Source: Ignavibacteriales bacterium (lineage in GTDB: Bacteria > Bacteroidota > Ignavibacteria > Ignavibacteriales > Melioribacteraceae). From it: DNA of 64,000 bases. Each line of letters begins with the position of its first letter. Positions within the stretch are counted from its first letter, which is position 1. Positions 1 to 64,000 of this stretch are shown in pieces. The position numbers and the translations under genes were made by a program. The notes beneath the pieces were generated by a model, which did not search any database, had not been told where the DNA came from, and was given only the letters and a program-made list of their open reading frames with translations. The stretch is from positions 1,736,001 through 1,800,000 of the forward strand of contig JAPLFG010000003.1 of NCBI GenBank assembly GCA_026390795.1, written 5' to 3'.

Positions 1-46
1 TGCAGCAAAATTAATTAACGCATGGATGCATGAAGATGAAATCTAA
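1..46 (+). CDS. fliF: flagellar MS-ring protein FliF, C-terminal end only
   Basis: The window opens inside a reading frame whose last residues are AAKLINAWMHEDEI followed by TAA at 44-46. FliF ends with a short hydrophobic and acidic tail that binds FliG, and this tail precedes fliG here by a 17-base overlap, the usual fliF-fliG order. Only 14 residues are visible, so the assignment rests on position and tail character. The rest of the gene lies to the left of the window. Confidence 0.75.
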   Translation, partial: AAKLINAWMHEDEI

Positions 47-1076
47 CGATAAACTCCAAATCAAAGATTTGCGGGAAGAAATAACCGGTGTTCAAAAAGC
101 AGCAATGCTGATGGTTGCAATGAACGTAGAAGCTGCGGCTGCCGTTCTAAAACATCTTGATCCGAATGATGTTGAATATCTCTCGGCGGAAATTTCCAAA
201 GTAAAAAATATTTCTTCCAAGACTGCGGATACCGTTATAGAAGAATTCTACAACATGGTTACCGCACGCGAGTATGTTCTGGAAGGTGGACTCGATTTTG
301 CGCAAGCAGTATTGGAAAAAAGTTACGGATCTCCAAAAGCATTGGAAATTATAGATAAAATAAAACGTTTGACAACATTAAGAGGTTTTGACGTTCTAAA
401 AAAAGCTGAACCGGCACAACTAATTAATTTCTTGAACAAGGAACATCCTCAAACAATGGCTTTGATCCTCTCGCAATTAAGTCCGGACCAAACTGCCAAT
501 GCAATGAAAGAACTCTCGGAAGATTTGAGATTGGACATTGCTCATAGAATAGCTACACTTGGTAAAATTGCACCGCAGACATTAAAACAGATTGAACACG
601 TTGTAGATGAAATTGCCGGCGCTTCAATGAGCCAGTCCGTTGGAAAACTCGGCGGGGCAAAATGTCTTGCCGCAATTCTTAACCGAACCAATGTATCTAT
701 GGTTAAAGAAATTTTAGAGAAACTGGAAAATCTAGACCCGGAAACAACATACGAAGTAAAAAGATTGATGTTCATCTTTGATGAAATTATCAATATAAGT
801 GATAAAGATATTCAGAAGATCATGCGCGAGATAGATAGAAAAGATCTTGCGCTTGCTTTAAAAATTTCAGACGAGAGATTAAAAGAAAAGATATTCAAAA
901 ATATGAGTGAACGCGCCGCCGATCTTCTGAAAGAAGAACTTCAGTACATGGGAATGGTAAAGCTAAAAGAAGTAGAAGCCGCACAAGCACGTATAATTGA
1001 TTCTATTAAAGCGTTAGAAGAACAGGGAGAAATTTCTCTCAATCTGCGCGGCGGACCGGAAGAAGTATATGTCTAA
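30..1076 (+). CDS. fliG: flagellar motor switch protein FliG
   Basis: FliG is the rotor protein of the C-ring that touches the stators and generates torque. The 348-residue length is normal. The N-terminal part (TGVQKAAMLMVAMN, about 19-32) and the middle part with EHPQTMALILSQL (about 134-146) are diagnostic; the latter is the EHPQ motif of the middle domain. The C-terminal domain with charged helices (about 250-320) carries the torque residues in the family. The ATG at 30 overlaps fliF; a second ATG at 36 is possible. The gene overlaps fliH by 8 bases, suggesting coupled translation. Confidence 0.97.
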   Translation: MKMKSNDKLQIKDLREEITGVQKAAMLMVAMNVEAAAAVLKHLDPNDVEYLSAEISKVKNISSKTADTVIEEFYNMVTAREYVLEGGLDFAQAVLEKSYGSPKALEIIDKIKRLTTLRGFDVLKKAEPAQLINFLNKEHPQTMALILSQLSPDQTANAMKELSEDLRLDIAHRIATLGKIAPQTLKQIEHVVDEIAGASMSQSVGKLGGAKCLAAILNRTNVSMVKEILEKLENLDPETTYEVKRLMFIFDEIINISDKDIQKIMREIDRKDLALALKISDERLKEKIFKNMSERAADLLKEELQYMGMVKLKEVEAAQARIIDSIKALEEQGEISLNLRGGPEEVYV

Positions 1077-1689
1077 TGTAATTAAACTGAACTCTCGATC
1101 AACAAAAACGAATGTAAAAGTTTCTGGATATGGAACGGTAATTGAAAGCCAAAGTGAATCCGATCTCTTAAAAAAGCAGCTCGAAGATTATTATTCACTT
1201 GGATACCGTGAAGCTCAAGAAAAAACACGAAGAGATGTTGAACGTGAATACACAGACAAACTATTTCGCAAATATGAAGAAGTTTATAAAATTCTTCAGC
1301 AGTTCGATGAAAGCTTTGCCGAATACGAAAAGTCATTTGAAAAATTGGTGATTGAAACTGCGTTCGAGGTTGCGAAAAAAGTAGTGCAACGAGAAGTAAG
1401 TGAGAATACTATTATAAATGAAAATGTACGTTTTGCAATAAATAAAATAATGGGCGCAAACGAAATTCGATTAAAATTAAATCCAGCGGATGTTGAAGAA
1501 TTAAACGAGGCTACAAAAAAATTAATTCATGGAGGTTCGTTCAATAAAATTAAAATTGAACCCGACGAACGAATTGAATTAGGTGGATGCTTGATTGAAA
1601 CGGAGATTGGAAATGTTGACTCTAGGATATCAACACAATTAAGCGAAATGCAGAGGCAGCTTGAAGACAGTCTTATAAAGAAAAACTAA
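1069..1689 (+). CDS. fliH: flagellar assembly protein FliH
   Basis: FliH regulates the export ATPase FliI and links it to the C-ring. The 206-residue protein is rich in charged helices, with a long coiled coil at about 30-90. The C-terminal half (AFEVAKKVVQREVSEN, then LKLNPADVEEL and ELGGCLIETEIGNVDSRIS at about 100-190) has the pattern of the FliH/YscL/V-ATPase E-subunit family. It sits between fliG and fliI as expected, but an extra gene now separates it from fliI. The start overlaps the end of fliG by 8 bases. Confidence 0.93.
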   Translation: MSNVIKLNSRSTKTNVKVSGYGTVIESQSESDLLKKQLEDYYSLGYREAQEKTRRDVEREYTDKLFRKYEEVYKILQQFDESFAEYEKSFEKLVIETAFEVAKKVVQREVSENTIINENVRFAINKIMGANEIRLKLNPADVEELNEATKKLIHGGSFNKIKIEPDERIELGGCLIETEIGNVDSRISTQLSEMQRQLEDSLIKKN

Positions 1690-1720
1690 TAGAAAACTAA
1701 TTAATGGATAATTAAATGTT

Positions 1721-1790
1721 GCTAAAATAATTCAGAGTAACTCCGATAATATAGCCAGAGATTCACTGATAACAATGAAAAGGATTAAAG
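1721..1790 (+). repeat. diverged copy of the motE-like gene segment 4611-4680
   Basis: These 70 bases align without gaps to 4611-4680 with 9 mismatches by my count. The reading frame is preserved: both copies encode AKII, then SDNIARD, then TMK. In the 4611 copy this is the MgtE_N domain of the motE-like protein; here it lies before a lipoprotein gene and has no start codon of its own. It carries a full sigma-28-type promoter motif. It is best read as a duplicated gene fragment that now serves as a promoter. Confidence 0.85.
1723..1749 (+). promoter_or_regulatory. predicted sigma-28 (FliA) promoter of the lipoprotein gene
   Basis: TAAA at 1723-1726, 15 bases, then TCCGATAA at 1742-1749. This matches the enterobacterial FliA consensus TAAA-N15-GCCGATAA at 11 of 12 positions. 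It lies 58 bases before the preferred start codon at 1808. The same arrangement occurs before flagellin and at five other sites in the window. Confidence 0.7.
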
Positions 1791-1807
1791 ATCTGGCTGG
1801 AGTTGAA

Positions 1808-2269
1808 ATGAAAACTAAAATAGGCAACAAATTTCATATTGGAGTAATTGTCTTAACAATGATTCTAATGGCATCAATAACTGGTTGTAATTCAGACCCA
1901 ATAACACCTGTTGAAGAACAGTTTACGATTGACGGCGTATGGCAATCATATAAATTCGACGAAGGCTATGCATATCGTCACGTTCTTCTTCATTTGGTTC
2001 GTACCGGCAATACAATTACCGGTCAAGGTGAGTATGAGGATGGATTACCATTCACGATTGTTAATGGTCAATATACCAATTCAGATATTAGCTTCGCGTT
2101 CGTTATCGAATACACAAATGTGGGAAGAGTTGAAGGATTTTTTAACGGCAATATTAAAGGGAAAGAACTTGTCGGTCACTTAACATTAACATATTCACTG
2201 GGACAAGAACTTTACGCAATGCATTTAATTAAACAGTCTATTACTTATTTCCCAAAGCGAAGTAACTAG
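1808..2269 (+). CDS. small predicted lipoprotein inserted between fliH and fliI
   Basis: The preferred start (ATG at 1808) gives a 153-residue protein with a basic N-terminus, a hydrophobic stretch and a lipobox ending SITGC near residue 27, so it should be lipid-anchored. An upstream ATG at 1775 adds 11 residues encoded by the duplicated segment and would push the signal peptide inward. The mature part is beta-rich (GVWQSYKF, GNTITGQGEY, GFFNGNIKGKELVGHLTL) and resembles small lipocalin-like or immunoglobulin-like bacterial lipoproteins, but I recognise no family. It interrupts the usual fliH-fliI order and follows a sigma-28-type promoter, so co-expression with late flagellar genes is likely. 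Confidence 0.8.
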   Translation: MKTKIGNKFHIGVIVLTMILMASITGCNSDPITPVEEQFTIDGVWQSYKFDEGYAYRHVLLHLVRTGNTITGQGEYEDGLPFTIVNGQYTNSDISFAFVIEYTNVGRVEGFFNGNIKGKELVGHLTLTYSLGQELYAMHLIKQSITYFPKRSN

Positions 2270-2366
2270 AGAATTGTTCAATATTGAAAGAGAAATTGGA
2301 AAGGTTGAATTAAGATTTTTACGCAATTAATGAAAACTAAAAGATGGGCTGATAAAAAGAATTGAT

Positions 2367-3698
2367 ATGGACATCGCCGAACATTTAATAGATAAATATA
2401 AACAGATAATTGCAAAATCCGAGACTGTACGTGTTAACGGGAAAGTTATTGACGTAATAGGATTAGTTATTGTTTCTGTAGGACCCAATGCAGTTATGGG
2501 AGAAATCTGTTCAATCGTTGATCAAAAAGGAAATGAAGTCTGCAAGGCAGAAGTCGTTGGATTCAAAAATGGAAAAGTCCTCTCTATTGCTATCGGTGAA
2601 GTTCATAACATCTCTCCCGCATGCGAAATAAAAGCTTCCGGCAGAAACTTTTCTGTTGGTGTTGGTAAAGAATTACTAGGACGTGTAATTGACGGTTTAG
2701 GGAATCCTATTGACGGAAAAGGAGCGATTGATTATTCCTCATTCAGAGAATCTTACCGCGAACCGCCAAATCCTCTTGAAAGAAAAAGAATTTCTTCACC
2801 AATTCAAACTGGCGTGCGCACAATTGATGGTTTGTTAACAATCGGCAAAGGACAGCGTGCAGGAATATTTGCTGGAAGCGGTGTTGGTAAAAGCGTTTTA
2901 TTAGGAATGATTGCGCGGAACACGAGTGCAGACGTAAACGTAATTGCTTTGATTGGAGAACGGGGAAGGGAAGTCCGTGAATTTATTGAACGAGATCTTG
3001 GCGAAGAAGGATTACAAAAATCTGTTGTAATTGTTGCAACAAGCGATAAATCTCCTCTCATTAGAATGAAAGGCGCATATATAGGGACAACCATCGCTGA
3101 ATACTTTCGCGACCTTGGAATGGATGTTTTATTCATGATGGATTCCGTTACCCGTTTTGCAATGGCACAACGAGAAATCGGTTTAACAATTGGCGAACCA
3201 CCAACAACTAAAGGGTATACACCTTCTGTTTTTTCTCTTCTGCCAAAACTTCTTGAGCGTGCGGGTAATACCGAAAAAGGTTCTATAACAGGTCTTTATA
3301 CGGTACTTGTTGATGGTGATGATATGACCGAACCGATTGCAGATGCTGTGCGTTCCATTCTTGACGGCCACATCGTTCTTTCACGTAAACTTGCTAACCG
3401 CGGCCAGTATCCGGCAATTGATACGCTTCAAAGTGTAAGCAGGGTAATGCCGGATATTATTGATCACGATCATTATCAGCGTGCAATGAGGTTTAACGAA
3501 ATTATTGCTACATATAAAGAAGCAGAGGATATGATAAATATCGGCGCATATGTAAAAGGAAGCAATCCACAGATTGATCATGCTCTTTCAAAAATTACAC
3601 AATTACGAAGTTTTCTTAAGCAAGAAATATTTGAAAAAGCATTGTACGACGAATCGGTTGAAAGATTAAGCAATATTATTGAAGCATCAATAGTGTAG
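2367..3698 (+). CDS. fliI: flagellum-specific export ATPase FliI
   Basis: FliI powers or primes export through the flagellar type III secretion apparatus. The protein is 443 residues, the family length. The Walker A motif AGSGVGKS is at 169-176, and the Walker B region is VLFMMDSVTRFAMAQREI. The stretch GEPPTTKGYTPSVFSLLPKL is typical of FliI and of the F1-beta-like ATPases of type III systems. The N-terminal beta-barrel domain (about 18-90) and the C-terminal helical domain (about 350-443) are both present. It is followed after 7 bases by fliJ. Confidence 0.98.
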   Translation: MDIAEHLIDKYKQIIAKSETVRVNGKVIDVIGLVIVSVGPNAVMGEICSIVDQKGNEVCKAEVVGFKNGKVLSIAIGEVHNISPACEIKASGRNFSVGVGKELLGRVIDGLGNPIDGKGAIDYSSFRESYREPPNPLERKRISSPIQTGVRTIDGLLTIGKGQRAGIFAGSGVGKSVLLGMIARNTSADVNVIALIGERGREVREFIERDLGEEGLQKSVVIVATSDKSPLIRMKGAYIGTTIAEYFRDLGMDVLFMMDSVTRFAMAQREIGLTIGEPPTTKGYTPSVFSLLPKLLERAGNTEKGSITGLYTVLVDGDDMTEPIADAVRSILDGHIVLSRKLANRGQYPAIDTLQSVSRVMPDIIDHDHYQRAMRFNEIIATYKEAEDMINIGAYVKGSNPQIDHALSKITQLRSFLKQEIFEKALYDESVERLSNIIEASIV

Positions 3699-3705
3699 GT
3701 GAAAG

Positions 3706-4143
3706 ATGGCAAAATTTAATTATCGCTTTACAACTTTATTGAACGCAAAAGAAATTCTTGAAAAAAAGATAAAGGAAGAGATATCAATAATTAACAGAGA
3801 GATAGAAAACTTAAAACAACAGCGGAAGCTTATTGTTGAAGAAAGATTAAAAACCCAAAAAGAAATGGTTGAAAAGCCGCTGAAAGTCTCGGAATTCCAA
3901 AGCGCAAAAATGTATGATTCTATTTTAGAAAGGCAGATACAATTTATCGACAGAAAGACCGATATGTTAAAACTTAATAAAGAACAAAAACAGATTGAGC
4001 TTATTGAAAAGAAAAAAGAAGTTAAATCATTTGAGATACTCAAAGAAAATCAATTAGAAGCTTTTCTTCTTGATGAAAGAAAACAAGAATTAAAGGAACT
4101 TAACGAGATAGCCATTAGAAATTACAACGGAAATCAAAATTGA
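3706..4143 (+). CDS. fliJ: flagellar export protein FliJ
   Basis: FliJ is the central stalk-like coiled-coil protein of the export ATPase and an escort for chaperones. The 145 residues are almost entirely helical and charged. The opening KFNYRFTTLLNAKEILEKK is the usual FliJ start (F-x-L-x-x-LL-x-x-K). Identity is supported by position directly after fliI. The stop overlaps the TTG start of the next gene (TTGA). Confidence 0.9.
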   Translation: MAKFNYRFTTLLNAKEILEKKIKEEISIINREIENLKQQRKLIVEERLKTQKEMVEKPLKVSEFQSAKMYDSILERQIQFIDRKTDMLKLNKEQKQIELIEKKKEVKSFEILKENQLEAFLLDERKQELKELNEIAIRNYNGNQN

Positions 4144-4745
4144 AAGAGAAAATAATTTATATAGTTTCATTTCTTCTTGCGTTTGTTTTAATTACAGGGC
4201 TACTGATCTTTTTAAATTCCTCATACAAAAATATATTCGCATTCGATTTTTCTCCAATCAACAATTCTGTGGCTGCAGTAAAAAAAGAAGAGCCGAAAAA
4301 TCAACCGCCGGTTCAACCAAAAGACACAACTGCAGTACTTCCTGTTGTTAAAGATACCGTCGCACAAAAAATCGATTCAACAAAATTAAAACAGAACCTT
4401 GCTGCTATTAAAGACAGCATTGCTGTTAAGAAAAATGGTAAAGAAAAGGCGAAAAAAACTGAACCACAACCGGTTAATAATGCTATTGTAAAAGCAGAAC
4501 CGCCAAAAATTGCCGAACCGGATAAAAATAATACTAAAAAAGACAGCGTCTATCAGGCATGGATAAAAAACACCGTAAAATTGTATGAAACAATGGATAC
4601 AAGAAAAGCGGCTAAAATAATTGAAGGTTACTCCGATAATATAGCCAGAGATTTACTGTTAACAATGAAAAAGAAAAAAGCGGCAGAAATATTAGCTGAA
4701 TTTAAGCCTCAAACGGCTACTAGAATAATAAGTGCGACTCAATGA
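4140..4745 (+). CDS. MgtE_N-domain membrane protein, MotE/YlxF-like
   Basis: The start is TTG at 4140, overlapping the fliJ stop. Residues 5-25 form one membrane segment. Residues 40-130 are a Pro/Lys/Ala-rich linker and residues about 135-201 an MgtE intracellular-type helical repeat (MDTRKAAKII, then ILAEFKPQTATRIISA). Proteins of this design sit between fliJ and fliK in many bacteria (YlxF in Bacillus, MotE in rhizobia, where it acts as a chaperone for a motility protein). The role here is inferred from this position. Bases 4611-4680 within the gene are duplicated at 1721-1790 and include a sigma-28-type promoter motif. Confidence 0.75.
   Translation: MKEKIIYIVSFLLAFVLITGLLIFLNSSYKNIFAFDFSPINNSVAAVKKEEPKNQPPVQPKDTTAVLPVVKDTVAQKIDSTKLKQNLAAIKDSIAVKKNGKEKAKKTEPQPVNNAIVKAEPPKIAEPDKNNTKKDSVYQAWIKNTVKLYETMDTRKAAKIIEGYSDNIARDLLLTMKKKKAAEILAEFKPQTATRIISATQ
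4611..4680 (+). repeat. source copy of the 70-base segment repeated at 1721-1790
   Basis: This segment lies in the MgtE_N domain of the motE-like gene and keeps full coding function there, so it is the likely parent of the diverged copy between fliH and fliI. Confidence 0.8.
4613..4639 (+). promoter_or_regulatory. predicted internal sigma-28 promoter upstream of fliK
   Basis: TAAA at 4613-4616, 15 bases, then TCCGATAA at 4632-4639, inside the motE-like gene and about 100 bases before fliK. The match is identical in form to the promoter before flagellin. It could give late expression of fliK, flgD and the hook genes. Coding constraint could also explain the bases, so confidence is moderate. 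Confidence 0.5.
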
Positions 4746-7306
4746 ACATTAATACTTTTTTCTTAGATAAACTTATGGCTGGAGAGCAAGCAGTTGCTCT
4801 TGGTTCGAAAAAATTATCGTCGCCTACTAATTTATTTTCGGATATAATTAAAGTCTTTGAGCAGGAAAGCGAACAAAACTCCACAACTAGCGATAGCGCA
4901 AACAATTTAAATCTGGCTTCACAAAATATATTCCAATTACCTGTTAACGTTATTGAATGCAACAGTACCAAGCTGCAGGCACTCATTAAATTTATTGATT
5001 CGTTTATGGCCGATCCGCAATTGTCGGTTAAAGCAACGGAAGTAAAGCATGATCTTCAATCTGTAGTAATTAATAAAAAGCAATTTCTTCTATCATCCGG
5101 AAGTTTAGAAAATTTTATTAATGGGCTGGTTCAGAATCTTGGACTAAATAATATTAGCGATTTGAAAACAGTCCTTTCACAAAACGCGATTGATGAAAAT
5201 ACTTTTAGCGGTGTCAAAGATCTTAATGTGAAAAATGATAATGATAAACAAAGTTCCAGAAAGGAAATTGAGAACAATGTTAAAACGGATGATGCTTTTA
5301 CAGAAGCCGAAAACATTGTGCAGTCGCTACTCCAATACCTTTCCGAGAACAAATCATTGTCGCTTTCTGTTAAGAACGGTAAAGACAAATTGAATATCAA
5401 TTTTTACAATTTGCCTGAAGATAATATAGAGACTGAATTCAATTTAGAAAAACTTTCAGCAGATTTTAATAAGAGCAGTAAAGAATTTAATGCCGCATTG
5501 GCGGATATCGCTAAAGAACAAGGGAAAGAAAAAACAGTAACTGCCGCCACTTTAAAAGGTTTAGGAAAAAATCCAGCCGATTTTAATTCTTCACCGTTAG
5601 TTCAAAATGATCTAGATATTTCTAAATCCCAAACCGATAGTACCAAACCGGCAGAATCTGCAGATCCGGTTAATCCGGCTACTTCGATAAATCAGAATAA
5701 TAATGTTTACAAGACGGAAGTAATTGAAATTACATTTAATCCGGCAGTACAATCGAAAATTTTGAATTCAACTGGATCTCAGACGAAAATTTATCAAATG
5801 CCCAATTACGGACAGGCTGATTCATCAAAGAGCACGAGCATATTTAATAATGATCTATCTAAGAAGGAGTTCGAATTATTTGATGCCGGATTTAGATTGA
5901 GAAATAATTTTGCGGCTCAATTAAATGCACTGAAGAACCAGGATAATAATGTACCGGTTGCAAACTCATCTGCTAAAACGGAAGCTCCAAATCCACTCTT
6001 GGTACAACAATCCGTCCCAATTGTTAAAGTAGTGGAAGCAGGGAACAATAAAACAGTAAGTACGGACAGCATAAATACCTTGCAGCAGACAATAAAAAGT
6101 TCGCCTGAAAAAGGAAACATTGTAAATGAATCTAAGTCATTGATAAACGATCTTAAAGTGACTATAGAAGGATCTGAATCTGCAAATAAAAATTCATCCG
6201 TAAAAGAAAGTGTTGTAACCGATTCGAAGACATTGTTGAACGATCTTAAAGAAACTTTAGTAGGACCCGGAGCGGCAAATAAAAATTTTGCCGTAAAAGA
6301 AAGTGTTGTGAAAGAAATCAAAGTTTTGTTAAACGACCTTAACGGAAAAATAGAAAGTTCTGAACTGACAAAATCTTCTCCTCAAAAAGATAAAACAATA
6401 TTTTCCGCACCGACTTTAGAAATGAACAAAGATGCATCACCAACAAAGAATGACATTCATTCTAAATTTCAAGACGGTAGAACAATAATACCGGATGCAC
6501 CAAAATTGTATAAACAAGCTTCGGCAATTTCTGAAGCAACTCCTTTCAATGGAGAAAAATATTCTGCTGCAATTGAATCCCCAAAAGAAAAAGCTTTTGT
6601 ACAGGAAGTTAAAGATCTTTTGATGAGCGGAATGCCTCCTCAAAAAATTTCAACCGCCGATGAAAAAGTAAAAGTTGGAAAAGAAACGGATGCCGTAAAA
6701 TTAGTCTCCGGTGAAAATGTAAAAAATGATAAAGCTGAAGTCAAAGAAGCGAACGGCAAAACAGCCGATGAAAAAGAATCTTTCCAAAATAAACCGAACG
6801 ATAACTTTAAAAATATATTGCAAGGCACCGAACAAACAAGAGGGATTGACGCCGATAAATTTAAAATGATGAATGATGCCAAACTGCCTAATGAACCGAT
6901 GAAATTGATCAAACCGGCTGAAATTATTTCCGAGTTTTCAAAGATCATTCAAGCCGGTGAAAAGCAGAGTATGACCTTTCAATTGACACCGGAAAATTTA
7001 GGCAAAGTGAAGTTGATAGTTGATTTAGTCAACAATAATATAAGTACGCGTATAGAAGTTGAGAACGATCAGGTGAAACAGTTCATTCAATCCAATATTG
7101 AACAGCTTAAACAGAATTTGCAATCATCCGGAGTTCATCTCAGCAATGTGAATATAAGTTTGGCTGAATCCGAACAAAAATTTGCAAAGACATTTACACC
7201 GCGTAGAAAAATGGGAGAAAAAATTTCCAAAATAAAAGAAGGCGATGATTCAACACGCCGATCTCAAAAATCATTAGGCTACAATACTTACGAATATTTA
7301 GCATAG
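4742..7306 (+). CDS. fliK: flagellar hook-length control protein FliK
   Basis: FliK measures hook length and switches export specificity from hook to filament proteins. At 854 residues it is about twice the Salmonella protein (about 405). The first 730 residues are low-complexity, rich in Lys, Asn, Ser and Glu. The C-terminal Flg_hook domain is intact at about 735-820 (MTFQLTPENLGKVKLIVDL, then RIEVENDQVKQFI and LQSSGVHLSNVNI). A roughly 40-residue unit built on LLNDLK and KESVV repeats about three times at residues 463-545. ATG overlaps the stop of the preceding gene. Confidence 0.93.
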   Translation: MNINTFFLDKLMAGEQAVALGSKKLSSPTNLFSDIIKVFEQESEQNSTTSDSANNLNLASQNIFQLPVNVIECNSTKLQALIKFIDSFMADPQLSVKATEVKHDLQSVVINKKQFLLSSGSLENFINGLVQNLGLNNISDLKTVLSQNAIDENTFSGVKDLNVKNDNDKQSSRKEIENNVKTDDAFTEAENIVQSLLQYLSENKSLSLSVKNGKDKLNINFYNLPEDNIETEFNLEKLSADFNKSSKEFNAALADIAKEQGKEKTVTAATLKGLGKNPADFNSSPLVQNDLDISKSQTDSTKPAESADPVNPATSINQNNNVYKTEVIEITFNPAVQSKILNSTGSQTKIYQMPNYGQADSSKSTSIFNNDLSKKEFELFDAGFRLRNNFAAQLNALKNQDNNVPVANSSAKTEAPNPLLVQQSVPIVKVVEAGNNKTVSTDSINTLQQTIKSSPEKGNIVNESKSLINDLKVTIEGSESANKNSSVKESVVTDSKTLLNDLKETLVGPGAANKNFAVKESVVKEIKVLLNDLNGKIESSELTKSSPQKDKTIFSAPTLEMNKDASPTKNDIHSKFQDGRTIIPDAPKLYKQASAISEATPFNGEKYSAAIESPKEKAFVQEVKDLLMSGMPPQKISTADEKVKVGKETDAVKLVSGENVKNDKAEVKEANGKTADEKESFQNKPNDNFKNILQGTEQTRGIDADKFKMMNDAKLPNEPMKLIKPAEIISEFSKIIQAGEKQSMTFQLTPENLGKVKLIVDLVNNNISTRIEVENDQVKQFIQSNIEQLKQNLQSSGVHLSNVNISLAESEQKFAKTFTPRRKMGEKISKIKEGDDSTRRSQKSLGYNTYEYLA

Positions 7307-7313
7307 GTGAATT

Positions 7314-7991
7314 ATGGTAGATCCAATTACAGGTACTTCGACCAGCACTACACAGCAGACCACTAGCAAATCATCACTGGGTAAAGACGATTTTATGAAA
7401 CTGATGATTTCGCAACTGCAAAATCAAGATCCTCTAAATCCGATGGATGGGACAGCATTTTCAGCGCAACTCGCACAGTTCAGTTCTCTGGAACAACTTT
7501 CTAATTTGAATACTTATATGAAACAGAGCATTGATGCAAATGCAACGTTAACTCAATCAATTAATAACACTCTTATAACGGGATTAATTGGTAAGGATGT
7601 TAAATTGAGCGGGGGAGCTATAAAGGTTAACGGTCAGGACGGTATAACGTTGGGCTATACATTGCCTGTAGAAGCAAAGACTGCTCAGATTAAAATATAT
7701 AATGAAAGCGGTGGCCTCGTAAAAACTATCGATGGAAACACTAACTCAGGCACCAGTAAACTTTCCTGGGATTTAACCGATAATAACGGTAACAAATTAC
7801 CTAATGGTAATTATAAATTTGAAGTTGATGCAGTGAACACAAAAGGCGAGAGCATGACGTTAGATATTTTCAAAGTTGGAACAATAGATGGTGTTCGCTT
7901 TACAGATCAGGGAACAGTTCTTCTTGTTGGCGGAGCTGAATATTCTCTTGCGGATATTGCTGAAGTTCTTAATAACCAGAAACCACAATAA
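7314..7991 (+). CDS. flgD: flagellar hook-capping scaffold FlgD
   Basis: FlgD caps the growing hook and is then discarded. The 225-residue length fits. The N-terminal signature [20 protein letters not shown] lies at about 24-43, followed by [13 protein letters not shown]. The C-terminal half is the FlgD immunoglobulin-like and tudor-like region ([17 protein letters not shown], then [19 protein letters not shown]). It is seven bases downstream of fliK. A sigma-28-type motif lies within its coding region at 7757-7783. Confidence 0.96.
7757..7783 (+). promoter_or_regulatory. possible internal sigma-28 promoter upstream of flgE
   Basis: TAAA at 7757-7760, 15 bases, then ACCGATAA at 7776-7783, in the flgD coding region. 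It matches 11 of 12 consensus positions and is followed by T, as are the other strict matches. It could drive the flagellar operon protein gene and flgE. Part of the motif encodes the conserved TDNNGN segment of FlgD, so chance is a real alternative. Confidence 0.4.
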
Positions 7992-8006
7992 CGGAGGTGA
8001 CAAATA

Positions 8007-8387
8007 ATGGCAGAAATTAACGGAGTCTCCGTTCCTTTTATTCCGATTGTTGGAAACACAGAAATAGCTTCAAGAAGAGTTGGCAAAGAGGCTACTTCAA
8101 GTTTCGATGCAATTTTTAAAGAGGAACTGGAGAAAGTTAAATTTTCTAATCATGCTTTGAAGCGTCTCGAATCGAGGAATATTCAACTTAGTGAGAATGA
8201 TCTTTCCAAAATTCAAAACGCTGTAGAAAAAGCTGAAGCAAAAGGATCAAAGGATTCGTTGGTTATGATGGATAAAACAGCATTCATAGTCAACATTCCC
8301 AACAAAACAGTAGTAACGGCAATTGCTGTTGCAGATTCAAATGAAAGTGTCTTTACTAATATAGACAGCGTAGTGTTTGCATATTAA
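8007..8387 (+). CDS. flagellar operon protein, TIGR02530-like
   Basis: This 126-residue protein has the central motif FSNHALKRLESRNIQLSEND (about 48-67) and a C-terminal strand-rich part with VMMDKTAFIVNIPNKTVVTA. These are the hallmarks of the small conserved proteins (TIGR02530 type) found between flgD and flgE in Firmicutes, spirochaetes and others. Their molecular role is not established. A strong Shine-Dalgarno GGAGGTGA lies 7 bases before ATG. Confidence 0.8.
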   Translation: MAEINGVSVPFIPIVGNTEIASRRVGKEATSSFDAIFKEELEKVKFSNHALKRLESRNIQLSENDLSKIQNAVEKAEAKGSKDSLVMMDKTAFIVNIPNKTVVTAIAVADSNESVFTNIDSVVFAY

Positions 8388-8406
8388 TTAAATAACTTAT
8401 TAAAAA

Positions 8407-8475
8407 CTGAGCGGGACCTACCAAGGACGCTCTCAGATTTGGCCGACTGACTGAGGCCGAATCAAATCTCGGAGG
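8407..8475 (+). promoter_or_regulatory. structured flgE leader with candidate CsrA sites
   Basis: Two hairpins fill the gap before flgE. Hairpin 1 pairs 8407-8413 (CTGAGCG) with 8428-8436, with a 2-base bulge; its loop 8414-8427 holds GGGACC and AAGGA. Hairpin 2 pairs 8437-8444 with 8455-8462 (one G-U pair). The Shine-Dalgarno GGAGG at 8471-8475 is itself a GGA site. Loop-borne AAGGA plus a GGA-containing ribosome site is the arrangement CsrA recognises in known targets, and csrA lies in this locus. Confidence 0.5.
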
Positions 8476-8481
8476 TTACAA

Positions 8482-10215
8482 ATGGCACTATTAACATCCC
8501 TATTCGCAGGCGTTTCCGGTTTAAAAAACCATCAAGCAATGATGGATGTAATCGGCAATAACATTTCTAACGTTAACACAATCGGCTTCAAAGGATCGCG
8601 CGTTACATTCAGCGATACTTTTAATCAATTTGTTAAAGCCGGTACAAATCCAACAGAAACAACCGGCGGTACAAACTCATTTCAAATTGGTTTAGGCATG
8701 AAGGTTAATTCTATTGACCGTAATTGGAATCAAGGTACATTTGAAAGAACCGGTATCACGACAGATCTTGCATTGCAGGGTCCGGGTATGTTTGTTCAAA
8801 AAAGTAACGGACAAACTTTCTTCTCCAGAGCAGGCGCATTTGTTTTTGATGCTAAAGGAAAACTAGTAAGCCCACAGAATGGTGCGGTAGTTCAAGGTAA
8901 AGTTGCAAATACAGACGGCGTTATTCCTCCTGGAAATAATTTGGAAGATATCGTGATAGATACAAACTTAAAACTGCCTGCAATTTCAACAACGTCTATT
9001 AAGTGGGGCGGTAACTTAAAAAGTAATTCTGAATTAACAAGAACACAAATTGTAACCCAAAGAGGCAATATCAACTCATCCGCAGTAACAGTCGCTCCAG
9101 CCGTAGCACCGGCTATTGATACAACTCTTCCGACTAATGTAACGGTTTATAACGAATATGGCGTTCCTTATACTCTTTCAATCACGTACACAAAAACTGC
9201 GGCTACTGCCGCAGATCCTGCTGCAACTCCTCCAGTTCTTGCCAACGATACTTATACCTTGAACTACGATCTAATAGATGGAAGCGCTGCTTCGATTGCC
9301 AGCGGAACTATTGTTGGATTAACATTTCAAGATGACGGAACCGGTACTTGTCCTCTTGACGCAGCTTCACTTGCTAAATTTGACGGAACTGCAAATCGTA
9401 TAAATCTTCCTGCAAACAACATAGACTTTACATTCGATGCGTCAACAGTCACTTCAAATTCAAGTACAGCCACACTGGGTGTTTCGGCAGATAATAATAG
9501 AATACCAAACGTAGTAAGCGGCTCGGTAACAGTATTTGATTCATTGGGAACCGCACATCAGGTAACATTGAAATACACAAAGATTGCAGATAATACATGG
9601 ACATGGACAGCATCGGTACCGGGCACAAGCACAGCATCAGGTAAATCCGAAGAAACAAACGGAACGATTTTGTTCAATGCAGACGGTACATTAGATTCAG
9701 CAAATATTTCACCAAACAATCCGCAAATGACATTCATACCAAAAGGCGGTGCAAATTCGACAGTAATTGATCTTGATTTTGGAAGCGGATTTGGTGGTAT
9801 TACACAAACATCTTCCAGCTCAGTAGTAAGCGCACTATCTCAAAACGGTTCTCCATCGGCATCTCTTTCGAATATGAACATTGATCAATACGGAAATGTT
9901 GTTGGTATTTTCTCTAATGGTAGTTCAAAAAGTCTTGCGCAGATTCTGGTTGCAACTTTTAATAACCTAAACGGATTAATTAGTGTTGGCGATAATATGT
10001 ACACAGCTTATGCAAACAGCGGTGAACCAAGAATTGGAAGTTTGGGTGAAGAAACAAATACAACAGTTCAGTCGGGTGCTTTAGAGCAATCTAATGTAGA
10101 TTTATCTGAAGAGTTCACAAAAATGATTGTATCACAAAGAGGATTCCAAGCTAATGCTCGCGTTATTACAACGGCAGATGCATTACTTCAAGAAATAACA
10201 CAGTTAGTAAGATAG
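8482..10215 (+). CDS. flgE: flagellar hook protein FlgE
   Basis: FlgE polymerises into the hook that joins rod and filament. The N-terminal rod-type motif LFAGVSGLKNHQAMMDVIGN with NNISNVNTIGFKGSR follows immediately after the start, and the C-terminus has the paired helix VQSGALEQSNVDLSEEFTKM. The 577 residues exceed the Salmonella length (about 403), the extra part being a Thr/Ala-rich outer region at about 190-430. ATG is placed 6 bases after a GGAGG site. Translation may be controlled through the structured leader. Confidence 0.97.
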   Translation: MALLTSLFAGVSGLKNHQAMMDVIGNNISNVNTIGFKGSRVTFSDTFNQFVKAGTNPTETTGGTNSFQIGLGMKVNSIDRNWNQGTFERTGITTDLALQGPGMFVQKSNGQTFFSRAGAFVFDAKGKLVSPQNGAVVQGKVANTDGVIPPGNNLEDIVIDTNLKLPAISTTSIKWGGNLKSNSELTRTQIVTQRGNINSSAVTVAPAVAPAIDTTLPTNVTVYNEYGVPYTLSITYTKTAATAADPAATPPVLANDTYTLNYDLIDGSAASIASGTIVGLTFQDDGTGTCPLDAASLAKFDGTANRINLPANNIDFTFDASTVTSNSSTATLGVSADNNRIPNVVSGSVTVFDSLGTAHQVTLKYTKIADNTWTWTASVPGTSTASGKSEETNGTILFNADGTLDSANISPNNPQMTFIPKGGANSTVIDLDFGSGFGGITQTSSSSVVSALSQNGSPSASLSNMNIDQYGNVVGIFSNGSSKSLAQILVATFNNLNGLISVGDNMYTAYANSGEPRIGSLGEETNTTVQSGALEQSNVDLSEEFTKMIVSQRGFQANARVITTADALLQEITQLVR

Positions 10216-10506
10216 TTTTTCGTCACCTTACGGCACACCTCAAAAAATGGGCTGAGGCAAAAGTTAAGATGCAGATAATTTTGAATTACTTTTCTTCAGC
10301 CCCATTTCTTTGAAAATGAGTTTAAGATGGAAATTGAACTACGAAAATGAATCTCCAGATTAAACAAGTTTTTGAAAAATTGTGATGCGGTCGTAAGATT
10401 TACATAGCAAGTATTTGATGAAAGTATATTACTAAACATGTCGCTTTATTTAGCTTTCCGATAAACATACTCTCTTCAAAGAACTTGCGCTAGCAAACAA
10501 TTTACC
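10216..10506. other. non-coding gap after flgE
   Basis: The gap from flgE to the next start is 397 bases and no ORF is convincing. Bases near 10246-10256 (AATGGGCTGA) can pair with 10294-10306 (TCAGCCCCATT) with one bulged base, enclosing a loop of about 40 bases. This may end the flgE transcript, but there is no U-tract. The promoter of the next gene begins at 10507. Confidence 0.5.
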
Positions 10507-10533
10507 TAAATATATTTAGGATTATTTCGATAA
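10507..10533 (+). promoter_or_regulatory. predicted sigma-28 promoter of the T9SS-secreted protein
   Basis: TAAA at 10507-10510, 15 bases, then TTCGATAA at 10526-10533, followed by TAATG. It lies in non-coding DNA 80 bases before the start of the secreted-protein gene. The site before the unknown gene at 41682 has the same -10 sequence and the same following bases. Confidence 0.7.
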
Positions 10534-10612
10534 TAATGACGATGGATTTATTATATGCAGTAACAGATTTTAGAGAAAAAATGTTATTTAAAAAAAATAA
10601 AAGTAGGCTGTT

Positions 10613-13600
10613 ATGAAATTTTTAAAAAAATATTACTTAACGATATTAATTATTTTTACAGCTGGATCGATCTTTGCTCAAGTGGCAGTTGTTACACCTA
10701 ACGGCGGTGAAAGTTTAGAAGTCGGATCTACTTATCATATCACTTGGACAAGTACCGGCGTAACCAACGTTAAACTTGAGTATAGTGTTGACAGCGGAAA
10801 TAATTGGGTTTCAATAATTGCTTCCACCGCCGATGCCCCCAAGGATTATTCTTGGACTGTACCGGCAACAATCTCTGCAACCTGTGAAATACAAATAAGT
10901 GATGCAGATGTTCCTGCAACTATTGATGTATCCGATGCTGTCTTTTCAATTGTGAAACCTTCGGCACCTGCGCCTAATCTACCTCTTGATGAAGCTAAAA
11001 AACAATTATTAAGTCCAACAATTTCGTGGGCTGCTGTTCCTTCTGCTACACAATATTTGCTGGAAATATCGGAAGATCCGAATATTGTGATAAACAAAAC
11101 ATCGGCCACAGTAAACGCCCCCGCAATAAGCTACGCAGCTGCAGTTTTATCATATAATAAAACGTATTATTGGCATGTAAGAGCGGTTGTCGGAGGAATA
11201 AATTCTGATTTTTCAACCACGAGATCATTTGAAACGAAAATTTCAACTCCAACTTTATCCACACCATCAGATTTAAGCACCTGGATTGCGACAAATGCAA
11301 ATTTAACATGGAACGCTGTTGGCGGAGCCGAGAACTATACATTGCAAGTATCAACTGATATAGCTTTTCCAAACTTTGTTTATAATAATGCTGCTCTGGT
11401 TGGAACGAGTCAAGCAATGAATGGATTGTCGAATAATCAAACGTACTATTGGAGAGTTAAAGCAACTCAAGCAGACGGCAATGAAAGTGATTTTTCAACA
11501 ATAAGATCATTTTCAACAATTCCGGCTCCTACATTAACATCGCCGGCTGATCTTGCTGCAAATTATAAATTCACAAAGGTCACTTATAATTGGGCAGTTG
11601 TGGCAAACGCCGTTTCATATGAATTGAAAGTTAGTCAAAATGCAAATTTTACTGTAGCTGAAACTAAAACTTACACAAGTGCGACTAATACTTACACGCC
11701 CGTCGATTTACTTGTGTACGCGAGAACATATTACTGGAAAGTTAATGCAAAAGTTGGAACTATAAATAGTGATTATTCACCGACATATTCATTTACCGTG
11801 GGTACACCCTCGAGCTTAATAAATGATGGTGATGCAATAGTTTCATTCGATCATACAAAAGGAACAATTTCAGAATTAACATTCCTTCACGGTTCCGGAA
11901 ATCAATTACTGAATACCTCGTTGAATACAAAAAGCAAAGCTGGTCTTGGAAGAATCTTAAATGAAGAAAATTCAAAACTTGTTGCATGGACGGAAGCTGC
12001 CGGAAGTAGAGTCTATACATATGAAAATACTTTATATGGTTCCAAAACTTTGACTATTACCTGGAATGCAACCGGAATTGTATTAAACATGGTACTGAAT
12101 TTAGACGCAAATAAAGCGGCTGTTTTATCACCATCCTGGCTGCCTGGAGGAGCTACAGGACCATTACATGACTTTATTGTTTACGCCGGTTCTAACGATT
12201 TATTGTCAAAAGCTACTTTAACTTATCCAGGTGTTGCCACAACTCTTTTTACCGGAGGAACCGTATTAACAGCTATGTATGACGATAGATATGATGAATT
12301 TTTTGGTTTCAAAAGTGCAACTGAGGCAAATACTAAAATTCAACAAGCAATAGCTTTTGGACCCACTTATACTTACGACAAGAACGCAGCACCGCAAGTT
12401 ATTAATTTGAGTTTTGCGGTTATGAGTAAATCCGACTTTTTTACATGGGCTAATAAAAAGTACATAATAGTTAATGCACCTACGATCGCACAAAAAATAT
12501 TAGATCAATCAACTCAAACATTAAAATGGGATTATTTTGGTTTTGCTACCGATGTTGACATAAAGCTTTCAATCGATGGCGGGACAACTTTTCCTCTATC
12601 ACCCACTTTTGTTTCCGCATTAAATGATGGAAGTGAAGATTATACTTTACCGGATCTCTCCGCAAATGTCCCTTTAAATAATTGCAAGATACAAGTATCA
12701 TCAGCCGGAGTTGAAGGAAATTCAGCTCCATTTTCGATCGTTAAAGAAGCTACATCGGTTATATCTATAGCTGATAATTTTACTGTATCCCCATCCGGAG
12801 ATGTAACTGTACCAATCGTCATATCACCGGCAGATAACACTTTGGTGAATGCACTTGATATAAGATTGATGTATGATAAAGAAATTTTGAGTTATAAGAG
12901 ATCAACAGTAGACGCTGCGTTCGATAATTGGACAATGGATGTAACCAATAATGCATCAGGTGGTTTTCTGCAAATCGGTGGTTTCAAAAATGATGATGGT
13001 TTAGCAATTAATACTCAAAATACAATTGTATTGGTTACGTTCACGGCAAAATCTACTGCAAGAGTGGGTGTACAAACCGGACTGAAGGTAAACAACTTAT
13101 ATCTATCACTTGCTGATGAATCTGCCAAAGCGCTTTCTGTTTCAGGTGTGGATGGATTAGTAACTATTTACAGTGGAGTATCCGGGTATTTCCGTTATAT
13201 AATCAACAAAAAACCAATCTATGTAACAGGCGCCATTAAATTCGAAAACACCGAAATGAGTATTTCTATTGACGGTAATACAAACGCAGTTGGAAAATTT
13301 GATTTCTCAAATATCAAACCAGGAAGCGATTTTGTACTTACACCTAAAACGGATCTTAGTCTGCCAGACCCAATTACATTAGCTGTTGATGCCGTTGATG
13401 CACGCAAAGCATTCGATGCCAGAGAAGGCGGCACTACACCTTTCCAAAATGATCTACAAAAAATGGCTGCCGATATTAATGGAGATGGAATTATCAATTC
13501 TACGGATGCTTTTGCAATATTACAAATTTCTACAGGAGCTCTTACAGCTGCCGATTTTAATGAAAGTAAATGGATCTTTGTAGACTCTACATTCAAGCTG

Positions 13601-14500
13601 ACATCATCTAATTGGCAGACTGCCCCCAACACCATCTCTTACACACCGCTCGATACATTGAAAGCTAGACAAACTTTTTGGGGAGTGATAAGAGGCGATG
13701 CCGATGGGGATTACTCTCCTTCAACCATTGTTGCTTTATCAAAAATCTTTGCTGCAACGCAAGTTTTAGACCCCAATACAGTAATGTATAGTACACCGCA
13801 AAGAATGACGATTAAGCCCGGCGATACATTATCCTTGCCGATTTATATAAAACTAAACGGAAGCAAAATCGCCGCGTTCAATATATCAGTTGAAGTGAAT
13901 CCTGAAATTTTAGCTTATACAAATAAGTACAGCATAGGTAATTCTATACCTGCCGGTACCGGCTGGAGTTTTAGTACGCATTTTGACTCGAACGGCAAAC
14001 TTAACATAGGCGCAACTGATTTCGTAGGAGCCATCGACCCGATAAGTCAAGATGGATTGATTGCTTTCTTTAAGTTTGTTGTTAAAGGAAATCCAAAACT
14101 TGGAGATTCATGCGGAGTAAAAATATTAAATGCGTCTGCCTCAGATGCAAAGTATATAAACCTTTCTGTTTCATCGAGTGGCGGGCAGGTAATTGTCTCC
14201 AACTTAACCGATGTTTCTGAAAATAATAATATTGATTTCAATTATTCTCTGAACCAAAACTATCCAAATCCGTTTAACCCTTCTACTTTTATTGAGTACA
14301 GCATAAAAAATGAAGGATTAGTTAAGGTAGATGTCTATAATGTATTGGGAGAATTAGTTATTAGTCTTGTGAATAAGCAGCAGAACGCTGGAAAATATAA
14401 AGTTGAATGGAACGCTTCTCAATGCGCTTCCGGAATTTATTTTTACAGAATTAATAGCGGCGAATTTGTTCAGACGCGAAAAATGCTCTTAATCAAATAG
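10613..14500 (+). CDS. large multidomain T9SS-secreted protein with FN3, cohesin and dockerin-like parts
   Basis: A signal peptide (about 1-22) ending FAQ is followed by a PNGGE-type beta-module (25-115) and three FN3-like repeats, each closing with TYYW or KTYYWHV (about 118-395). After an unassigned region come a second PNGGE-like module, a cohesin-like domain (about 720-860), DINGDGIINSTDAF and DADGDYS dockerin-like calcium loops (about 950 and 1030) and a second cohesin-like domain. The C-terminus (about 1208-1295) is a type A T9SS sorting domain with NYPNPFNPST and a final RKMLLIK. The product should be exported across the outer membrane and retained at, or released from, the surface. 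Its site inside the flagellar locus and its sigma-28-type promoter suggest a motility-linked surface role, which is inference. Confidence 0.9.
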   Translation: MKFLKKYYLTILIIFTAGSIFAQVAVVTPNGGESLEVGSTYHITWTSTGVTNVKLEYSVDSGNNWVSIIASTADAPKDYSWTVPATISATCEIQISDADVPATIDVSDAVFSIVKPSAPAPNLPLDEAKKQLLSPTISWAAVPSATQYLLEISEDPNIVINKTSATVNAPAISYAAAVLSYNKTYYWHVRAVVGGINSDFSTTRSFETKISTPTLSTPSDLSTWIATNANLTWNAVGGAENYTLQVSTDIAFPNFVYNNAALVGTSQAMNGLSNNQTYYWRVKATQADGNESDFSTIRSFSTIPAPTLTSPADLAANYKFTKVTYNWAVVANAVSYELKVSQNANFTVAETKTYTSATNTYTPVDLLVYARTYYWKVNAKVGTINSDYSPTYSFTVGTPSSLINDGDAIVSFDHTKGTISELTFLHGSGNQLLNTSLNTKSKAGLGRILNEENSKLVAWTEAAGSRVYTYENTLYGSKTLTITWNATGIVLNMVLNLDANKAAVLSPSWLPGGATGPLHDFIVYAGSNDLLSKATLTYPGVATTLFTGGTVLTAMYDDRYDEFFGFKSATEANTKIQQAIAFGPTYTYDKNAAPQVINLSFAVMSKSDFFTWANKKYIIVNAPTIAQKILDQSTQTLKWDYFGFATDVDIKLSIDGGTTFPLSPTFVSALNDGSEDYTLPDLSANVPLNNCKIQVSSAGVEGNSAPFSIVKEATSVISIADNFTVSPSGDVTVPIVISPADNTLVNALDIRLMYDKEILSYKRSTVDAAFDNWTMDVTNNASGGFLQIGGFKNDDGLAINTQNTIVLVTFTAKSTARVGVQTGLKVNNLYLSLADESAKALSVSGVDGLVTIYSGVSGYFRYIINKKPIYVTGAIKFENTEMSISIDGNTNAVGKFDFSNIKPGSDFVLTPKTDLSLPDPITLAVDAVDARKAFDAREGGTTPFQNDLQKMAADINGDGIINSTDAFAILQISTGALTAADFNESKWIFVDSTFKLTSSNWQTAPNTISYTPLDTLKARQTFWGVIRGDADGDYSPSTIVALSKIFAATQVLDPNTVMYSTPQRMTIKPGDTLSLPIYIKLNGSKIAAFNISVEVNPEILAYTNKYSIGNSIPAGTGWSFSTHFDSNGKLNIGATDFVGAIDPISQDGLIAFFKFVVKGNPKLGDSCGVKILNASASDAKYINLSVSSSGGQVIVSNLTDVSENNNIDFNYSLNQNYPNPFNPSTFIEYSIKNEGLVKVDVYNVLGELVISLVNKQQNAGKYKVEWNASQCASGIYFYRINSGEFVQTRKMLLIK

Positions 14501-14548
14501 ACTTAATTATAATTAGGCGTCCTAAAATAGGTTGACTGTTATTTACTG

Positions 14549-14579
14549 AACCTCTCTACTTAGTAGAGAGGTTCTTTTA
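14549..14579 (+). terminator. rho-independent terminator after the T9SS protein
   Basis: AACCTCTCTAC at 14549-14559 pairs perfectly with GTAGAGAGGTT at 14563-14573 around a 3-base loop, followed by CTTTTA. It closes the transcript of the secreted protein and isolates it from the fliL operon. Confidence 0.88.
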
Positions 14580-14883
14580 TAAAAATTACAACTTTATTCT
14601 GCCGTTCTGGCATTTTTGGTACAAATCATTACTGTATTATTTGGTTAGAAATAATCCCTCTCAAAAATATTTTAATTCTTCACTTAATCAATTTCATCGT
14701 ACTAAAAATTATTTTTAAGTGATGATCAATTCAAATCTGATATCATTCCTAAAGCTTCTGTTCATCAAACAGATATCCCAAAACTGAACTTATATGGGAA
14801 ATTGTAAGAATCAGATGCATGGATGAATCCAACTGAAGAATATTAGCCAAAGGTGATTTCTTAAGCCCCATCTATTTGCGTTT
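14580..14883. other. AT-rich gap before the fliL operon
   Basis: No ORF, RNA gene or clear sigma-28-type motif was found in this stretch. A housekeeping promoter for the long fliL-to-fliA operon probably lies here, but no box stands out enough to call. Confidence 0.4.
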
Positions 14884-14925
14884 CTGAATCAAATTTCAAT
14901 GGCACAGCAATTGAAATTTATTCAG
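14884..14925 (+). promoter_or_regulatory. long hairpin directly before fliL
   Basis: CTGAAT (14884-14889) and AAATTTCAAT (14891-14900) pair with ATTGAAATTT (14910-14919) and ATTCAG (14920-14925). This gives a 16-pair stem with a single bulged C and a 9-base loop. It ends 4 bases before the fliL ATG, and there is no Shine-Dalgarno between them. There is no U-tract, so a terminator is unlikely. It may control the first gene of the operon, either as RNA or as a DNA dyad. Confidence 0.6.
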
Positions 14926-14929
14926 CACT

Positions 14930-15487
14930 ATGGAACAGACAAAAGAAGAAATAAAAGAAACAAAGGTTGACGAAACACTAGTTCAACCGAAAGAGAAGAA
15001 AGGACTGAATCTCAAAATTTTGTTATTTGGAATTCCGATCTTCATCGTACAGCTTATAGCTGTCTATTTTATCACCGCGAACTTTTTGCTGAACAAAGTT
15101 CAAACTAATCACTCTGCAACAGAGACCCCGCAAGTAGAGACAAAAAAAGAAGCGGCTCCGGCGCAGGCGAGCAGTAAAGAACTTGGCAAATTTGTTTTTA
15201 TGATTGAGGATCTGATCGTCAATCCGGCAAAAACCGATGGTAAGAGATTGCTCTTATCATCGCTCGGATTCGATGTTTCTTCCGAGAAAGATGATCAAGA
15301 ACTGAAATCAAAAGAAGTTCTTCTCAAAGATGCGGTTATTTCCATCATGAGCAGCAAAGAAATGACACAGCTGAGCAATATTGCATACAGAGATACTCTT
15401 AGAACAGAGATTATCAAACGTTTGGCGCAGGTAATGCCGGCTGTTAAAATTAACACAATTTATTTCAGTAAATACATCTTACAATAA
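14930..15487 (+). CDS. fliL: flagellar basal body-associated protein FliL
   Basis: FliL is an inner-membrane protein around the stators that supports torque. Residues about 27-50 form the single membrane segment (LKILLFGIPIFIVQLIAVYF). The periplasmic part has the family pattern FMIEDLIVNPAKTDGKRLLL, then LKDAVISIMSSKEM and a C-terminal YFSKYILQ. Length (185) is normal. ATG at 14930 has no recognisable Shine-Dalgarno and follows a long hairpin. fliM starts 1 base after the stop. Confidence 0.92.
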   Translation: MEQTKEEIKETKVDETLVQPKEKKGLNLKILLFGIPIFIVQLIAVYFITANFLLNKVQTNHSATETPQVETKKEAAPAQASSKELGKFVFMIEDLIVNPAKTDGKRLLLSSLGFDVSSEKDDQELKSKEVLLKDAVISIMSSKEMTQLSNIAYRDTLRTEIIKRLAQVMPAVKINTIYFSKYILQ

Positions 15488-15488
15488 T

Positions 15489-16475
15489 ATGCCTGAAATA
15501 TTATCACAACAAGAGATTGACCAGCTTCTTAATAATATTAAGAGCGGCACCGAACAGAAGGTCGAAACTAACCACGAAAAAGAAGCGGTACTTTTTGATT
15601 TTCGTCTGCCCAATAGAATTTCCAAGAATCAGCTTAGAATTCTAAGAAGCATATTTGAAAATTTTGCGGAAAGTTTCAGCGGCTTTCTGGTTACAAAACT
15701 TCAAACCGTTGTTAATATCAACGTAACATCGGTAGATCAAATTTATTATTCCGAGTATATTCTATCGGTTGCTAATCCGGCATGTCTTTTCACGTTTGAT
15801 ATTAAAGGAACAGATGTGAGAGGAATTCTTGAACTTAATAATGATTTGGCTTTATCACTCGTTGATAAACTTTTAGGCGGAAACGGACTTGGAACAAAGC
15901 AAACTAAAGTAATTACTCCAATCGAACAAAGAGTTCTCCGTGTAGTTGCAGAAAGAGTTATGCAGGATTTGCGAAAATCATGGCAGACAGTAGACAATTT
16001 TGAATTTAATCTAGAGCGTTTTGAGCCCGATATTGATTTTGCCCAGATAACATCTCAAAGTGAATCTGTATTGCTGATCTCATTCGAAATATTAATCGGC
16101 GAGCAATCGTATTTGATGAATATTTGTTTTGCAACTTTTGCGTTCGATAACATTCTAGCAAAATTATCGGCTCAAAAGCTTTCTTCAATTAGAGCTACAA
16201 AATATTACGGTATCACGGCAAAAGAAGTTTTAACAAATCATCTTTCCGGCACACTTCTGCCGCTGCGGGTTGAAATGGGAACAACTAAGCTTTCAATAAA
16301 AGAATTGTTCGAAATGGAAGTTGGAGATATTGTACGTCTGGAAACAAAACTAAGTGACGATCAAAAAGTTAGAACCGGCAGTCAAATTCTATTTACCGGA
16401 AGAATCGGCTCCGTTAACAATCATAAAGCGATAAAAGTAACAACTAAAGTAATTGACGAACCAAAATCTTTCTGA
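15489..16475 (+). CDS. fliM: flagellar motor switch protein FliM
   Basis: FliM forms the C-ring wall and binds CheY-P. The N-terminal CheY-binding peptide ILSQQEIDQLLNNI is intact at about 4-17, which means classical chemotactic switching is expected even though no chemotaxis genes are in the window. The CheC-like middle domain and the SpoA domain (KLSIKELFEMEVGDIVRL, about 270-287) follow. Length is 328. Confidence 0.97.
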   Translation: MPEILSQQEIDQLLNNIKSGTEQKVETNHEKEAVLFDFRLPNRISKNQLRILRSIFENFAESFSGFLVTKLQTVVNINVTSVDQIYYSEYILSVANPACLFTFDIKGTDVRGILELNNDLALSLVDKLLGGNGLGTKQTKVITPIEQRVLRVVAERVMQDLRKSWQTVDNFEFNLERFEPDIDFAQITSQSESVLLISFEILIGEQSYLMNICFATFAFDNILAKLSAQKLSSIRATKYYGITAKEVLTNHLSGTLLPLRVEMGTTKLSIKELFEMEVGDIVRLETKLSDDQKVRTGSQILFTGRIGSVNNHKAIKVTTKVIDEPKSF

Positions 16476-16482
16476 GGAATAT

Positions 16483-16869
16483 ATGGATAACGATACAAAC
16501 GAACTTACTGATCCTTCCAACTCTCAAGAACCAAAAGACAGTGCGGTTAGTAGTTCAATCGCTCAGTTCGAGGAATTTGATGATTCAACGAGAACTAGCG
16601 GCGGCTCTAATGAAAAACTTCACTTCTTAAAAGATCTGCCGATGAATATCTACATCGAACTCGGAAGAACACAGATGCAGATCAAAGATATTCTTGAATT
16701 GGAACGCGGATATGTAATTGAACTTGATAAACTTGCCAGCGAGCCGGTGGATGTTTTTGTTAATAATAAAAAAATTGCGGAAGGTGAAGTTGTGGTAATT
16801 GATAAACATTTCGGAATAAGAATTACAAGTCTTGTTGATCCCGCAAATAGAGTAAAGGACATCAACTAA
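16483..16869 (+). CDS. fliN: flagellar motor switch protein FliN
   Basis: FliN forms the base of the C-ring. The SpoA domain lies at the C-terminus: LPMNIYIELGRTQMQIKDIL, then LASEPVDVFVNNKKIAEGEV and FGIRITSLV, at about 48-122. The first 45 residues are an acidic, Ser-rich extension. I chose the ATG at 16483 because GAGGA precedes it at the fliM stop. An in-frame TTG at 16453 would overlap fliM by 23 bases and lacks that site. Confidence 0.95.
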   Translation: MDNDTNELTDPSNSQEPKDSAVSSSIAQFEEFDDSTRTSGGSNEKLHFLKDLPMNIYIELGRTQMQIKDILELERGYVIELDKLASEPVDVFVNNKKIAEGEVVVIDKHFGIRITSLVDPANRVKDIN

Positions 16870-17210
16870 TGACATTTTTTGATATTGTTAAATCGTTCAT
16901 TCCTTTGGTATTAATTCTAGGATTACTTTTCGGTGTTTTGGTTCTTGTAAGAAAATATTCATTTTCTTTGAGCGGCAAGAAACAGCGCTCGGTAAATGTT
17001 GATGTAATATATAACCAATTAATTCTTCCAAAAAAGTATTTATCTCTCATTCGTGTTCAAGACAAACTTCTTGTTCTAGGCATAAGTGAGAGCAGCATTA
17101 CTTTGTTGAAAGAACTGGATTACAATTCATATCAAGATTCGGAAAGTCAGTCAAAAGATAACAAACCGAACTTCGTAGATCTCTTCAAGCAGAATTTGGG
17201 AATGAAATGA
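16869..17210 (+). CDS. fliO: flagellar export protein FliO
   Basis: FliO is a small membrane factor that helps assemble FliP into the export gate. The 113-residue protein has one N-terminal membrane segment (about 9-29) followed by the cytoplasmic segment VDVIYNQLILPKKYLSLIRV and KLLVLGISESSITLLKEL, the FliO pattern. It lies between fliN (TAATG overlap) and fliP (ATGA overlap). Confidence 0.88.
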   Translation: MTFFDIVKSFIPLVLILGLLFGVLVLVRKYSFSLSGKKQRSVNVDVIYNQLILPKKYLSLIRVQDKLLVLGISESSITLLKELDYNSYQDSESQSKDNKPNFVDLFKQNLGMK

Positions 17211-17971
17211 ACAAGAAATCGTTCCTTATAATAATTGCGGCGGTTTTTATTTTCATTGCCGCAGATTCATTTGCCCAGCAGAAATCGGTTTCAATTCCGT
17301 TTCCTAAAATTAATGTAGATGTTGGTACTGCTAAGAATGGTAATGATGTTTCTGTAACACTTCAAATTTTATTATTAATGACCGTTCTATCGCTTGCACC
17401 TTCTCTGGTTATAATGACAACCGCATATTTGCGAATCATAATTGTGTTTTCATTTTTAAAGAGCGCACTTGGGACGCAGCAGATGCCGCCGTCTCAGCTC
17501 CTGGCTGGAGTTGCGCTCTTTATTACTTTTTTTATAATGGCGCCGACTTGGAATAAGGTCAACGACGAAGCGCTTAAGCCGTTAATGGCCAATAAAATCA
17601 ATGTTGAGGAAGCCTACAACAAAGGTATTGAACCAATTCGACAGTTCATGTTCAAACAGACACGCAGTGAAGATATGGAATTGTTTATTGGGTTATCCAA
17701 CCTTCCTCGACCTGCAAATAGGAACGAAGTTTCTACAATTATTTTAATTCCATCTTTTGTTCTTAGCGAATTGCGCGCGGGATTTATAATGGGATTTTTT
17801 CTTTTCATTCCGTTCATAATGGTTGATATGATAATCTCCAGCATACTAATGTCCATGGGAATGATGATGATGCCGCCAATGATGATCTCTCTTCCATTTA
17901 AAATTTTACTTTTCATTCTTGTTGACGGCTGGAATTTAATTGTCGGTTCTTTGGTAAGGAGTTTTGCATAA
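17207..17971 (+). CDS. fliP: flagellar export gate protein FliP
   Basis: FliP forms the export pore with FliQ and FliR. Like other FliP proteins it has a cleavable signal peptide (about 1-23, ending SFAQ). Hallmarks include LLLMTVLSLAPSLVIMTTAY, LRIIIVFSFLKSALGTQQMP and the Met-rich plug SILMSMGMMMMPPMMISLPF. Length 254. The start overlaps the fliO stop as ATGA, and fliQ follows without a gap. Confidence 0.98.
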   Translation: MNKKSFLIIIAAVFIFIAADSFAQQKSVSIPFPKINVDVGTAKNGNDVSVTLQILLLMTVLSLAPSLVIMTTAYLRIIIVFSFLKSALGTQQMPPSQLLAGVALFITFFIMAPTWNKVNDEALKPLMANKINVEEAYNKGIEPIRQFMFKQTRSEDMELFIGLSNLPRPANRNEVSTIILIPSFVLSELRAGFIMGFFLFIPFIMVDMIISSILMSMGMMMMPPMMISLPFKILLFILVDGWNLIVGSLVRSFA

Positions 17972-18241
17972 ATGACTGAAGAACTCATCATAGAAGTGTT
18001 GAAAGAAACTTTCTGGACCACGTTTTTGATCCTTCTTCCGGTTCTGGGCGTTTCTCTAATAGTCGGAATTTTTATTTCTGTTTTTCAAGCCGCAACTTCA
18101 ATTCAAGAAATGACTTTAACATTTGTTCCCAAAATCATTGCTGCGGCATTGGTCATAATTTTTATGCTGCCGTGGATGATTGATAAAATGGTTGCAATCA
18201 CAATAAAAATGTTCACAATGTTTCAACATGTGCTGCGATGA
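17972..18241 (+). CDS. fliQ: flagellar export gate protein FliQ
   Basis: The 89-residue protein has two membrane helices (about 17-40 and 52-75) and the family segment LLPVLGVSLIVGIFISVFQA followed by ATSIQEMTLTFVPKI. It starts on the base after the fliP stop and overlaps fliR by 4 bases. Confidence 0.97.
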   Translation: MTEELIIEVLKETFWTTFLILLPVLGVSLIVGIFISVFQAATSIQEMTLTFVPKIIAAALVIIFMLPWMIDKMVAITIKMFTMFQHVLR

Positions 18242-19014
18242 CAGAAATTTTAATCGGCGATTTTGTGATAGTTCTCCTCATTTTTCTACGAATCATTTCA
18301 ATGATAGTGACTGCTCCCATATTGGGGCATAATTCATTTCCAACAATTGCCAAAATATTTCTGTCGATGGTCATTGCGTACATGGTTTTTTTGACTATTG
18401 ACAAAAGCAAAATTGTTATCGATATAAATCTTATCTCGCTCGCTCTAAGTGCCGCAAAAGAAATTATTACCGGAATAATTATGGGCTTTATGCTCAACTT
18501 TGTTTTTTACGGAATTTCTTTTGCCGGTCATTTAATTGGTTACGATATGGGATTGATGATGGCTGAAGTTATGAATCCATTGCAGGAAGCAAACAATAAT
18601 GTTGTTGGAGAAGTAATTTATTATGTCTCGATGATGATTTTTATTCTTATCAACGGGCATCATTACATAATCAGCGCCGTAGTTGCTTCATTTAGTGTTG
18701 TTCCTCTTTCTAAGAGTACTGTAACTTTACCAGTAGTACAGTTGATTGTAAAATATTCCTTTGCGGTTTTTACAATTGCAATAAAAATTGCAGCGCCAAT
18801 AATGGTTTCTTTCTTCTTAGTTCATATTGCCGAAGGTATTATCTCGCGCGTTATTCCGAATATCCAGGTATTCTTTGTAACACAACCGGCTAAGATTGGG
18901 CTTGGACTTGTTTTTCTTTCTGCATTGGCACCGATTTATGTTTTTGTTATAAAAAATTTGCTCCAGAATTATGAATCGCAACTCACAAATATTATCAAAA
19001 CGATGGGTATCTGA
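18238..19014 (+). CDS. fliR: flagellar export gate protein FliR
   Basis: FliR completes the FliPQR gate. The 258-residue polytopic protein shows FLRIISMIVTAPILGHNSFP near the N-terminus, SFAGHLIGYDMGLMMAEVMN in the middle and ISRVIPNIQVFFVTQPAKIG near the C-terminus, all typical of FliR. Translation is probably coupled to fliQ through the ATGA overlap. Confidence 0.97.
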   Translation: MTEILIGDFVIVLLIFLRIISMIVTAPILGHNSFPTIAKIFLSMVIAYMVFLTIDKSKIVIDINLISLALSAAKEIITGIIMGFMLNFVFYGISFAGHLIGYDMGLMMAEVMNPLQEANNNVVGEVIYYVSMMIFILINGHHYIISAVVASFSVVPLSKSTVTLPVVQLIVKYSFAVFTIAIKIAAPIMVSFFLVHIAEGIISRVIPNIQVFFVTQPAKIGLGLVFLSALAPIYVFVIKNLLQNYESQLTNIIKTMGI

Positions 19015-19016
19015 TA

Positions 19017-20102
19017 ATGGCTGAGAATGACGGACAGGAAAAATCCGAACAACCGACCGGCAAGAAATTATCGGATGCTAGGGATAAAGGGCAGGTTGCC
19101 AATAGCAAAGAGATCAATTCACTTGCTGTCTTTGGCACTGGCTTAATTTTAATTTATCTCACGAAAGGATTTCTTGGAGAAAAGTTTTCTGAGTTTACAA
19201 TTGAAACATTAGGATCGCTCGAAAAATTTGACCTCAACAAAACAATAATTCAAACCTACATGCTGAAATGGGCTCTTTTTTTTATTACTCTTCTTGCTCC
19301 GGTTTTAATTGGAATTGTTGTGGTTACTTTAATAACCAACATTGCGCAAGTAGGATTCAAGTTTAAGACAAGCGTTTTCATGCCCAAAATGGAACGCTTT
19401 AACCCCTTCACCGGAATTAAGAGAATTTTATTTTCATCACATTCTTTCATTGAAGTCGCAAAATCATTAGCAAAATTATTCATGATAGGATTGTTCACTT
19501 ACTTTATTATTTCAAAATTGATTCAGGATACAAGTCTTCTAATTCAGCTAAGTATCGAAGAGACTTTAAAGTTTATGCTCGATGCGGCATTCTCGATGAT
19601 CTGGAAGATCGTTCTCTTCTTTGCAGCTCTTGCCGCAATTGATTTGACTTTCCAAAAATTCAAATTCAAAAAAGATATGATGATGTCTAAAGAAGAAGTG
19701 AAAGAAGAGATGAAACAGAGCGAAGGCGATCCGCATATCAAGGCAAGAATACGAAGACAGATGTTATCTATGGCGCACAAGAGAATGATGAAAGATGTTC
19801 CCAAAGCTGATGTAGTTGTAACAAATCCTACTCACTTTGCTATTGCTATCAAATATGAAATTAATAAAGACAACGCCCCCAAAATAGTTGCTAAAGGTAT
19901 GGATGAACTTGCACAGCGAATCAAGAAAATTGCGGTCGAAAATAATATTCCTCTTTATGAAGACAAAGAACTTGCACGGGCACTCTACAAATCTGCTGAA
20001 GTCGGCTATGAAATACCGACAAAATTATTTAAAGCAGTAGCTCAAATTCTTGCATACATCTTTCAAATGAAAAAACTGAAAAAGAAAAGGAGTATAATCT
20101 AG
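19017..20102 (+). CDS. flhB: flagellar export switch protein FlhB
   Basis: FlhB controls the change of export substrate from hook to filament. The opening GQEKSEQPTGKKLSDARDKG is the standard FlhB start. Four membrane helices occupy about 28-215. The autocleavage site NPTH is at residues 270-273 (VVVTNPTHFAIAIKY), so self-cleavage should occur. Length 361 is normal. It lies 2 bases after fliR. Confidence 0.98.
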   Translation: MAENDGQEKSEQPTGKKLSDARDKGQVANSKEINSLAVFGTGLILIYLTKGFLGEKFSEFTIETLGSLEKFDLNKTIIQTYMLKWALFFITLLAPVLIGIVVVTLITNIAQVGFKFKTSVFMPKMERFNPFTGIKRILFSSHSFIEVAKSLAKLFMIGLFTYFIISKLIQDTSLLIQLSIEETLKFMLDAAFSMIWKIVLFFAALAAIDLTFQKFKFKKDMMMSKEEVKEEMKQSEGDPHIKARIRRQMLSMAHKRMMKDVPKADVVVTNPTHFAIAIKYEINKDNAPKIVAKGMDELAQRIKKIAVENNIPLYEDKELARALYKSAEVGYEIPTKLFKAVAQILAYIFQMKKLKKKRSII

Positions 20103-20106
20103 CCGG

Positions 20107-22158
20107 ATGAAAGCTCTCGGTAAAAATAGCGATATATTTCTGGCGTTCGGTTTAATCATGATGCTGGGGTTAATGCTTGTTCCGCTCTCCCCGACAGTCC
20201 TTGATTTTCTATTTGCACTTAACATCACACTTTCGATTTTAGTCCTAATCGTTTCTCTTTATATACAATCGCCTTTGGATATTTCTGTCTTTCCGGGATT
20301 GCTGCTGGTAACAACTTTGTTCCGTCTTGGTTTGAATATCAGTTCAACGCGGTTGGTCCTAATAGAAGGTTATGCGGGAAGAGTAATCGAATCATTCGGT
20401 TCATTTGTAGTTGGCGGTAATTATGTTGTGGGCTTCATTGTATTTATAATACTTGTTGTTATTCAGTTCATAGTAATTGTAAAAGGATCCGGAAGAATTT
20501 CTGAAGTAGCCGCGCGTTTCACTCTTGATGCAATGCCCGGAAAGCAGATGGCGATTGATGCTGATTTGAACACCGGACTGGTTTCAGAAAGCGATGCGAG
20601 AAAAAGAAGAGAAAATATTAGCCGTGAAGCTGAATTTTACGGTGCGATGGATGGAGCCAGCAAATTTGTTAAAGGTGATGCAATTGCGGGATTAATAATA
20701 AATGGCGTTAATATTCTCGGCGGATTTATAATCGGTGTAGCTCAAAAAGGATTATCGTTTCAAGACGCACTTCAAACGTATACAATTCTTACAATCGGTG
20801 ATGGACTGGTTTCACAAATTCCGGCATTGATTATTTCTACTGCTGCCGGTCTTGTAGTAACACGCAGCGCTGCAGGCACAGCTTTAGATTTTCAAATGAA
20901 AACACAGCTCTTCTCAAATCCAAGAGTACTTGGAATAGTGAGCGGTGCAATCTTTTTATTTGCTTTGATTCCGGGAATGCCTGCAATTCCATTTTTAATG
21001 ATCAGTATTATATTAGGTACAACGTCATACGTTTCTAAGAAAAATAAAACTTCTATTCCGTTGAATAATACTGAGGAAGAAATTCTGATTGCTGAACCGG
21101 CGGAAGAAAAAATTGAGCAGTATTTACAAGTTGATCCAATTGAAATTGAGATCGGGTACGGACTTATAAGTCTTGTTGATGAAAAGCAGGGCGGAAATCT
21201 ATTCCAAAAAATTTCTTCTACAAGAAAATTAATTGCGCTTGAATTCGGAGTTTTAATTCCGCCTGTTAGAGTACGTGACAATCTTCAACTTGCACCGAAT
21301 GAATATATTATCAAAATAAAAGGAAATGTTATTTCCAATTATGAAGTTTTTCCGGACCGTCTTCTTGCTATGAATCCGGGTACTATTGAAGAAACTTTAT
21401 CTGGAATGCCGACGACAGATCCAGCGTTTGGTCTGCAAAGTTTTTGGATTACAAGTGAGGAAAAAGAAAAATCTGAAATGCTCGGTTACACTGTTGTTGA
21501 TTGCATCTCTGTTCTATCCACTCATCTCCAGGAGGTGTTGAAGAAAAATTTTGACAAAATACTTTCACGGCAGGAAGTAAAACAGCTTCTCGAAAATATT
21601 AAAAAAGATTACTCAGCCGTTGTTGATGAAATCAATCCGGAAGTATTAAATCTTGGTACAATTCAAAAAGTTTTGCAAAACTTATTGAAAGAAAACATTC
21701 CGATAAAAGATTTTGTACAGATTCTTGAAGCGTTGATTGATTATTCCAAAACAACTAAAAATGTTGATGTACTCACGGAATATGTACGCCACACAATCGG
21801 AAGCACAATTGCAACTCTTTACAAAGATTCAAATGGAATTATACATGCAAGCGCGCTAAGCGAAAACTTGGAAACGGCAATAACCAAGTCGCTCCAGGCT
21901 CAAAAGGATAGCATAGTTACACTCGGTTTAAATCCAATGGTTTTGCGTGAACTAAATTTACAGCTTCAACAAATGATTGAAAACTTTAACAAACTCGGGT
22001 ACTTGCCAATTCTAATTACATCGGCAACTATCCGTCCGTATTTCTACCGATTGGTAAACAGCAGTTTCCCGGATTTGACGGTACTGTCATATTCCGAGTT
22101 GCCGTCAAATATCGAATTGGAATTTTTAGGAAAGCTAGAGGTAAAAAATGCAAATTAA
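20107..22158 (+). CDS. flhA: flagellar export apparatus protein FlhA
   Basis: FlhA is the large gate and docking platform. The N-terminal half has about eight membrane helices and the FHIPEP-type block TTLFRLGLNISSTRLVLIEG, then RFTLDAMPGKQMAIDADLNT. The cytoplasmic half (about 330-683) binds chaperone-substrate complexes. The length of 683 is usual. Its 3-prime end overlaps flhF by 11 bases. Confidence 0.98.
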   Translation: MKALGKNSDIFLAFGLIMMLGLMLVPLSPTVLDFLFALNITLSILVLIVSLYIQSPLDISVFPGLLLVTTLFRLGLNISSTRLVLIEGYAGRVIESFGSFVVGGNYVVGFIVFIILVVIQFIVIVKGSGRISEVAARFTLDAMPGKQMAIDADLNTGLVSESDARKRRENISREAEFYGAMDGASKFVKGDAIAGLIINGVNILGGFIIGVAQKGLSFQDALQTYTILTIGDGLVSQIPALIISTAAGLVVTRSAAGTALDFQMKTQLFSNPRVLGIVSGAIFLFALIPGMPAIPFLMISIILGTTSYVSKKNKTSIPLNNTEEEILIAEPAEEKIEQYLQVDPIEIEIGYGLISLVDEKQGGNLFQKISSTRKLIALEFGVLIPPVRVRDNLQLAPNEYIIKIKGNVISNYEVFPDRLLAMNPGTIEETLSGMPTTDPAFGLQSFWITSEEKEKSEMLGYTVVDCISVLSTHLQEVLKKNFDKILSRQEVKQLLENIKKDYSAVVDEINPEVLNLGTIQKVLQNLLKENIPIKDFVQILEALIDYSKTTKNVDVLTEYVRHTIGSTIATLYKDSNGIIHASALSENLETAITKSLQAQKDSIVTLGLNPMVLRELNLQLQQMIENFNKLGYLPILITSATIRPYFYRLVNSSFPDLTVLSYSELPSNIELEFLGKLEVKNAN

Positions 22159-23266
22159 AAAATATATCGCTCCATCATTAAAGGAAGCTACACAGCAAAT
22201 GAAACTTGAGATGGGTATCGACGCAATTATTCTTGGCACGCGTGTTCTCGAAAATGACAAACGATTCAATTTGAAAAAGATGTATGAAATAACTGCCGGT
22301 ATAGACCAGCCCGCCAAAGCGAGTGTTGATAATCGCGTTGAACAAAAGAAACCATCTTCGGAAACTTATAAATCCGAACTTGAAGCGCTGACAAAAAAGA
22401 TTTATCAGAAACCCGAAGTTATTCCTATTTCCGAAGATAAAAAGAATAAAAATTCACGCGCGGCTTCATCGGTAAAAACTTTTGACAGAGAAATAGCCGA
22501 GATAGCCGAAACATTGCAGCTTCACGAGATTCAAAAAAATATTGCTAATACATTGATTCAACATTTATCAAATTCATCCGGGTTTGTTGACGAATCGGAT
22601 ATAGAAAATTATCTCCTCTCAACAATGGCTTCAATGATTCCAACTACAAGTTTTAAAGTGAATAAAAAGAAGACACATAAGATAGCTCTTGTCGGTCCAA
22701 CTGGAGTTGGAAAAACAACATGTATCGCAAAACTTGCTGTAATCTCTAAAATAATTCACAAGCTCAATGTAGGACTTATCTCGATTGATACTTACCGGCT
22801 CGGAGCTATTGATCAACTGAGAATATTCTCTGAGATCAGCGATATAGAAATGGCAGTTGCTTATGAACCGGAAGAAATTCCTAAGCTTATAAAAAAGTTT
22901 AAGAACAAGGATTTGATTTTTATTGATACTGTTGGAAGAAGCCAGAACAGCAAAAAAAGTCTGGATGCAATTAAAACTCATCTGGACGCGGCTCAAGTTG
23001 ATGAAACAGTGCTTGTTGTTAGCGCAACCAATTCAACCAGAACTAATAATGATGTCGCTGAAAAATTTAAAAGTTTGAAATACAGCTCGGTCATTTTTTC
23101 GAAAGTTGATGAAGCGGTTTCATACGGCAATATTATGAATCTGGCTGTAACTCAAAATATACCGGTTATGTTTTTAACTAATGGTCAAGTTATTCCGGAC
23201 GACATTGTTTCCGTAACTCCGGCATTTTTGGCAAATATGGTTTACACAGGTAAGTTGTACAAATGA
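22148..23266 (+). CDS. flhF: flagellar SRP-family GTPase FlhF
   Basis: FlhF sets the cellular location, and in polar flagellates the number, of flagella. Residues 1-45 are the basic N-terminal part (IKKYIAPSLKEATQQMKLEM). The GTPase domain starts at about 178 with GPTGVGKTT at 183-191, then ISIDTYRLGAIDQL and IDTVGRSQNS. Length 372. flhG follows with ATGA overlap. The pair suggests controlled placement of one or few flagella, which is an inference. Confidence 0.95.
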   Translation: MQIKKYIAPSLKEATQQMKLEMGIDAIILGTRVLENDKRFNLKKMYEITAGIDQPAKASVDNRVEQKKPSSETYKSELEALTKKIYQKPEVIPISEDKKNKNSRAASSVKTFDREIAEIAETLQLHEIQKNIANTLIQHLSNSSGFVDESDIENYLLSTMASMIPTTSFKVNKKKTHKIALVGPTGVGKTTCIAKLAVISKIIHKLNVGLISIDTYRLGAIDQLRIFSEISDIEMAVAYEPEEIPKLIKKFKNKDLIFIDTVGRSQNSKKSLDAIKTHLDAAQVDETVLVVSATNSTRTNNDVAEKFKSLKYSSVIFSKVDEAVSYGNIMNLAVTQNIPVMFLTNGQVIPDDIVSVTPAFLANMVYTGKLYK

Positions 23267-24096
23267 ACAGTCAAGCATCACGACTGATGGAGCTAAACAA
23301 ACTTGCGGAAGTTGGAAAAAGAAATTCCGTTTCCAAGATTATCTCTGTCTGCTCGGGCAAAGGCGGTACCGGAAAAACTTTTTTCGCTGCAAATTTTGCT
23401 TATCAACTTTCACGGCTGAATAAAAAAGTTTTGCTTGTTGATCTTGACCTAAATTTCTCAAATCTGAATATCCTATTGAATCAAACTACAACTAAAACAA
23501 TTTCTTCTTTCTTTGCGCAGACCGAATCAATAGACGAAATAGTTTTTAACTATGCCGTCAATCTGGATTTAATTTACGGGGACTCGGGAAGAAGCGATTA
23601 CCCAAGAGTAAGCCGGGAAATTTTAGATTACTTCTTTGTTATGCTTAGAAAGATTCAAGACAAGTATGATTATATCATTTTAGATTCATCGGCCGGGGCA
23701 TATGATCTGGTGCTTCGCCAACTACTAAAATCGGATTATAACATTATTGTAACATCCCCGGAACCAACTGCCTTGATGGACGCATATGTTATTTTAAAAC
23801 TTTTGATTGAGAACGAATCCGAAACAGAAAGATTTGTTGTGGTTAATAAATGCAGTGATGCCGACGAAGGAGAAAATGCATTTATAAATCTTTCAACGGC
23901 AGTCAATCATTTCTTAAAAGAACATTTAGAATTGCTCGGAATAATCAGTTATGACAGCGCCGCGCATAAATCAATTATTAATCAAGAACTGCTTCTTAAT
24001 TTCGATCCGCAATCGATCGCAGCAAATGAAATTAATCTATTTGTAAAGCGATTCATTACTATCACACAACTGGCTAATAATAACCAACCCAGATAG
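23263..24096 (+). CDS. flhG: flagellar number regulator FlhG (MinD/ParA family)
   Basis: FlhG (YlxH, FleN) is an ATPase that antagonises FlhF and limits flagellar number. The deviant Walker A motif SGKGGTGKT is at about 30-38, followed by LLVDLDLNFSNLNILL, and DSSAGA replaces the usual DTGAG switch. Length 277. The N-terminal 20 residues (MNSQASRLMELNKLAE) resemble the FlhF-activating helix of the family. Confidence 0.93.
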   Translation: MNSQASRLMELNKLAEVGKRNSVSKIISVCSGKGGTGKTFFAANFAYQLSRLNKKVLLVDLDLNFSNLNILLNQTTTKTISSFFAQTESIDEIVFNYAVNLDLIYGDSGRSDYPRVSREILDYFFVMLRKIQDKYDYIILDSSAGAYDLVLRQLLKSDYNIIVTSPEPTALMDAYVILKLLIENESETERFVVVNKCSDADEGENAFINLSTAVNHFLKEHLELLGIISYDSAAHKSIINQELLLNFDPQSIAANEINLFVKRFITITQLANNNQPR

Positions 24097-24209
24097 TCAA
24101 AGCAACTCTTTTTCTTTCTAAATCATTCAAAAACCAATGTTTGCAATGCCCCGGCGGCATACATGGTATGGTATAGTGTTTGCAACTTTATAAACAAAAA
24201 AAGGATGCT

Positions 24210-24446
24210 ATGAACAAGATAATTCTTCAAACCGGGTTGCTGATATTTTTCTTTTCGGTAATCTATTTTACACAACGGGGAATGCCTCTTGAAAAAATTC
24301 TACTCAATTCATTTGTCATCTTTATCATAGTTACTTCTATGCTTAGCATAATAGTAATTGGAATAATTAAAGCAATTAATAGAAACTCGCTTAATAAATT
24401 GAGCGACTATTCAGAGAACTTAGCAGGAAAAACAAAAAATGAGTAA
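24210..24446 (+). CDS. small two-helix membrane protein of unknown function
   Basis: The ATG at 24210 follows AAGGA at a suitable distance and gives 78 residues; an in-frame TTG at 24180 would add ten polar residues without a ribosome site. Two membrane segments (about 5-22 and 31-55) are followed by a short basic tail. I recognise no family. It is placed between flhG and fliA and overlaps fliA by 8 bases, so it is probably co-translated with the sigma factor. Confidence 0.7.
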   Translation: MNKIILQTGLLIFFFSVIYFTQRGMPLEKILLNSFVIFIIVTSMLSIIVIGIIKAINRNSLNKLSDYSENLAGKTKNE

Positions 24447-25071
24447 TACAGCTCTTTGGACCTCGTACAAACAAAATCCATCAACGGATTTGAAGAAACA
24501 GATTGTTCTAAATTATGTAAATCTTGTTCACTACGTAATTCACAAGACAAATCTGATTCAAAACGGAATTCTAGACCGCCGAGATTTTTTCCAATTTGGC
24601 ATTGAAGGATTAAGCGAGGCCATAGACCGTTTCGATCCCGATTTCGGGACCAAATTTGAGACGTATGCAATTCAGCGTATACGCGGAAAAATTTATGATG
24701 AGCTCCGCAAATACACGGATAAATTTGAACATGCAGTTCAAGGCGATAGCTGTACAAGTTATTCTTTGTCCAGTATCTCCTTGAATCAAACCGTAAACGA
24801 TGATGACGGTATGCAATATCAAGAGCTTATCCCAAGCAGCGCAGAAAAACCCGATGCCATTCTGGAAACAAAAGATTTAAAACAAAGATTGGTTGATATT
24901 ATAAAAGAACTAGGCGAAAGGGAAAGAACAATTTTGAGCTTGTATTACTACGAAGAATTGAACTACAAAGAAATTGCACAGGTGTTAAATATTACGGTTT
25001 CTCGAGTATCGCAGATTCATTCTAAAATAATTAGCGCACTTAAACTTAAGCTGGCAGAGTACAATGGTTGA
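24439..25071 (+). CDS. fliA: flagellar sigma factor sigma-28 (FliA)
   Basis: FliA directs RNA polymerase to late flagellar promoters and is held back by FlgM until the hook is finished. Region 2 (RRDFFQFGIEGLSEAIDRFD, then KFETYAIQRIRGKIYDELR) and region 4 (LGERERTILSLYYYEELNYK, then EIAQVLNITVSRVSQIHSK) are complete. Length 210 is slightly short for the family (about 240). Seven strict sites of its expected consensus are in this window, and flgM is at 52440. Confidence 0.96.
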   Translation: MSNTALWTSYKQNPSTDLKKQIVLNYVNLVHYVIHKTNLIQNGILDRRDFFQFGIEGLSEAIDRFDPDFGTKFETYAIQRIRGKIYDELRKYTDKFEHAVQGDSCTSYSLSSISLNQTVNDDDGMQYQELIPSSAEKPDAILETKDLKQRLVDIIKELGERERTILSLYYYEELNYKEIAQVLNITVSRVSQIHSKIISALKLKLAEYNG

Positions 25072-25936
25072 TGTTAAGCATCCTGAATTAAAAGAAAACA
25101 TTAGAAAGAAGCTTCTGAATATTGGCACACTTCCGTCTATACCTCACATTATAACGGAAGTTTCTCAGATGCTGGACAGCGATAGAACAAGCGCAACTGA
25201 TCTTTGCAAAATCATTTCTCAAGATCAAGGTATTGTCACAAAAATACTTGCAGTTGCAAATTCTCCATTGTATGGATTGCCAAGACGAGTTTCTACAATC
25301 GAGTTTGCAGTGATCATTATCGGTTTTGAACATATCAGAAATATTTTAGTTGCACTATCTCTTGTTGAAGCTTTTAAAGCCAAAAATACTCCGGATTGGA
25401 ATCAGAATGCTTACTGGATCCACTCGTTGTTGACCGCAACAGCAGCAAAAAGAATTGCTGATGATCTTCACTACCCAAAATCCGGTGAAGTTTTTACTGC
25501 AGGCCTTCTTCACGATTTGGGTCTTGTAGTTCTTCAACGTTATTTGAATTCCGAATTCAAAAATATTTTAAGTATGATCGAGACAGATCAGGTCAATCAC
25601 TTTACGGCAGAAGAAAAAACTCTTGGTTTTACACATCAGGATATAGGCGTGTTCTTACTTGAGAGATGGAATTTCCCTCCATACATAAGCGAAGCTATAC
25701 TCTATCATCATAAACCGTCACTAACGGAAAAAGGAAGAGTTCTGGCTTCACTTATTCATCTTGCAGATTATATGACCCAGCGTTTATCAATAGGGGCTTT
25801 CGATTGGGATAATAATTTCGAACTCGATGAAAACATAATAGACATCCTCGGTTTTGGGAGTTTTCAATATTTAGAAGAATTTATTTTAGGCTACGAACCT
25901 TTATTTAAAAGTCATCTTGAATCAATAAATCTATAG
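25064..25936 (+). CDS. HDOD-domain signalling protein 1
   Basis: The 290 residues are almost wholly one HDOD domain: PSIPHIITEVSQML, ISQDQGIVTKILAVANSPLY, RRVSTIEFAVIIIGFEHIRN, then AGLLHDLGLVVLQRY and a late HH pair. HDOD proteins are helical scaffolds related to HD phosphohydrolases, usually without proven enzyme activity. They are common in chemotaxis and motility signalling. It overlaps fliA by 8 bases and is followed 6 bases later by a paralogue, so it belongs to the same operon. Confidence 0.9.
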   Translation: MVDVKHPELKENIRKKLLNIGTLPSIPHIITEVSQMLDSDRTSATDLCKIISQDQGIVTKILAVANSPLYGLPRRVSTIEFAVIIIGFEHIRNILVALSLVEAFKAKNTPDWNQNAYWIHSLLTATAAKRIADDLHYPKSGEVFTAGLLHDLGLVVLQRYLNSEFKNILSMIETDQVNHFTAEEKTLGFTHQDIGVFLLERWNFPPYISEAILYHHKPSLTEKGRVLASLIHLADYMTQRLSIGAFDWDNNFELDENIIDILGFGSFQYLEEFILGYEPLFKSHLESINL

Positions 25937-25942
25937 GCTATC

Positions 25943-26824
25943 ATGGAAACAATAACAACTGATTATTCGCAGAAGCGCGAGCGAACAGAATTGATCTTGA
26001 AAAAAGTTAATACATTAGCTCCCATTCCGAAGCTGTTAACTGAAGTGTTGGAACTGTTGAACGATCAATATACAAGTCCGCACATTTTATCAAAAGCAAT
26101 ATCCAAAGATCAAAGCGTAGTACTAAAACTTCTTACAATTGCCAACTCTCCATTTTACGGATTAACGAAAAGAGTATCTTCGATTGAGTTTGCAATAATG
26201 ATTTTAGGTTACGATGAAATCAGAAATATTGTTTCTGCACTTTCGCTGATGGAATCGATGAGGAACAAAAGCGATCAATATCTTGATCAGAAAAATTTCT
26301 GGATGCACTCATACATTACAGCTACAATCTCCAAAAAAATTGCAATGGATTTTGGGTTGGAAAAAAGCGGTGAAGCATTTCTTGCAGGACTTTTACATGA
26401 TCTCGGAATTTCAGTTGTCCATCGTTTCATGCATTCTGACTTTGTTAGTATTTGCGATCTTGTTAACAATGGTACCACATATCTTGATGCAGAAAGACAA
26501 GTTTTAGGAATAGACCATCAGTTGGTAGGAGAAATGCTTCTAAAGAATTGGAACATTCCTGAATTGATTTGCAATATTGTCAAGAATCATCACTCGCCGA
26601 ATTTGTCTCAAGAAGCGCCGGTATTAAGTTCTGTAGTTCATCTGGCAGACTATATGACCCAGAAATTGCAGATGGGAGAATTGAATTGGGACGGCAACAT
26701 TGAATTGAACGAGCACATTTTTAATAATCTGCATTTCAAAGATTTGACGGATCTTGGAAAATTTATAGAAAATTACCGTGAGCCATTAGTTGGTCAACTT
26801 GAATCATTGAGGTATTTAATTTGA
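25943..26824 (+). CDS. HDOD-domain signalling protein 2
   Basis: This 293-residue protein is a clear tandem paralogue of the gene before it, with the same landmarks (APIPKLLTEVLELL, SKDQSVVLKLLTIANSPFYG, AGLLHDLGISVVHRFMHSDF, NHHSP, VHLADYMTQKLQMG). Similarity runs end to end, so the pair arose by whole-gene duplication. The downstream kinase-like gene starts 4 bases inside its end (TTGA), which suggests the three work as a unit. Confidence 0.9.
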   Translation: METITTDYSQKRERTELILKKVNTLAPIPKLLTEVLELLNDQYTSPHILSKAISKDQSVVLKLLTIANSPFYGLTKRVSSIEFAIMILGYDEIRNIVSALSLMESMRNKSDQYLDQKNFWMHSYITATISKKIAMDFGLEKSGEAFLAGLLHDLGISVVHRFMHSDFVSICDLVNNGTTYLDAERQVLGIDHQLVGEMLLKNWNIPELICNIVKNHHSPNLSQEAPVLSSVVHLADYMTQKLQMGELNWDGNIELNEHIFNNLHFKDLTDLGKFIENYREPLVGQLESLRYLI

Positions 26825-28131
26825 GACTGATTAAAGACAATACTACCGAATATGAATCTTTTCACAAGTCGCTTCAGTATTTCACTAAACAATCTGCAGC
26901 GCGTGGAGATCTTAAACTTGTAAGTTTTGAGAACCATAAGGTTAATTCAACTCTATTTGAAAAATATTCTTTCTTTGTTCAGAATGTATCCTCGTTTCAA
27001 AAAAGAATTCAAAATATTGAAAGCGTTATAGAATTGAATTCGATTTTTCAAGAGTTTGTTAAAAGAATAATTTTTTCGAAAGAGGTAGAGATATTTCTGT
27101 TTAACGATTCTCGCCGCAATCTTATTCCTCTGAACACGGCTACATCACAACCGCACATCGCTGTGGTAAATAAAGCATATAAAGACGGCATTCTGGATTG
27201 GATATTCGAAACAAAGAAAGCAACTATAATTCCGGATCTGAATCTTCTCACAATTAATGGTTCGAAGCTCAATCAAATTATCTTCCCGATTTTTGATCGA
27301 AAAACAAATTATGGACTGCTTTCAATACTAACCCCGGTTACAAAAGTATCGGAGGATTCGCTTGAAAATCAATCGGTGCAAATTCTGTTAAGTATGATAA
27401 TCCCGATGATTATAAATTTACGACAGAAACAAACAATCAATAAACTTTACCAGGAGCTTCAAGTTTACCAGTCTAAGATGAAAAATGATTTTGATACCTA
27501 CGCAATTGGTGAACTTGCGCAGGGAATATTGGAAGAGATAGGCGAACCGCTTCAAGTTATTTTAAGTTATACAAACGATATTGAAAATGAACAGACCGTT
27601 GAAGGCGAGATTACGGATAAAATTAAACAGCAGGTAAAGAAGATCAGCGACCTTGCTGACCGTCTTGTTAAATTTTCCGGGCTTAACAAACCTCAGCCGC
27701 AAAAAAGCCAGCCGTGCGAAATAAACAAAGTTCTGCGTGAATTTATTAATGTAATAAAAACGACGCTTGATAATCTTGGACTGGAATGTGAATTGGATCT
27801 TGAAGAAAATATGCCACCCATTCTATGTGATCCTAAAGACATTAAACAATTATTATCGAGCATTTTCTCAATAATTAAAAGTGATTCTAAAAAAGGCGGG
27901 GCAATAGTTATACAATCAAAGTACATTAAAGAAAAAATTGTTCTTTCGGTTTTTACAACTGAACAAGTGATGGGACTGTCCAATCCGGAAGAATACAATT
28001 CGAATGTAACGGTAAAACTAATAAACGAACTTATGAAGAAGAATGAAGGTGTTGTTGAATTCAACTCGTTGCCGCTTAAAGGAACAATCATTCATCTGAT
28101 TTTCCCATTGAAAAGGAAATTAAATCTATGA
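26821..28131 (+). CDS. GAF-containing degenerate histidine-kinase-like protein
   Basis: TTG start overlapping the HDOD2 stop. Residues about 45-205 look like a GAF sensor domain. Residues about 225-300 correspond to a dimerisation domain of the GELAxGIxHEINNPL type, but the sequence is GELAQGILEEIGEPL, so the phosphoacceptor His is absent. Residues about 330-436 keep the outline of a GHKL ATPase (PPILCDPKDIKQLLSSIF, KGTIIHLIFPL) without a recognisable N-box or GxGLGL loop. It is probably a catalytically dead signalling scaffold. The downstream gene overlaps by 4 bases. Confidence 0.75.
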   Translation: MRLIKDNTTEYESFHKSLQYFTKQSAARGDLKLVSFENHKVNSTLFEKYSFFVQNVSSFQKRIQNIESVIELNSIFQEFVKRIIFSKEVEIFLFNDSRRNLIPLNTATSQPHIAVVNKAYKDGILDWIFETKKATIIPDLNLLTINGSKLNQIIFPIFDRKTNYGLLSILTPVTKVSEDSLENQSVQILLSMIIPMIINLRQKQTINKLYQELQVYQSKMKNDFDTYAIGELAQGILEEIGEPLQVILSYTNDIENEQTVEGEITDKIKQQVKKISDLADRLVKFSGLNKPQPQKSQPCEINKVLREFINVIKTTLDNLGLECELDLEENMPPILCDPKDIKQLLSSIFSIIKSDSKKGGAIVIQSKYIKEKIVLSVFTTEQVMGLSNPEEYNSNVTVKLINELMKKNEGVVEFNSLPLKGTIIHLIFPLKRKLNL

Positions 28132-28688
28132 GATCCGTATTCTGTTTTGTTCTGATTTCTGCTTCGTTATTGTTTGCACAAAGTAAATCGGTTGACTCGA
28201 GTTCGACGGTTTCGCTTAAAGATGGCGTTCGTATAAGTGATCTTGTTCAGCAGCAGATAAACAAAGCAAAAGAAAAACAATCAATACAAACAGTTCCCAT
28301 TGTAAAAGTTGTTACTCAATCCGGAATAAATCAACCGGTTAACAAAGAAATTCCGGGCTTTTTTAGTTCATTGCCTCTACATATAAAATTATTTTTTTCG
28401 ATTTCAATTGTAATTCTGCTTGTTATCACGTTTAGAAGAGCAATACTTGCTTTTAAAAAGAGAGCTTCACAGATCCTAAAAAATAAAATTACAATGCTTC
28501 GCGAAGAAAAAGTTGTAACAAGAACAAATCCTAAACTTGAAGAAGCGCGCAAGAAACTGAGAAATAGCAAATCAATCTTTGATACAACCGATAAACACAT
28601 CTCTAAAGTAGCAAAGGGATTAAACATTGCTAAAGGAGAACTTCTGCTTGCATCGCGGTTGAAGATCTTTGAAATTGGAAAAATGTAA
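28128..28688 (+). CDS. exported single-pass membrane protein of unknown function
   Basis: A signal peptide (about 1-18, ending LLFAQ) is followed by a polar stretch and a membrane segment at about 84-104 (HIKLFFSISIVILLVITF). A charged cytoplasmic helix region follows. The last 30 residues contain HISKVAKGLNIAKGELLLAS, which looks like the short helix-turn-helix-like tail seen in some uncharacterised flagellar-locus proteins; this resemblance is weak. It is directly before flgF. Confidence 0.6.
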   Translation: MRSVFCFVLISASLLFAQSKSVDSSSTVSLKDGVRISDLVQQQINKAKEKQSIQTVPIVKVVTQSGINQPVNKEIPGFFSSLPLHIKLFFSISIVILLVITFRRAILAFKKRASQILKNKITMLREEKVVTRTNPKLEEARKKLRNSKSIFDTTDKHISKVAKGLNIAKGELLLASRLKIFEIGKM

Positions 28689-28699
28689 GAGAGGATGAA

Positions 28700-29410
28700 A
28701 TGATAAAAGGAATCTATACCGCCGCTCGAAGTCTTGAATACAAAGTTAAAAATATTGACGTGATAGCAAACAATCTTGCAAACTTGAGTACAACCGGATA
28801 TAAAAGAGAAATTCCTTTTTCAGAAGTAATAAACCAGATGGGTGATGTTCAGATTAAAAAACTTTCCAGCCAACGGCAGGGAGATGTTCTTCTAACCGCT
28901 AATCCATTGGATATGGCTATTTCCGGTAAAGGGTTTTTTGCAGTCAAAAATGACGAAGGTAATATAGAACTTACCCGCAACGGGAGATTTAAAATTTCAG
29001 ATGAAGGATTCTTGGTTGATAGCAGCAATCAAAAAGTTTTAGGAAAGAACGGTCCGATCTCTATGGAAGATACGATGCAGAATAAGGATTCGGTAATACT
29101 TGTTACAAAAGCCGGAGAAATTAAGGTTGGCGATAAAACAATTGATACTTTGTTAATTATGAATGTTGATGATTCAACTCAATTGGCCAGATCTGACGAT
29201 TCTAACTTTGCAACTGATGGACAGCAATGCTTTGCAGCTCCCGAAACCGACTACGGTATTTCTCAAGGATATCTTGAAGGAGCTAACACAAATGCTATTG
29301 AAGAAATGGAAGCAATGATTCAGCTTAATAAAGAATATGAATCAGCACAAAAAATTATTGCCTCGCTAGATAAATCGCTCGCTCAGGCAAATGAAATTGG
29401 AAAAGTATAA
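28700..29410 (+). CDS. flgF: flagellar proximal/distal rod protein FlgF
   Basis: Rod protein of the FlgE/F/G family. The opening GIYTAARSLEYKVKNIDVIA and NNLANLSTTGYKRE is the rod signature. The C-terminal helix GYLEGANTNAIEEMEAMIQL closes the family fold. Length 236, shorter than FlgG, and its place just before flgG supports FlgF. A Shine-Dalgarno GAGAGG is 5 bases upstream. Confidence 0.92.
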   Translation: MIKGIYTAARSLEYKVKNIDVIANNLANLSTTGYKREIPFSEVINQMGDVQIKKLSSQRQGDVLLTANPLDMAISGKGFFAVKNDEGNIELTRNGRFKISDEGFLVDSSNQKVLGKNGPISMEDTMQNKDSVILVTKAGEIKVGDKTIDTLLIMNVDDSTQLARSDDSNFATDGQQCFAAPETDYGISQGYLEGANTNAIEEMEAMIQLNKEYESAQKIIASLDKSLAQANEIGKV

Positions 29411-29422
29411 AAGGAGAAGGTT

Positions 29423-30223
29423 ATGTCAGAACGTGCATTAAGAACTGCGGCTACCGGTATGTATGCTCAGCAAATTAATATTGAAGTTATCTCTAACAAT
29501 ATTGCCAACATTAACACCACCGGATTTAAAAAGAATAAAGCTGAATTTCAAGACTTGATGTACCAGGAGGTCAGTATTAATCCTCTTACTTCATCTACTC
29601 CAGGGTTGGAAGACACAAGTACTTCTAAGATTCAAGTTGGTAATGGTGTTAAGCCGGCATCTTCTCAAAAAATATTCAAGCAAGGCGATGTTACACCTAC
29701 TAACAATCAATTTGATCTCGCAATTCAAGGTGAAGGATTTTTTCAGGTACAAAAGAGCGATGGAACATTTGCTTATACACGCGATGGTTCGTTTAAAGTA
29801 AATGCGGAAGGAAAAATTGTTACTACAAGCGGATATACTCTGGAGCCAGGATTCACTTTGACTTCGGACATTGCGAGTGTTGCAATTGGAAAAGATGGAA
29901 CCGTAGAAGCTCATTTGGTCGACGGCAGCGCAGCAACACTTGGTAATATTGAACTTGCGCGCTTCATGAACAACGGTGGTCTTAATTCACTTGGCGATAA
30001 TCTTTATGCGGAAACTCCGGCATCCGGACAACCGGTTCTTGGAACTCCCGGAAATGCAGGCTTTGGCGAAATTAATCAAGGTTTTCTTGAAGCATCCAAC
30101 GTTGATATCGTTGAAGAGATGATTTCGATGATTGCCGCACAACGCGCATACGAAATTAATTCTAAAACAGTTAAAACTGTGGAAGATATGATGACCATGG
30201 CAAACAATCTTAAGAACGGATAA
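29423..30223 (+). CDS. flgG: flagellar distal rod protein FlgG
   Basis: FlgG builds the distal rod. RALRTAATGMYAQQINIEVI with NNIANINTTGFKKNK starts the protein, and INQGFLEASNVDIVEEMISM with IAAQRAYEINSKTVKTVEDM closes it, which is the FlgG-type end. The length of 266 is normal. AGGAGAAGG lies before the ATG. Confidence 0.97.
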   Translation: MSERALRTAATGMYAQQINIEVISNNIANINTTGFKKNKAEFQDLMYQEVSINPLTSSTPGLEDTSTSKIQVGNGVKPASSQKIFKQGDVTPTNNQFDLAIQGEGFFQVQKSDGTFAYTRDGSFKVNAEGKIVTTSGYTLEPGFTLTSDIASVAIGKDGTVEAHLVDGSAATLGNIELARFMNNGGLNSLGDNLYAETPASGQPVLGTPGNAGFGEINQGFLEASNVDIVEEMISMIAAQRAYEINSKTVKTVEDMMTMANNLKNG

Positions 30224-30228
30224 TTGAT

Positions 30229-30879
30229 ATGTTCGGATTAATCTCAATACTGATAGGTTTAGTTTTTGGGCAAGGGCAGAATTTTAACGTCCAGCTTAAA
30301 AAATATTTAGATGAAAAATTGAATTCGTATGCAAAGTATGAATATCAAATTATTCAAGCGCCTAAAAATTACTCCCGCATTGAAATTAGCGAAGATAGAA
30401 AATCGCGTTTGAACAAGAACTATTTCTATTTACCTGTAAAAATTTATGATAACAAAAATATTGCAAGTCTATCGCTTCTAACTATACGTGTAAAACTTTA
30501 TAAAAATGTTTTTTCGGCGGCAAAGGAAATCCGGAGAAATGAAAATCTTTTGCCGAATATGTTCGAATTAAAACTTGCTGATGTTTCCTTGTACGGTGAT
30601 AATATAATTAATGTAACGGAAAATCTTGCCAATTATAGAAGCAAGGTTCTTGTAAAATCCGGATCGATCCTTTCCGGAGAAATGATTGAACCGATTCCTG
30701 TAATAAACCGAGGCGATAAAATATTTCTTCATACCGGCGGTCTTGGTGTTGATGTTTCTATAGATGTAACTGCACGTCAAGACGGATGTGCTGGAGATGT
30801 GATAAGTGTTTTATCAAACGGAAACAAATTATACAAAGGGAAAATAGTAGATAAAAGCAATTTAACTCTGGTAGAATAA
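30229..30879 (+). CDS. flgA: P-ring assembly chaperone FlgA
   Basis: FlgA is a periplasmic chaperone for the P-ring protein FlgI. The short hydrophobic N-terminus (about 1-14) can serve for export. The C-terminal SAF-type domain has YRSKVLVKSGSILSGEMIEP, then VINRGDKIFLHTGG and QDGCAGDVISVLSNGNKLYK, all typical. It precedes flgH and flgI as expected. Confidence 0.87.
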   Translation: MFGLISILIGLVFGQGQNFNVQLKKYLDEKLNSYAKYEYQIIQAPKNYSRIEISEDRKSRLNKNYFYLPVKIYDNKNIASLSLLTIRVKLYKNVFSAAKEIRRNENLLPNMFELKLADVSLYGDNIINVTENLANYRSKVLVKSGSILSGEMIEPIPVINRGDKIFLHTGGLGVDVSIDVTARQDGCAGDVISVLSNGNKLYKGKIVDKSNLTLVE

Positions 30880-30880
30880 T

Positions 30881-31456
30881 ATGAAACGACTAATAACAAT
30901 TTTATTACTTACTGTTCTCACAGTAACAATTAAAGCTCAGGATATGCGCCAAAATGCTTACTCGTCCCTTTTCTCTGATCAGAAGGCATGCAGGCAAGGA
31001 GATGCAATAACAATAATTGTATTAGAATCTACACAAGCTTCTAATAATTCCGCAACGAACGCTGGCAGAAAGAGTGATGTTGGATTCGGTCTTTCGGGTG
31101 GTCTTGATAAAACCGCTTTACCGAATGTTGATTTAAAAGTGGCAGCTAATAATGATTTCAGCGGTGAAGGATCAACTCAAACAAGAGGTAATATAAGTAC
31201 AAAGATAAGCGCAACAGTAGACACGGTACTTGCCAACGGCAATCTAGTAATTCACGGCAGTAAAAAAATTACAATTAACGGTGAAGAGCAGACAATTATT
31301 ATTAAAGGAACTGTGCGCCCATCCGATATTTCTCCGGGCAACGCAGTTCTTTCATACAACATTTCCAATGCAGAATTATCATTTGAAGGGAACGGCATAA
31401 TTAATAATGCACAAAAACCGGGTTTATTAACAAAAATATTCCATTGGTTGTTTTAG
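30881..31456 (+). CDS. flgH: flagellar L-ring protein FlgH
   Basis: FlgH forms the outer-membrane bushing. The core pattern is present: QGDAITIIVLESTQASNNSA, then SGEGSTQTRGNISTKISATV and GNLVIHGSKKITINGEEQTI, then GTVRPSDISPGNAVLSYNIS. At 191 residues it is a little short. The signal peptide ends TIKAQ, a signal peptidase I type site, and there is no lipobox cysteine; the only nearby cysteine is at residue 37. Classical FlgH is a lipoprotein, so the anchoring differs here. Confidence 0.95.
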   Translation: MKRLITILLLTVLTVTIKAQDMRQNAYSSLFSDQKACRQGDAITIIVLESTQASNNSATNAGRKSDVGFGLSGGLDKTALPNVDLKVAANNDFSGEGSTQTRGNISTKISATVDTVLANGNLVIHGSKKITINGEEQTIIIKGTVRPSDISPGNAVLSYNISNAELSFEGNGIINNAQKPGLLTKIFHWLF

Positions 31457-31463
31457 GATCGAA

Positions 31464-32561
31464 ATGAAAGCAAAACTTTTTTTATTCTTTATAATTCTTT
31501 TATTCATGGGGAATTCAATTTTTTCTCAGAGAATTAAAGATGTTGCATACATGTCCGGAAAAAATTCCGAACAAATAATTGGTTACGGATTAGTGGTAGG
31601 ATTGGCAGGAACCGGAGATAGTTACCGTTCATCTTTCACAATACAATCTGTAACAAGTATGCTTAAAAGATTCGGGATAACCGTTCCTCAGACGGATCTT
31701 AAAACAAAAAATGTTGCCGCCGTAATTGTAACTGCAACGTTAAGTTCAAATTTACGAGCGGGCGCAGAGTTCGATGTAACCGTTTCTTCGATGGGAGATG
31801 CAACAAGTCTTCAAGGCGGAACTCTTCTGATGACACCGCTATCAAGTATAAGCGGTAAAGTATTTGGTTTTTCTCAAGGCGCAATATCTGTCGGAGGATA
31901 CGATATAAATACTTCAACCGGGAATAGAGTTTCAAAAAATCATACTTTAGCCGGAAGAGTACCGCGCGGCGGCACACTAAAAGAATCAATGGAAGTTGCA
32001 GAGCAGTCCACTGGTGAAATTTCTGTCTTCTTGAAAGATCCGGATATTACTACATCGGAGAATATTTCAATAGCCGTAAATAAAAAGTTTGGAAGTGATA
32101 TTGCCAAAGCTGTTGACGCCGCCGAAGTTAAAATTGCTATACCGCAAGACCGCCAAACAAATCTTGTTGGATTTCTTTCCGAGCTGGAAAACATCCCGGT
32201 TCAAGTTGATGAGATTGCAAAAGTTGTATTAAATGAAAGAACCGGTACTGTTGTTTCCGGTCAGAATGTAAAAATTCAGCCGGTCACAATTACTCACGGA
32301 AGTCTGAATATTACAATTCGTAATTATCCTATTGTCTCTCAACCGGGTGCGTTCTCTCAAGGAAAGACAGCCATTGTAAACAATTTGATTCCGTATGCTA
32401 CTCAAGATTCAACAAACACCGTTGCCATACAAGGTGCAAGCAATGTTCAGGAAGTAGCGGCTGCACTAAATTCTCTAAAAGTTTCTCCGCGCGATATAAT
32501 CTCAATTTTCCAAGCGCTTAAAGAAGCAGGCGCCCTTATGGCAGAATTAATTATAATGTAA
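31464..32561 (+). CDS. flgI: flagellar P-ring protein FlgI
   Basis: FlgI forms the peptidoglycan-level ring. A signal peptide (about 1-21, ending IFSQ) precedes RIKDVAYMSGKNSEQIIGYG and LVVGLAGTGDS, the FlgI signature. SSMGDATSLQGGTLLMTPL and the C-terminal SLKVSPRDIISIFQALKEAG are equally typical. Length 365 is normal. flgJ starts on the next base after the stop. Confidence 0.98.
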   Translation: MKAKLFLFFIILLFMGNSIFSQRIKDVAYMSGKNSEQIIGYGLVVGLAGTGDSYRSSFTIQSVTSMLKRFGITVPQTDLKTKNVAAVIVTATLSSNLRAGAEFDVTVSSMGDATSLQGGTLLMTPLSSISGKVFGFSQGAISVGGYDINTSTGNRVSKNHTLAGRVPRGGTLKESMEVAEQSTGEISVFLKDPDITTSENISIAVNKKFGSDIAKAVDAAEVKIAIPQDRQTNLVGFLSELENIPVQVDEIAKVVLNERTGTVVSGQNVKIQPVTITHGSLNITIRNYPIVSQPGAFSQGKTAIVNNLIPYATQDSTNTVAIQGASNVQEVAAALNSLKVSPRDIISIFQALKEAGALMAELIIM

Positions 32562-33425
32562 ATGAAAGAACTAACGCTCAAAATAGATAATCCGCAAAGG
32601 CAAATTTCACAACCGATGAAAGTGAATTCCCGTTATGATGAAAAGGGAAAAGCAAAGGTTGCCTCTGCAACAAAGCAATTTGAAAGTATGCTTACTCAAA
32701 TGATGCTTAAGAGCATGAACAAGACTACAGGCGGAATGCTTGGCGAAGAAGGTTACGGCAACGATATGTTCGATACTGTTTTTGAACAAGAAATTGCCAC
32801 TTATATGGGTAAAACAAAAAGTCTTGGACTTGCCGAGATGCTCTACAAAAAAATTACGGGTGAAGAGATGAAGCCCGAGTTGCGTACAAAGATCAGTAAT
32901 AAAGTTGAACCAATAAAAGTAAATAATATTAATACAAAAATTGATTCGACAAATGTTCATCTAAGTAATGAACCATCAATAAAAATTGATTCAACGAATG
33001 TACACCCAAGTAATGAATCATTGAATAGAATCCAAAAGTTGGACCAGCATATTGACGAAGCAGCCAAATCCTATGGTGTAGATAGAAATATTATAAAATC
33101 CATCATAATGACAGAAAGCGCGGGGAATCAAAAAGCGGTTTCCAGCGCTAAAGCGAAAGGATTAATGCAGTTAATGGATTCAACAGCGGTAGATATGGGG
33201 GTTCAGAATGTGTTTAATGCTAGAGAAAATATTCTTGGAGGCACTAAATATTTTGCCAAAATGCTTCGACAATATAGTGGTGATGTGAAGCTTGCACTTG
33301 CGGCATATAATGCCGGGCCGAAAAATGTGGAAAGATACAATGGTATTCCTCCTTTTGAAGAGACAAAAAATTACATAAATAAAGTGTTAAGCTATTTCAA
33401 TCATTTTAGTGAGAGTAAATTATGA
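32562..33425 (+). CDS. flgJ: FlgJ rod-binding protein fused to an SLT lytic transglycosylase
   Basis: Residues about 25-100 are the rod-binding domain (ATKQFESMLTQMMLKSMNKT, GMLGEEGYGNDMFDTVFEQE). Residues about 160-285 are a lysozyme-like SLT domain: IIKSIIMTESAGNQKAVSSA with catalytic Glu at about 185, then KGLMQLM and LAAYNAGPKNVERYNGIPPF. Salmonella FlgJ instead carries a glucosaminidase domain. The linker has a perfect-looking duplication (IDSTNVHLSNE / IDSTNVHPSNE). It should open peptidoglycan for the rod. Confidence 0.92.
   Translation: MKELTLKIDNPQRQISQPMKVNSRYDEKGKAKVASATKQFESMLTQMMLKSMNKTTGGMLGEEGYGNDMFDTVFEQEIATYMGKTKSLGLAEMLYKKITGEEMKPELRTKISNKVEPIKVNNINTKIDSTNVHLSNEPSIKIDSTNVHPSNESLNRIQKLDQHIDEAAKSYGVDRNIIKSIIMTESAGNQKAVSSAKAKGLMQLMDSTAVDMGVQNVFNARENILGGTKYFAKMLRQYSGDVKLALAAYNAGPKNVERYNGIPPFEETKNYINKVLSYFNHFSESKL
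32938..33026 (+). repeat. short tandem repeat in the flgJ linker
   Basis: Two adjacent units of about 45 bases encode KIDSTNVHLSNEPSI and KIDSTNVHPSNESLN, differing at a few bases. They lie between the rod-binding and lytic domains, where length change should be tolerated. Confidence 0.75.
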
Positions 33426-33874
33426 ACGCACAGCTTTTAGTTAATTCTTTGAGGCAGCAGGATAATAATCTTGACAATTTGATCGAAGTACTTGAAGAAG
33501 AAAAATTCGCAATTGTTCAAAACGATTATAACGCTCTTGAGCAAGTTATTCTTAAAGAACAAAAAGTACTGAAAACGGTTGAACGGGAAGAATCCAACCG
33601 TATTAAGATTATTAAAGAAATTGCCAGTCTATACTCGCTGGAACTTTCATCACCTTCTGTTGAAAATCTTCTTGAACATGGAAAAAGTTATTTAGAAAAT
33701 GAAATGAAAGACCTGACAAAATTGCGCGAGACTATTAATCTTAAACTTGACAAAATAGCCCAGGCTAATTTACACTTGAAAACTGTGATCGAATTCTCAC
33801 GCAATATGATTAAAGAAACTGTTCTGATGCTTGTGGGACCAAACAAGCACAAACTAGTTAACAAGAGAGTATAA
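33422..33874 (+). CDS. flgN: FlgN-type chaperone for hook-filament junction proteins
   Basis: A 150-residue all-helical, charged protein with the FlgN-like pattern DNLIEVLEEEKFAIVQNDYN followed by LEQVILKEQKVLKTVEREES. It lies directly before flgK and flgL, its expected clients. The start overlaps the flgJ stop as ATGA. Confidence 0.85.
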   Translation: MNAQLLVNSLRQQDNNLDNLIEVLEEEKFAIVQNDYNALEQVILKEQKVLKTVEREESNRIKIIKEIASLYSLELSSPSVENLLEHGKSYLENEMKDLTKLRETINLKLDKIAQANLHLKTVIEFSRNMIKETVLMLVGPNKHKLVNKRV

Positions 33875-33876
33875 TA

Positions 33877-35271
33877 ATGAGTATAGGTAATGTATTTGAT
33901 GTAGCCGTACGGGCAATGTCTACATATCAGCAGGCAATAGATGTTACTGCAAACAATATTTCTAATGCAAGTAACCCCGATTATGCGCGTCAAAGAATTC
34001 AGTTTGCAACTGTAACTGCTGAAAATGGACGCGGAGCCGGTGTAACCGTTGCCGATGTTCAGCGGATTAAAGATGATCTGCTGGGAGTTCAAATTAGAAA
34101 TTATCAATCAAAGTCATCCGATGCCAATAAACGCTCACAAGTACTTAGTCAGATTGAAAGCATAATTTCGGAGCCTTCAGATAATGGACTTTCAAATTAT
34201 ATGACTCAGTTTTTTAATTCGTGGGATCAACTAGCATCGCAGCCGAACTCAACTCCTCGAAGACTGGATGTAATTCAGAATGCTCAAACTGTTAGCGACC
34301 GCTTCTCACAAATTTTAAACGGGATGAATGATATTCAAACCAGTTTGCAAACAGAAGCTCTAAATGATGTTGCTACGATTAACACATATTTAAAAGATAT
34401 TAACGGTCTAAATCAAAGAATTTCCGAATCGGAAATGCGCGGCATTAAAGCCAATGAATTAAAAGATCAAAGAGAGGCATTGATTGGTAATTTGAGTAAG
34501 ATGGTTAATATAACCGTTCAAAAAAATCCGAATGGTTCGGTAAATGTAAATGTCGGCGGTTTATATGGTGCCGACCTTAATACATATAATCAATTTGAAA
34601 TGAAGATTGTTAATGGTCAAATGCGGCTGGTTTCACAAAACGATTCTTCTGCTATAGCAATGCTAAACAGCGGTGAATTATTTGCAGTTTCTGACCTTTA
34701 TTCAAACAAGATTGCTAAATACAAATCCAGTATTGAAAACCTTGAAACCGTTTTTGTGAATAAAATTAATCAACTGCATATGAGCGGGAATACCCTGGCG
34801 CAGGGTGCTAACTCAAAAACCGGAATTCCATTTTTTGGAGAACTTGACGTTAATGGAAATGTGATTAATTCTATTTCGAATGGTCAGCTGCAAATCAATC
34901 CAGCGATTTTAGATAACCCGGCTAATATTGCCGCTTCCAATGCAGTTAATAATGATGGAAACGGTAATAATGCTATTCAAATTGCCAAACTGCTTGATTC
35001 AAAACTATTGGAGTTAAACGGCCAGAGTTTATTGGATAATTATTCAACTACACTAAATAGCATTGGATTAGATAAAGTTTCTAACGATAATACAATACAA
35101 TCAAGTGAGGCAATCCTTTTACAGTTAGGAAACCAGGATTCATCTACTTCCGGAGTTTCACTTGATGAAGAAATGGCAAACGTTCTCAAATTTCAACGTT
35201 CATACGATGCCGCCTCTAAAATGGTAAAAATAGCGGATGAAATGATTCAGACAATTTTACAAATGGTGTAA
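33877..35271 (+). CDS. flgK: hook-filament junction protein 1, FlgK
   Basis: FlgK joins hook to filament. The N-terminal MSTYQQAIDVTANNISNASN with PDYARQRIQF is the FlgK form of the rod/hook signature. The C-terminal VSLDEEMANVLKFQRSYDAA with SKMVKIADEMIQTILQM is equally diagnostic. The length of 464 is within range. It starts 2 bases after flgN. Confidence 0.96.
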   Translation: MSIGNVFDVAVRAMSTYQQAIDVTANNISNASNPDYARQRIQFATVTAENGRGAGVTVADVQRIKDDLLGVQIRNYQSKSSDANKRSQVLSQIESIISEPSDNGLSNYMTQFFNSWDQLASQPNSTPRRLDVIQNAQTVSDRFSQILNGMNDIQTSLQTEALNDVATINTYLKDINGLNQRISESEMRGIKANELKDQREALIGNLSKMVNITVQKNPNGSVNVNVGGLYGADLNTYNQFEMKIVNGQMRLVSQNDSSAIAMLNSGELFAVSDLYSNKIAKYKSSIENLETVFVNKINQLHMSGNTLAQGANSKTGIPFFGELDVNGNVINSISNGQLQINPAILDNPANIAASNAVNNDGNGNNAIQIAKLLDSKLLELNGQSLLDNYSTTLNSIGLDKVSNDNTIQSSEAILLQLGNQDSSTSGVSLDEEMANVLKFQRSYDAASKMVKIADEMIQTILQMV

Positions 35272-35273
35272 TT

Positions 35274-36152
35274 ATGAGAGTAACAGAAAGTTCAATAAAC
35301 GCAACGTACTTGTATAATCAGCAGCAAGTTCTCAAGCGTAAAACACAAATTCAGATTGAACTTGCAACCAATAGCAGGATTCAAACACTATCGGACGATG
35401 TTACCGGTTCACTTGAGAGCATAAAACTAAACTCTCAAATAAAAAAGACCGATACATATGTGCAGAATGGAGTAAATGCAAAACAGTTTATGAATTCTTC
35501 TCTTCAATCGCTTGATAACATGACTGTGGAAATTCAAAAAATAATGACCACTTGCGTAGATGCCGATAATCCGCTTAATGTTCAAAATTATGGAACAATG
35601 GTACAATCAATTAAAGATTCGTTAACCGCGATTGTACAAAATATGACAGCAAAGCATAATGGTATGCCTCTTTTTGGAGGAACTAATTTTCAGTCGGATC
35701 CTGTTACGATTGACGTAAATGGGAAAGCCGTCATTTCGGCCGAAGATTTTTCGGGAGTGATGCAAGCTCAAATTTCTCAAGACGTAAAACAGACATACAA
35801 TATACCCGGCTCTAAATTATTAGGAACGGGCATATTTGATTCAATTAATAATATCATAGATTCTTTAACTGCTGGGACTGCACCTACCAAAGCTCAGCAA
35901 ACAGATTTAGAAAACGCATATAATGCGATTCTAAATGTACAATCTCTTGGCGGTCAATCTATTAATAGAATGGATGATTTGAACCAGATGTTGACAACCC
36001 AAACAATAAATTTGCAGGAGATGCTTAGCAACAAACAGGGAGTAGATGTAGCAGCCCTTACAGTTGAATTACAAAACAAAGATTACTTATTACAGATCAC
36101 TAATAAACTTTTAGCGAACAATTATCCTAAATCTCTTTTTGATTATCTATGA
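35274..36152 (+). CDS. flgL: hook-filament junction protein 3, FlgL
   Basis: The 292-residue protein has flagellin-like ends: RVTESSINATYLYNQQQVLK near the start and LTVELQNKDYLLQITNKLLA near the end. GMPLFGGTNFQSDPV is the FlgL landmark. It follows flgK by 2 bases and overlaps motA by 4. Confidence 0.93.
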   Translation: MRVTESSINATYLYNQQQVLKRKTQIQIELATNSRIQTLSDDVTGSLESIKLNSQIKKTDTYVQNGVNAKQFMNSSLQSLDNMTVEIQKIMTTCVDADNPLNVQNYGTMVQSIKDSLTAIVQNMTAKHNGMPLFGGTNFQSDPVTIDVNGKAVISAEDFSGVMQAQISQDVKQTYNIPGSKLLGTGIFDSINNIIDSLTAGTAPTKAQQTDLENAYNAILNVQSLGGQSINRMDDLNQMLTTQTINLQEMLSNKQGVDVAALTVELQNKDYLLQITNKLLANNYPKSLFDYL

Positions 36153-36928
36153 TAAAGAAAACAGGAACATTGATTGGACTTCTTCTTGGTTTATTTTCCA
36201 TTTTCGGAGCGTTTTTTTTAGAAGGCGGTTCCTTTAAAGCGCTGTTTTTATTTTCGTCTTTAGTAATTGTTTTTGGCGGAACATTTTCTGCAATCATTAT
36301 TGGTTTTGGACTAGACAAATTCAAAAATATAGTTACGCTTATTCGACTAGCTTACTTTCCCAGAGAGTATGATGTGAGCCGGGTGATTGACACATTTGTA
36401 GAACTCTCTATTAAAGCACGAAAAGAAGGATTGCTTTCAATCGAAAAAGATTTGAACAAATTTGGTTATGTCTTTCCTAAAAAGATGACAAAGTTTGTTC
36501 TTGATGGCACTGATGCCGAATCGCTACAGAATCTTGCACAGCTTGAATTAAAAACAATGCAGGAAAGGCATTATTCAAATATTTTCATATTTACAAAAAT
36601 GGGAGGATATGCACCCACAATGGGTATTATAGGAACTGTAATGGGTTTGATAATGACCCTTGCTAATGCCGGCGCAGATCCTAATTCATTAATTAAAAAT
36701 ATTGCAACCGCATTTATTGCAACGCTGTGGGGTGTATTCAGCGCAAACATTTTATGGCTTCCAGTAGGAGATAGATTAAAGAGATGTCATTCAGAGGAGA
36801 AAAATATGATGGAGATTTCTTTGGAGGGAGTGCTAACACTTCAGAGCGGAGAAATTCCTTCGATAATGAAGGCAAGACTAATAGGAATGCTTCCGCAAAG
36901 AGAACAATTAAGCAAAATGAGTTCTTAG
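36149..36928 (+). CDS. motA: stator protein MotA, first copy
   Basis: MotA is the ring-forming stator subunit that pushes on FliG. Four membrane helices are predicted (about 3-22, 28-50, 150-172, 182-205). The block MGGYAPTMGIIGTVMGLIMT is the conserved proton/sodium channel-side motif, and KARKEGLLSIEKDL marks the cytoplasmic loop. The 259-residue form resembles the MotA/PomA group of Gram-positives and vibrios. Its end overlaps the next gene by 145 bases in another frame. Confidence 0.94.
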   Translation: MIKKTGTLIGLLLGLFSIFGAFFLEGGSFKALFLFSSLVIVFGGTFSAIIIGFGLDKFKNIVTLIRLAYFPREYDVSRVIDTFVELSIKARKEGLLSIEKDLNKFGYVFPKKMTKFVLDGTDAESLQNLAQLELKTMQERHYSNIFIFTKMGGYAPTMGIIGTVMGLIMTLANAGADPNSLIKNIATAFIATLWGVFSANILWLPVGDRLKRCHSEEKNMMEISLEGVLTLQSGEIPSIMKARLIGMLPQREQLSKMSS

Positions 36929-37590
36929 ATTCCGAAGAAAATCCTTATGCAGAAAGCGGTGATAAAGATCGGTACTTAATTACCTATTCCGATTTAATTA
37001 CGCTGCTTTTGGGCTTGTTCATTATTCTTTATGCCGTATCGAATATTGACAACAGTAAGTATAAAAATGTTGTTGCAGCAATGGGAAGTTATTTCGGCAA
37101 TGAGTCTATTGTTCCAAAAATGGCGGAATCAAAAATATTGACTAGGCCGAGAGAGAAAGTAAGCGAAGAACTCAGCAAGTTGATTGTAGAAAATAATTAC
37201 TCGAACTCTATTCAATTGGAAGAAAACGAAAGAGGTGTTACGATACATATTCTGGATGATATTTTATTTCCTCCCGGCAAAGCGGATATGAATGAGTCTT
37301 CTAAATTAGTATTGAAAAAATTAGCTAAAGTTCTCAGCACAATTCCAAACGATATCAGAATAGAGGGACATACAGATAATATACCGATATTTACAGAACG
37401 CTATCCTTCTAACTGGCATCTTTCGGTGGATAGAGCATTAAGTACCGCTTATTATTTAATAAAACAAGAAAATATCTCTCCGGATAAAGTTTCTATTGTT
37501 GGTTACTCGGAATACAGACCGATTGCTACGAACGATACACCGGAATCAAGAGCTAAAAACAGAAGAGTAGATTTAGTAATTCTTAAGTGA
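36784..37590 (+). CDS. motB: stator protein MotB, first copy, deeply overlapping motA
   Basis: MotB anchors the stator to peptidoglycan. RYLITYSDLITLLLGLFIIL is the single membrane helix with the ion-binding Asp at about residue 70. The OmpA-like domain has IRIEGHTDNIPIFTERYPSN and the end SRAKNRRVDLVI. No ATG, GTG or TTG occurs in frame between 36784 and the membrane helix, so the start is ATG at 36784 unless a rare codon such as ATT near the motA stop is used. This gives a long hydrophilic tail of about 60 residues encoded across the motA end. Confidence 0.9.
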   Translation: MSFRGEKYDGDFFGGSANTSERRNSFDNEGKTNRNASAKRTIKQNEFLDSEENPYAESGDKDRYLITYSDLITLLLGLFIILYAVSNIDNSKYKNVVAAMGSYFGNESIVPKMAESKILTRPREKVSEELSKLIVENNYSNSIQLEENERGVTIHILDDILFPPGKADMNESSKLVLKKLAKVLSTIPNDIRIEGHTDNIPIFTERYPSNWHLSVDRALSTAYYLIKQENISPDKVSIVGYSEYRPIATNDTPESRAKNRRVDLVILK

Positions 37591-37596
37591 GTAAAT

Positions 37597-37977
37597 ATGA
37601 AAATCAACACACATCAATTTGGTGAAATTGAATTCACCGAAGAAAAAATAATTAACTTCGAAAACGGCTTGTTCGGTTTCGAATATCTAAAAAAATATCT
37701 TTTCATTAAACCGGATGACAGTTTTTTCTATTGGCTAAACTCAATCGAAAATCCCGATATTGCTTTCCCGATGTTTGGTCTTAGAGTAATTGATGATCAT
37801 TTCCCGCAGGAAGAAAATTTTGAGGCGTTTGGAATTGTGACACTTAATTCTAACCCTCTTAATATCACATTGAATCTGAAAGCGCCGGTTTACATTAATC
37901 AAAATGATAAATCGGGATTTCAAAAAATAGTTGATACGGATAATTACCCGGTTAACTACAACCTTTTTTCTGAGTGA
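37597..37977 (+). CDS. fliW: flagellar assembly factor FliW
   Basis: FliW binds CsrA and flagellin and releases flagellin mRNA from repression when free flagellin is low. The 126-residue protein shows FGEIEFTEEKIINFENGLFG with FEYLKKYLFI, then FYWLNSIENPDIAFPM and NLKAPVYIN, all FliW landmarks. It is slightly short at the C-terminus. The csrA gene follows immediately, a pairing known from Bacillus, Campylobacter relatives and spirochaetes. Confidence 0.95.
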   Translation: MKINTHQFGEIEFTEEKIINFENGLFGFEYLKKYLFIKPDDSFFYWLNSIENPDIAFPMFGLRVIDDHFPQEENFEAFGIVTLNSNPLNITLNLKAPVYINQNDKSGFQKIVDTDNYPVNYNLFSE

Positions 37978-37985
37978 AGGTGAAT

Positions 37986-38222
37986 ATGTTAGTCTTAACA
38001 AGAAAAATAAATGAAGATATTAAAATTGGTTCGGACATAACTATTAAAATATTATCTATTTCCGAAAATCAAATAAAGTTAGGCATTGACGCTCCTAGAA
38101 ATGTACAAATTTACCGAAACGAAGTGTTTGAAAAAGTAAAAGAAAGCACAATTGAAGCATCACGTGCCAGCATTCAAAAAGAAACAGACCTATTCAAATA
38201 CAAAATCCAAAGGGTTAAATAA
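37986..38222 (+). CDS. csrA: carbon storage regulator CsrA
   Basis: CsrA is a dimeric RNA-binding protein recognising GGA in hairpin loops. MLVLTRKINEDIKIGSDITI with KLGIDAPRNVQIYRNEVFE is unmistakable. I start at ATG 37986, where GAAGGTGA lies upstream, and not at the in-frame GTG 37974, because the family begins MLVLTRK. The 78 residues include a C-terminal extension of about 15. Candidate targets in this window are the flagellin and flgE leaders. Confidence 0.97.
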   Translation: MLVLTRKINEDIKIGSDITIKILSISENQIKLGIDAPRNVQIYRNEVFEKVKESTIEASRASIQKETDLFKYKIQRVK

Positions 38223-38225
38223 GAA

Positions 38226-38942
38226 ATGGACTTTGATCACGGTAAAATTAAAATCCTAGTAATCGATGATTCGGATATCATCAGAAGTACTTTAAAAAAA
38301 TTCTTGCTGGAATATGAAATTGAAGTTATTACCAGCAACGACGGGTTAGAGGGGTTGCAGCAGGCAATTGAGCACAAACCGAGATTGATTTTTCTCGATT
38401 TGATGATGCCGAATCTTGACGGCATACGTTTGCTTAGAGTTCTGAAAGTGATGGAAGAATTGAAACATATTCCGGTAATAATTATTAGCGGACATACAGA
38501 TAAAACCAATGTTATTGCCGCTATGGAAGCAGGTGCAGAAAAAATCGTTTCAAAACCGCTTACTAAAGAGATTCTGATTAAAAGCATTAATGAAGTCCTT
38601 GGCGGTAATTTTCTAGGCAGTTCTAAAAAGTTTCTTAATCTTACTAATTCGGAAAAGGAACAGATGACTAAGGAACTAAAAAAATATTTTATAAATAGTC
38701 TTGCTAACAAAAAAGAGACACTCAAAAAATCGCTCGATCATAAGAATATGGAATTATTAAAACTAGTTGTTCACGAATTGAAAGGGTCAAGTGGAACAGT
38801 AGGATTTCACCGAATAACAGATATCTGCCGGGAAATTGAAGCATGTGCCTCTTTGCCGAATCATAGCTGGGATGAAATTGAGCAAAAGTGTCAACTTTTA
38901 ACGGAAAGCTTCCAGCAAGCAGAATCATCTGCTGTTAAGTAG
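38226..38942 (+). CDS. receiver-Hpt signalling protein
   Basis: Residues 9-125 are a receiver domain with Asp pair 14-15, phosphoacceptor Asp 58 (LIFLDLMMP) and Lys 110 (SKPL). Residues about 150-235 are a histidine phosphotransfer domain with the HELKGSSGT motif and phosphoacceptor His at 183. There is no DNA-binding output. Such a protein passes phosphoryl groups between receivers. It is 3 bases after csrA and 10 before the second motA. Confidence 0.9.
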   Translation: MDFDHGKIKILVIDDSDIIRSTLKKFLLEYEIEVITSNDGLEGLQQAIEHKPRLIFLDLMMPNLDGIRLLRVLKVMEELKHIPVIIISGHTDKTNVIAAMEAGAEKIVSKPLTKEILIKSINEVLGGNFLGSSKKFLNLTNSEKEQMTKELKKYFINSLANKKETLKKSLDHKNMELLKLVVHELKGSSGTVGFHRITDICREIEACASLPNHSWDEIEQKCQLLTESFQQAESSAVK

Positions 38943-38952
38943 GAGATAAAAA

Positions 38953-39813
38953 ATGTTTGTAATTATTGGGCTTGTAGTTGTACTTATTTCTGTGGTTGTA
39001 GGATTCTCCTTAGCGGGTGGTAACTTAATTCTATTGATTCAAATTTCAGAGTTTATTACAATCGGCGGCGCCGCAATTGGAAGTTTATTAATTGCTTCAC
39101 CATTACCGCTGATTAAAAAAATGATTAGCTCATTGAAGGGAATAATAAAACACGCAGGCAACACAAAAGATGATTATCTCCAAATGATGAAATCATTTTG
39201 CGATCTTTTCTTAATAGCTCAAAGAGAGGGATTGCTTGCAATTGAAAAGCATATTGAAGATCCGGATACTAGTACAATTCTCTCTGCAAATTCGAAATTT
39301 ATTCATGACGCTGTTATGAAAAATTTCTTTTGCGATACAATGAAAGTTATGTTGGCTGGTTCAGTTCCTCCGCAGGAGATAGAAAATTTGATGGATGCAG
39401 AAATTGAGACTTTTGAAAAAGAAAACCGGCCTGTTTATGAAGGAATAAATCGAGTTGGAGATGCTTTACCCGGGCTTGGAATTGTGGCAGCAGTACTTGG
39501 AATTATCGTAACAATGGGCGCTATCAATGAAGGACCGGAAGTAGTTGGAGAAAAAGTTGCGGCTGCCTTAGTTGGAACATTTCTTGGTGTATTGCTTTCT
39601 TATGGATTTGTAGGTCCTCTAGCGGCAAATCTCTCTCACTCTGTTGAAGTGAGAGCGCAAGATTTAATAATTATTAAATCATTTATACTTGCGTATGCAA
39701 AAGGGAATCCGCCATTTGTTGCGGCTGAGATTGCTAGAAGATCAATATTTTCTGATGAGCGCCCTTCGTTCCAGGAACTTGAAGCGTTCTTAAGGGGGAA
39801 AAAAGATAAGTGA
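38953..39813 (+). CDS. motA: stator protein MotA, second copy
   Basis: A 286-residue MotA of a different type from the first: the N-terminus is MFVIIGLVVVLISVVVGFSL, and the stretch GDALPGLGIVAAVLGIIVTM is the proteobacterial MotA signature. The loop AQREGLLAIEKHIEDP is conserved. The pairing with a matching motB directly downstream (GTGA overlap) shows a second complete stator set. Confidence 0.95.
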   Translation: MFVIIGLVVVLISVVVGFSLAGGNLILLIQISEFITIGGAAIGSLLIASPLPLIKKMISSLKGIIKHAGNTKDDYLQMMKSFCDLFLIAQREGLLAIEKHIEDPDTSTILSANSKFIHDAVMKNFFCDTMKVMLAGSVPPQEIENLMDAEIETFEKENRPVYEGINRVGDALPGLGIVAAVLGIIVTMGAINEGPEVVGEKVAAALVGTFLGVLLSYGFVGPLAANLSHSVEVRAQDLIIIKSFILAYAKGNPPFVAAEIARRSIFSDERPSFQELEAFLRGKKDK

Positions 39814-40580
39814 GCGATATAGGAACTGAAGCAACTCCCATAATTAAAAAAATTAAAAAATCTCACGGCGGGCATCACGGGGGCGCTTGGAAAGTTGCGT
39901 ATGCGGATTTTGTAACGGCAATGATGGCTCTTTTTATCGTTCTTTGGATTTTAGGTCAAAAACCGGAAGTGAAAGAAGCAGTGTCTTCTTATTTCAAAGA
40001 TCCTGTGGGATTCTCTTCCAAAAGTAAAATTTTGATAGAAGGTAAAGCGAATCCTGTACCAGGTATGAAGGCGGAAGAAGAAGCGAAAACTCATGAAATG
40101 GAAAAAGCAGAATTAGAAAAGATAGGTGAAAAATTAGAGGGAGAATTAAAAGCCGACACTGATTTAATGGGTCTTGCGAACCAAGTTAAGATTGAAATTG
40201 TTAAGGAAGGATTACTAATCGAATTGACCGACTCTGAAAATGATGTCTTCTTCGATCTGGGTACTGCGGAGTTGAAGCAAAGAGCAATAAAAATAATTCA
40301 TAAAATTGGTTCAGAAATTTCGAAAATGCCTAATAAAATAATTGTTGAAGGACATACCGATTCGCATAAGTATAATAATATTGGAACCGGATATACAAAT
40401 TTTGAACTGAGTTCAGAGCGAGCGCTTGCTGCAAAGAGAGCTTTGGTAGCTGGCGGATTAAAGGAGAAGCAAATTGATGAAGTACGAGGTTATGCCGATA
40501 CTCGGTTAAGAAACGTTCAAAATCCGCTAAGCTCAACAAACAGAAGAATTAGTATTACTGTGAAATTTAATAAACTATGA
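39810..40580 (+). CDS. motB: stator protein MotB, second copy
   Basis: GTG start overlapping the motA stop. The N-terminal KKSHGGHHGGAWKVAYADFV is typical of E. coli-type MotB, with ion-binding Asp at residue 33. The OmpA-like domain has KIIVEGHTDSHKYNN and the end STNRRISITVKF. The first MotB lacks the HGGHHGGAWKVAYADF segment, so the two pairs belong to different subfamilies and may use different ions or loads. Confidence 0.95.
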   Translation: MSDIGTEATPIIKKIKKSHGGHHGGAWKVAYADFVTAMMALFIVLWILGQKPEVKEAVSSYFKDPVGFSSKSKILIEGKANPVPGMKAEEEAKTHEMEKAELEKIGEKLEGELKADTDLMGLANQVKIEIVKEGLLIELTDSENDVFFDLGTAELKQRAIKIIHKIGSEISKMPNKIIVEGHTDSHKYNNIGTGYTNFELSSERALAAKRALVAGGLKEKQIDEVRGYADTRLRNVQNPLSSTNRRISITVKFNKL

Positions 40581-40984
40581 AAACGTTAAAAAAAATATTG
40601 ATAATTGAAGACGATGCGTTTCTACAGGATTTTTACAGAATAATTTTTAAAAAAATTGGCGCAGAAATTATCCTTGCTGAAGACTCGGACGATATATTTA
40701 AAATAGTTAGCGAAGGTGAAGTTGAATTGATAATCATGGACATTAATCTGAGAAACACAAGCTTGAATTCTCAGCGGATTGACGGAATAAAATTATCTCG
40801 GTATATAAAAGAACATTATAGCCATCTTCAAATTCCCATTATTCTTATTACGGCTTATCCTTTATCGAGTTTTGGAAACCGCCTTCTTGAGGATAGCTTG
40901 GCTGATGATTATCTTATTAAACCGATAGCAGATTTTAATCAACTAATTGAAAAAATTAACAACTTGGTTTGCATAAAAACATGA
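40577..40984 (+). CDS. single-domain response regulator
   Basis: A 135-residue lone receiver: acidic pair in IIEDDAFLQDF (11-13), phosphoacceptor Asp 55 in LIIMDINLRN, and Lys in DDYLIKPI near 114. An insertion of about ten residues after the Asp loop (TSLNSQRIDG) is unusual. It has no output domain. It overlaps motB by 4 bases. Confidence 0.88.
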   Translation: MKTLKKILIIEDDAFLQDFYRIIFKKIGAEIILAEDSDDIFKIVSEGEVELIIMDINLRNTSLNSQRIDGIKLSRYIKEHYSHLQIPIILITAYPLSSFGNRLLEDSLADDYLIKPIADFNQLIEKINNLVCIKT

Positions 40985-41634
40985 AAGATTCAGTCCTAAT
41001 TGTAGAAGACGAAAAAGATACTCGGTTTATACTCGAGAAACTTTTATCGAGAAATAATTACGATGTGACCAGCGCCGTAAACGGGCAGGAAGCACTTGAA
41101 GTGTTAAAAACTTTTTCGCCCAAAGTTATTCTTGCAGATTGGACAATGCCGATTCTGGACGGTCTGGCGCTCTGCAATGTTCTAAAAAATGATGAAAAAT
41201 ATAAACTCATCTATTTTATAATTCTTACGGCACGTTCGTCTTTAAAAGACAGAATAATGGGCCTGGATGTTGGCGCGGACGATTTTTTGATCAAGCCGGT
41301 TGAAAACCAGGAGTTGCTTGCGCGAATCCGTTCAGGTGTAAGAATATTTAATCTTCAAAACGAACTAAGAAGCATTGAACATTCGAAAGCGATTGTTGAA
41401 ATGGCTTGTACAATCGGGCATAAAATAAATAACCCGCTCAGCAGCTTGGTCTTTTCGATCAAAAATATTGAAAATGAGCTTATGCAGAAAGATAAATCAA
41501 AGTATCTAGAAGATTTTACGACTGTTAATGAATCAATTGAACGGATTAAAAAGTTTGTAAACGAGTTAATTCATCTCGAAAAACCAGAAGTTGTAAGTTA
41601 TTTTGAAGAAAAAAGGATGATCAAGACGGATTAG
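40981..41634 (+). CDS. receiver-DHp protein lacking a kinase catalytic domain
   Basis: ATG at 40981 overlaps the previous stop by 4 bases; an in-frame TTG at 40969 is less likely. The receiver occupies about 4-120 with Asp 53 (LADWTMPILDG) and Lys 105 (IKPV). It is followed by a histidine-kinase dimerisation domain with GHKINNPLSSLVFSIKNIEN, His at about 147, and then the protein ends at about 217. No ATP-binding domain follows. It could act as a phosphotransferase between a kinase and a receiver, similar in logic to Spo0B-type or Hpt proteins. Confidence 0.85.
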   Translation: MKDSVLIVEDEKDTRFILEKLLSRNNYDVTSAVNGQEALEVLKTFSPKVILADWTMPILDGLALCNVLKNDEKYKLIYFIILTARSSLKDRIMGLDVGADDFLIKPVENQELLARIRSGVRIFNLQNELRSIEHSKAIVEMACTIGHKINNPLSSLVFSIKNIENELMQKDKSKYLEDFTTVNESIERIKKFVNELIHLEKPEVVSYFEEKRMIKTD

Positions 41635-41636
41635 TA

Positions 41637-41663
41637 TAAAATAAATGCCTGTTCTTTCGATAA
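41637..41663 (+). promoter_or_regulatory. predicted sigma-28 promoter of the gene at 41682
   Basis: TAAA at 41637-41640, 15 bases, then TTCGATAA at 41656-41663 followed by TAATG. It sits in the 47-base gap after the receiver-DHp gene, 18 bases before the next start codon, with GCGGAGG between. Confidence 0.7.
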
Positions 41664-41681
41664 TAATGCGGAGGATAAGGC

Positions 41682-42332
41682 ATGTTAGAAAAAATTGTAA
41701 ATATTTCTGCCGGGTCTGATTATAAACAATCTTCAAAACCCGGTAAACAATCAGCTGTATCGAACTATATTAATAGTTATCATGCAGTAAGCAACGATTC
41801 TATTTCGCTTTCTCCTGCCACAGCATTTCTCTCGGGTATCGGTTGGAAACTTAAAAAAATCCAAAATGAAAAAGAGAAACTGCACATTGTTTTTTCGTTT
41901 GATGATTTTGATTTCTCAACGGTAATCAATCCAGCGGAGATAATTCAAATTCCGCGCATCGAATATGAAATAAAATATTCTATTAGTTCATACACGGGTG
42001 TAGTTAATATGACTATAAAAGTTGCGTCACCTTTGAATTTAGAAGGATCCGAAAGTCTTCAGATTAAACTGCACCTGAATGAATTGAATAAATTTTTCGG
42101 TTCAATTATTTCGACTTTCGGATTTAGATCGGATGTCTCCTCAAATACATACGAAGTGCAAAAATACTTTTTGGAAATGGAAAGCGCGCTTCAAATGGAA
42201 TTCAATTATTTAAATAAAGGGCTAATTAATTTTCTGGAAAAATATCTCTCGTGTAAAATTAATTTAAAAAACGATGAGAGTAATACCAGACATATGTTAG
42301 AACTGAAATTATTGCAGATAAATAAAACTTAG
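41682..42332 (+). CDS. unknown 216-residue protein under a sigma-28-type promoter
   Basis: I recognise no family. Residues 1-45 are polar and Ser-rich, with SNDSISLSPATAFLSGIGWK at about 36-55. The rest is mixed alpha/beta with no membrane segment, signal peptide or cysteine-rich site; the C-terminal third is helical (YFLEMESALQMEFNYLNKGL). It opens a new transcription unit together with the PAS kinase gene 3 bases downstream. A role in late flagellar function is inferred from the promoter alone. Confidence 0.8.
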   Translation: MLEKIVNISAGSDYKQSSKPGKQSAVSNYINSYHAVSNDSISLSPATAFLSGIGWKLKKIQNEKEKLHIVFSFDDFDFSTVINPAEIIQIPRIEYEIKYSISSYTGVVNMTIKVASPLNLEGSESLQIKLHLNELNKFFGSIISTFGFRSDVSSNTYEVQKYFLEMESALQMEFNYLNKGLINFLEKYLSCKINLKNDESNTRHMLELKLLQINKT

Positions 42333-42335
42333 ATT

Positions 42336-44186
42336 ATGGCTCATTCCAATTTTTCAAAATATTCCGTGGTAAACTCCGAAACGGATTTTCGGAATTATAC
42401 CGAATTGCCGAACAACAATCCGCTCGTAATTGTTGACCAGAGAATGAATATTGCGTACTGCAATGATGCGTTCAAAAAAACATTTTCTCTAGATGTTCAC
42501 GATGATATATCGAAAATGAACTCCAATCCGGAGTTCGTTTATTTTTTAAAGGGATTTAGCGAAAGCAGGTATAAAAATATCTCGCTTGAAATAAATCTTT
42601 CTTCGGATAACAATCAATTCACTAAAAATTATTCTGTGAGTATTGAGAGGGTATTTATTTCTTCGGGTCTTTATTACGTCCTTACTATTGAATCGTTGGC
42701 ACAACGGAAGAAACTTGAGAATAAAATAAACTCCCTTCATAATGCGCTCGATCATGGAAATGTTCCCATAATTATTTTAGATGCAAGCGGAAAAATAACT
42801 TACGCAACACGTTCGTTCGAAGTTCTTTTGTTGAGGGAAATTGAAAGTATTTATAATAGGAATCTAACTGAAGTTTTGTCCGATATCTTTGACAAAAGTG
42901 AAATTAATCATCTTGAATATGCTCTTAGATCTTTTATACCATGGAAAAAAGTAATTCCTTTTTTGGCAAGAATTCCCGTAACGTTTTGGGAATTCACTCT
43001 TAGTCCGGTGTTATCAAACGACGAACTTCAGCAAAGTTTCATTTTTATTGCTAATAATCTAACCGAACATATAAATCAAACAAAAGCAATTGAGCGGTCT
43101 GAAAGAAAGCAAAGGCTGATAATAAATAATATTTCCGATCTTCTGCTGATTATAGAGCATATAGGACCGGCGGCATTGTTCGAAAATGCCAACGATAATT
43201 TTTGCCGCATTTTCAATCTGGATAAAAATAAAATCTATTCTCTGAAAATTGACGATTTCATTCCCGCTAATCTGGTTGATAAAATTTATCAGTCAATGAA
43301 GCATCTCTCAAATTCCAATCTCCCGTTTTACGAATTCAATTATAAAAATTTCGATAAACGCGATTACTCTTGCAAAATTAACAGCATAACGGAACAAGAA
43401 CGGAATTCGACAATATACATCATTACAATGAAAGACATTACCGATGAGGTTCTCTATCAAGATCAATTAAAGAGAGCATACCGTAAAGAAATGCTTCTGA
43501 ATCAAATGAAGTCGGATTTTCTTGCAAACATGTCCCATGAGATTCGCACTCCGTTCAATGCCGTCGTTGGTTTTTCTGAGATTGTTGATGAAAGCATAGA
43601 GACTGGCAATATTGAGATGCTTCGTGATCTGATGGATTCGATGAAAGAAGTACTTGGGCGCGGTCTTAACTTGTTTACTAACATAGTAGAAGTATCTCAA
43701 CTTGAAGCGGGTGAAGTTGAATTAGATAAAGTAGATTTGAATTGCAACCAGGTAGTTAGAAATGTATATAACAAGATGCTCGCCGAAACATCTAAAAAAA
43801 ATATTGAGTTTGTTCTGGAAGTTGACGAGGAAGATTGTGTTATTGAGGTTGACTGGGTGAAATTTGAAAAAATAATTCACTCGCTGGTAGATAATGCTAT
43901 AAAGTATACAACTCATGGCTGTGTTTACCTTAGCACAAAACATTTTGAGAATAGTGTAGAGATAGTTGTCTCGGATACAGGTGTTGGAATAGACAAATTG
44001 CATATTGAAAGAATATTAAAACCTTTCACACAAGAAGTAGAAGGATATACACGCCCCTTTGAAGGTGCCGGGCTCGGATTGACGATTGCCTTTAAATTGA
44101 CAAAACTAATGGACGGTCAGTTTGATATCGAAAGTGAAAAAAATGTTGGGACAAAAATTTCAATTAGTTTCGCGGCGAGTAAATAA
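42336..44186 (+). CDS. PAS-domain sensor histidine kinase
   Basis: No membrane segments are seen, so it is probably cytoplasmic. Three PAS-like regions are suggested (about 25-120, 135-250, 255-370). The HisKA domain has FLANMSHEIRTPFNAVVGFS with His at 401. The ATPase domain keeps all boxes: DNAIKYTTHG (N), SDTGVGIDKLHIERILKPF (G1/F) and GAGLGLTIAFKL (G2). It is the only complete kinase in the locus and the natural donor for the nearby receivers. No output or receiver domain is attached. Confidence 0.93.
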   Translation: MAHSNFSKYSVVNSETDFRNYTELPNNNPLVIVDQRMNIAYCNDAFKKTFSLDVHDDISKMNSNPEFVYFLKGFSESRYKNISLEINLSSDNNQFTKNYSVSIERVFISSGLYYVLTIESLAQRKKLENKINSLHNALDHGNVPIIILDASGKITYATRSFEVLLLREIESIYNRNLTEVLSDIFDKSEINHLEYALRSFIPWKKVIPFLARIPVTFWEFTLSPVLSNDELQQSFIFIANNLTEHINQTKAIERSERKQRLIINNISDLLLIIEHIGPAALFENANDNFCRIFNLDKNKIYSLKIDDFIPANLVDKIYQSMKHLSNSNLPFYEFNYKNFDKRDYSCKINSITEQERNSTIYIITMKDITDEVLYQDQLKRAYRKEMLLNQMKSDFLANMSHEIRTPFNAVVGFSEIVDESIETGNIEMLRDLMDSMKEVLGRGLNLFTNIVEVSQLEAGEVELDKVDLNCNQVVRNVYNKMLAETSKKNIEFVLEVDEEDCVIEVDWVKFEKIIHSLVDNAIKYTTHGCVYLSTKHFENSVEIVVSDTGVGIDKLHIERILKPFTQEVEGYTRPFEGAGLGLTIAFKLTKLMDGQFDIESEKNVGTKISISFAASK

Positions 44187-44189
44187 ATT

Positions 44190-46022
44190 ATGGAATCGGT
44201 ATTAGAAAAATATAACCAGGCCGGTATTATTACAGAAGTGAATTATTCCAAATTCTTTCACCTCGCAAAAGAGCATTTTCAAATAAATATTAAGAATGAT
44301 TACGATTATATCAACGGAGTGAAAGAAAGTATCCGTTTCTTCTCGCTTGATTTACCGCCGGAAGTTAAAGAAATCTTCATCCCGTTTGCAGAAGCGCCTG
44401 TATTCTGGATTTATGAATCGTCACTGCTCAACCAGATTGAAGAGTTCATGAAATTTAATCTCGTAAAAGATTCGTATATCGAATTGCATAAATCGATCAA
44501 AGAAAATTACTCCAAGTGGGTTATAACAAAATTAAAAAGTGAAAAGGATTATTACGCCACTTTGACAGTCAATTTTATTGAACGTGATATTAATAAACAC
44601 AATTTTTTCAATCAAATCATTAAAGCAATTATACATACGTATCAAAGCACATTTTATAATCCTGTACGCGCATTGGAATTACTTACAAATACGTTGGGAT
44701 TGATGAACACAATCCGTCTGAACGATCAGTCTAAAGTGGAATTAAAATATATTTTAATTCTTTACACCGGATTTATTCACTTAAAAGAAAACAATTATGA
44801 AAAAGCGAACGTAGCTTTTAAAGAAGCAATAGGTATTAAACCTCAGGGGAATACCGCAAAGATTTATTGTGCACTTACAGAGATAATTCTTGGAAACGAA
44901 GACGGTGGGATTTTTTTACTCAAAGAAATTTTTAATTACGATATTCACCGGTTAACTCTGGCAGCTAAAACGAATAATTCCGGGATGTTCAGCTATTTTT
45001 ACAGAAATGCTTTTATATACAGTATCTTTCATGAAAAAGAATTTGCGCGAGCCTACACTAAAATTGATACGTTTTTAAGCGAAAGTAGCGTTCACGATGC
45101 AACTACGCTGACAGTTTGCAAAGAAAGTTTGGAATCATTCAAAATAAAAAAATTAGATGATTATTACGATGATGATATAAAAAAGTCAATTGCTTTTCTG
45201 GAAAAGATTTTACAAAACTATTCCACTTCCACAAATACACTTCTCTATTCGCTCTACCCGGAATTTCAAAATAGATATAATGCCATGGTAGAATCGATAA
45301 TCCAAAATATAAAAGAGTTATACTATACCGAAGTAAGAGAAAAAATATCAACATACGATAATTCAATAAATGAAAGTTTAAGCGCAGAAAAACATTTAAC
45401 TGAAGAAATAGAAAGGTATAAAATAAAGTCGAGAGAAAATCTTTCAAAATCGATTCAGCATTTAAATGAAAATTTTGATCTGGAAACCCGATCGCTCGAA
45501 CAGAAAGTTAATGAACTTCATAAAGTTGACCGTTTTAATCCCAGAGTATCATTATCCAACAACATGACTTATAATATCATCATAGCGTTTGTCGTATTCT
45601 TTATTGGCGGAGTTGCCGGCTATTCAAATAAAACAGTATCCGATACTTCAGAGTTTAATTCCATGTTTACATTTGTTCTTATAACTGGTTCAAAGTGGGG
45701 TGCTATTAGTTTTGTTTTGGGTGCAATTATTTCCACAATTATGGCCGGAGTAATTTTGATTGAGCGTTCAGATATGCGGCAAAAGTTGCTTCGGAAAATA
45801 AATTACATGAAAATTGAGAGGGAACGATTAATCGCCGAACAAAGAGAAACGGTTATCAGAAAAGAAAAAATTATGTGTGATAATTTTACTAACAGTATAA
45901 CCCAACACCTTAAAAGGGTAGAAGAACTGAGAACTCAGAAAGCCGATTTAGAGCGCACTCTTATGAAGCAAGCCGAAGAACAAATTAATTCAACCATTTC
46001 AGATCTGGGTCTTCTAAATTAA
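44190..46022 (+). CDS. unknown protein with helical repeats, coiled coils and two membrane helices
   Basis: Residues about 130-260 look like TPR-type helical pairs (IHLKENNYEKANVAFKEAIG). Residues about 380-450 form a coiled coil, and two membrane helices lie at about 457-475 and 495-520, followed by a second coiled coil to the end (610). I recognise no family. It is 3 bases after the PAS kinase, so it may be its partner, tying the soluble kinase to the membrane. Confidence 0.8.
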   Translation: MESVLEKYNQAGIITEVNYSKFFHLAKEHFQINIKNDYDYINGVKESIRFFSLDLPPEVKEIFIPFAEAPVFWIYESSLLNQIEEFMKFNLVKDSYIELHKSIKENYSKWVITKLKSEKDYYATLTVNFIERDINKHNFFNQIIKAIIHTYQSTFYNPVRALELLTNTLGLMNTIRLNDQSKVELKYILILYTGFIHLKENNYEKANVAFKEAIGIKPQGNTAKIYCALTEIILGNEDGGIFLLKEIFNYDIHRLTLAAKTNNSGMFSYFYRNAFIYSIFHEKEFARAYTKIDTFLSESSVHDATTLTVCKESLESFKIKKLDDYYDDDIKKSIAFLEKILQNYSTSTNTLLYSLYPEFQNRYNAMVESIIQNIKELYYTEVREKISTYDNSINESLSAEKHLTEEIERYKIKSRENLSKSIQHLNENFDLETRSLEQKVNELHKVDRFNPRVSLSNNMTYNIIIAFVVFFIGGVAGYSNKTVSDTSEFNSMFTFVLITGSKWGAISFVLGAIISTIMAGVILIERSDMRQKLLRKINYMKIERERLIAEQRETVIRKEKIMCDNFTNSITQHLKRVEELRTQKADLERTLMKQAEEQINSTISDLGLLN

Positions 46023-46031
46023 CCTTCTTCT

Positions 46032-46047
46032 TGGCTATTATTAGCCA
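46032..46047 (+). terminator. weak hairpin after the 44190 gene
   Basis: TGGCTA (46032-46037) pairs with TAGCCA (46042-46047) around a 4-base loop, 10 bases after the stop codon. There is no U-tract, so it may only slow or stabilise the transcript end. Confidence 0.3.
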
Positions 46048-46187
46048 GTTGCCGAATAAAAGATCGACACCTTAAGATAACTCTTCTAATATCAATCCTA
46101 AATAGCCTTACTGGTTGGAATGATTTTTCTACTCTATATTAACTGGAAAGCAAAAAAAACTGTTATAAATATAAAAGAGAGGGTTGC

Positions 46188-46490
46188 TTGGCTTTAAATA
46201 ATCTACCGGAAATCAGCGATCAAATTCTCGAAGCTGAAAAGCAGATCGAACTTAGAAATTTTGATGCAGCCCGCCTGCTTCTTAATGAACTAATCTGTGC
46301 CAACGAAAATAACCTTGATGCACTGAACGATCTTGCAGTAATAGAAATACTCACCGAGAATTATGATTTAGCAATGACTTTGCTTATGCAGATCTTAGCC
46401 ATTGATACGCAAAATGAAGTGGCAATTGAAAATTTGCAGTATCTGAGGGAAAAATTCTCTCCAATTTTAGGTGGACCGGAGGGAAGTTGA
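46188..46490 (+). CDS. small TPR protein
   Basis: Starts at TTG 46188 after AGAGAGGG; there is no in-frame ATG near the start. The 100 residues form about two TPR units (NFDAARLLLNELICANENNL, DALNDLAVIEILTENYDLAM, TLLMQILAIDTQNEVAIENL). It overlaps the glycosyltransferase gene by 4 bases and probably assists it. Confidence 0.8.
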   Translation: MALNNLPEISDQILEAEKQIELRNFDAARLLLNELICANENNLDALNDLAVIEILTENYDLAMTLLMQILAIDTQNEVAIENLQYLREKFSPILGGPEGS

Positions 46491-48013
46491 CACTTACGCT
46501 CTGCATGATTGTCAAAAATGAAGAAAAGAATCTGGCTGCATGTTTGGATTCCGTGAAAGATGTTGTTAATGAAATGATTATTGTGGATACAGGTTCAAAC
46601 GACGGTACAATCAGGATTGCTGAAAAATATAATGCGAAAATATTTCAATATGAGTGGGCAAATAATTTTTCAGCGGCTAGAAATTTTGCTCTTGGAAAAG
46701 CAACCGGTGAATGGATTTTTTGCATGGATGCAGACGAACGCCTTGATAGTAATTCTGTTGACGAGTTTAAAAAACTAAGTGAAGTTAAATTATTGATCGG
46801 CTATTACTGTACTGTTAAAAATCATCATCTGGATAAAAACCGTGATAACTCAGTTCGCTATATTCGATTGTTTGCCAATTCACGCGAATTAAAATTTAGC
46901 GGGAAAGTACACGAGCAGATCGAACCATCGTTGACCCAAAATAAATATCAGATTCTCAATTCTAATATTCTTATTCATCATATCGGTTATAGCATTTCGA
47001 AAGAGGATAATCAGAAGAAAATAGAAAGAAACCTTACTTTGCTGAAAGAAGAATACGAATCCACAAAAGCAGTATACTGTCTTTTTCAAATTGCTCAATC
47101 TTTTTTTATTCTTGATGACAAGTTGAACGCATTTAAATATTATAAAAGTGCCGGCGAAAGCGTAGGGTTAGACAGATCTTTACGTGCTCAATGTTTTTCT
47201 TCTTTAGCGTACGTAGCTCACTATGATCATAAAAGTATTGAAGCTGAAAGATTTATACAGTTTTCACTCAAACTGGATGACCGCCAGCCGTTCTCACAAT
47301 TGTTATCAGCTAAAATAGCATTGCGTAAAGGAGACTATATAACGGCAGAACTTAGATGCCGGCAAGCCCAGCAATTAAACCAAAATATGATTCTTGGAAA
47401 AGAGCAATCTAAACTAGCCGTCTTGTTGGACCCGGAAGAAGTAATTTGTTATGGTTTAACACTCGCTCTTCAAAACAAAAATTTTACAAATATCAGTTAC
47501 TATCAAAAGGAGTTGTCTGCATATTACAATAAAAAAGTAGATGAAAACGGACCGCAAAAATTAACCGTTATTCAAAAGTTGTTCAGCAATACAATGCTAA
47601 CCGTAAGCGAAGAAGAAATATTTATAGAAATGGCGAACCACTTTACAATGAATCTATTTCTATTCATGATGACCAGCAATCCGAATAAACAACAAGTATT
47701 TCAGCTGGCCAACGACTTGTTAAAAAAATATCCGGACGCGGTTGAAATAAAAAAAATAATTGCAAAATTGCTGGAAGATTCAGGGCGGATAGATGATGCT
47801 ATTCTTCTTCTTGAAAACATTGTAGAAAAAAACCAGTTTGACCCAACCACATTATTCTATCTCATTTCTTTCTATTTGAAAAAAGGAGCAGAAGATAAAA
47901 TTAAGCCTATCATTGGTAAATTAGAAAAAAATTATTCTCACATACCCGAAGTGATGGAAAGAGTAAGAAAATTAAGAAGAAAATTGCTTATGCTTACAAC
48001 TGTTCCCCTCTAA
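46487..48013 (+). CDS. family 2 glycosyltransferase with TPR tail
   Basis: TTG start in a TTGA overlap. Residues 1-230 are a GT-A domain: TLCMIVKNEEKNLAACLDSV, IIVDTGSNDGTIRIAEKYNA, and the DxD motif in FCMDADERLD at about 79-83. The rest (about 230-508) is helical TPR-like repeats. SunS-like and SPO11-type TPR glycosyltransferases modify proteins, and this gene ends 300 bases before flagellin, so it is a good candidate for flagellin O-glycosylation. That role is inferred from position. Confidence 0.88.
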   Translation: MTLTLCMIVKNEEKNLAACLDSVKDVVNEMIIVDTGSNDGTIRIAEKYNAKIFQYEWANNFSAARNFALGKATGEWIFCMDADERLDSNSVDEFKKLSEVKLLIGYYCTVKNHHLDKNRDNSVRYIRLFANSRELKFSGKVHEQIEPSLTQNKYQILNSNILIHHIGYSISKEDNQKKIERNLTLLKEEYESTKAVYCLFQIAQSFFILDDKLNAFKYYKSAGESVGLDRSLRAQCFSSLAYVAHYDHKSIEAERFIQFSLKLDDRQPFSQLLSAKIALRKGDYITAELRCRQAQQLNQNMILGKEQSKLAVLLDPEEVICYGLTLALQNKNFTNISYYQKELSAYYNKKVDENGPQKLTVIQKLFSNTMLTVSEEEIFIEMANHFTMNLFLFMMTSNPNKQQVFQLANDLLKKYPDAVEIKKIIAKLLEDSGRIDDAILLLENIVEKNQFDPTTLFYLISFYLKKGAEDKIKPIIGKLEKNYSHIPEVMERVRKLRRKLLMLTTVPL

Positions 48014-48029
48014 CTAAAATAAAAGGGAG

Positions 48030-48142
48030 TTCTGAAATATTCCAAAGACTGTCTTTGCGAACGAAGTGAAGCAAACTCAAAACTTTGATTCTGAATAATT
48101 ATCGAGATTGCTTCTCCTGCTAAAACGGGATCGCAATGACAA
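48030..48142. repeat. dispersed repeat, copy A
   Basis: Bases from TTCTGAAATATT through CTGTCTTTGCGA and GAAGTGAAGCAAAC to GATTGCTTC and GGGATCGCAATGACAA match a second copy at 53433-53557 and partly a third at 53197-53312. The outer parts CTTTGCGA and TCGCAATG are complementary and can form a long imperfect stem. This looks like the common non-coding GCGA-GCGAAGC-type interspersed repeat of several phyla. Confidence 0.75.
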
Positions 48143-48199
48143 TCCTTAATTAATATTCATGCAAGCAACAGCACTACTCTAATTAACCTCGTAAAAAAT

Positions 48200-48226
48200 T
48201 AAACTTTTCAAAAGAGTCTCCGATAA
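48200..48226 (+). promoter_or_regulatory. sigma-28 (FliA) promoter of flagellin
   Basis: TAAA at 48200-48203, 15 bases, then TCCGATAA at 48219-48226, followed by TATT. It matches 11 of 12 positions of TAAA-N15-GCCGATAA and lies 84 bases before the flagellin start, leaving room for the two-hairpin leader. Flagellin is the classical sigma-28 target, so this site anchors the other calls. Confidence 0.88.
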
Positions 48227-48231
48227 TATTC

Positions 48232-48303
48232 TTGAGAACAAAGTGTTCTCAAAAATAAGTTCAAGCAAGGAAGCTTGAATAATAATCAACAAACACATGG
48301 AGG
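48232..48303 (+). promoter_or_regulatory. flagellin mRNA leader with candidate CsrA sites
   Basis: Hairpin A pairs TTGAGAAC (48232-48239) with GTTCTCAA (48245-48252). Hairpin B pairs TTCAAGC (48260-48266) with GCTTGAA (48273-48279) and presents AAGGAA in its 6-base loop. The Shine-Dalgarno lies in ACATGGAGG (48295-48303), a second GGA site. In Bacillus, CsrA binds exactly such a pair in the hag leader, and fliW-csrA is encoded 10 kb upstream. Confidence 0.65.
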
Positions 48304-48309
48304 TTTCAA

Positions 48310-49854
48310 ATGGCTTTTTCAGTAAACACAAATCTAGGCGCTCTTCAAGCGTACAACGCATTGGCAAAAGTTAATGCAGAGACACAAAAAGCACAGTTAC
48401 GTCTTGCTACAACAAAAAGAATCAACTCAGTAGCAGATGATACATCTGGCTTTAACATCGGTAAACAAATGGAGGCTTCGGTATTAAAACAGAAAGCTCA
48501 GTTGAACAACGTTTCTTCAGCAAAAAATTTATTAGCAACAGCAGAATCCGCTCTTCAGCAGATCAATGATAAATTGAATCAGATTTCTGCTAAATACACA
48601 GACGCACAGGATCCGTTGAAAGATCAAGCAAGTATTGCAAAAGATATTACTACTCTAGCAGTAGAAATAAAATCAATTCTTCAGACAACTAATATCAACG
48701 GTACAAAGCTGTTAGTAAAACAAACAGACGTTAACTTAGCAGCAACAGACAAATCACTTGATGTAGGCGGCGCAGCTTTCTCTGTTGATTTTGGTGGAAA
48801 GATGGATACAGTAAATCTACTTACTAAAATAGCAAGCTTAACCTTAGCAGATGCCAGCGGAACAACCGCCGGTGAAACAGCTGCAGGTTTAGCCGCTGCA
48901 AGAGCATTTGTAGTTGGAGGCTTTTTAACAGACGTTAATACAAAACTTTCAGAATCCAATGTATCTGCTGCTAACGTAACAGCATTTGCTGATGCATTAA
49001 CCGCAAGATATGATTCAGATATCGCAGCTGGACTTAGTGTAAGTACAGCATTAGATAACGCATTTACAGCAGGTAAAACCGCAGTAGGCGGAACAACCGT
49101 AGCTGACGCTTTAGCACAGGGTGTTCAATCAACCGGTACCGTAACTTACGATGATGCAGCTGCACTTACCGCAGTTAATACTGGTTATACTAATGCAACA
49201 GCAGCAAAAACCGCCGCAAATAGTCTCATGGCGAACATTGCTACTAAATTAGGTGAATATGGTGTTAGTGCTGCTCAAGTTCAAGCATTTTCAACAGCAT
49301 TCGGTGGCTTTATGGCTACGCAGACAGATGCTGCCAATTTTGACACTGGTGCTCATTCTTTAACAGCAGTAACTGCAGCTTTAGCCGCAGGCGCAGCTGC
49401 GTTAACTGTAGCTGTAGGTGGCGATGCAAATCAGGCTCTTATTGATGCCGCTACCGCATCTGGTGTTCAATCCACCGGTACAGCAGCTTTTAGTTATATT
49501 TCTCAACAAGCTGATCTTACAACTGCATATGATGGCGGAGTAGCTGGTTATGTTCCTTCTGCTAATGATACAGCTTCTGTTATCACTGCTGCACAAGATG
49601 TTAGTGTTGCTTCAGCTGCAATCCGTGATTCTCTTGGTAGAATTGGTAACTTGAGTCAATCAATCGATTCAAGAAGCGAATTCTTAACGTCTTCAATTGC
49701 AAACAGTACAGCTTCTATCTCCAGTATATTCGACGCTGATATGGCTGCTGAACAATTGAATGCTACAAAAGGCAACATTTCTGGTCAAATTGGTACAGCA
49801 ATGTTATCACAATTGAATTCAGCTCCACAACAACTCTTATCATTATTCCGTTAA
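48310..49854 (+). CDS. fliC: flagellin
   Basis: Main filament subunit. The N-terminal D0/D1 region (FSVNTNLGALQAYNALAKVN, then KRINSVADDTSGFNIGKQME) and the C-terminal D1/D0 region (DSLGRIGNLSQSIDSRSEFL, then ending QQLLSLFR) are standard. The outer region (about 165-430) is Ala/Thr-rich and holds two related units of about 90 residues, each ending GVQSTGT. The protein has many Ser/Thr and no Cys, which suits glycosylation. It has its own sigma-28 promoter, structured leader and terminator. Confidence 0.97.
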   Translation: MAFSVNTNLGALQAYNALAKVNAETQKAQLRLATTKRINSVADDTSGFNIGKQMEASVLKQKAQLNNVSSAKNLLATAESALQQINDKLNQISAKYTDAQDPLKDQASIAKDITTLAVEIKSILQTTNINGTKLLVKQTDVNLAATDKSLDVGGAAFSVDFGGKMDTVNLLTKIASLTLADASGTTAGETAAGLAAARAFVVGGFLTDVNTKLSESNVSAANVTAFADALTARYDSDIAAGLSVSTALDNAFTAGKTAVGGTTVADALAQGVQSTGTVTYDDAAALTAVNTGYTNATAAKTAANSLMANIATKLGEYGVSAAQVQAFSTAFGGFMATQTDAANFDTGAHSLTAVTAALAAGAAALTVAVGGDANQALIDAATASGVQSTGTAAFSYISQQADLTTAYDGGVAGYVPSANDTASVITAAQDVSVASAAIRDSLGRIGNLSQSIDSRSEFLTSSIANSTASISSIFDADMAAEQLNATKGNISGQIGTAMLSQLNSAPQQLLSLFR

Positions 49855-49870
49855 TTGAACATGATTTAAG

Positions 49871-49898
49871 TCCCCCGGTAATACCGGGGGGCTTTTTT
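49871..49898 (+). terminator. rho-independent terminator after flagellin
   Basis: CCCCCGGT (49872-49879) pairs perfectly with ACCGGGGG (49883-49890) around a 3-base loop, followed by GC and six T. It gives flagellin an independent, strongly ended transcript. Confidence 0.95.
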
Positions 49899-49926
49899 AT
49901 TGAAAACTTAAACCCGGTAAGAAAAT

Positions 49927-50262
49927 ATGCAGACAGCTACAGCATTCTCGAACAGAAATAAAATGAATCCCTATCTTGTTAATGAAATTAGTAATGCAAC
50001 ACCCGCTCAGCAAATAATGAAAGTATATGATTTCGCTATTATGAAGTGTCAAAAAGAAGATATGCTTAAAACAAACGAAGCAATTCAGGTTCTTATAGAT
50101 TGTTTGAATTTTACAGATGAAAGTGCAAAACCAATTTCAATTGGACTATTAAGGTTGTATCAGTATTGCCAGGATCAGATGAGAAAAAAGAATTATAAAG
50201 AAGTTCAAAAAATTTTAAGTGAACTTAGAGTTACTTGGCAAGATGCATTAAAATTGAGGTAG
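49927..50262 (+). CDS. fliS: flagellin chaperone FliS
   Basis: FliS binds flagellin and escorts it to FlhA. The 111-residue helical protein starts with NPYLVNEISNATPAQQIMKV YDFAI, where the NPY-x-x-NE and LYD-type patterns are typical of FliS. It lies between flagellin and fliD, a common place. No strong Shine-Dalgarno precedes ATG (GGTAAGAAAAT). Confidence 0.87.
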   Translation: MQTATAFSNRNKMNPYLVNEISNATPAQQIMKVYDFAIMKCQKEDMLKTNEAIQVLIDCLNFTDESAKPISIGLLRLYQYCQDQMRKKNYKEVQKILSELRVTWQDALKLR

Positions 50263-50268
50263 TAAATT

Positions 50269-52104
50269 ATGGCTTACGATCTTTTAACAACATCGGGCAT
50301 AGACGGTCTTGTTACAAACTATAAAAACACGGAAGCTAATAACAGGCTGACTCCTTTAACCACTCGAAGAACGAATTATCAAACCCTCGATTCGGCTTAT
50401 ACAACAATAAATACAAAATTAACTGCGTTCAGCAGTTCATTAAATTCTCTAGCAAGTACGGACAGCACATCGACATTTTCTTCAATGAGAGCCACTTCTT
50501 CTAGCGCAGCTTTTTTTTCAATATCAGCTACGAGCACGGCGGTTAGTAATACAAGTACGGTACGTGTTAATCAGCTTGCAAAGAATGATCTGGTTTTATC
50601 TCAAGATCTAGCTTCCGATACTGCTTCTACTGTAATTACCGAAGCGGGAAGTCATGATTTTGTTATCACGTCAGGTGATGGTTTGGGCGGTACATTAACA
50701 AGTAAAGTGACAGTAACGTTTTCCGAATCCGATTTTACGAACGGTACGATATCGAATGCAGATGTGATGACTAAAATTCAGACAGCAATCAATACAGATA
50801 AAGCCATTGTTAATTCTGGTTCTGTTGCTGGTGATACCGAAACAACAGAAGGCTCATTCAAATTAAATCTCAACGGAACGGAAACTACAATTAATTATTC
50901 CGCTGGAACATACAGTGATGTTCTGGATAGTGTTGCCTCTCAGATTAATGCACTTTCTGGTATAACGGCAGAAAAAATTGCAGACGGACCGGATAATTTT
51001 AAGTTGCAAATTACAGTTACAGATACTTCGAAATATATAAGCATAGGAAACGATATAACAGGAACATTGGTAAACGATCTTGGTATTGCTTCTCCAAACA
51101 CAAAAGAAATTAGCACATCTGCGGTAGCTAATGCTTCCGTATTTACTCCGGTATCTGGATATTCACAGTTCTCTTTAACTACCGATCAATCTGGTTTCGA
51201 TTATAGAATAATGTCTCTTGATGATAGCGTTGGAGGAAGTGCGTTAGCTTCTTTGGGATTAAATTTAGGGGCGGCAAGAACTTCATTCGAACAAATTAGC
51301 AACGATATTGATACGGCAGGATATGCTTATGCCTCTTCAACATTGAATGCGAAGTTGGAATACAACGGTATAAGTATTGAGAGAAATTCAAATTCAATTT
51401 CTGATCTCATTCCCGGTTCCAAGATTGCCTTAAATGCGGTAATGCAGCCAACAGATCCAACAGTTAATATTTCAGTTACAAGGGATACTACTGCTGTAAA
51501 GACAGCCATTAATAATTTTATAAGTAAGTTTAACGATCTCTATACATATCTAAAGACTAATTTAACCAGTTCAACAAACGGTACAACAACTACGAGAGGG
51601 AGTTTGACGGGAGACTCTACGGCAACAACGCTTCAAAGTTTTTTCAGCTCTCTTTCTACTTCGACAGTATCCGGAATTCCGACAGATCAAATAAATACTC
51701 TCTATAAACTGGGAATTAAATTTGATATTACAAGCGGTTTAAGTCTTGCCGATTCTACAGTGTTAGACAGCTCATTGAACAATAAGCCGGATCAAGTAGC
51801 GGCACTCTTTAATTCCACAAACGGTATTGCTAAAACTTTCTCAACCAGAATTGCCCCATATCTTGGTTCTACCGGATATATAATGACGAGAAAAGCTACA
51901 TTTACTTCAAATATAGCATCGATTACTGATACGGGTACGGCAATTCAGGCTAAGATAGATAAGAGTGCTGTACTATTACGCAGCCGATACATTAAAATGC
52001 AGCAGGATCTTCAGACAATTTTATATCTTCAATCCGATTTTGCTACCTTTTATTCTGGCTTACTTGCATCTACAACATCAAATTCAACAACCACGAGCAG
52101 CTAA
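50269..52104 (+). CDS. fliD: filament cap protein FliD
   Basis: FliD caps the filament and helps flagellin fold. The N-terminal LTTSGIDGLVTNYKNTEANN and ANLRVNQLAKNDLV-like segment TVRVNQLAKNDLVLS at about 95-109 are family features, as is the C-terminal helix SRYIKMQQDLQTILYLQSDF. The length of 611 is at the upper end of the usual range. It overlaps the next start by 1 base (TAATG). Confidence 0.93.
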   Translation: MAYDLLTTSGIDGLVTNYKNTEANNRLTPLTTRRTNYQTLDSAYTTINTKLTAFSSSLNSLASTDSTSTFSSMRATSSSAAFFSISATSTAVSNTSTVRVNQLAKNDLVLSQDLASDTASTVITEAGSHDFVITSGDGLGGTLTSKVTVTFSESDFTNGTISNADVMTKIQTAINTDKAIVNSGSVAGDTETTEGSFKLNLNGTETTINYSAGTYSDVLDSVASQINALSGITAEKIADGPDNFKLQITVTDTSKYISIGNDITGTLVNDLGIASPNTKEISTSAVANASVFTPVSGYSQFSLTTDQSGFDYRIMSLDDSVGGSALASLGLNLGAARTSFEQISNDIDTAGYAYASSTLNAKLEYNGISIERNSNSISDLIPGSKIALNAVMQPTDPTVNISVTRDTTAVKTAINNFISKFNDLYTYLKTNLTSSTNGTTTTRGSLTGDSTATTLQSFFSSLSTSTVSGIPTDQINTLYKLGIKFDITSGLSLADSTVLDSSLNNKPDQVAALFNSTNGIAKTFSTRIAPYLGSTGYIMTRKATFTSNIASITDTGTAIQAKIDKSAVLLRSRYIKMQQDLQTILYLQSDFATFYSGLLASTTSNSTTTSS

Positions 52105-52439
52105 TGAAAAAGATAGAAATTAAAATTGAACGGACTAATAAATTGTTGGATAAAATCTCCGATAATCTTGACAACCTTATAGTTGAAACTTTCGATTCCG
52201 CATCCCCTGTCATCGCAAAAAACATGAAAGCACTGCAAAAAGCCAAAAATGAGATTATTGATGAATTTGGGCTGGAAGAGTTTTTAAAATATGGGTCGGA
52301 TTTGTTAAATAGGGCTAAACTAATCGGAAGAAAGTTCGATAATATAATAGGGATATTCACCCATGAAGAGGAAAAGCTTGAAAAAGAACTTTTAAGCTAT
52401 ATGAGCAAGAAAAAGATTGCAAATTATTTGAGGTATTAG
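52104..52439 (+). CDS. small helical protein after fliD, FliT-like position
   Basis: The 111 residues are charged and helical (TNKLLDKISDNLDNLIVETF, EEEKLEKELLSYMSKKK) with no membrane segment. I cannot match it to a family. Gene order fliS-fliD-X suggests a FliT-like chaperone for FliD, but this rests on position only. Its coding region contains a strict sigma-28-type motif for flgM. Confidence 0.65.
   Translation: MKKIEIKIERTNKLLDKISDNLDNLIVETFDSASPVIAKNMKALQKAKNEIIDEFGLEEFLKYGSDLLNRAKLIGRKFDNIIGIFTHEEEKLEKELLSYMSKKKIANYLRY
52139..52165 (+). promoter_or_regulatory. predicted internal sigma-28 promoter of flgM
   Basis: TAAA at 52139-52142, 15 bases, then TCCGATAA at 52158-52165, followed by T. 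It is in the gene after fliD and 275 bases before flgM. In enteric bacteria flgM is also transcribed from a sigma-28 promoter, which gives feedback on FliA. Confidence 0.55.
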
Positions 52440-52691
52440 ATGGAAATCAGAGGCGTTTCAAACAATCCGCTCTTTGTTAATCAAGCAAAGAACAACAAAC
52501 CTGAAGAAGCTCAAAATCAGGATGCAAAGGATAAAATTGTGATTTCTTCAGAAGCACGCGATTTAGCCAAGGTTGATCTTAGTTCTGCCAGGTTAGAAGA
52601 GATCCGTGACCGAATTAACTCTAAATTTTACGATTCCGATGAAGCATTAAACAAAGTTGCAGAAAAGATTTTATCAGAAGTTTCTAAATAA
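52440..52691 (+). CDS. flgM: anti-sigma-28 factor FlgM
   Basis: FlgM holds FliA inactive and is secreted when the hook is complete. The 83-residue protein has a disordered polar N-terminus and a C-terminal FliA-binding helix region with the family pattern ARLEEIRDRINSKFYDSDEA followed by LNKVAEKILSEV (about 48-80). It begins on the base after the preceding stop. Confidence 0.85.
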   Translation: MEIRGVSNNPLFVNQAKNNKPEEAQNQDAKDKIVISSEARDLAKVDLSSARLEEIRDRINSKFYDSDEALNKVAEKILSEVSK

Positions 52692-52727
52692 ATAATAAAT
52701 ATTTTTCCTCTCCTCGTTTTTTTTTCT

Positions 52728-53141
52728 ATGTTTAATATTATGGAAAAGCGATATAAAGTATTAGTAGTTGACGACGAAGAATTAGCACAGGATTTTTTGA
52801 AATATTTTCTCTCCAAACAATTTGAAGTTCACACATGCGGCAGCGTTAATGCATTCTACAGCATAATTAATTCAGTAGATTTTGATTTGATTCTGATGGA
52901 TATCTCTTTAAGAGATAACAAAGATGGAATTGATTTGACGCGTGAACTTAAAATGATGGAAAAATATAAAGACATACCTGTTTTTGTACTCACCGCGTTC
53001 AATACTACAAAAGAAAGAAACAGTTCATTCGAAGCTGGTGCAAAAGAATTTTTGGCAAAACCGGTTGATGGAAAGGCACTTCTACAATTGATTAATTCAG
53101 TGTTGACAAAACCGGAACCAATCTTCAAATATAATTCTTAG
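52728..53141 (+). CDS. single-domain response regulator at the end of the locus
   Basis: The 137 residues are one receiver domain: VVDDEELAQDF (acidic pair 15-16), phosphoacceptor Asp 58 in LILMDISLRD, and Lys in FLAKPVDG near 112. Start is ATG at 52728 or 52740; neither has a clear ribosome site. It has no output domain. It could be a CheY-like motor regulator or a member of the phosphorelay encoded upstream. Confidence 0.88.
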   Translation: MFNIMEKRYKVLVVDDEELAQDFLKYFLSKQFEVHTCGSVNAFYSIINSVDFDLILMDISLRDNKDGIDLTRELKMMEKYKDIPVFVLTAFNTTKERNSSFEAGAKEFLAKPVDGKALLQLINSVLTKPEPIFKYNS

Positions 53142-53196
53142 ATATTTTTTGGAATTAATTACCGCATCCGACTTAAAAATTACTTTCTTAATGTGA

Positions 53197-53312
53197 CTTC
53201 TGAAATATTGTTTTCATAGAGTCTTTGTTAGGAACATGCCTATCGGTAGGCATGTGAAATGAAGAAGCAAGCTCAATAAGTTGATGCCCGGTAGCAGCAT
53301 TCGGGCATGACA
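53197..53312. repeat. dispersed repeat, copy B (diverged)
   Basis: Shares the outer parts CTTCTGAAATATT and ATGACAAT with the other copies, but the middle is different: CATGCCTA (tcgg) TAGGCATG and TGCCCG ... CGGGCA form two internal hairpins. Confidence 0.6.
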
Positions 53313-53366
53313 ATAACCCCACTATCACAACTGGAATTTATCTTTTTCAATTTTCTCTGACCTATT

Positions 53367-53405
53367 AAAAAAGGTTATCCCTAAAATAACTCTTAGAGAT
53401 AACCT
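53367..53405 (-). terminator. rho-independent terminator of the tricorn-like protease gene
   Basis: AGGTTATC (53372-53379) pairs with GATAACCT (53398-53405), and on the - strand the stem is followed by a run of T (53367-53372 as A on the + strand). It lies 180 bases after the - strand stop. Confidence 0.7.
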
Positions 53406-53432
53406 CTAGCATCAAATTCTAATTTAAGAGAC

Positions 53433-53557
53433 CTTTGAAATATTCTAATATCTGTCTTTGCGAGTGAAGCGAAGCAAACTAAATCTTTATTGTTAGCAAA
53501 AAATGTAGATTGCTTTTCCCGCCAAGCTTGCCTGCCGGCAGGGCGGGATCGCAATGA
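53433..53557. repeat. dispersed repeat, copy C
   Basis: Matches copy A along CTTTGAAATATTC, CTGTCTTTGCGA, GAAGCGAAGCAAACT, AGATTGCTTTTCCCG and GGGATCGCAATGA. It carries an extra palindrome, CCTGCCGGCAGG, in the middle. Confidence 0.75.
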
Positions 53558-53587
53558 TCAAGAATAAATAATTCCTCATATGCCTTT

Positions 53588-56500
53588 TTATTTTTTGTTT
53601 GGATAAGGCGGTTGAGATGGAAATGTAAACGGATGATCTTTTATTTCCTGTAAAACAGTTTCAATAGCTTTATCCAGCTGAACATCTTTTCCTTGCTGAA
53701 CTGATGCCGGATCGTTATCAATATAAATATCCGGATCGCCGCCGTGGTTTTCGATCCACCATTTACTTTCTTTGCCAAAGAAACCGTTGTTCGATTGCTC
53801 GACGTATCCGTTATCAATTGTTGACTGCTGATTTAATATTCCTGTCAATCCGCCCCAGGAAGGAACGCCCACTATTTTTCCTAAACCATTTGCTTTGAAA
53901 TCTTCCAGGAATGCCTCGCCGTCCGAACCGTTATATTCATTTGACAGCACTACAAATTGACCCGTTGATGTACTTCCCGGATATCTGAACGGTACCATAT
54001 CATGAAGAACATTATAGCCAACCATTTTCCTTTTTAGCTTATCGGTCATAAAATATTCGGTCCATCCGCCGGAATTTCTCCTCATGTCAATTATAATTCC
54101 TTTTTTATATCTGAACGCTCTCCAAAATTTATCGAATTCGCCAATGCCGCCGTCATTCATTGCATTTATATGCATGTAACCGACTTCTCCGTTTGTTGCC
54201 TTTAACACTTTATTGATATTTCCGGTGAGCCACCTGTAATATCTAAGCTGAGAATTATTTCTAATCGGTTCAATTTCATACGTTTTTGCACCTTCTGAAG
54301 ATGGTTTATTATTAACGGTTACAGAAATTTTCTGTTTGTCTGTTACCTGAAGATATTTATTGTAATCCTCCGGAGCTTTAATTTCTTTTCCGTTTATTGC
54401 AATTAGATAATCTCCTTCATTAAGATCGATATCTGGTCTAACGAGCGGGGATTTCAAATCTAAATTATATTCAGTTGGTCCGTAAATTTTATCAAACTTA
54501 TAGTAAGATGTTTTTCCGTCTTTGATTAGATCGGCACCGAGCCATCCGGTGTAAAGATTTGTAGCTGATGGAGCTTTCTTAGAGCCGGTATCGCCTCCGC
54601 CTATGTAAGTGTGAGAAACACTTAATTCACCTACTAACTGAAGCAGAACCCAATTCAAATCATTTCTTGAAGTCAAATAAGGAATGTACGATTTATATTT
54701 TTCTCCCAATCCTTTCCAATCCATATTGAACATATTCGGATCGAAGAAGAAATCCCGGTACCAGCGCCAAGTATCGTCAAAAATCTGATTCCATTCTTTT
54801 TGAACATTTACTGTATATGACATTCCTTCTACATTCAATTTATCAGATACATTTTTTGATTTGTATGCATCATTAACAGAAGAAGTAAAAATATCCGATC
54901 CTTTGCGAACGATCATTTGCTCGCCGTTTGTGGAGAGATCAAAACTTCTGACCTTATCGCTAAATACATTTTCTTTTTTCTCTTTCATATCGAAAATGTG
55001 AAGATCCCATTTTGTAGCGCCTTTCGGTTTGAAAATTTCTTCATATTCTGCTTCCGTAAATTTTGGAACCGAGCACCAAAGCACCTTTCCGTTTCCCGCT
55101 TTCAAATAAAAATAATTTCCAGCTTCAACAGGAAGGGGATAAGTTCTTTTCATTAATCCCTCTGTATCAATTTTGAATCCTTTCGACTCTTTAGCTTCTT
55201 CTTTTTTTACTGGGTCTGCGAAAGGAGGATTCTCTCCATCCTGCAATTGAACTACCATTATTTTCTGAGGTTCGGAGACAACATGATTGTCTTCGTAAAA
55301 ATCCATTTGTATTTCAAAATTTCTGCTTGATACATAGTAGAGATACTTGCCGTTGGCGTCAAATGATGGGTAGAGGTTATCATAAAAATCATCCGTTACC
55401 GCATACTTTTTATTTTGATCTAGACTGTAAATAAAAATCTGGCTGTTTTTATTAAATTGAACGAAACTATAACAGATCCATTTGCTGTCAGGTGACCAAT
55501 TGTAATCGCTTATCTCCCAATAGAATTCATCGTTCTTCATCTGATTCGATTCATCAACCTTAACAAGTTTTTTTGAATCAACATCTAGATAGAAAATTTT
55601 AAAATCTTTATTGCCGAAAAGAATTTTTTTCCCATCCGGCGACCAAAGCAGATGGTAATTGGTTTCCTTAAGCGAACTTGTTAATGGAATCCATTCTCCT
55701 CCGTCAACTTTTTGAATATATAATTCATATTCGCCGCTTTTATCAGAAAAGAATGCGATCCATTTTCCATCTGGAGAAATTTGCGGATACATTTCCCTTG
55801 TGCCGGGTGAATTTGAAAGATTGGAAGTATTTCCTTTATCGGCTGCAACTGTAAATAAATCTCCCCGCGCTTCAACAGCTGCAGATTGACCATCGTTAGA
55901 AATTGTTGCATAGTGAATATAATCTTTCGGGTTGATCACTCTGTCTCTTAATTCCCACCGGTCAGATGGAACATCGACTGTAATCTTTTTTGATTGATCG
56001 GTTTTGGTATCAAGTATATTTAAATAACCATCCTGCATATAAACAATTTGATCTTTATCGTTTGACGGGGTAATTACATCAACATCGGTATACTTTGTTA
56101 TCTGAGTAATTTCTTTTGTGTCAAGGTTTTCTTTAAAAATATTTGCAACTCCGCCAACTCTATCGGAAACGAAATACATAAATTTTCCAATCCACATTGG
56201 GTATGCATTTTTGCCAACGTAATCTGTTATCGGAGTAAATTTGTTTTCTTTGAAATCGTACATCCAGATATCTGTATACCATCCGCCTTTATATCTTTTC
56301 CAGTTATATTCTTCCGGTCCTTTTCTGACGTAAAGAAATTTTGTTCCGTCTTCTGAGAAACTGCACCTCACTCCGCGTTCCAGAGGAAATCGTTCCGGTA
56401 CAGAACCATCTTTGTCAATGAAGTAAAGATTTCCATCCCGCATGATATAATTTTCAAATCCTGATCTGAATACAATTCGCTTTCCATCCGGAGTCCAGCA

Positions 56501-56845
56501 GACCGACTGACCGCCGCCCGGATTGTAAGTAATTCTCTTTGGTTCGCCGCCGTCAGTTGAAATAGTGTAAACATTGTAGGGAACATCATAAGAACCCGTG
56601 AATGCAATCGTTGAACCGTCCGGAGAAAATTTTGCGGAGCTTTCATCACCTGGAAAAGTTGTTAACCTTGCGGCAGTTCCGCCGTTAGAATTTACAATCC
56701 AAAGATCGCCCTCATATGTGAAAACAATTTTGTTTTTATTGATATCCGGATCGCGCACGAATCTTCCTTCGGAAGAAGCGAACATAAAATTTGTAAACAT
56801 GACGAAAAAGAATACTGACGCGGCAAAGAATTTTTTCATAAACAC
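53588..56845 (-). CDS. tricorn-like serine protease (S41 family)
   Basis: A signal peptide (about 1-23) sends it to the cell envelope. Residues about 27-530 contain WD40/TolB-type propeller repeats (FSPDGSTIAFTG, WTPDGKRIVFRS, ISPDGKWIAFFS, WSPDGKKILFG). A core domain, a PDZ domain (about 775-860, DLNEGDYLIAINGKEI) and the S41 protease domain follow, with the nucleophile in NGSDGEAF at about residue 974. Length 1085 is normal for bacterial tricorn homologues, which degrade peptides. ATG at 56845 or, two codons on, 56839 could start it. Confidence 0.92.
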   Translation of the reverse strand: MFMKKFFAASVFFFVMFTNFMFASSEGRFVRDPDINKNKIVFTYEGDLWIVNSNGGTAARLTTFPGDESSAKFSPDGSTIAFTGSYDVPYNVYTISTDGGEPKRITYNPGGGQSVCWTPDGKRIVFRSGFENYIMRDGNLYFIDKDGSVPERFPLERGVRCSFSEDGTKFLYVRKGPEEYNWKRYKGGWYTDIWMYDFKENKFTPITDYVGKNAYPMWIGKFMYFVSDRVGGVANIFKENLDTKEITQITKYTDVDVITPSNDKDQIVYMQDGYLNILDTKTDQSKKITVDVPSDRWELRDRVINPKDYIHYATISNDGQSAAVEARGDLFTVAADKGNTSNLSNSPGTREMYPQISPDGKWIAFFSDKSGEYELYIQKVDGGEWIPLTSSLKETNYHLLWSPDGKKILFGNKDFKIFYLDVDSKKLVKVDESNQMKNDEFYWEISDYNWSPDSKWICYSFVQFNKNSQIFIYSLDQNKKYAVTDDFYDNLYPSFDANGKYLYYVSSRNFEIQMDFYEDNHVVSEPQKIMVVQLQDGENPPFADPVKKEEAKESKGFKIDTEGLMKRTYPLPVEAGNYFYLKAGNGKVLWCSVPKFTEAEYEEIFKPKGATKWDLHIFDMKEKKENVFSDKVRSFDLSTNGEQMIVRKGSDIFTSSVNDAYKSKNVSDKLNVEGMSYTVNVQKEWNQIFDDTWRWYRDFFFDPNMFNMDWKGLGEKYKSYIPYLTSRNDLNWVLLQLVGELSVSHTYIGGGDTGSKKAPSATNLYTGWLGADLIKDGKTSYYKFDKIYGPTEYNLDLKSPLVRPDIDLNEGDYLIAINGKEIKAPEDYNKYLQVTDKQKISVTVNNKPSSEGAKTYEIEPIRNNSQLRYYRWLTGNINKVLKATNGEVGYMHINAMNDGGIGEFDKFWRAFRYKKGIIIDMRRNSGGWTEYFMTDKLKRKMVGYNVLHDMVPFRYPGSTSTGQFVVLSNEYNGSDGEAFLEDFKANGLGKIVGVPSWGGLTGILNQQSTIDNGYVEQSNNGFFGKESKWWIENHGGDPDIYIDNDPASVQQGKDVQLDKAIETVLQEIKDHPFTFPSQPPYPNKK

Positions 56846-56977
56846 CTCTTATATTTTATACGGTTGTAAATATAAAGTTTTGAAAAGTCAGAAATAAATC
56901 ATAAAAAATTATCCCGGCGAAGAACCAATCAATTAAATATTGATCTCAGAATTGATGAATTTCCGTCTGCTCAAATT

Positions 56978-57014
56978 AAAAAGGTCATATAAACCTTTCA
57001 GCTATATGACCTTT
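56978..57014 (-). terminator. rho-independent terminator of the TonB-dependent receptor gene
   Basis: AAAGGTCATATA (56980-56991) pairs perfectly with TATATGACCTTT (57003-57014) around an 11-base loop. Read on the - strand, the stem is followed by a T-run. It lies 31 bases after the receptor stop. Confidence 0.85.
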
Positions 57015-57045
57015 GATTGAAAACTATTAAAATCGCACCGGTAAG

Positions 57046-59493
57046 TTAAAAACCGGAGTTCACGTTAACATCAACTTGCTCATTAGAACGTCGTTTGAAA
57101 TTGTTGAAATTATAGCTTAATGATAAATTAAATATCGGGGCTTCGGGCCTTACAAATAAGTTTGACGTAAATCCTGTTCCGTTTGAAACAATATTAAATT
57201 TTGTCTGACCAAATAAATTCTGCGCGCTTAATGTAGCAATCAATTGTTTTTCAAGGAATTCTTGTCTAACCGATGCGCCGATTATCATGAAAGTTTTAAT
57301 TTCACCCTGTGAAGTAACATTCTTGGGATAATAATTTGTAAAGAATTGAATACGTGTTGCTGCCGAAAGCATTACAGTTGTATTCAAACGGGCATCCCAC
57401 GAAAATGTATTTTGTCCTTGGATCCCGAGCTGAGGTTTTTCTTCCAAAGTGAAATGGTAAAAATTAAATACCGGATCCATCTTAAACCATGGAGCAAAAG
57501 TTACATTGGCAGTTATTTCCGCTCCAGCCGATGTTGTGTTCAAAACATTCTCTGGTATTAAATTCAATCTTCCGGTATTATCAACCTCTTGAAGTTGCTC
57601 AATACCATCTTCGGTTTTTCTGAAATATGTTTGCACTGTTAAATAAACACCGGTAAAAGATTTTTGATAATTCAATTCCAGCGAATGCGTAAACGAAGGA
57701 ACCAAATATGGGTTCCCGCCGGTAGAAGTATATGTATCAGAGAAATACGTGTACGGATTCAACTGTCCGTCATAAGGTCTTTGAATTCTTCTGCTGTAAC
57801 TGAATTGCATCTGCTGATCTTCGCTTATCTTTTTGGAAATGTTCAACGTTGGAAAGAGATGAAGCTTTTGATACTTGAATTGAACATTACTTGTCAACTG
57901 ATCCAATAATCGATCCGTATATTCAAGACGCATTCCGGCTTGATAATCCAATCCTAAAATTTTGTCTGTGTATGTTGCGAACGCCGCATAGATATTATTT
58001 CTGAAATCAAAATTGTTTGAGAACGTGTTATTTAATATCCAAAGCTGAGAATCGTTATTAAAATCTTTACTTATTATATCGATCTTTTTGTAAAAGAGAG
58101 TTGCCTGAAGTCCGGTTTCAAAAGTATTTTTATCGACAAGATTGTGTTTATAGTTCAACTTGATTCTAGAGTCGATCCTTGATGTATTATTTTCTCTTCC
58201 CCTTAAATTTATTTGAGTTGTACCGTCTGAGAGAATAGTATTTTCAGTCGTAAATTGATTTGACGGCAATTTTAATTTAGTGAATGTCGCTTCAAAATAG
58301 AGATCGTTTACTTTTGGCGTGAAGATATTACTGAAATTTAATGATCCGTTAAAATATTCGGCTGTGGTTTTACTCTGATCATCTGTATGAGCGTAACTTC
58401 CAGAGGAGTTCTCCATTAAGTCGGAAACATTATTATAAGTATTTACACCCATGTTCATGTCAACGTAACCATAAGAACCTGTGATTCCAAGTGTAACTTT
58501 ATCAGAGAAATATCTATCGAAAGCAAATCTTCCATTGAAGGCGTCACGCTTGTTATGGATATTCGCCCTAGAATTTATTCCGGTTGTACTTAATTGTGTC
58601 CGGTCTACACTTATATCTTGAAAATTGTTATACCGTCTGGCATCTCCGCCGATATTGAGATTATAATCCGGAGTTCGGTAACCAAGATTAAAATCGCCGT
58701 TATATTTATCCCGCGAACCCGCTCCGCTGTTTGCAATGCCGCTTGTATTTGTAACATTGGTTTTCTTTGTAACGATGTTTATTATACCGGCCGTTCCCTC
58801 GGCATCGTACTTGGCGGATGGATTGGTTATGATCTCAATGTTATCAATAATGTTTGCTGGAATCTGTCTTAATGCATCGGTTCCTTGAAGAACACTTGGT
58901 TTTCCGTCAACCATTACTGTAAAATTACCGCTGCCGCGTAAGGAAAGATTTCCGTTGGCATCAATTTGAACCGACGGTTGATTCTGAAGAACATCAACGG
59001 CGGTTCCACCTGTCGCAGATAAATTCTGGCTAACATTAACAACTTTTTTATCAATCTTAAATTCAACCGCACTTTTTTCTGCAATCACCTCGGACTCTTT
59101 CATAGTAACTGCATCCGAAAGAAGTTTTATCTCTTTTAGATTTACAAATTGACTTCCATCCGAAATCTGAACATCGTTAATCTCTTTTTTCTTAAAGCCG
59201 ATAAATGAAATAGACAGATTATAAACTCCGTTGGGAATTCCGGATAACAAAAATTCCCCGTTTTTATCAGATGCAATTCCGTTAACCATTTGAGAATTTT
59301 GTTTTGAGAGAAGAATTATACTTGCGTATTCGATTGGAGAATTGACCGAAGCGTCTATGACCTTACCGGAGATAACGCCTTGTCCTGTTGATTTATTAAT
59401 GGTTGCTGCTACTCTCGGTCCGCTCTGTGCCGAAATTTTTATTTGTAATAGTGTAAGTGTTAATAAACAGTAAAAGATTTTCTTCATAGCCAT
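57046..59493 (-). CDS. TonB-dependent outer-membrane receptor with carboxypeptidase-like N-terminus
   Basis: Signal peptide about 1-23 (ending KISAQ). Residues about 38-115 form a carboxypeptidase-regulatory-like domain (GVISGKVIDASVNSPIEYAS, GIPNGVYNLSISFIGFKKKE). Residues about 140-250 form the plug (ATGGTAVDVLQNQPSVQIDA, GTAGIINIVTKKT), and the rest is a 22-strand-type barrel. No TonB box could be placed with confidence. This is the outer-membrane-receptor group common in Bacteroidota and Ignavibacteria. The substrate cannot be told; no SusD-like partner is adjacent. The start is ATG 59493 or the ATG two codons later. Confidence 0.9.
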   Translation of the reverse strand: MAMKKIFYCLLTLTLLQIKISAQSGPRVAATINKSTGQGVISGKVIDASVNSPIEYASIILLSKQNSQMVNGIASDKNGEFLLSGIPNGVYNLSISFIGFKKKEINDVQISDGSQFVNLKEIKLLSDAVTMKESEVIAEKSAVEFKIDKKVVNVSQNLSATGGTAVDVLQNQPSVQIDANGNLSLRGSGNFTVMVDGKPSVLQGTDALRQIPANIIDNIEIITNPSAKYDAEGTAGIINIVTKKTNVTNTSGIANSGAGSRDKYNGDFNLGYRTPDYNLNIGGDARRYNNFQDISVDRTQLSTTGINSRANIHNKRDAFNGRFAFDRYFSDKVTLGITGSYGYVDMNMGVNTYNNVSDLMENSSGSYAHTDDQSKTTAEYFNGSLNFSNIFTPKVNDLYFEATFTKLKLPSNQFTTENTILSDGTTQINLRGRENNTSRIDSRIKLNYKHNLVDKNTFETGLQATLFYKKIDIISKDFNNDSQLWILNNTFSNNFDFRNNIYAAFATYTDKILGLDYQAGMRLEYTDRLLDQLTSNVQFKYQKLHLFPTLNISKKISEDQQMQFSYSRRIQRPYDGQLNPYTYFSDTYTSTGGNPYLVPSFTHSLELNYQKSFTGVYLTVQTYFRKTEDGIEQLQEVDNTGRLNLIPENVLNTTSAGAEITANVTFAPWFKMDPVFNFYHFTLEEKPQLGIQGQNTFSWDARLNTTVMLSAATRIQFFTNYYPKNVTSQGEIKTFMIIGASVRQEFLEKQLIATLSAQNLFGQTKFNIVSNGTGFTSNLFVRPEAPIFNLSLSYNFNNFKRRSNEQVDVNVNSGF

Positions 59494-60323
59494 GTCCTTT
59501 CATTTGGCATTATGACGAATCAATAATTCAAAAAGTTACAGAGGGCAAAAAATTTTCACTTTCCTTTTGGTGATAATGAATGGATGGACTTATGAAATGG
59601 CATAAAAAGAATAACGTCGGCTCACATATAAAATTGATTAGACTTTCTTTAATACACTAAAAAATTATATTAACCCGTTTTGTGAATTAGAATGTAAACC
59701 GTTAAAACGGTTCTGACATTGCGCTTTGTTTTCTAACCCCGCGATTTATCGCGTAGTTAATCAATGGAACAATGATCTTTTAAACTATTTCAACAGTTTA
59801 TTAAACTATATTCTTTAATTCACAAAACACGCAATAATAAATAAATTATAAACTGATTTTTTGATCTTCATGCTTGTTGAGCTTTGTATCTCAGCATGAA
59901 CAAGGATTGCTACTTCTTCACATGTAGTTTAGGTGAATACTTCAAGCACTCTTTCCCGGCTGCCGAGAATACCTCAATTGATGGAAGATGCAGTGATTTG
60001 AATCCAAATGCTTTGCAAGCATAAGGGCGGTTTTTTTCCCATGTTATTCTAAAATAAACACACTTTTTGCAATCAACGGGCATTTCAATTAAGGTTTTTG
60101 ATTAATTATCGAATCTATAATGAGAAAATTAATATGCAAAAACATCGCTTTTAAAATTAGGTTGATCAGTGAGCAAATTCATGGTAAAACTTAACGGAAT
60201 TAAAGCAAGAGTATTGAAATTAATTAAAGCGTTATCATTTATACATAACCGCTCATTCTTTAATCTCATTTTGCTTATATTACACCACAAATTTACGTTT
60301 ATTACACAAATTCAAAGTCAATC
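59494..60323. other. 830-base intergenic region between divergent genes
   Basis: No ORF or tRNA was recognised. It holds small dyads: AACCGTT/AACGGTT near 59697-59712, CGCGAT/ATCGCG near 59740-59753, and ATGCTT/AAGCAT at 60008-60022. The region must contain promoters for the - strand receptor gene and the + strand helicase, but no box is clear enough to call. Confidence 0.5.
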
Positions 60324-61907
60324 TTGCTTAAAAAATATATAACAAAATTCAAAGCCTTCTTTGGTGCTAAACCAAAATCTGTTTCAGGTGCATCAACATC
60401 AAAACCAATCGATTCGAAACCATCTGCTCAAAAACAGAAGCCACATTCTCAAACTAAACCAAGCGGTGTACATCATCCTCGTGAACCTCATAAAAAAGAA
60501 ACGCGCGAAGAATACCGTCTTCGTCATGAAAAAAGTACTCGAAAAAAAACAACTCTTTCAAGTACACCGCCGAGTACGCCAAGCATCCCTCGTCCGGCTC
60601 AAATTATTTCCTCTGAACCATGGGATGATTCATTATTTAAAGTTCCAGTGGTTGACGGGAAATCGCGTTTTCACGATTTTGATTTGGCAAAAGAAATACT
60701 GCACGCAGTTTTTGATTTAGGATTTCAGTATTGCACGCAGGTCCAAGCTGAGACTCTTCCCAGATCGCTTACCGGAGATGATGTTACTGCGCAGGCACAA
60801 ACAGGAACCGGTAAAACTGCGGCATTTCTTATTACCATCTTCAATCATATTCTCAAACAACCGATTGATAAAAAAAGAAAACCCGGAACACCGCGCGCAT
60901 TAATTCTTGCGCCTACGCGGGAGCTTGTCTTGCAAATTGAAAAAGACACGCGCGGACTTGGCAAGTATATTCCTTGTTCAATACTTTCTCTTCTTGGCGG
61001 TGTGGATTATATAAAACAGCAAAAAATTCTTCGTAGTGAACCATGCGATATTCTAATTTGTACTCCAGGACGTTTAATTGATTTCATGAAAAAGAAGCTA
61101 GTTGATTTGAGCAAAGTGGAGATTCTAATTATTGATGAAGCCGACCGAATGCTTGATATGGGATTCATCCCATCTGTTAAACAGATTGTAATTGCTACTC
61201 CACAGAAAGCGAAACGGCAGACAATGTTTTTCAGCGCTACAATGACGGGCGATGTAAAGCGTCTTGCAGAATCATGGACGAGGCAAGCATTTGAAATTAC
61301 AGTGAAGCCGGAAGATATTGCGGTCCAAAGTATTGAGCAGATTACCTATATAACAACAATTGTAGAAAAACCAACATTGCTTTATAATATCATAATGCAG
61401 AAAAAACTTGAACGCGTTTTGATATTTGTTAATAGGCGGCATGAAGCCAGGCGTTTAGTGGAAACATTTAAAATGTATGGAATTAGTTGCGCTCTTCTTT
61501 CGGGAGAAGTGGATCAAATCCAACGAATAAAAAGATTGGAAAATTTCCGGGAGGGAAAAGTTCGTGTTCTTGTTGCAACCGATGTCGCATCTCGCGGTCT
61601 TCATGTTGAAGCGATTTCGCATGTTATCAATTACAACATGCCTCAAGATGTTGAAGAATATGTGCATCGTATTGGTCGCACAGGACGTGCCGGCGCTTCC
61701 GGTATTGCAATTAATTTTGCCGATGAAGAAGATTCGTATGAACTTCAGAAGCTGGAAGAATTTCTAGGTAAAAAAATTGAATGTATTTTTCCCGAAGATG
61801 AATTGCTAATCCCGATTCCAGAAATGTATAAGAAAATAGTTTCTCAGAAACCGCGTAGAAGTGAACCCGTGAAAAGAAAAAGCAGCGGTCCAAGAAGAAG
61901 AAACTGA
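60324..61907 (+). CDS. DEAD-box ATP-dependent RNA helicase
   Basis: An RhlE/RhlB-type helicase. After a basic, Ser/Pro-rich N-terminal extension of about 105 residues come the Q motif (GFQYCTQVQAETLP), motif I (AQTGTGKT, about 155-162), PTREL, motif II (IDEADRMLDMG, DEAD near 271-274), SAT, and the second domain with ATDVASRGLH and HRIGRTGRAG. The basic tail ends KRKSSGPRRRN. It unwinds short RNA duplexes in ribosome assembly or RNA decay. The start is TTG 60324, because no ATG occurs in frame before motif I; no clear Shine-Dalgarno is present. Confidence 0.93.
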   Translation: MLKKYITKFKAFFGAKPKSVSGASTSKPIDSKPSAQKQKPHSQTKPSGVHHPREPHKKETREEYRLRHEKSTRKKTTLSSTPPSTPSIPRPAQIISSEPWDDSLFKVPVVDGKSRFHDFDLAKEILHAVFDLGFQYCTQVQAETLPRSLTGDDVTAQAQTGTGKTAAFLITIFNHILKQPIDKKRKPGTPRALILAPTRELVLQIEKDTRGLGKYIPCSILSLLGGVDYIKQQKILRSEPCDILICTPGRLIDFMKKKLVDLSKVEILIIDEADRMLDMGFIPSVKQIVIATPQKAKRQTMFFSATMTGDVKRLAESWTRQAFEITVKPEDIAVQSIEQITYITTIVEKPTLLYNIIMQKKLERVLIFVNRRHEARRLVETFKMYGISCALLSGEVDQIQRIKRLENFREGKVRVLVATDVASRGLHVEAISHVINYNMPQDVEEYVHRIGRTGRAGASGIAINFADEEDSYELQKLEEFLGKKIECIFPEDELLIPIPEMYKKIVSQKPRRSEPVKRKSSGPRRRN

Positions 61908-61921
61908 TTACGATACAAAGG

Positions 61922-61942
61922 AATAATTACTCAAAAATTATT
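61922..61942. terminator. possible small bidirectional terminator between convergent genes
   Basis: AATAATT (61922-61928) pairs with AATTATT (61936-61942) around a 7-base loop, between the helicase and the thioredoxin-like gene. The stem is all A-T and overlaps the - strand stop, so it is weak. Confidence 0.3.
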
Positions 61943-63293
61943 TTAATAGTTGCTTTAGCTCATCAATTGATAATGGTTTTCCGAGAATCTTTCTTGCCCC
62001 ATCCAGTAAGAACATAGTTGGAGTTGCATAAACATAATAATCAGATGCAGCTTTTGAATTCCATCCTTTCAGATCGGAAACATTAATCCATTTCAAATTA
62101 TTACTCTTTATGAAGCCAAGCCAGTCATCTTTTTTCTCGTCAAGAGAGATTGCAATTACTTCAAATTTTTTTTCTCTTTGAGCATTATAAAACTTATTCA
62201 ACTCCGGGATTAAATCTTTACAGTGGGGGCACCAACTGGCATAGTATACTATTAATAATTTATCAGAAGTTGTTTTTTCCAGATCAACATTTTTACCATC
62301 AACATCAGGCAGAATTATATTTGGAGCCATAGCATTTACATATAGTTTTTTATTCTGGTCAATTCTTCTTTGTATAGAACTCTCGGTTTTTGAATCGAGA
62401 CAAAGATCATCCTTGATTACATAATTCTGAATTATATAATCGAGCGTTTGTTCTAAGCCGAATTTTTTAAATCCGTCTATCATATATTCGGTTATATGCT
62501 GATACACAAGCTGGTTTATTTTTGCTTTGTTAAGAATTGAGTCAACTGCAATCATGAATTCCTTTTCAAGAAGCTCTTTGGGAAGCTGCGGGTTCCGGTA
62601 ATAAGTTAAGTACTCAATTGTTTTGTTGGTAAAAACATCCGAATAGATTAATCCGGAATTCTTAAAATCAACTTTATCCAATGCATGAGATTTCAGAAAA
62701 ACCAATTGCTTCTCCAATGGAAATGTAAAGTCAACCACCGGTAATTGTGATGATCTAATGTATCTGGCAATAAAATTGTTGGGGTTTTTTTGAGAGATGA
62801 GATTCACAAATTCCAGATATTGCTTTTGGAGTTGTGCAAATTTATTTCTCGTCGCAGCATAATAATCATCATCTTTAGGATAGCGGGCTAATATCAACTG
62901 CAGCAATTCTGTCTTTGTTTTATACTGTTTGTTAAGATTAATAAAAGAATAAAACAACTTATTGGATTCAGATCTATTCACTGCAACAGAGTCTGGAATA
63001 CTATTAACATCGGCGCTAATATCTACATCTTCTCCATCATAAATAAAATTTATTCGCCTATTGTTGCCGAATTGTAAAAAGTAAATGCCGGGATGATGTT
63101 GGGTTGGGACAAATTGATAACTGAATTTATTTATTTGAGTGGATTTAATCGAATCGATAAAAAAAGTTTTTTCGCCTTGGAGAGAAAATAAAACCGCATT
63201 ATTGGTATTAATTCCATCTATCGTAATGCTTACAGTCTGTGCTTCTAAAAAATTGAAGGATATTAGAAAGAACGAAAGCAAAATGTAATTCAT
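61938..63293 (-). CDS. TlpA/ResA-type thioredoxin-like protein
   Basis: Signal peptide about 1-18 (ending FLEAQ). Residues about 20-300 are a beta N-terminal domain and a helical linker as in the DUF4369-containing group of Bacteroidota. The C-terminal thioredoxin domain starts near 325 (APNIILPDVDGKNVDLEKTT) and has active site WCPHC at 354-358 and cis-Pro in YATPTMFLL. It should act in the periplasm in thiol-disulfide exchange. The substrate is unknown. Confidence 0.9.
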   Translation of the reverse strand: MNYILLSFFLISFNFLEAQTVSITIDGINTNNAVLFSLQGEKTFFIDSIKSTQINKFSYQFVPTQHHPGIYFLQFGNNRRINFIYDGEDVDISADVNSIPDSVAVNRSESNKLFYSFINLNKQYKTKTELLQLILARYPKDDDYYAATRNKFAQLQKQYLEFVNLISQKNPNNFIARYIRSSQLPVVDFTFPLEKQLVFLKSHALDKVDFKNSGLIYSDVFTNKTIEYLTYYRNPQLPKELLEKEFMIAVDSILNKAKINQLVYQHITEYMIDGFKKFGLEQTLDYIIQNYVIKDDLCLDSKTESSIQRRIDQNKKLYVNAMAPNIILPDVDGKNVDLEKTTSDKLLIVYYASWCPHCKDLIPELNKFYNAQREKKFEVIAISLDEKKDDWLGFIKSNNLKWINVSDLKGWNSKAASDYYVYATPTMFLLDGARKILGKPLSIDELKQLLK

Positions 63294-63353
63294 AAATATT
63301 TCTCAAAAATTCATTCGAATTATAATAAAAAGAAAGAAGAAATTGATGTATGA

Positions 63354-64000
63354 TTAATCCTTGATGCAGCGAACACTGAATGCATTCTTCTTACTATAAT
63401 ATAGAAAATCTCGAGTGATAATTTTAGTGTTATATAAGAGATTAAGGTAATAGGAATGATTAGCATCAGAAGTTTTTGTTGAACTCCAAAAGAAAGTGGT
63501 AGATCCCAAAGTAAGAGGGGCAAAGCCGACCCCGCCGAGGCCTGTATCATAGCCATAACCGGCTATCAATGCTGAGAACCCGCTTGTGTTTGTTCCCGCT
63601 CCATCAGCAGTTCCTTCGCCTCCGGCTTTTAATGCGTTTCCATCATTATCAACTGCACTGCTCGTGCTAAGAGTTTCGAAATCAAATAAGGTTGGTACAT
63701 GCCATCCGGTTGGGCAAATGCCTTGTGCACCTTGGATACTGCTATATTGCATCGCTTCGTCCCACTGATAAAGACCGCCAAATTTTGTACAATTTGCCAA
63801 GGCATTATCATCGTAACAATATTTTTCAATTACACCGTTATTTGTTTGAGCTTCGTTTTTGTTAATTCTCGTTCCAACGTCTAGGTTCTCTCTCATCCAG
63901 CACTGTCTTCCGATCTGAACAACATTATATGATTTACCGGAATAGGTTAGCGTGCCCATACATCTTGTTTTGAAAGTCCATGTTATTGACCAGCCCGATG
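63354..64000 (-). CDS. FISUMP-domain protein, N-terminus beyond the window
   Basis: The domain pattern VVQIGRQCWMRENLDVGTRI, CPTGWHVPTLFDFETL, GFSALIAGYGYDTG, FFWSSTKTSDANHSYYLNL and FSVRCIKD is the Fibrobacter-succinogenes-major-paralogous (FISUMP) domain of secreted surface proteins. The first ATG in frame is at 63959, but the frame stays open to the edge (upstream residues read SGWSITWTFKTRC), and FISUMP domains usually follow other modules. I therefore treat it as the C-terminal part of a larger protein. Confidence 0.85.
   Translation of the reverse strand, partial: SGWSITWTFKTRCMGTLTYSGKSYNVVQIGRQCWMRENLDVGTRINKNEAQTNNGVIEKYCYDDNALANCTKFGGLYQWDEAMQYSSIQGAQGICPTGWHVPTLFDFETLSTSSAVDNDGNALKAGGEGTADGAGTNTSGFSALIAGYGYDTGLGGVGFAPLTLGSTTFFWSSTKTSDANHSYYLNLLYNTKIITRDFLYYSKKNAFSVRCIKD

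Follow-up and report, generated by a model that had tools for sequence, protein, structure and literature searches.

We put at about 75% the probability that the lipoprotein gene inserted between fliH and fliI acquired its promoter by duplication. A piece of the nearby motE-like gene, bearing a putative internal sigma-28 promoter, would have been copied ahead of the lipoprotein gene, giving it FliA-driven expression late in flagellar assembly. Capture of an internal promoter by duplication was the core of the original prediction, and three lines of evidence support it: the co-occurrence of fragment and lipoprotein gene, the likeness of the motif to the genome's own flagellin promoter motif, and constraint on the motif within motE. 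The features of the locus, in the window (the whole stretch of 64,000 nucleotides that was analysed), are these:

1069..1689, plus strand: fliH, left neighbour of the insert (PF02108, E 2.1e-23)
1704..1790, plus strand: non-translated copy of a piece of motE coding sequence (61/70 core identity; no third copy in the genome; shared by all three sister genomes)
1723..1749, plus strand: putative captured sigma-28 promoter, TAAA-N15-TCCGATAA, identical in three sister genomes
1808..2269, plus strand: gene for a 153-aa lipoprotein, modelled as an 8-stranded beta barrel, with orthologues in two sister genomes
2367..3698, plus strand: fliI, right neighbour of the insert (ATP-synt_ab and T3SS_ATPase_C domains)
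4140..4745, plus strand: motE-like gene (MgtE_N at 25.5 bits, slightly below the 25.9 cut-off)
4592..4680, plus strand: source segment in the motE-like gene (BLAST match, 70-base alignment)
4613..4639, plus strand: sigma-28 motif within motE, ahead of fliK, in 30/37 aligned genomes
4742..7306, plus strand: fliK, behind the motE motif (Flg_hook domain, E 1.3e-17)

The region reads fliH, fragment, lipoprotein, fliI, fliJ, motE-like, fliK, flgD, TIGR02530 gene and flgE, the names flgD and flgE being assigned by sequence and position rather than by family search. As had been claimed, 1721-1790 is a gapless copy of 4611-4680, with exactly 9 mismatches in 70 bases. BLAST widens the duplicate to 1703-1790 / 4592-4680 at 83% identity, the motE side being one base longer, and places the copy ~2.9 kb upstream of its source. 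When the whole 4.08 Mb genome was searched, the fragment and the motE segment were the only two copies. The fragment differs from motE by a 1-base indel in all three carrier genomes and is untranslated, because of that indel and because translation from its ATG would run into stops in both sister genomes. Derivation of the fragment from another lineage is not favoured; the nearest motE is that of the sister clade (47-49/54 bases), a small margin because the next-nearest motE genes reach 45-47 of 54 bases.

To place the insert among relatives, we surveyed 57 genomes, this one included, in which 39 fliH-fliI junctions were examined. The insert, 677-679 bases long, is present at three junctions, those of this genome, G010 and G005, and at the remaining 36/39 the two genes overlap or lie no more than 57 bases apart, with no lipoprotein gene and no room for the insert. 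A relative with the lipoprotein and without the fragment had been named as the finding that would speak against capture. Across the 57 genomes a close orthologue of the lipoprotein occurs in three, with the fragment ahead of it in every case. At the junction the two are thus always together and never one alone (3/39), although the carriers are only three genomes and represent one event.

The identity of the motif was judged against the flagellin promoter of the same genome, for which the following features served:

24439..25071, plus strand: candidate FliA sigma factor, 210 aa (Sigma70_r2 and r4 domains clear, region 3 weak)
48200..48226, plus strand: flagellin promoter motif used as yardstick, TAAA-N15-TCCGATAA, 110 bases before the flagellin start (flagellin domains found)

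Boxes and spacer at 1723 and at 4613 both equal the motif at 48200. In the window, TAAA-N14..16-TCCGATAA occurs 4 times against 0.14 expected in shuffles, the duplicate pair accounting for two of these; relaxing the -10 to NNCGATAA gives 8 matches, all on the plus strand. Among 30 flagellin loci (this genome's among them, drawn from 39 genomes with a match), 27 match at least 10/12 positions in the interval from -160 to -60, compared with 0.51 in dinucleotide shuffles. The loci without the motif are L090, L103 and L104, and L097 has a 16-base spacer. Like the classical sigma-28 flagellin promoter, the motif before this genome's flagellin has TAAA, a 15-base spacer and NNCGATAA. The E. coli sigma-28 -10 consensus is GCCGATAA; unlike the classical promoter, the -10 of this clade is mostly TNCGATAA, mostly with T at the first base and with a variable second base. 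The candidate sigma factor sits in the flagellar cluster, and TIGR02479 matches it partially at 92 bits, under its cut-off, as it does in all 57 genomes. We infer recognition of the captured promoter by FliA, transcription from it and late timing. The flagellin itself (48310-49854) has 514 residues, compared with mostly 266-430 among the flagellin open frames listed, which suggests a large additional domain in its middle.

The copied segment is constrained at its source. The motE-like gene always lies between fliJ and fliK where both sides are seen, and in the sister genomes its motif stands 129 bases before fliK. It could be aligned in 37 of the 39 loci, the other two ending at contig edges. 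TAAA-N15-NNCGATAA is found in 30/37 genomes, and it is present wherever the MotE sequence is compatible with it (30/30). Under a null that fixes the protein of each genome and draws codons from that genome's usage, 1.19 would be expected; this null takes the genomes to be independent, which they are not. The codons GCT AAA ... TCC GAT AAT are used in nearly all genomes (GCT for 32/34 Ala, AAA for 33/33 Lys, TCC for 29/30 Ser, GAT for 35/35 Asp and AAT for 32/32 Asn). The Ala preceding the motif uses all four codons, and in other Ser columns of motE TCC accounts for 1/21 to 3/13. Of the seven genes without the motif, four still have one of the two boxes intact, and in the other three neither is intact. 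The motif Ser is replaced in 7 genomes, and CGATAA is nevertheless kept in 6 of them (3 Asn, 1 Thr, 1 Ala and 1 of 2 Pro). In a sliding test along motE (36 rows, L059 being omitted for a gap), the motif offset scores 29/29 and its immediate neighbours 27-28; elsewhere the best offset in the same codon phase reaches 14/22 and the best in any phase 22/29. Locking at synonymous sites across the order makes it likely that motE holds an old intragenic sigma-28 promoter. Within fliK, 6090-6368 consists of three head-to-tail 93-base repeats with 63-71% identity to the reference copy.

Comparable motifs are found inside flgD and ahead of an FlgM-like gene:

7757..7783, plus strand: intragenic sigma-28-like motif in flgD (ACCGATAA), in 18/21 genomes
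52316..52342, plus strand: sigma-28-like motif within the open reading frame 52104-52439, 124 bases ahead of the FlgM-like gene
52440..52691, plus strand: FlgM-like gene, 83 aa, adjoining fliD (PF04316, E 0.0027, and TIGR03824, E 0.0072, both under cut-offs)

In this genome and 20 relatives, TAAACTTT-type boxes with NNCGATAA occur in flgD of 18/21, all 18 whose protein permits them, against 1.18 expected; the three without the motif include the sister genome G010 (TCCGATGA). Before flgM, a motif at 124-146 bases is present in 16/17 relatives' loci with a detected flgM (another three loci had none and are not counted among the 17), and a homologue of the motif-bearing frame was detected in 12/16 loci. 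A second perfect TAAA-N15-TCCGATAA lies at 52139-52165, near the start of the frame before flgM. It was set aside as the flgM promoter in favour of 52316, because the conserved site in relatives is 124-146 bases before flgM. Taken across the order, these embedded motifs suggest that fliK and the hook genes receive late transcription too.

Two further sites in the window have the form TAAA-N15-TTCGATAA. One, at 10507-10533, is 106 bases before a gene for a 1295-aa protein (10613-14500) with cohesin, Ig-like and Por secretion-tail domains, a secreted surface protein for which sigma-28 control is possible. The other, at 41637-41663, is 45 bases before a 216-aa open reading frame (41682-42332) with no Pfam match.

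The lipoprotein gene almost certainly starts at 1808, judging from the aligned orthologues. A start at 1775, the ATG inside the fragment, was rejected; its frame soon stops in both sister genomes. By eye, a hydrophobic N-terminus leads to a lipobox with C27, invariant in the three orthologues, which share 85-86% identity. Their dN/dS is 0.10-0.14, and the lipoprotein is under purifying selection. The barrel model is of moderate confidence (pLDDT 70). Searches against Pfam, NCBIfam and PDB sequences gave no match, and Foldseek with the model returned nothing at E 0.001 or better, the best being nitrobindin at E 0.012. No further close members were found among the 57 genomes or 294 genomes of the class, and a scan of GTDB genomes gave no close member beyond the two sister MAGs.

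Distant homologues are present in G001, G016 and G018 (27-29% identity; profile match probability 95.6%, E 1.2e-8). They occupy an unlinked locus without the fragment, between genes that we take to encode RsmI and a lysine aminotransferase. In G001 and G016 a TAAAC-N14-NNCGATAA motif stands 77-92 bases ahead of the start. The G018 homologue has one with a 16-base spacer ~80 bases ahead, which the script missed and which was read by eye. Sites of the TAAAC type are rare, at 11 in G001 and 12 in G016 over both strands (2 and 7 for a reversed-pattern control), and the rate is therefore ~2.5e-4 per 150 bases of one strand. The presence of separate sigma-28-like motifs ahead of these homologues speaks for late-flagellar control of the lipoprotein family, and this small family probably belongs to the late flagellar programme. 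All 6 lipoprotein carriers have fliI (chance ~0.1), which argues weakly for dependence of the lipoprotein on flagella, because 40/57 genomes have fliI anyway. Weak lipoprotein matches were also obtained in G030, G025 and G013, plus a second one in G000, and a motif scan before the G030 gene found none. In G018, a TAAA-N15-TACGATAA at L177 3457-3483 lies on the strand opposite to the lipoprotein gene, directed toward rsmI.

At the rsmI locus, G000 and G005 have no lipoprotein gene and ~100 bases between the neighbours. In G010 the aminotransferase match was looked for and none was found, and the wide rsmI gap of G003 holds no lipoprotein remnant among its open reading frames. The pattern fits a gene move with promoter exchange, and we infer that the move was from the rsmI locus. 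It is also possible that the lipoprotein at fliH-fliI is an independent gain, as the low identity to the rsmI-locus homologues would allow.

The original prediction had leaned on a contrast between motif bases that were kept and flanking coding positions that had mostly drifted. The motif is identical between the copies, none of the 9 mismatches falling in TAAA or TCCGATAA bases. The drift did not hold up: 49/58 non-motif bases are also identical, and the chance of 0 mismatches in 12 motif bases is P ~0.16, which is not significant. Among the three carriers, 10/70 columns of the fragment vary, compared with 33/100 in the spacer after the lipoprotein gene (P=0.007 against the fragment) and 19/53 fourfold sites (P=0.009). 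The motif bases are identical in all three, and their difference from the rest of the copy (0/12 vs 10/58 varying, P=0.19; 0/12 vs 7/42, P=0.15) is not significant. Whatever slows change in the copy, be it constraint or partial gene conversion with motE, therefore extends beyond the motif, and the conservation of the fragment could serve something else or reflect such conversion.

The lack of a significant difference between the motif bases and the rest of the copy counts in favour of an alternative in which the fragment is a recombination scar from the arrival of the lipoprotein gene, with the motif there by chance and expression by operon read-through alone. The gene is co-directional in the operon, no plus-strand terminator-like site was found at 1600-5000, and read-through from upstream could express the lipoprotein anyway. 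However, the untranslated copy changes more slowly than spacer and fourfold sites, the motif within the 87 copied bases looks like a promoter throughout the order, and the distant homologues also have sigma-28-like motifs. We consider a scar unlikely. With no terminator-like site in that interval, transcripts may run on past the lipoprotein gene, raising a second alternative in which the copied promoter is active for late transcription of fliI, fliJ and motE, and the lipoprotein is a passenger. Embedded sigma-28-like motifs are common in the operon (motE and flgD), but a passenger would not be expected to be under purifying selection, its unlinked homologues have sigma-28-like motifs with no fliI behind them, and 36/39 junctions manage without such a promoter; this alternative seems to us quite improbable. 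It is more improbable still that RNA structure, translation or an unknown regulator locks the motE codons and that the duplicate carries that element, since, although constraint on motE in the three sister genomes exceeds the motif (0/18 third positions vary in the 54-base stretch vs 16/49 outside), the comparison of 37 genomes places the locking chiefly in the -35 and -10 codons and shows variation in the codons next to them, and the same boxes with a 15-base spacer stand before flagellin, before flgM and inside flgD.

Under promoter capture, codons in the 3' part of motE would double as an old sigma-28 (FliA) promoter, from which additional late transcripts of fliK and the genes downstream probably start. 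In the ancestor of the three sister species, ~87 bases of motE would have been duplicated into the fliH-fliI junction, and the lipoprotein gene would have arrived together with the duplication or shortly before or after it. The non-coding copy would then serve as the lipoprotein promoter, with a predicted start at ~1756 and a leader of ~52 bases, so that the lipoprotein would be made with flagellin once FliA is free, on top of any operon read-through. A broader proposal, which we regard as evenly balanced, is that sigma-28 promoters within the codons of motE, flgD and the pre-flgM gene feed fliK, the hook genes and flgM throughout the order, and that one of them was copied to re-equip a late-flagellar lipoprotein gene that had moved into fliH-fliI, leaving its own sigma-28 promoter behind. 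In enteric bacteria, hook completion normally releases FliA from FlgM. The motE and flgD motifs nevertheless suggest FliA feedback on fliK and the hook genes in this order. If the proposed capture is true, it would be a natural case of bacterial promoter capture, in which a coding-embedded promoter was duplicated, released from coding constraint and retained purely as a promoter.

The lipoprotein bears a loose likeness to small calycin-like or avidin-like lipoproteins, with a predicted 8-stranded barrel behind a lipoprotein signal; unlike those, it has no match among Pfam, NCBIfam or PDB sequences. Intragenic FliA promoters in proteobacteria were reportedly the subject of a 2018 study by Fitzgerald. 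In the accessible open-access literature we found no paper on sigma-28 promoters in this bacterial group or on promoter capture from motE, and flagellar genes, without promoters, are mentioned for Melioribacter (PMC3534657). Coding-embedded sigma-28 promoters are already known from E. coli. There, a FliA promoter inside flhC drives motAB-cheAW (PMC4183435) and also makes the MotR small RNA (PMC10578931). More than half of the E. coli FliA sites are intragenic, with detectable RNA changes at 5/30 intragenic sites (PMC4183435); that most such sites are without RNA change counts against an active promoter here. The flhC promoter resembles the present case in that a putative sigma-28 promoter lies within a flagellar coding sequence, ahead of other genes. 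The present case differs in its hosts, which are motE, flgD and the pre-flgM open reading frame, in its phylum, in order-wide codon conservation, and in that its promoters are predicted from sequence. It differs also in that one copy has been duplicated in front of a new gene. What is new relative to flhC is thus deep codon-level conservation in another phylum, together with the duplication of such a putative promoter.
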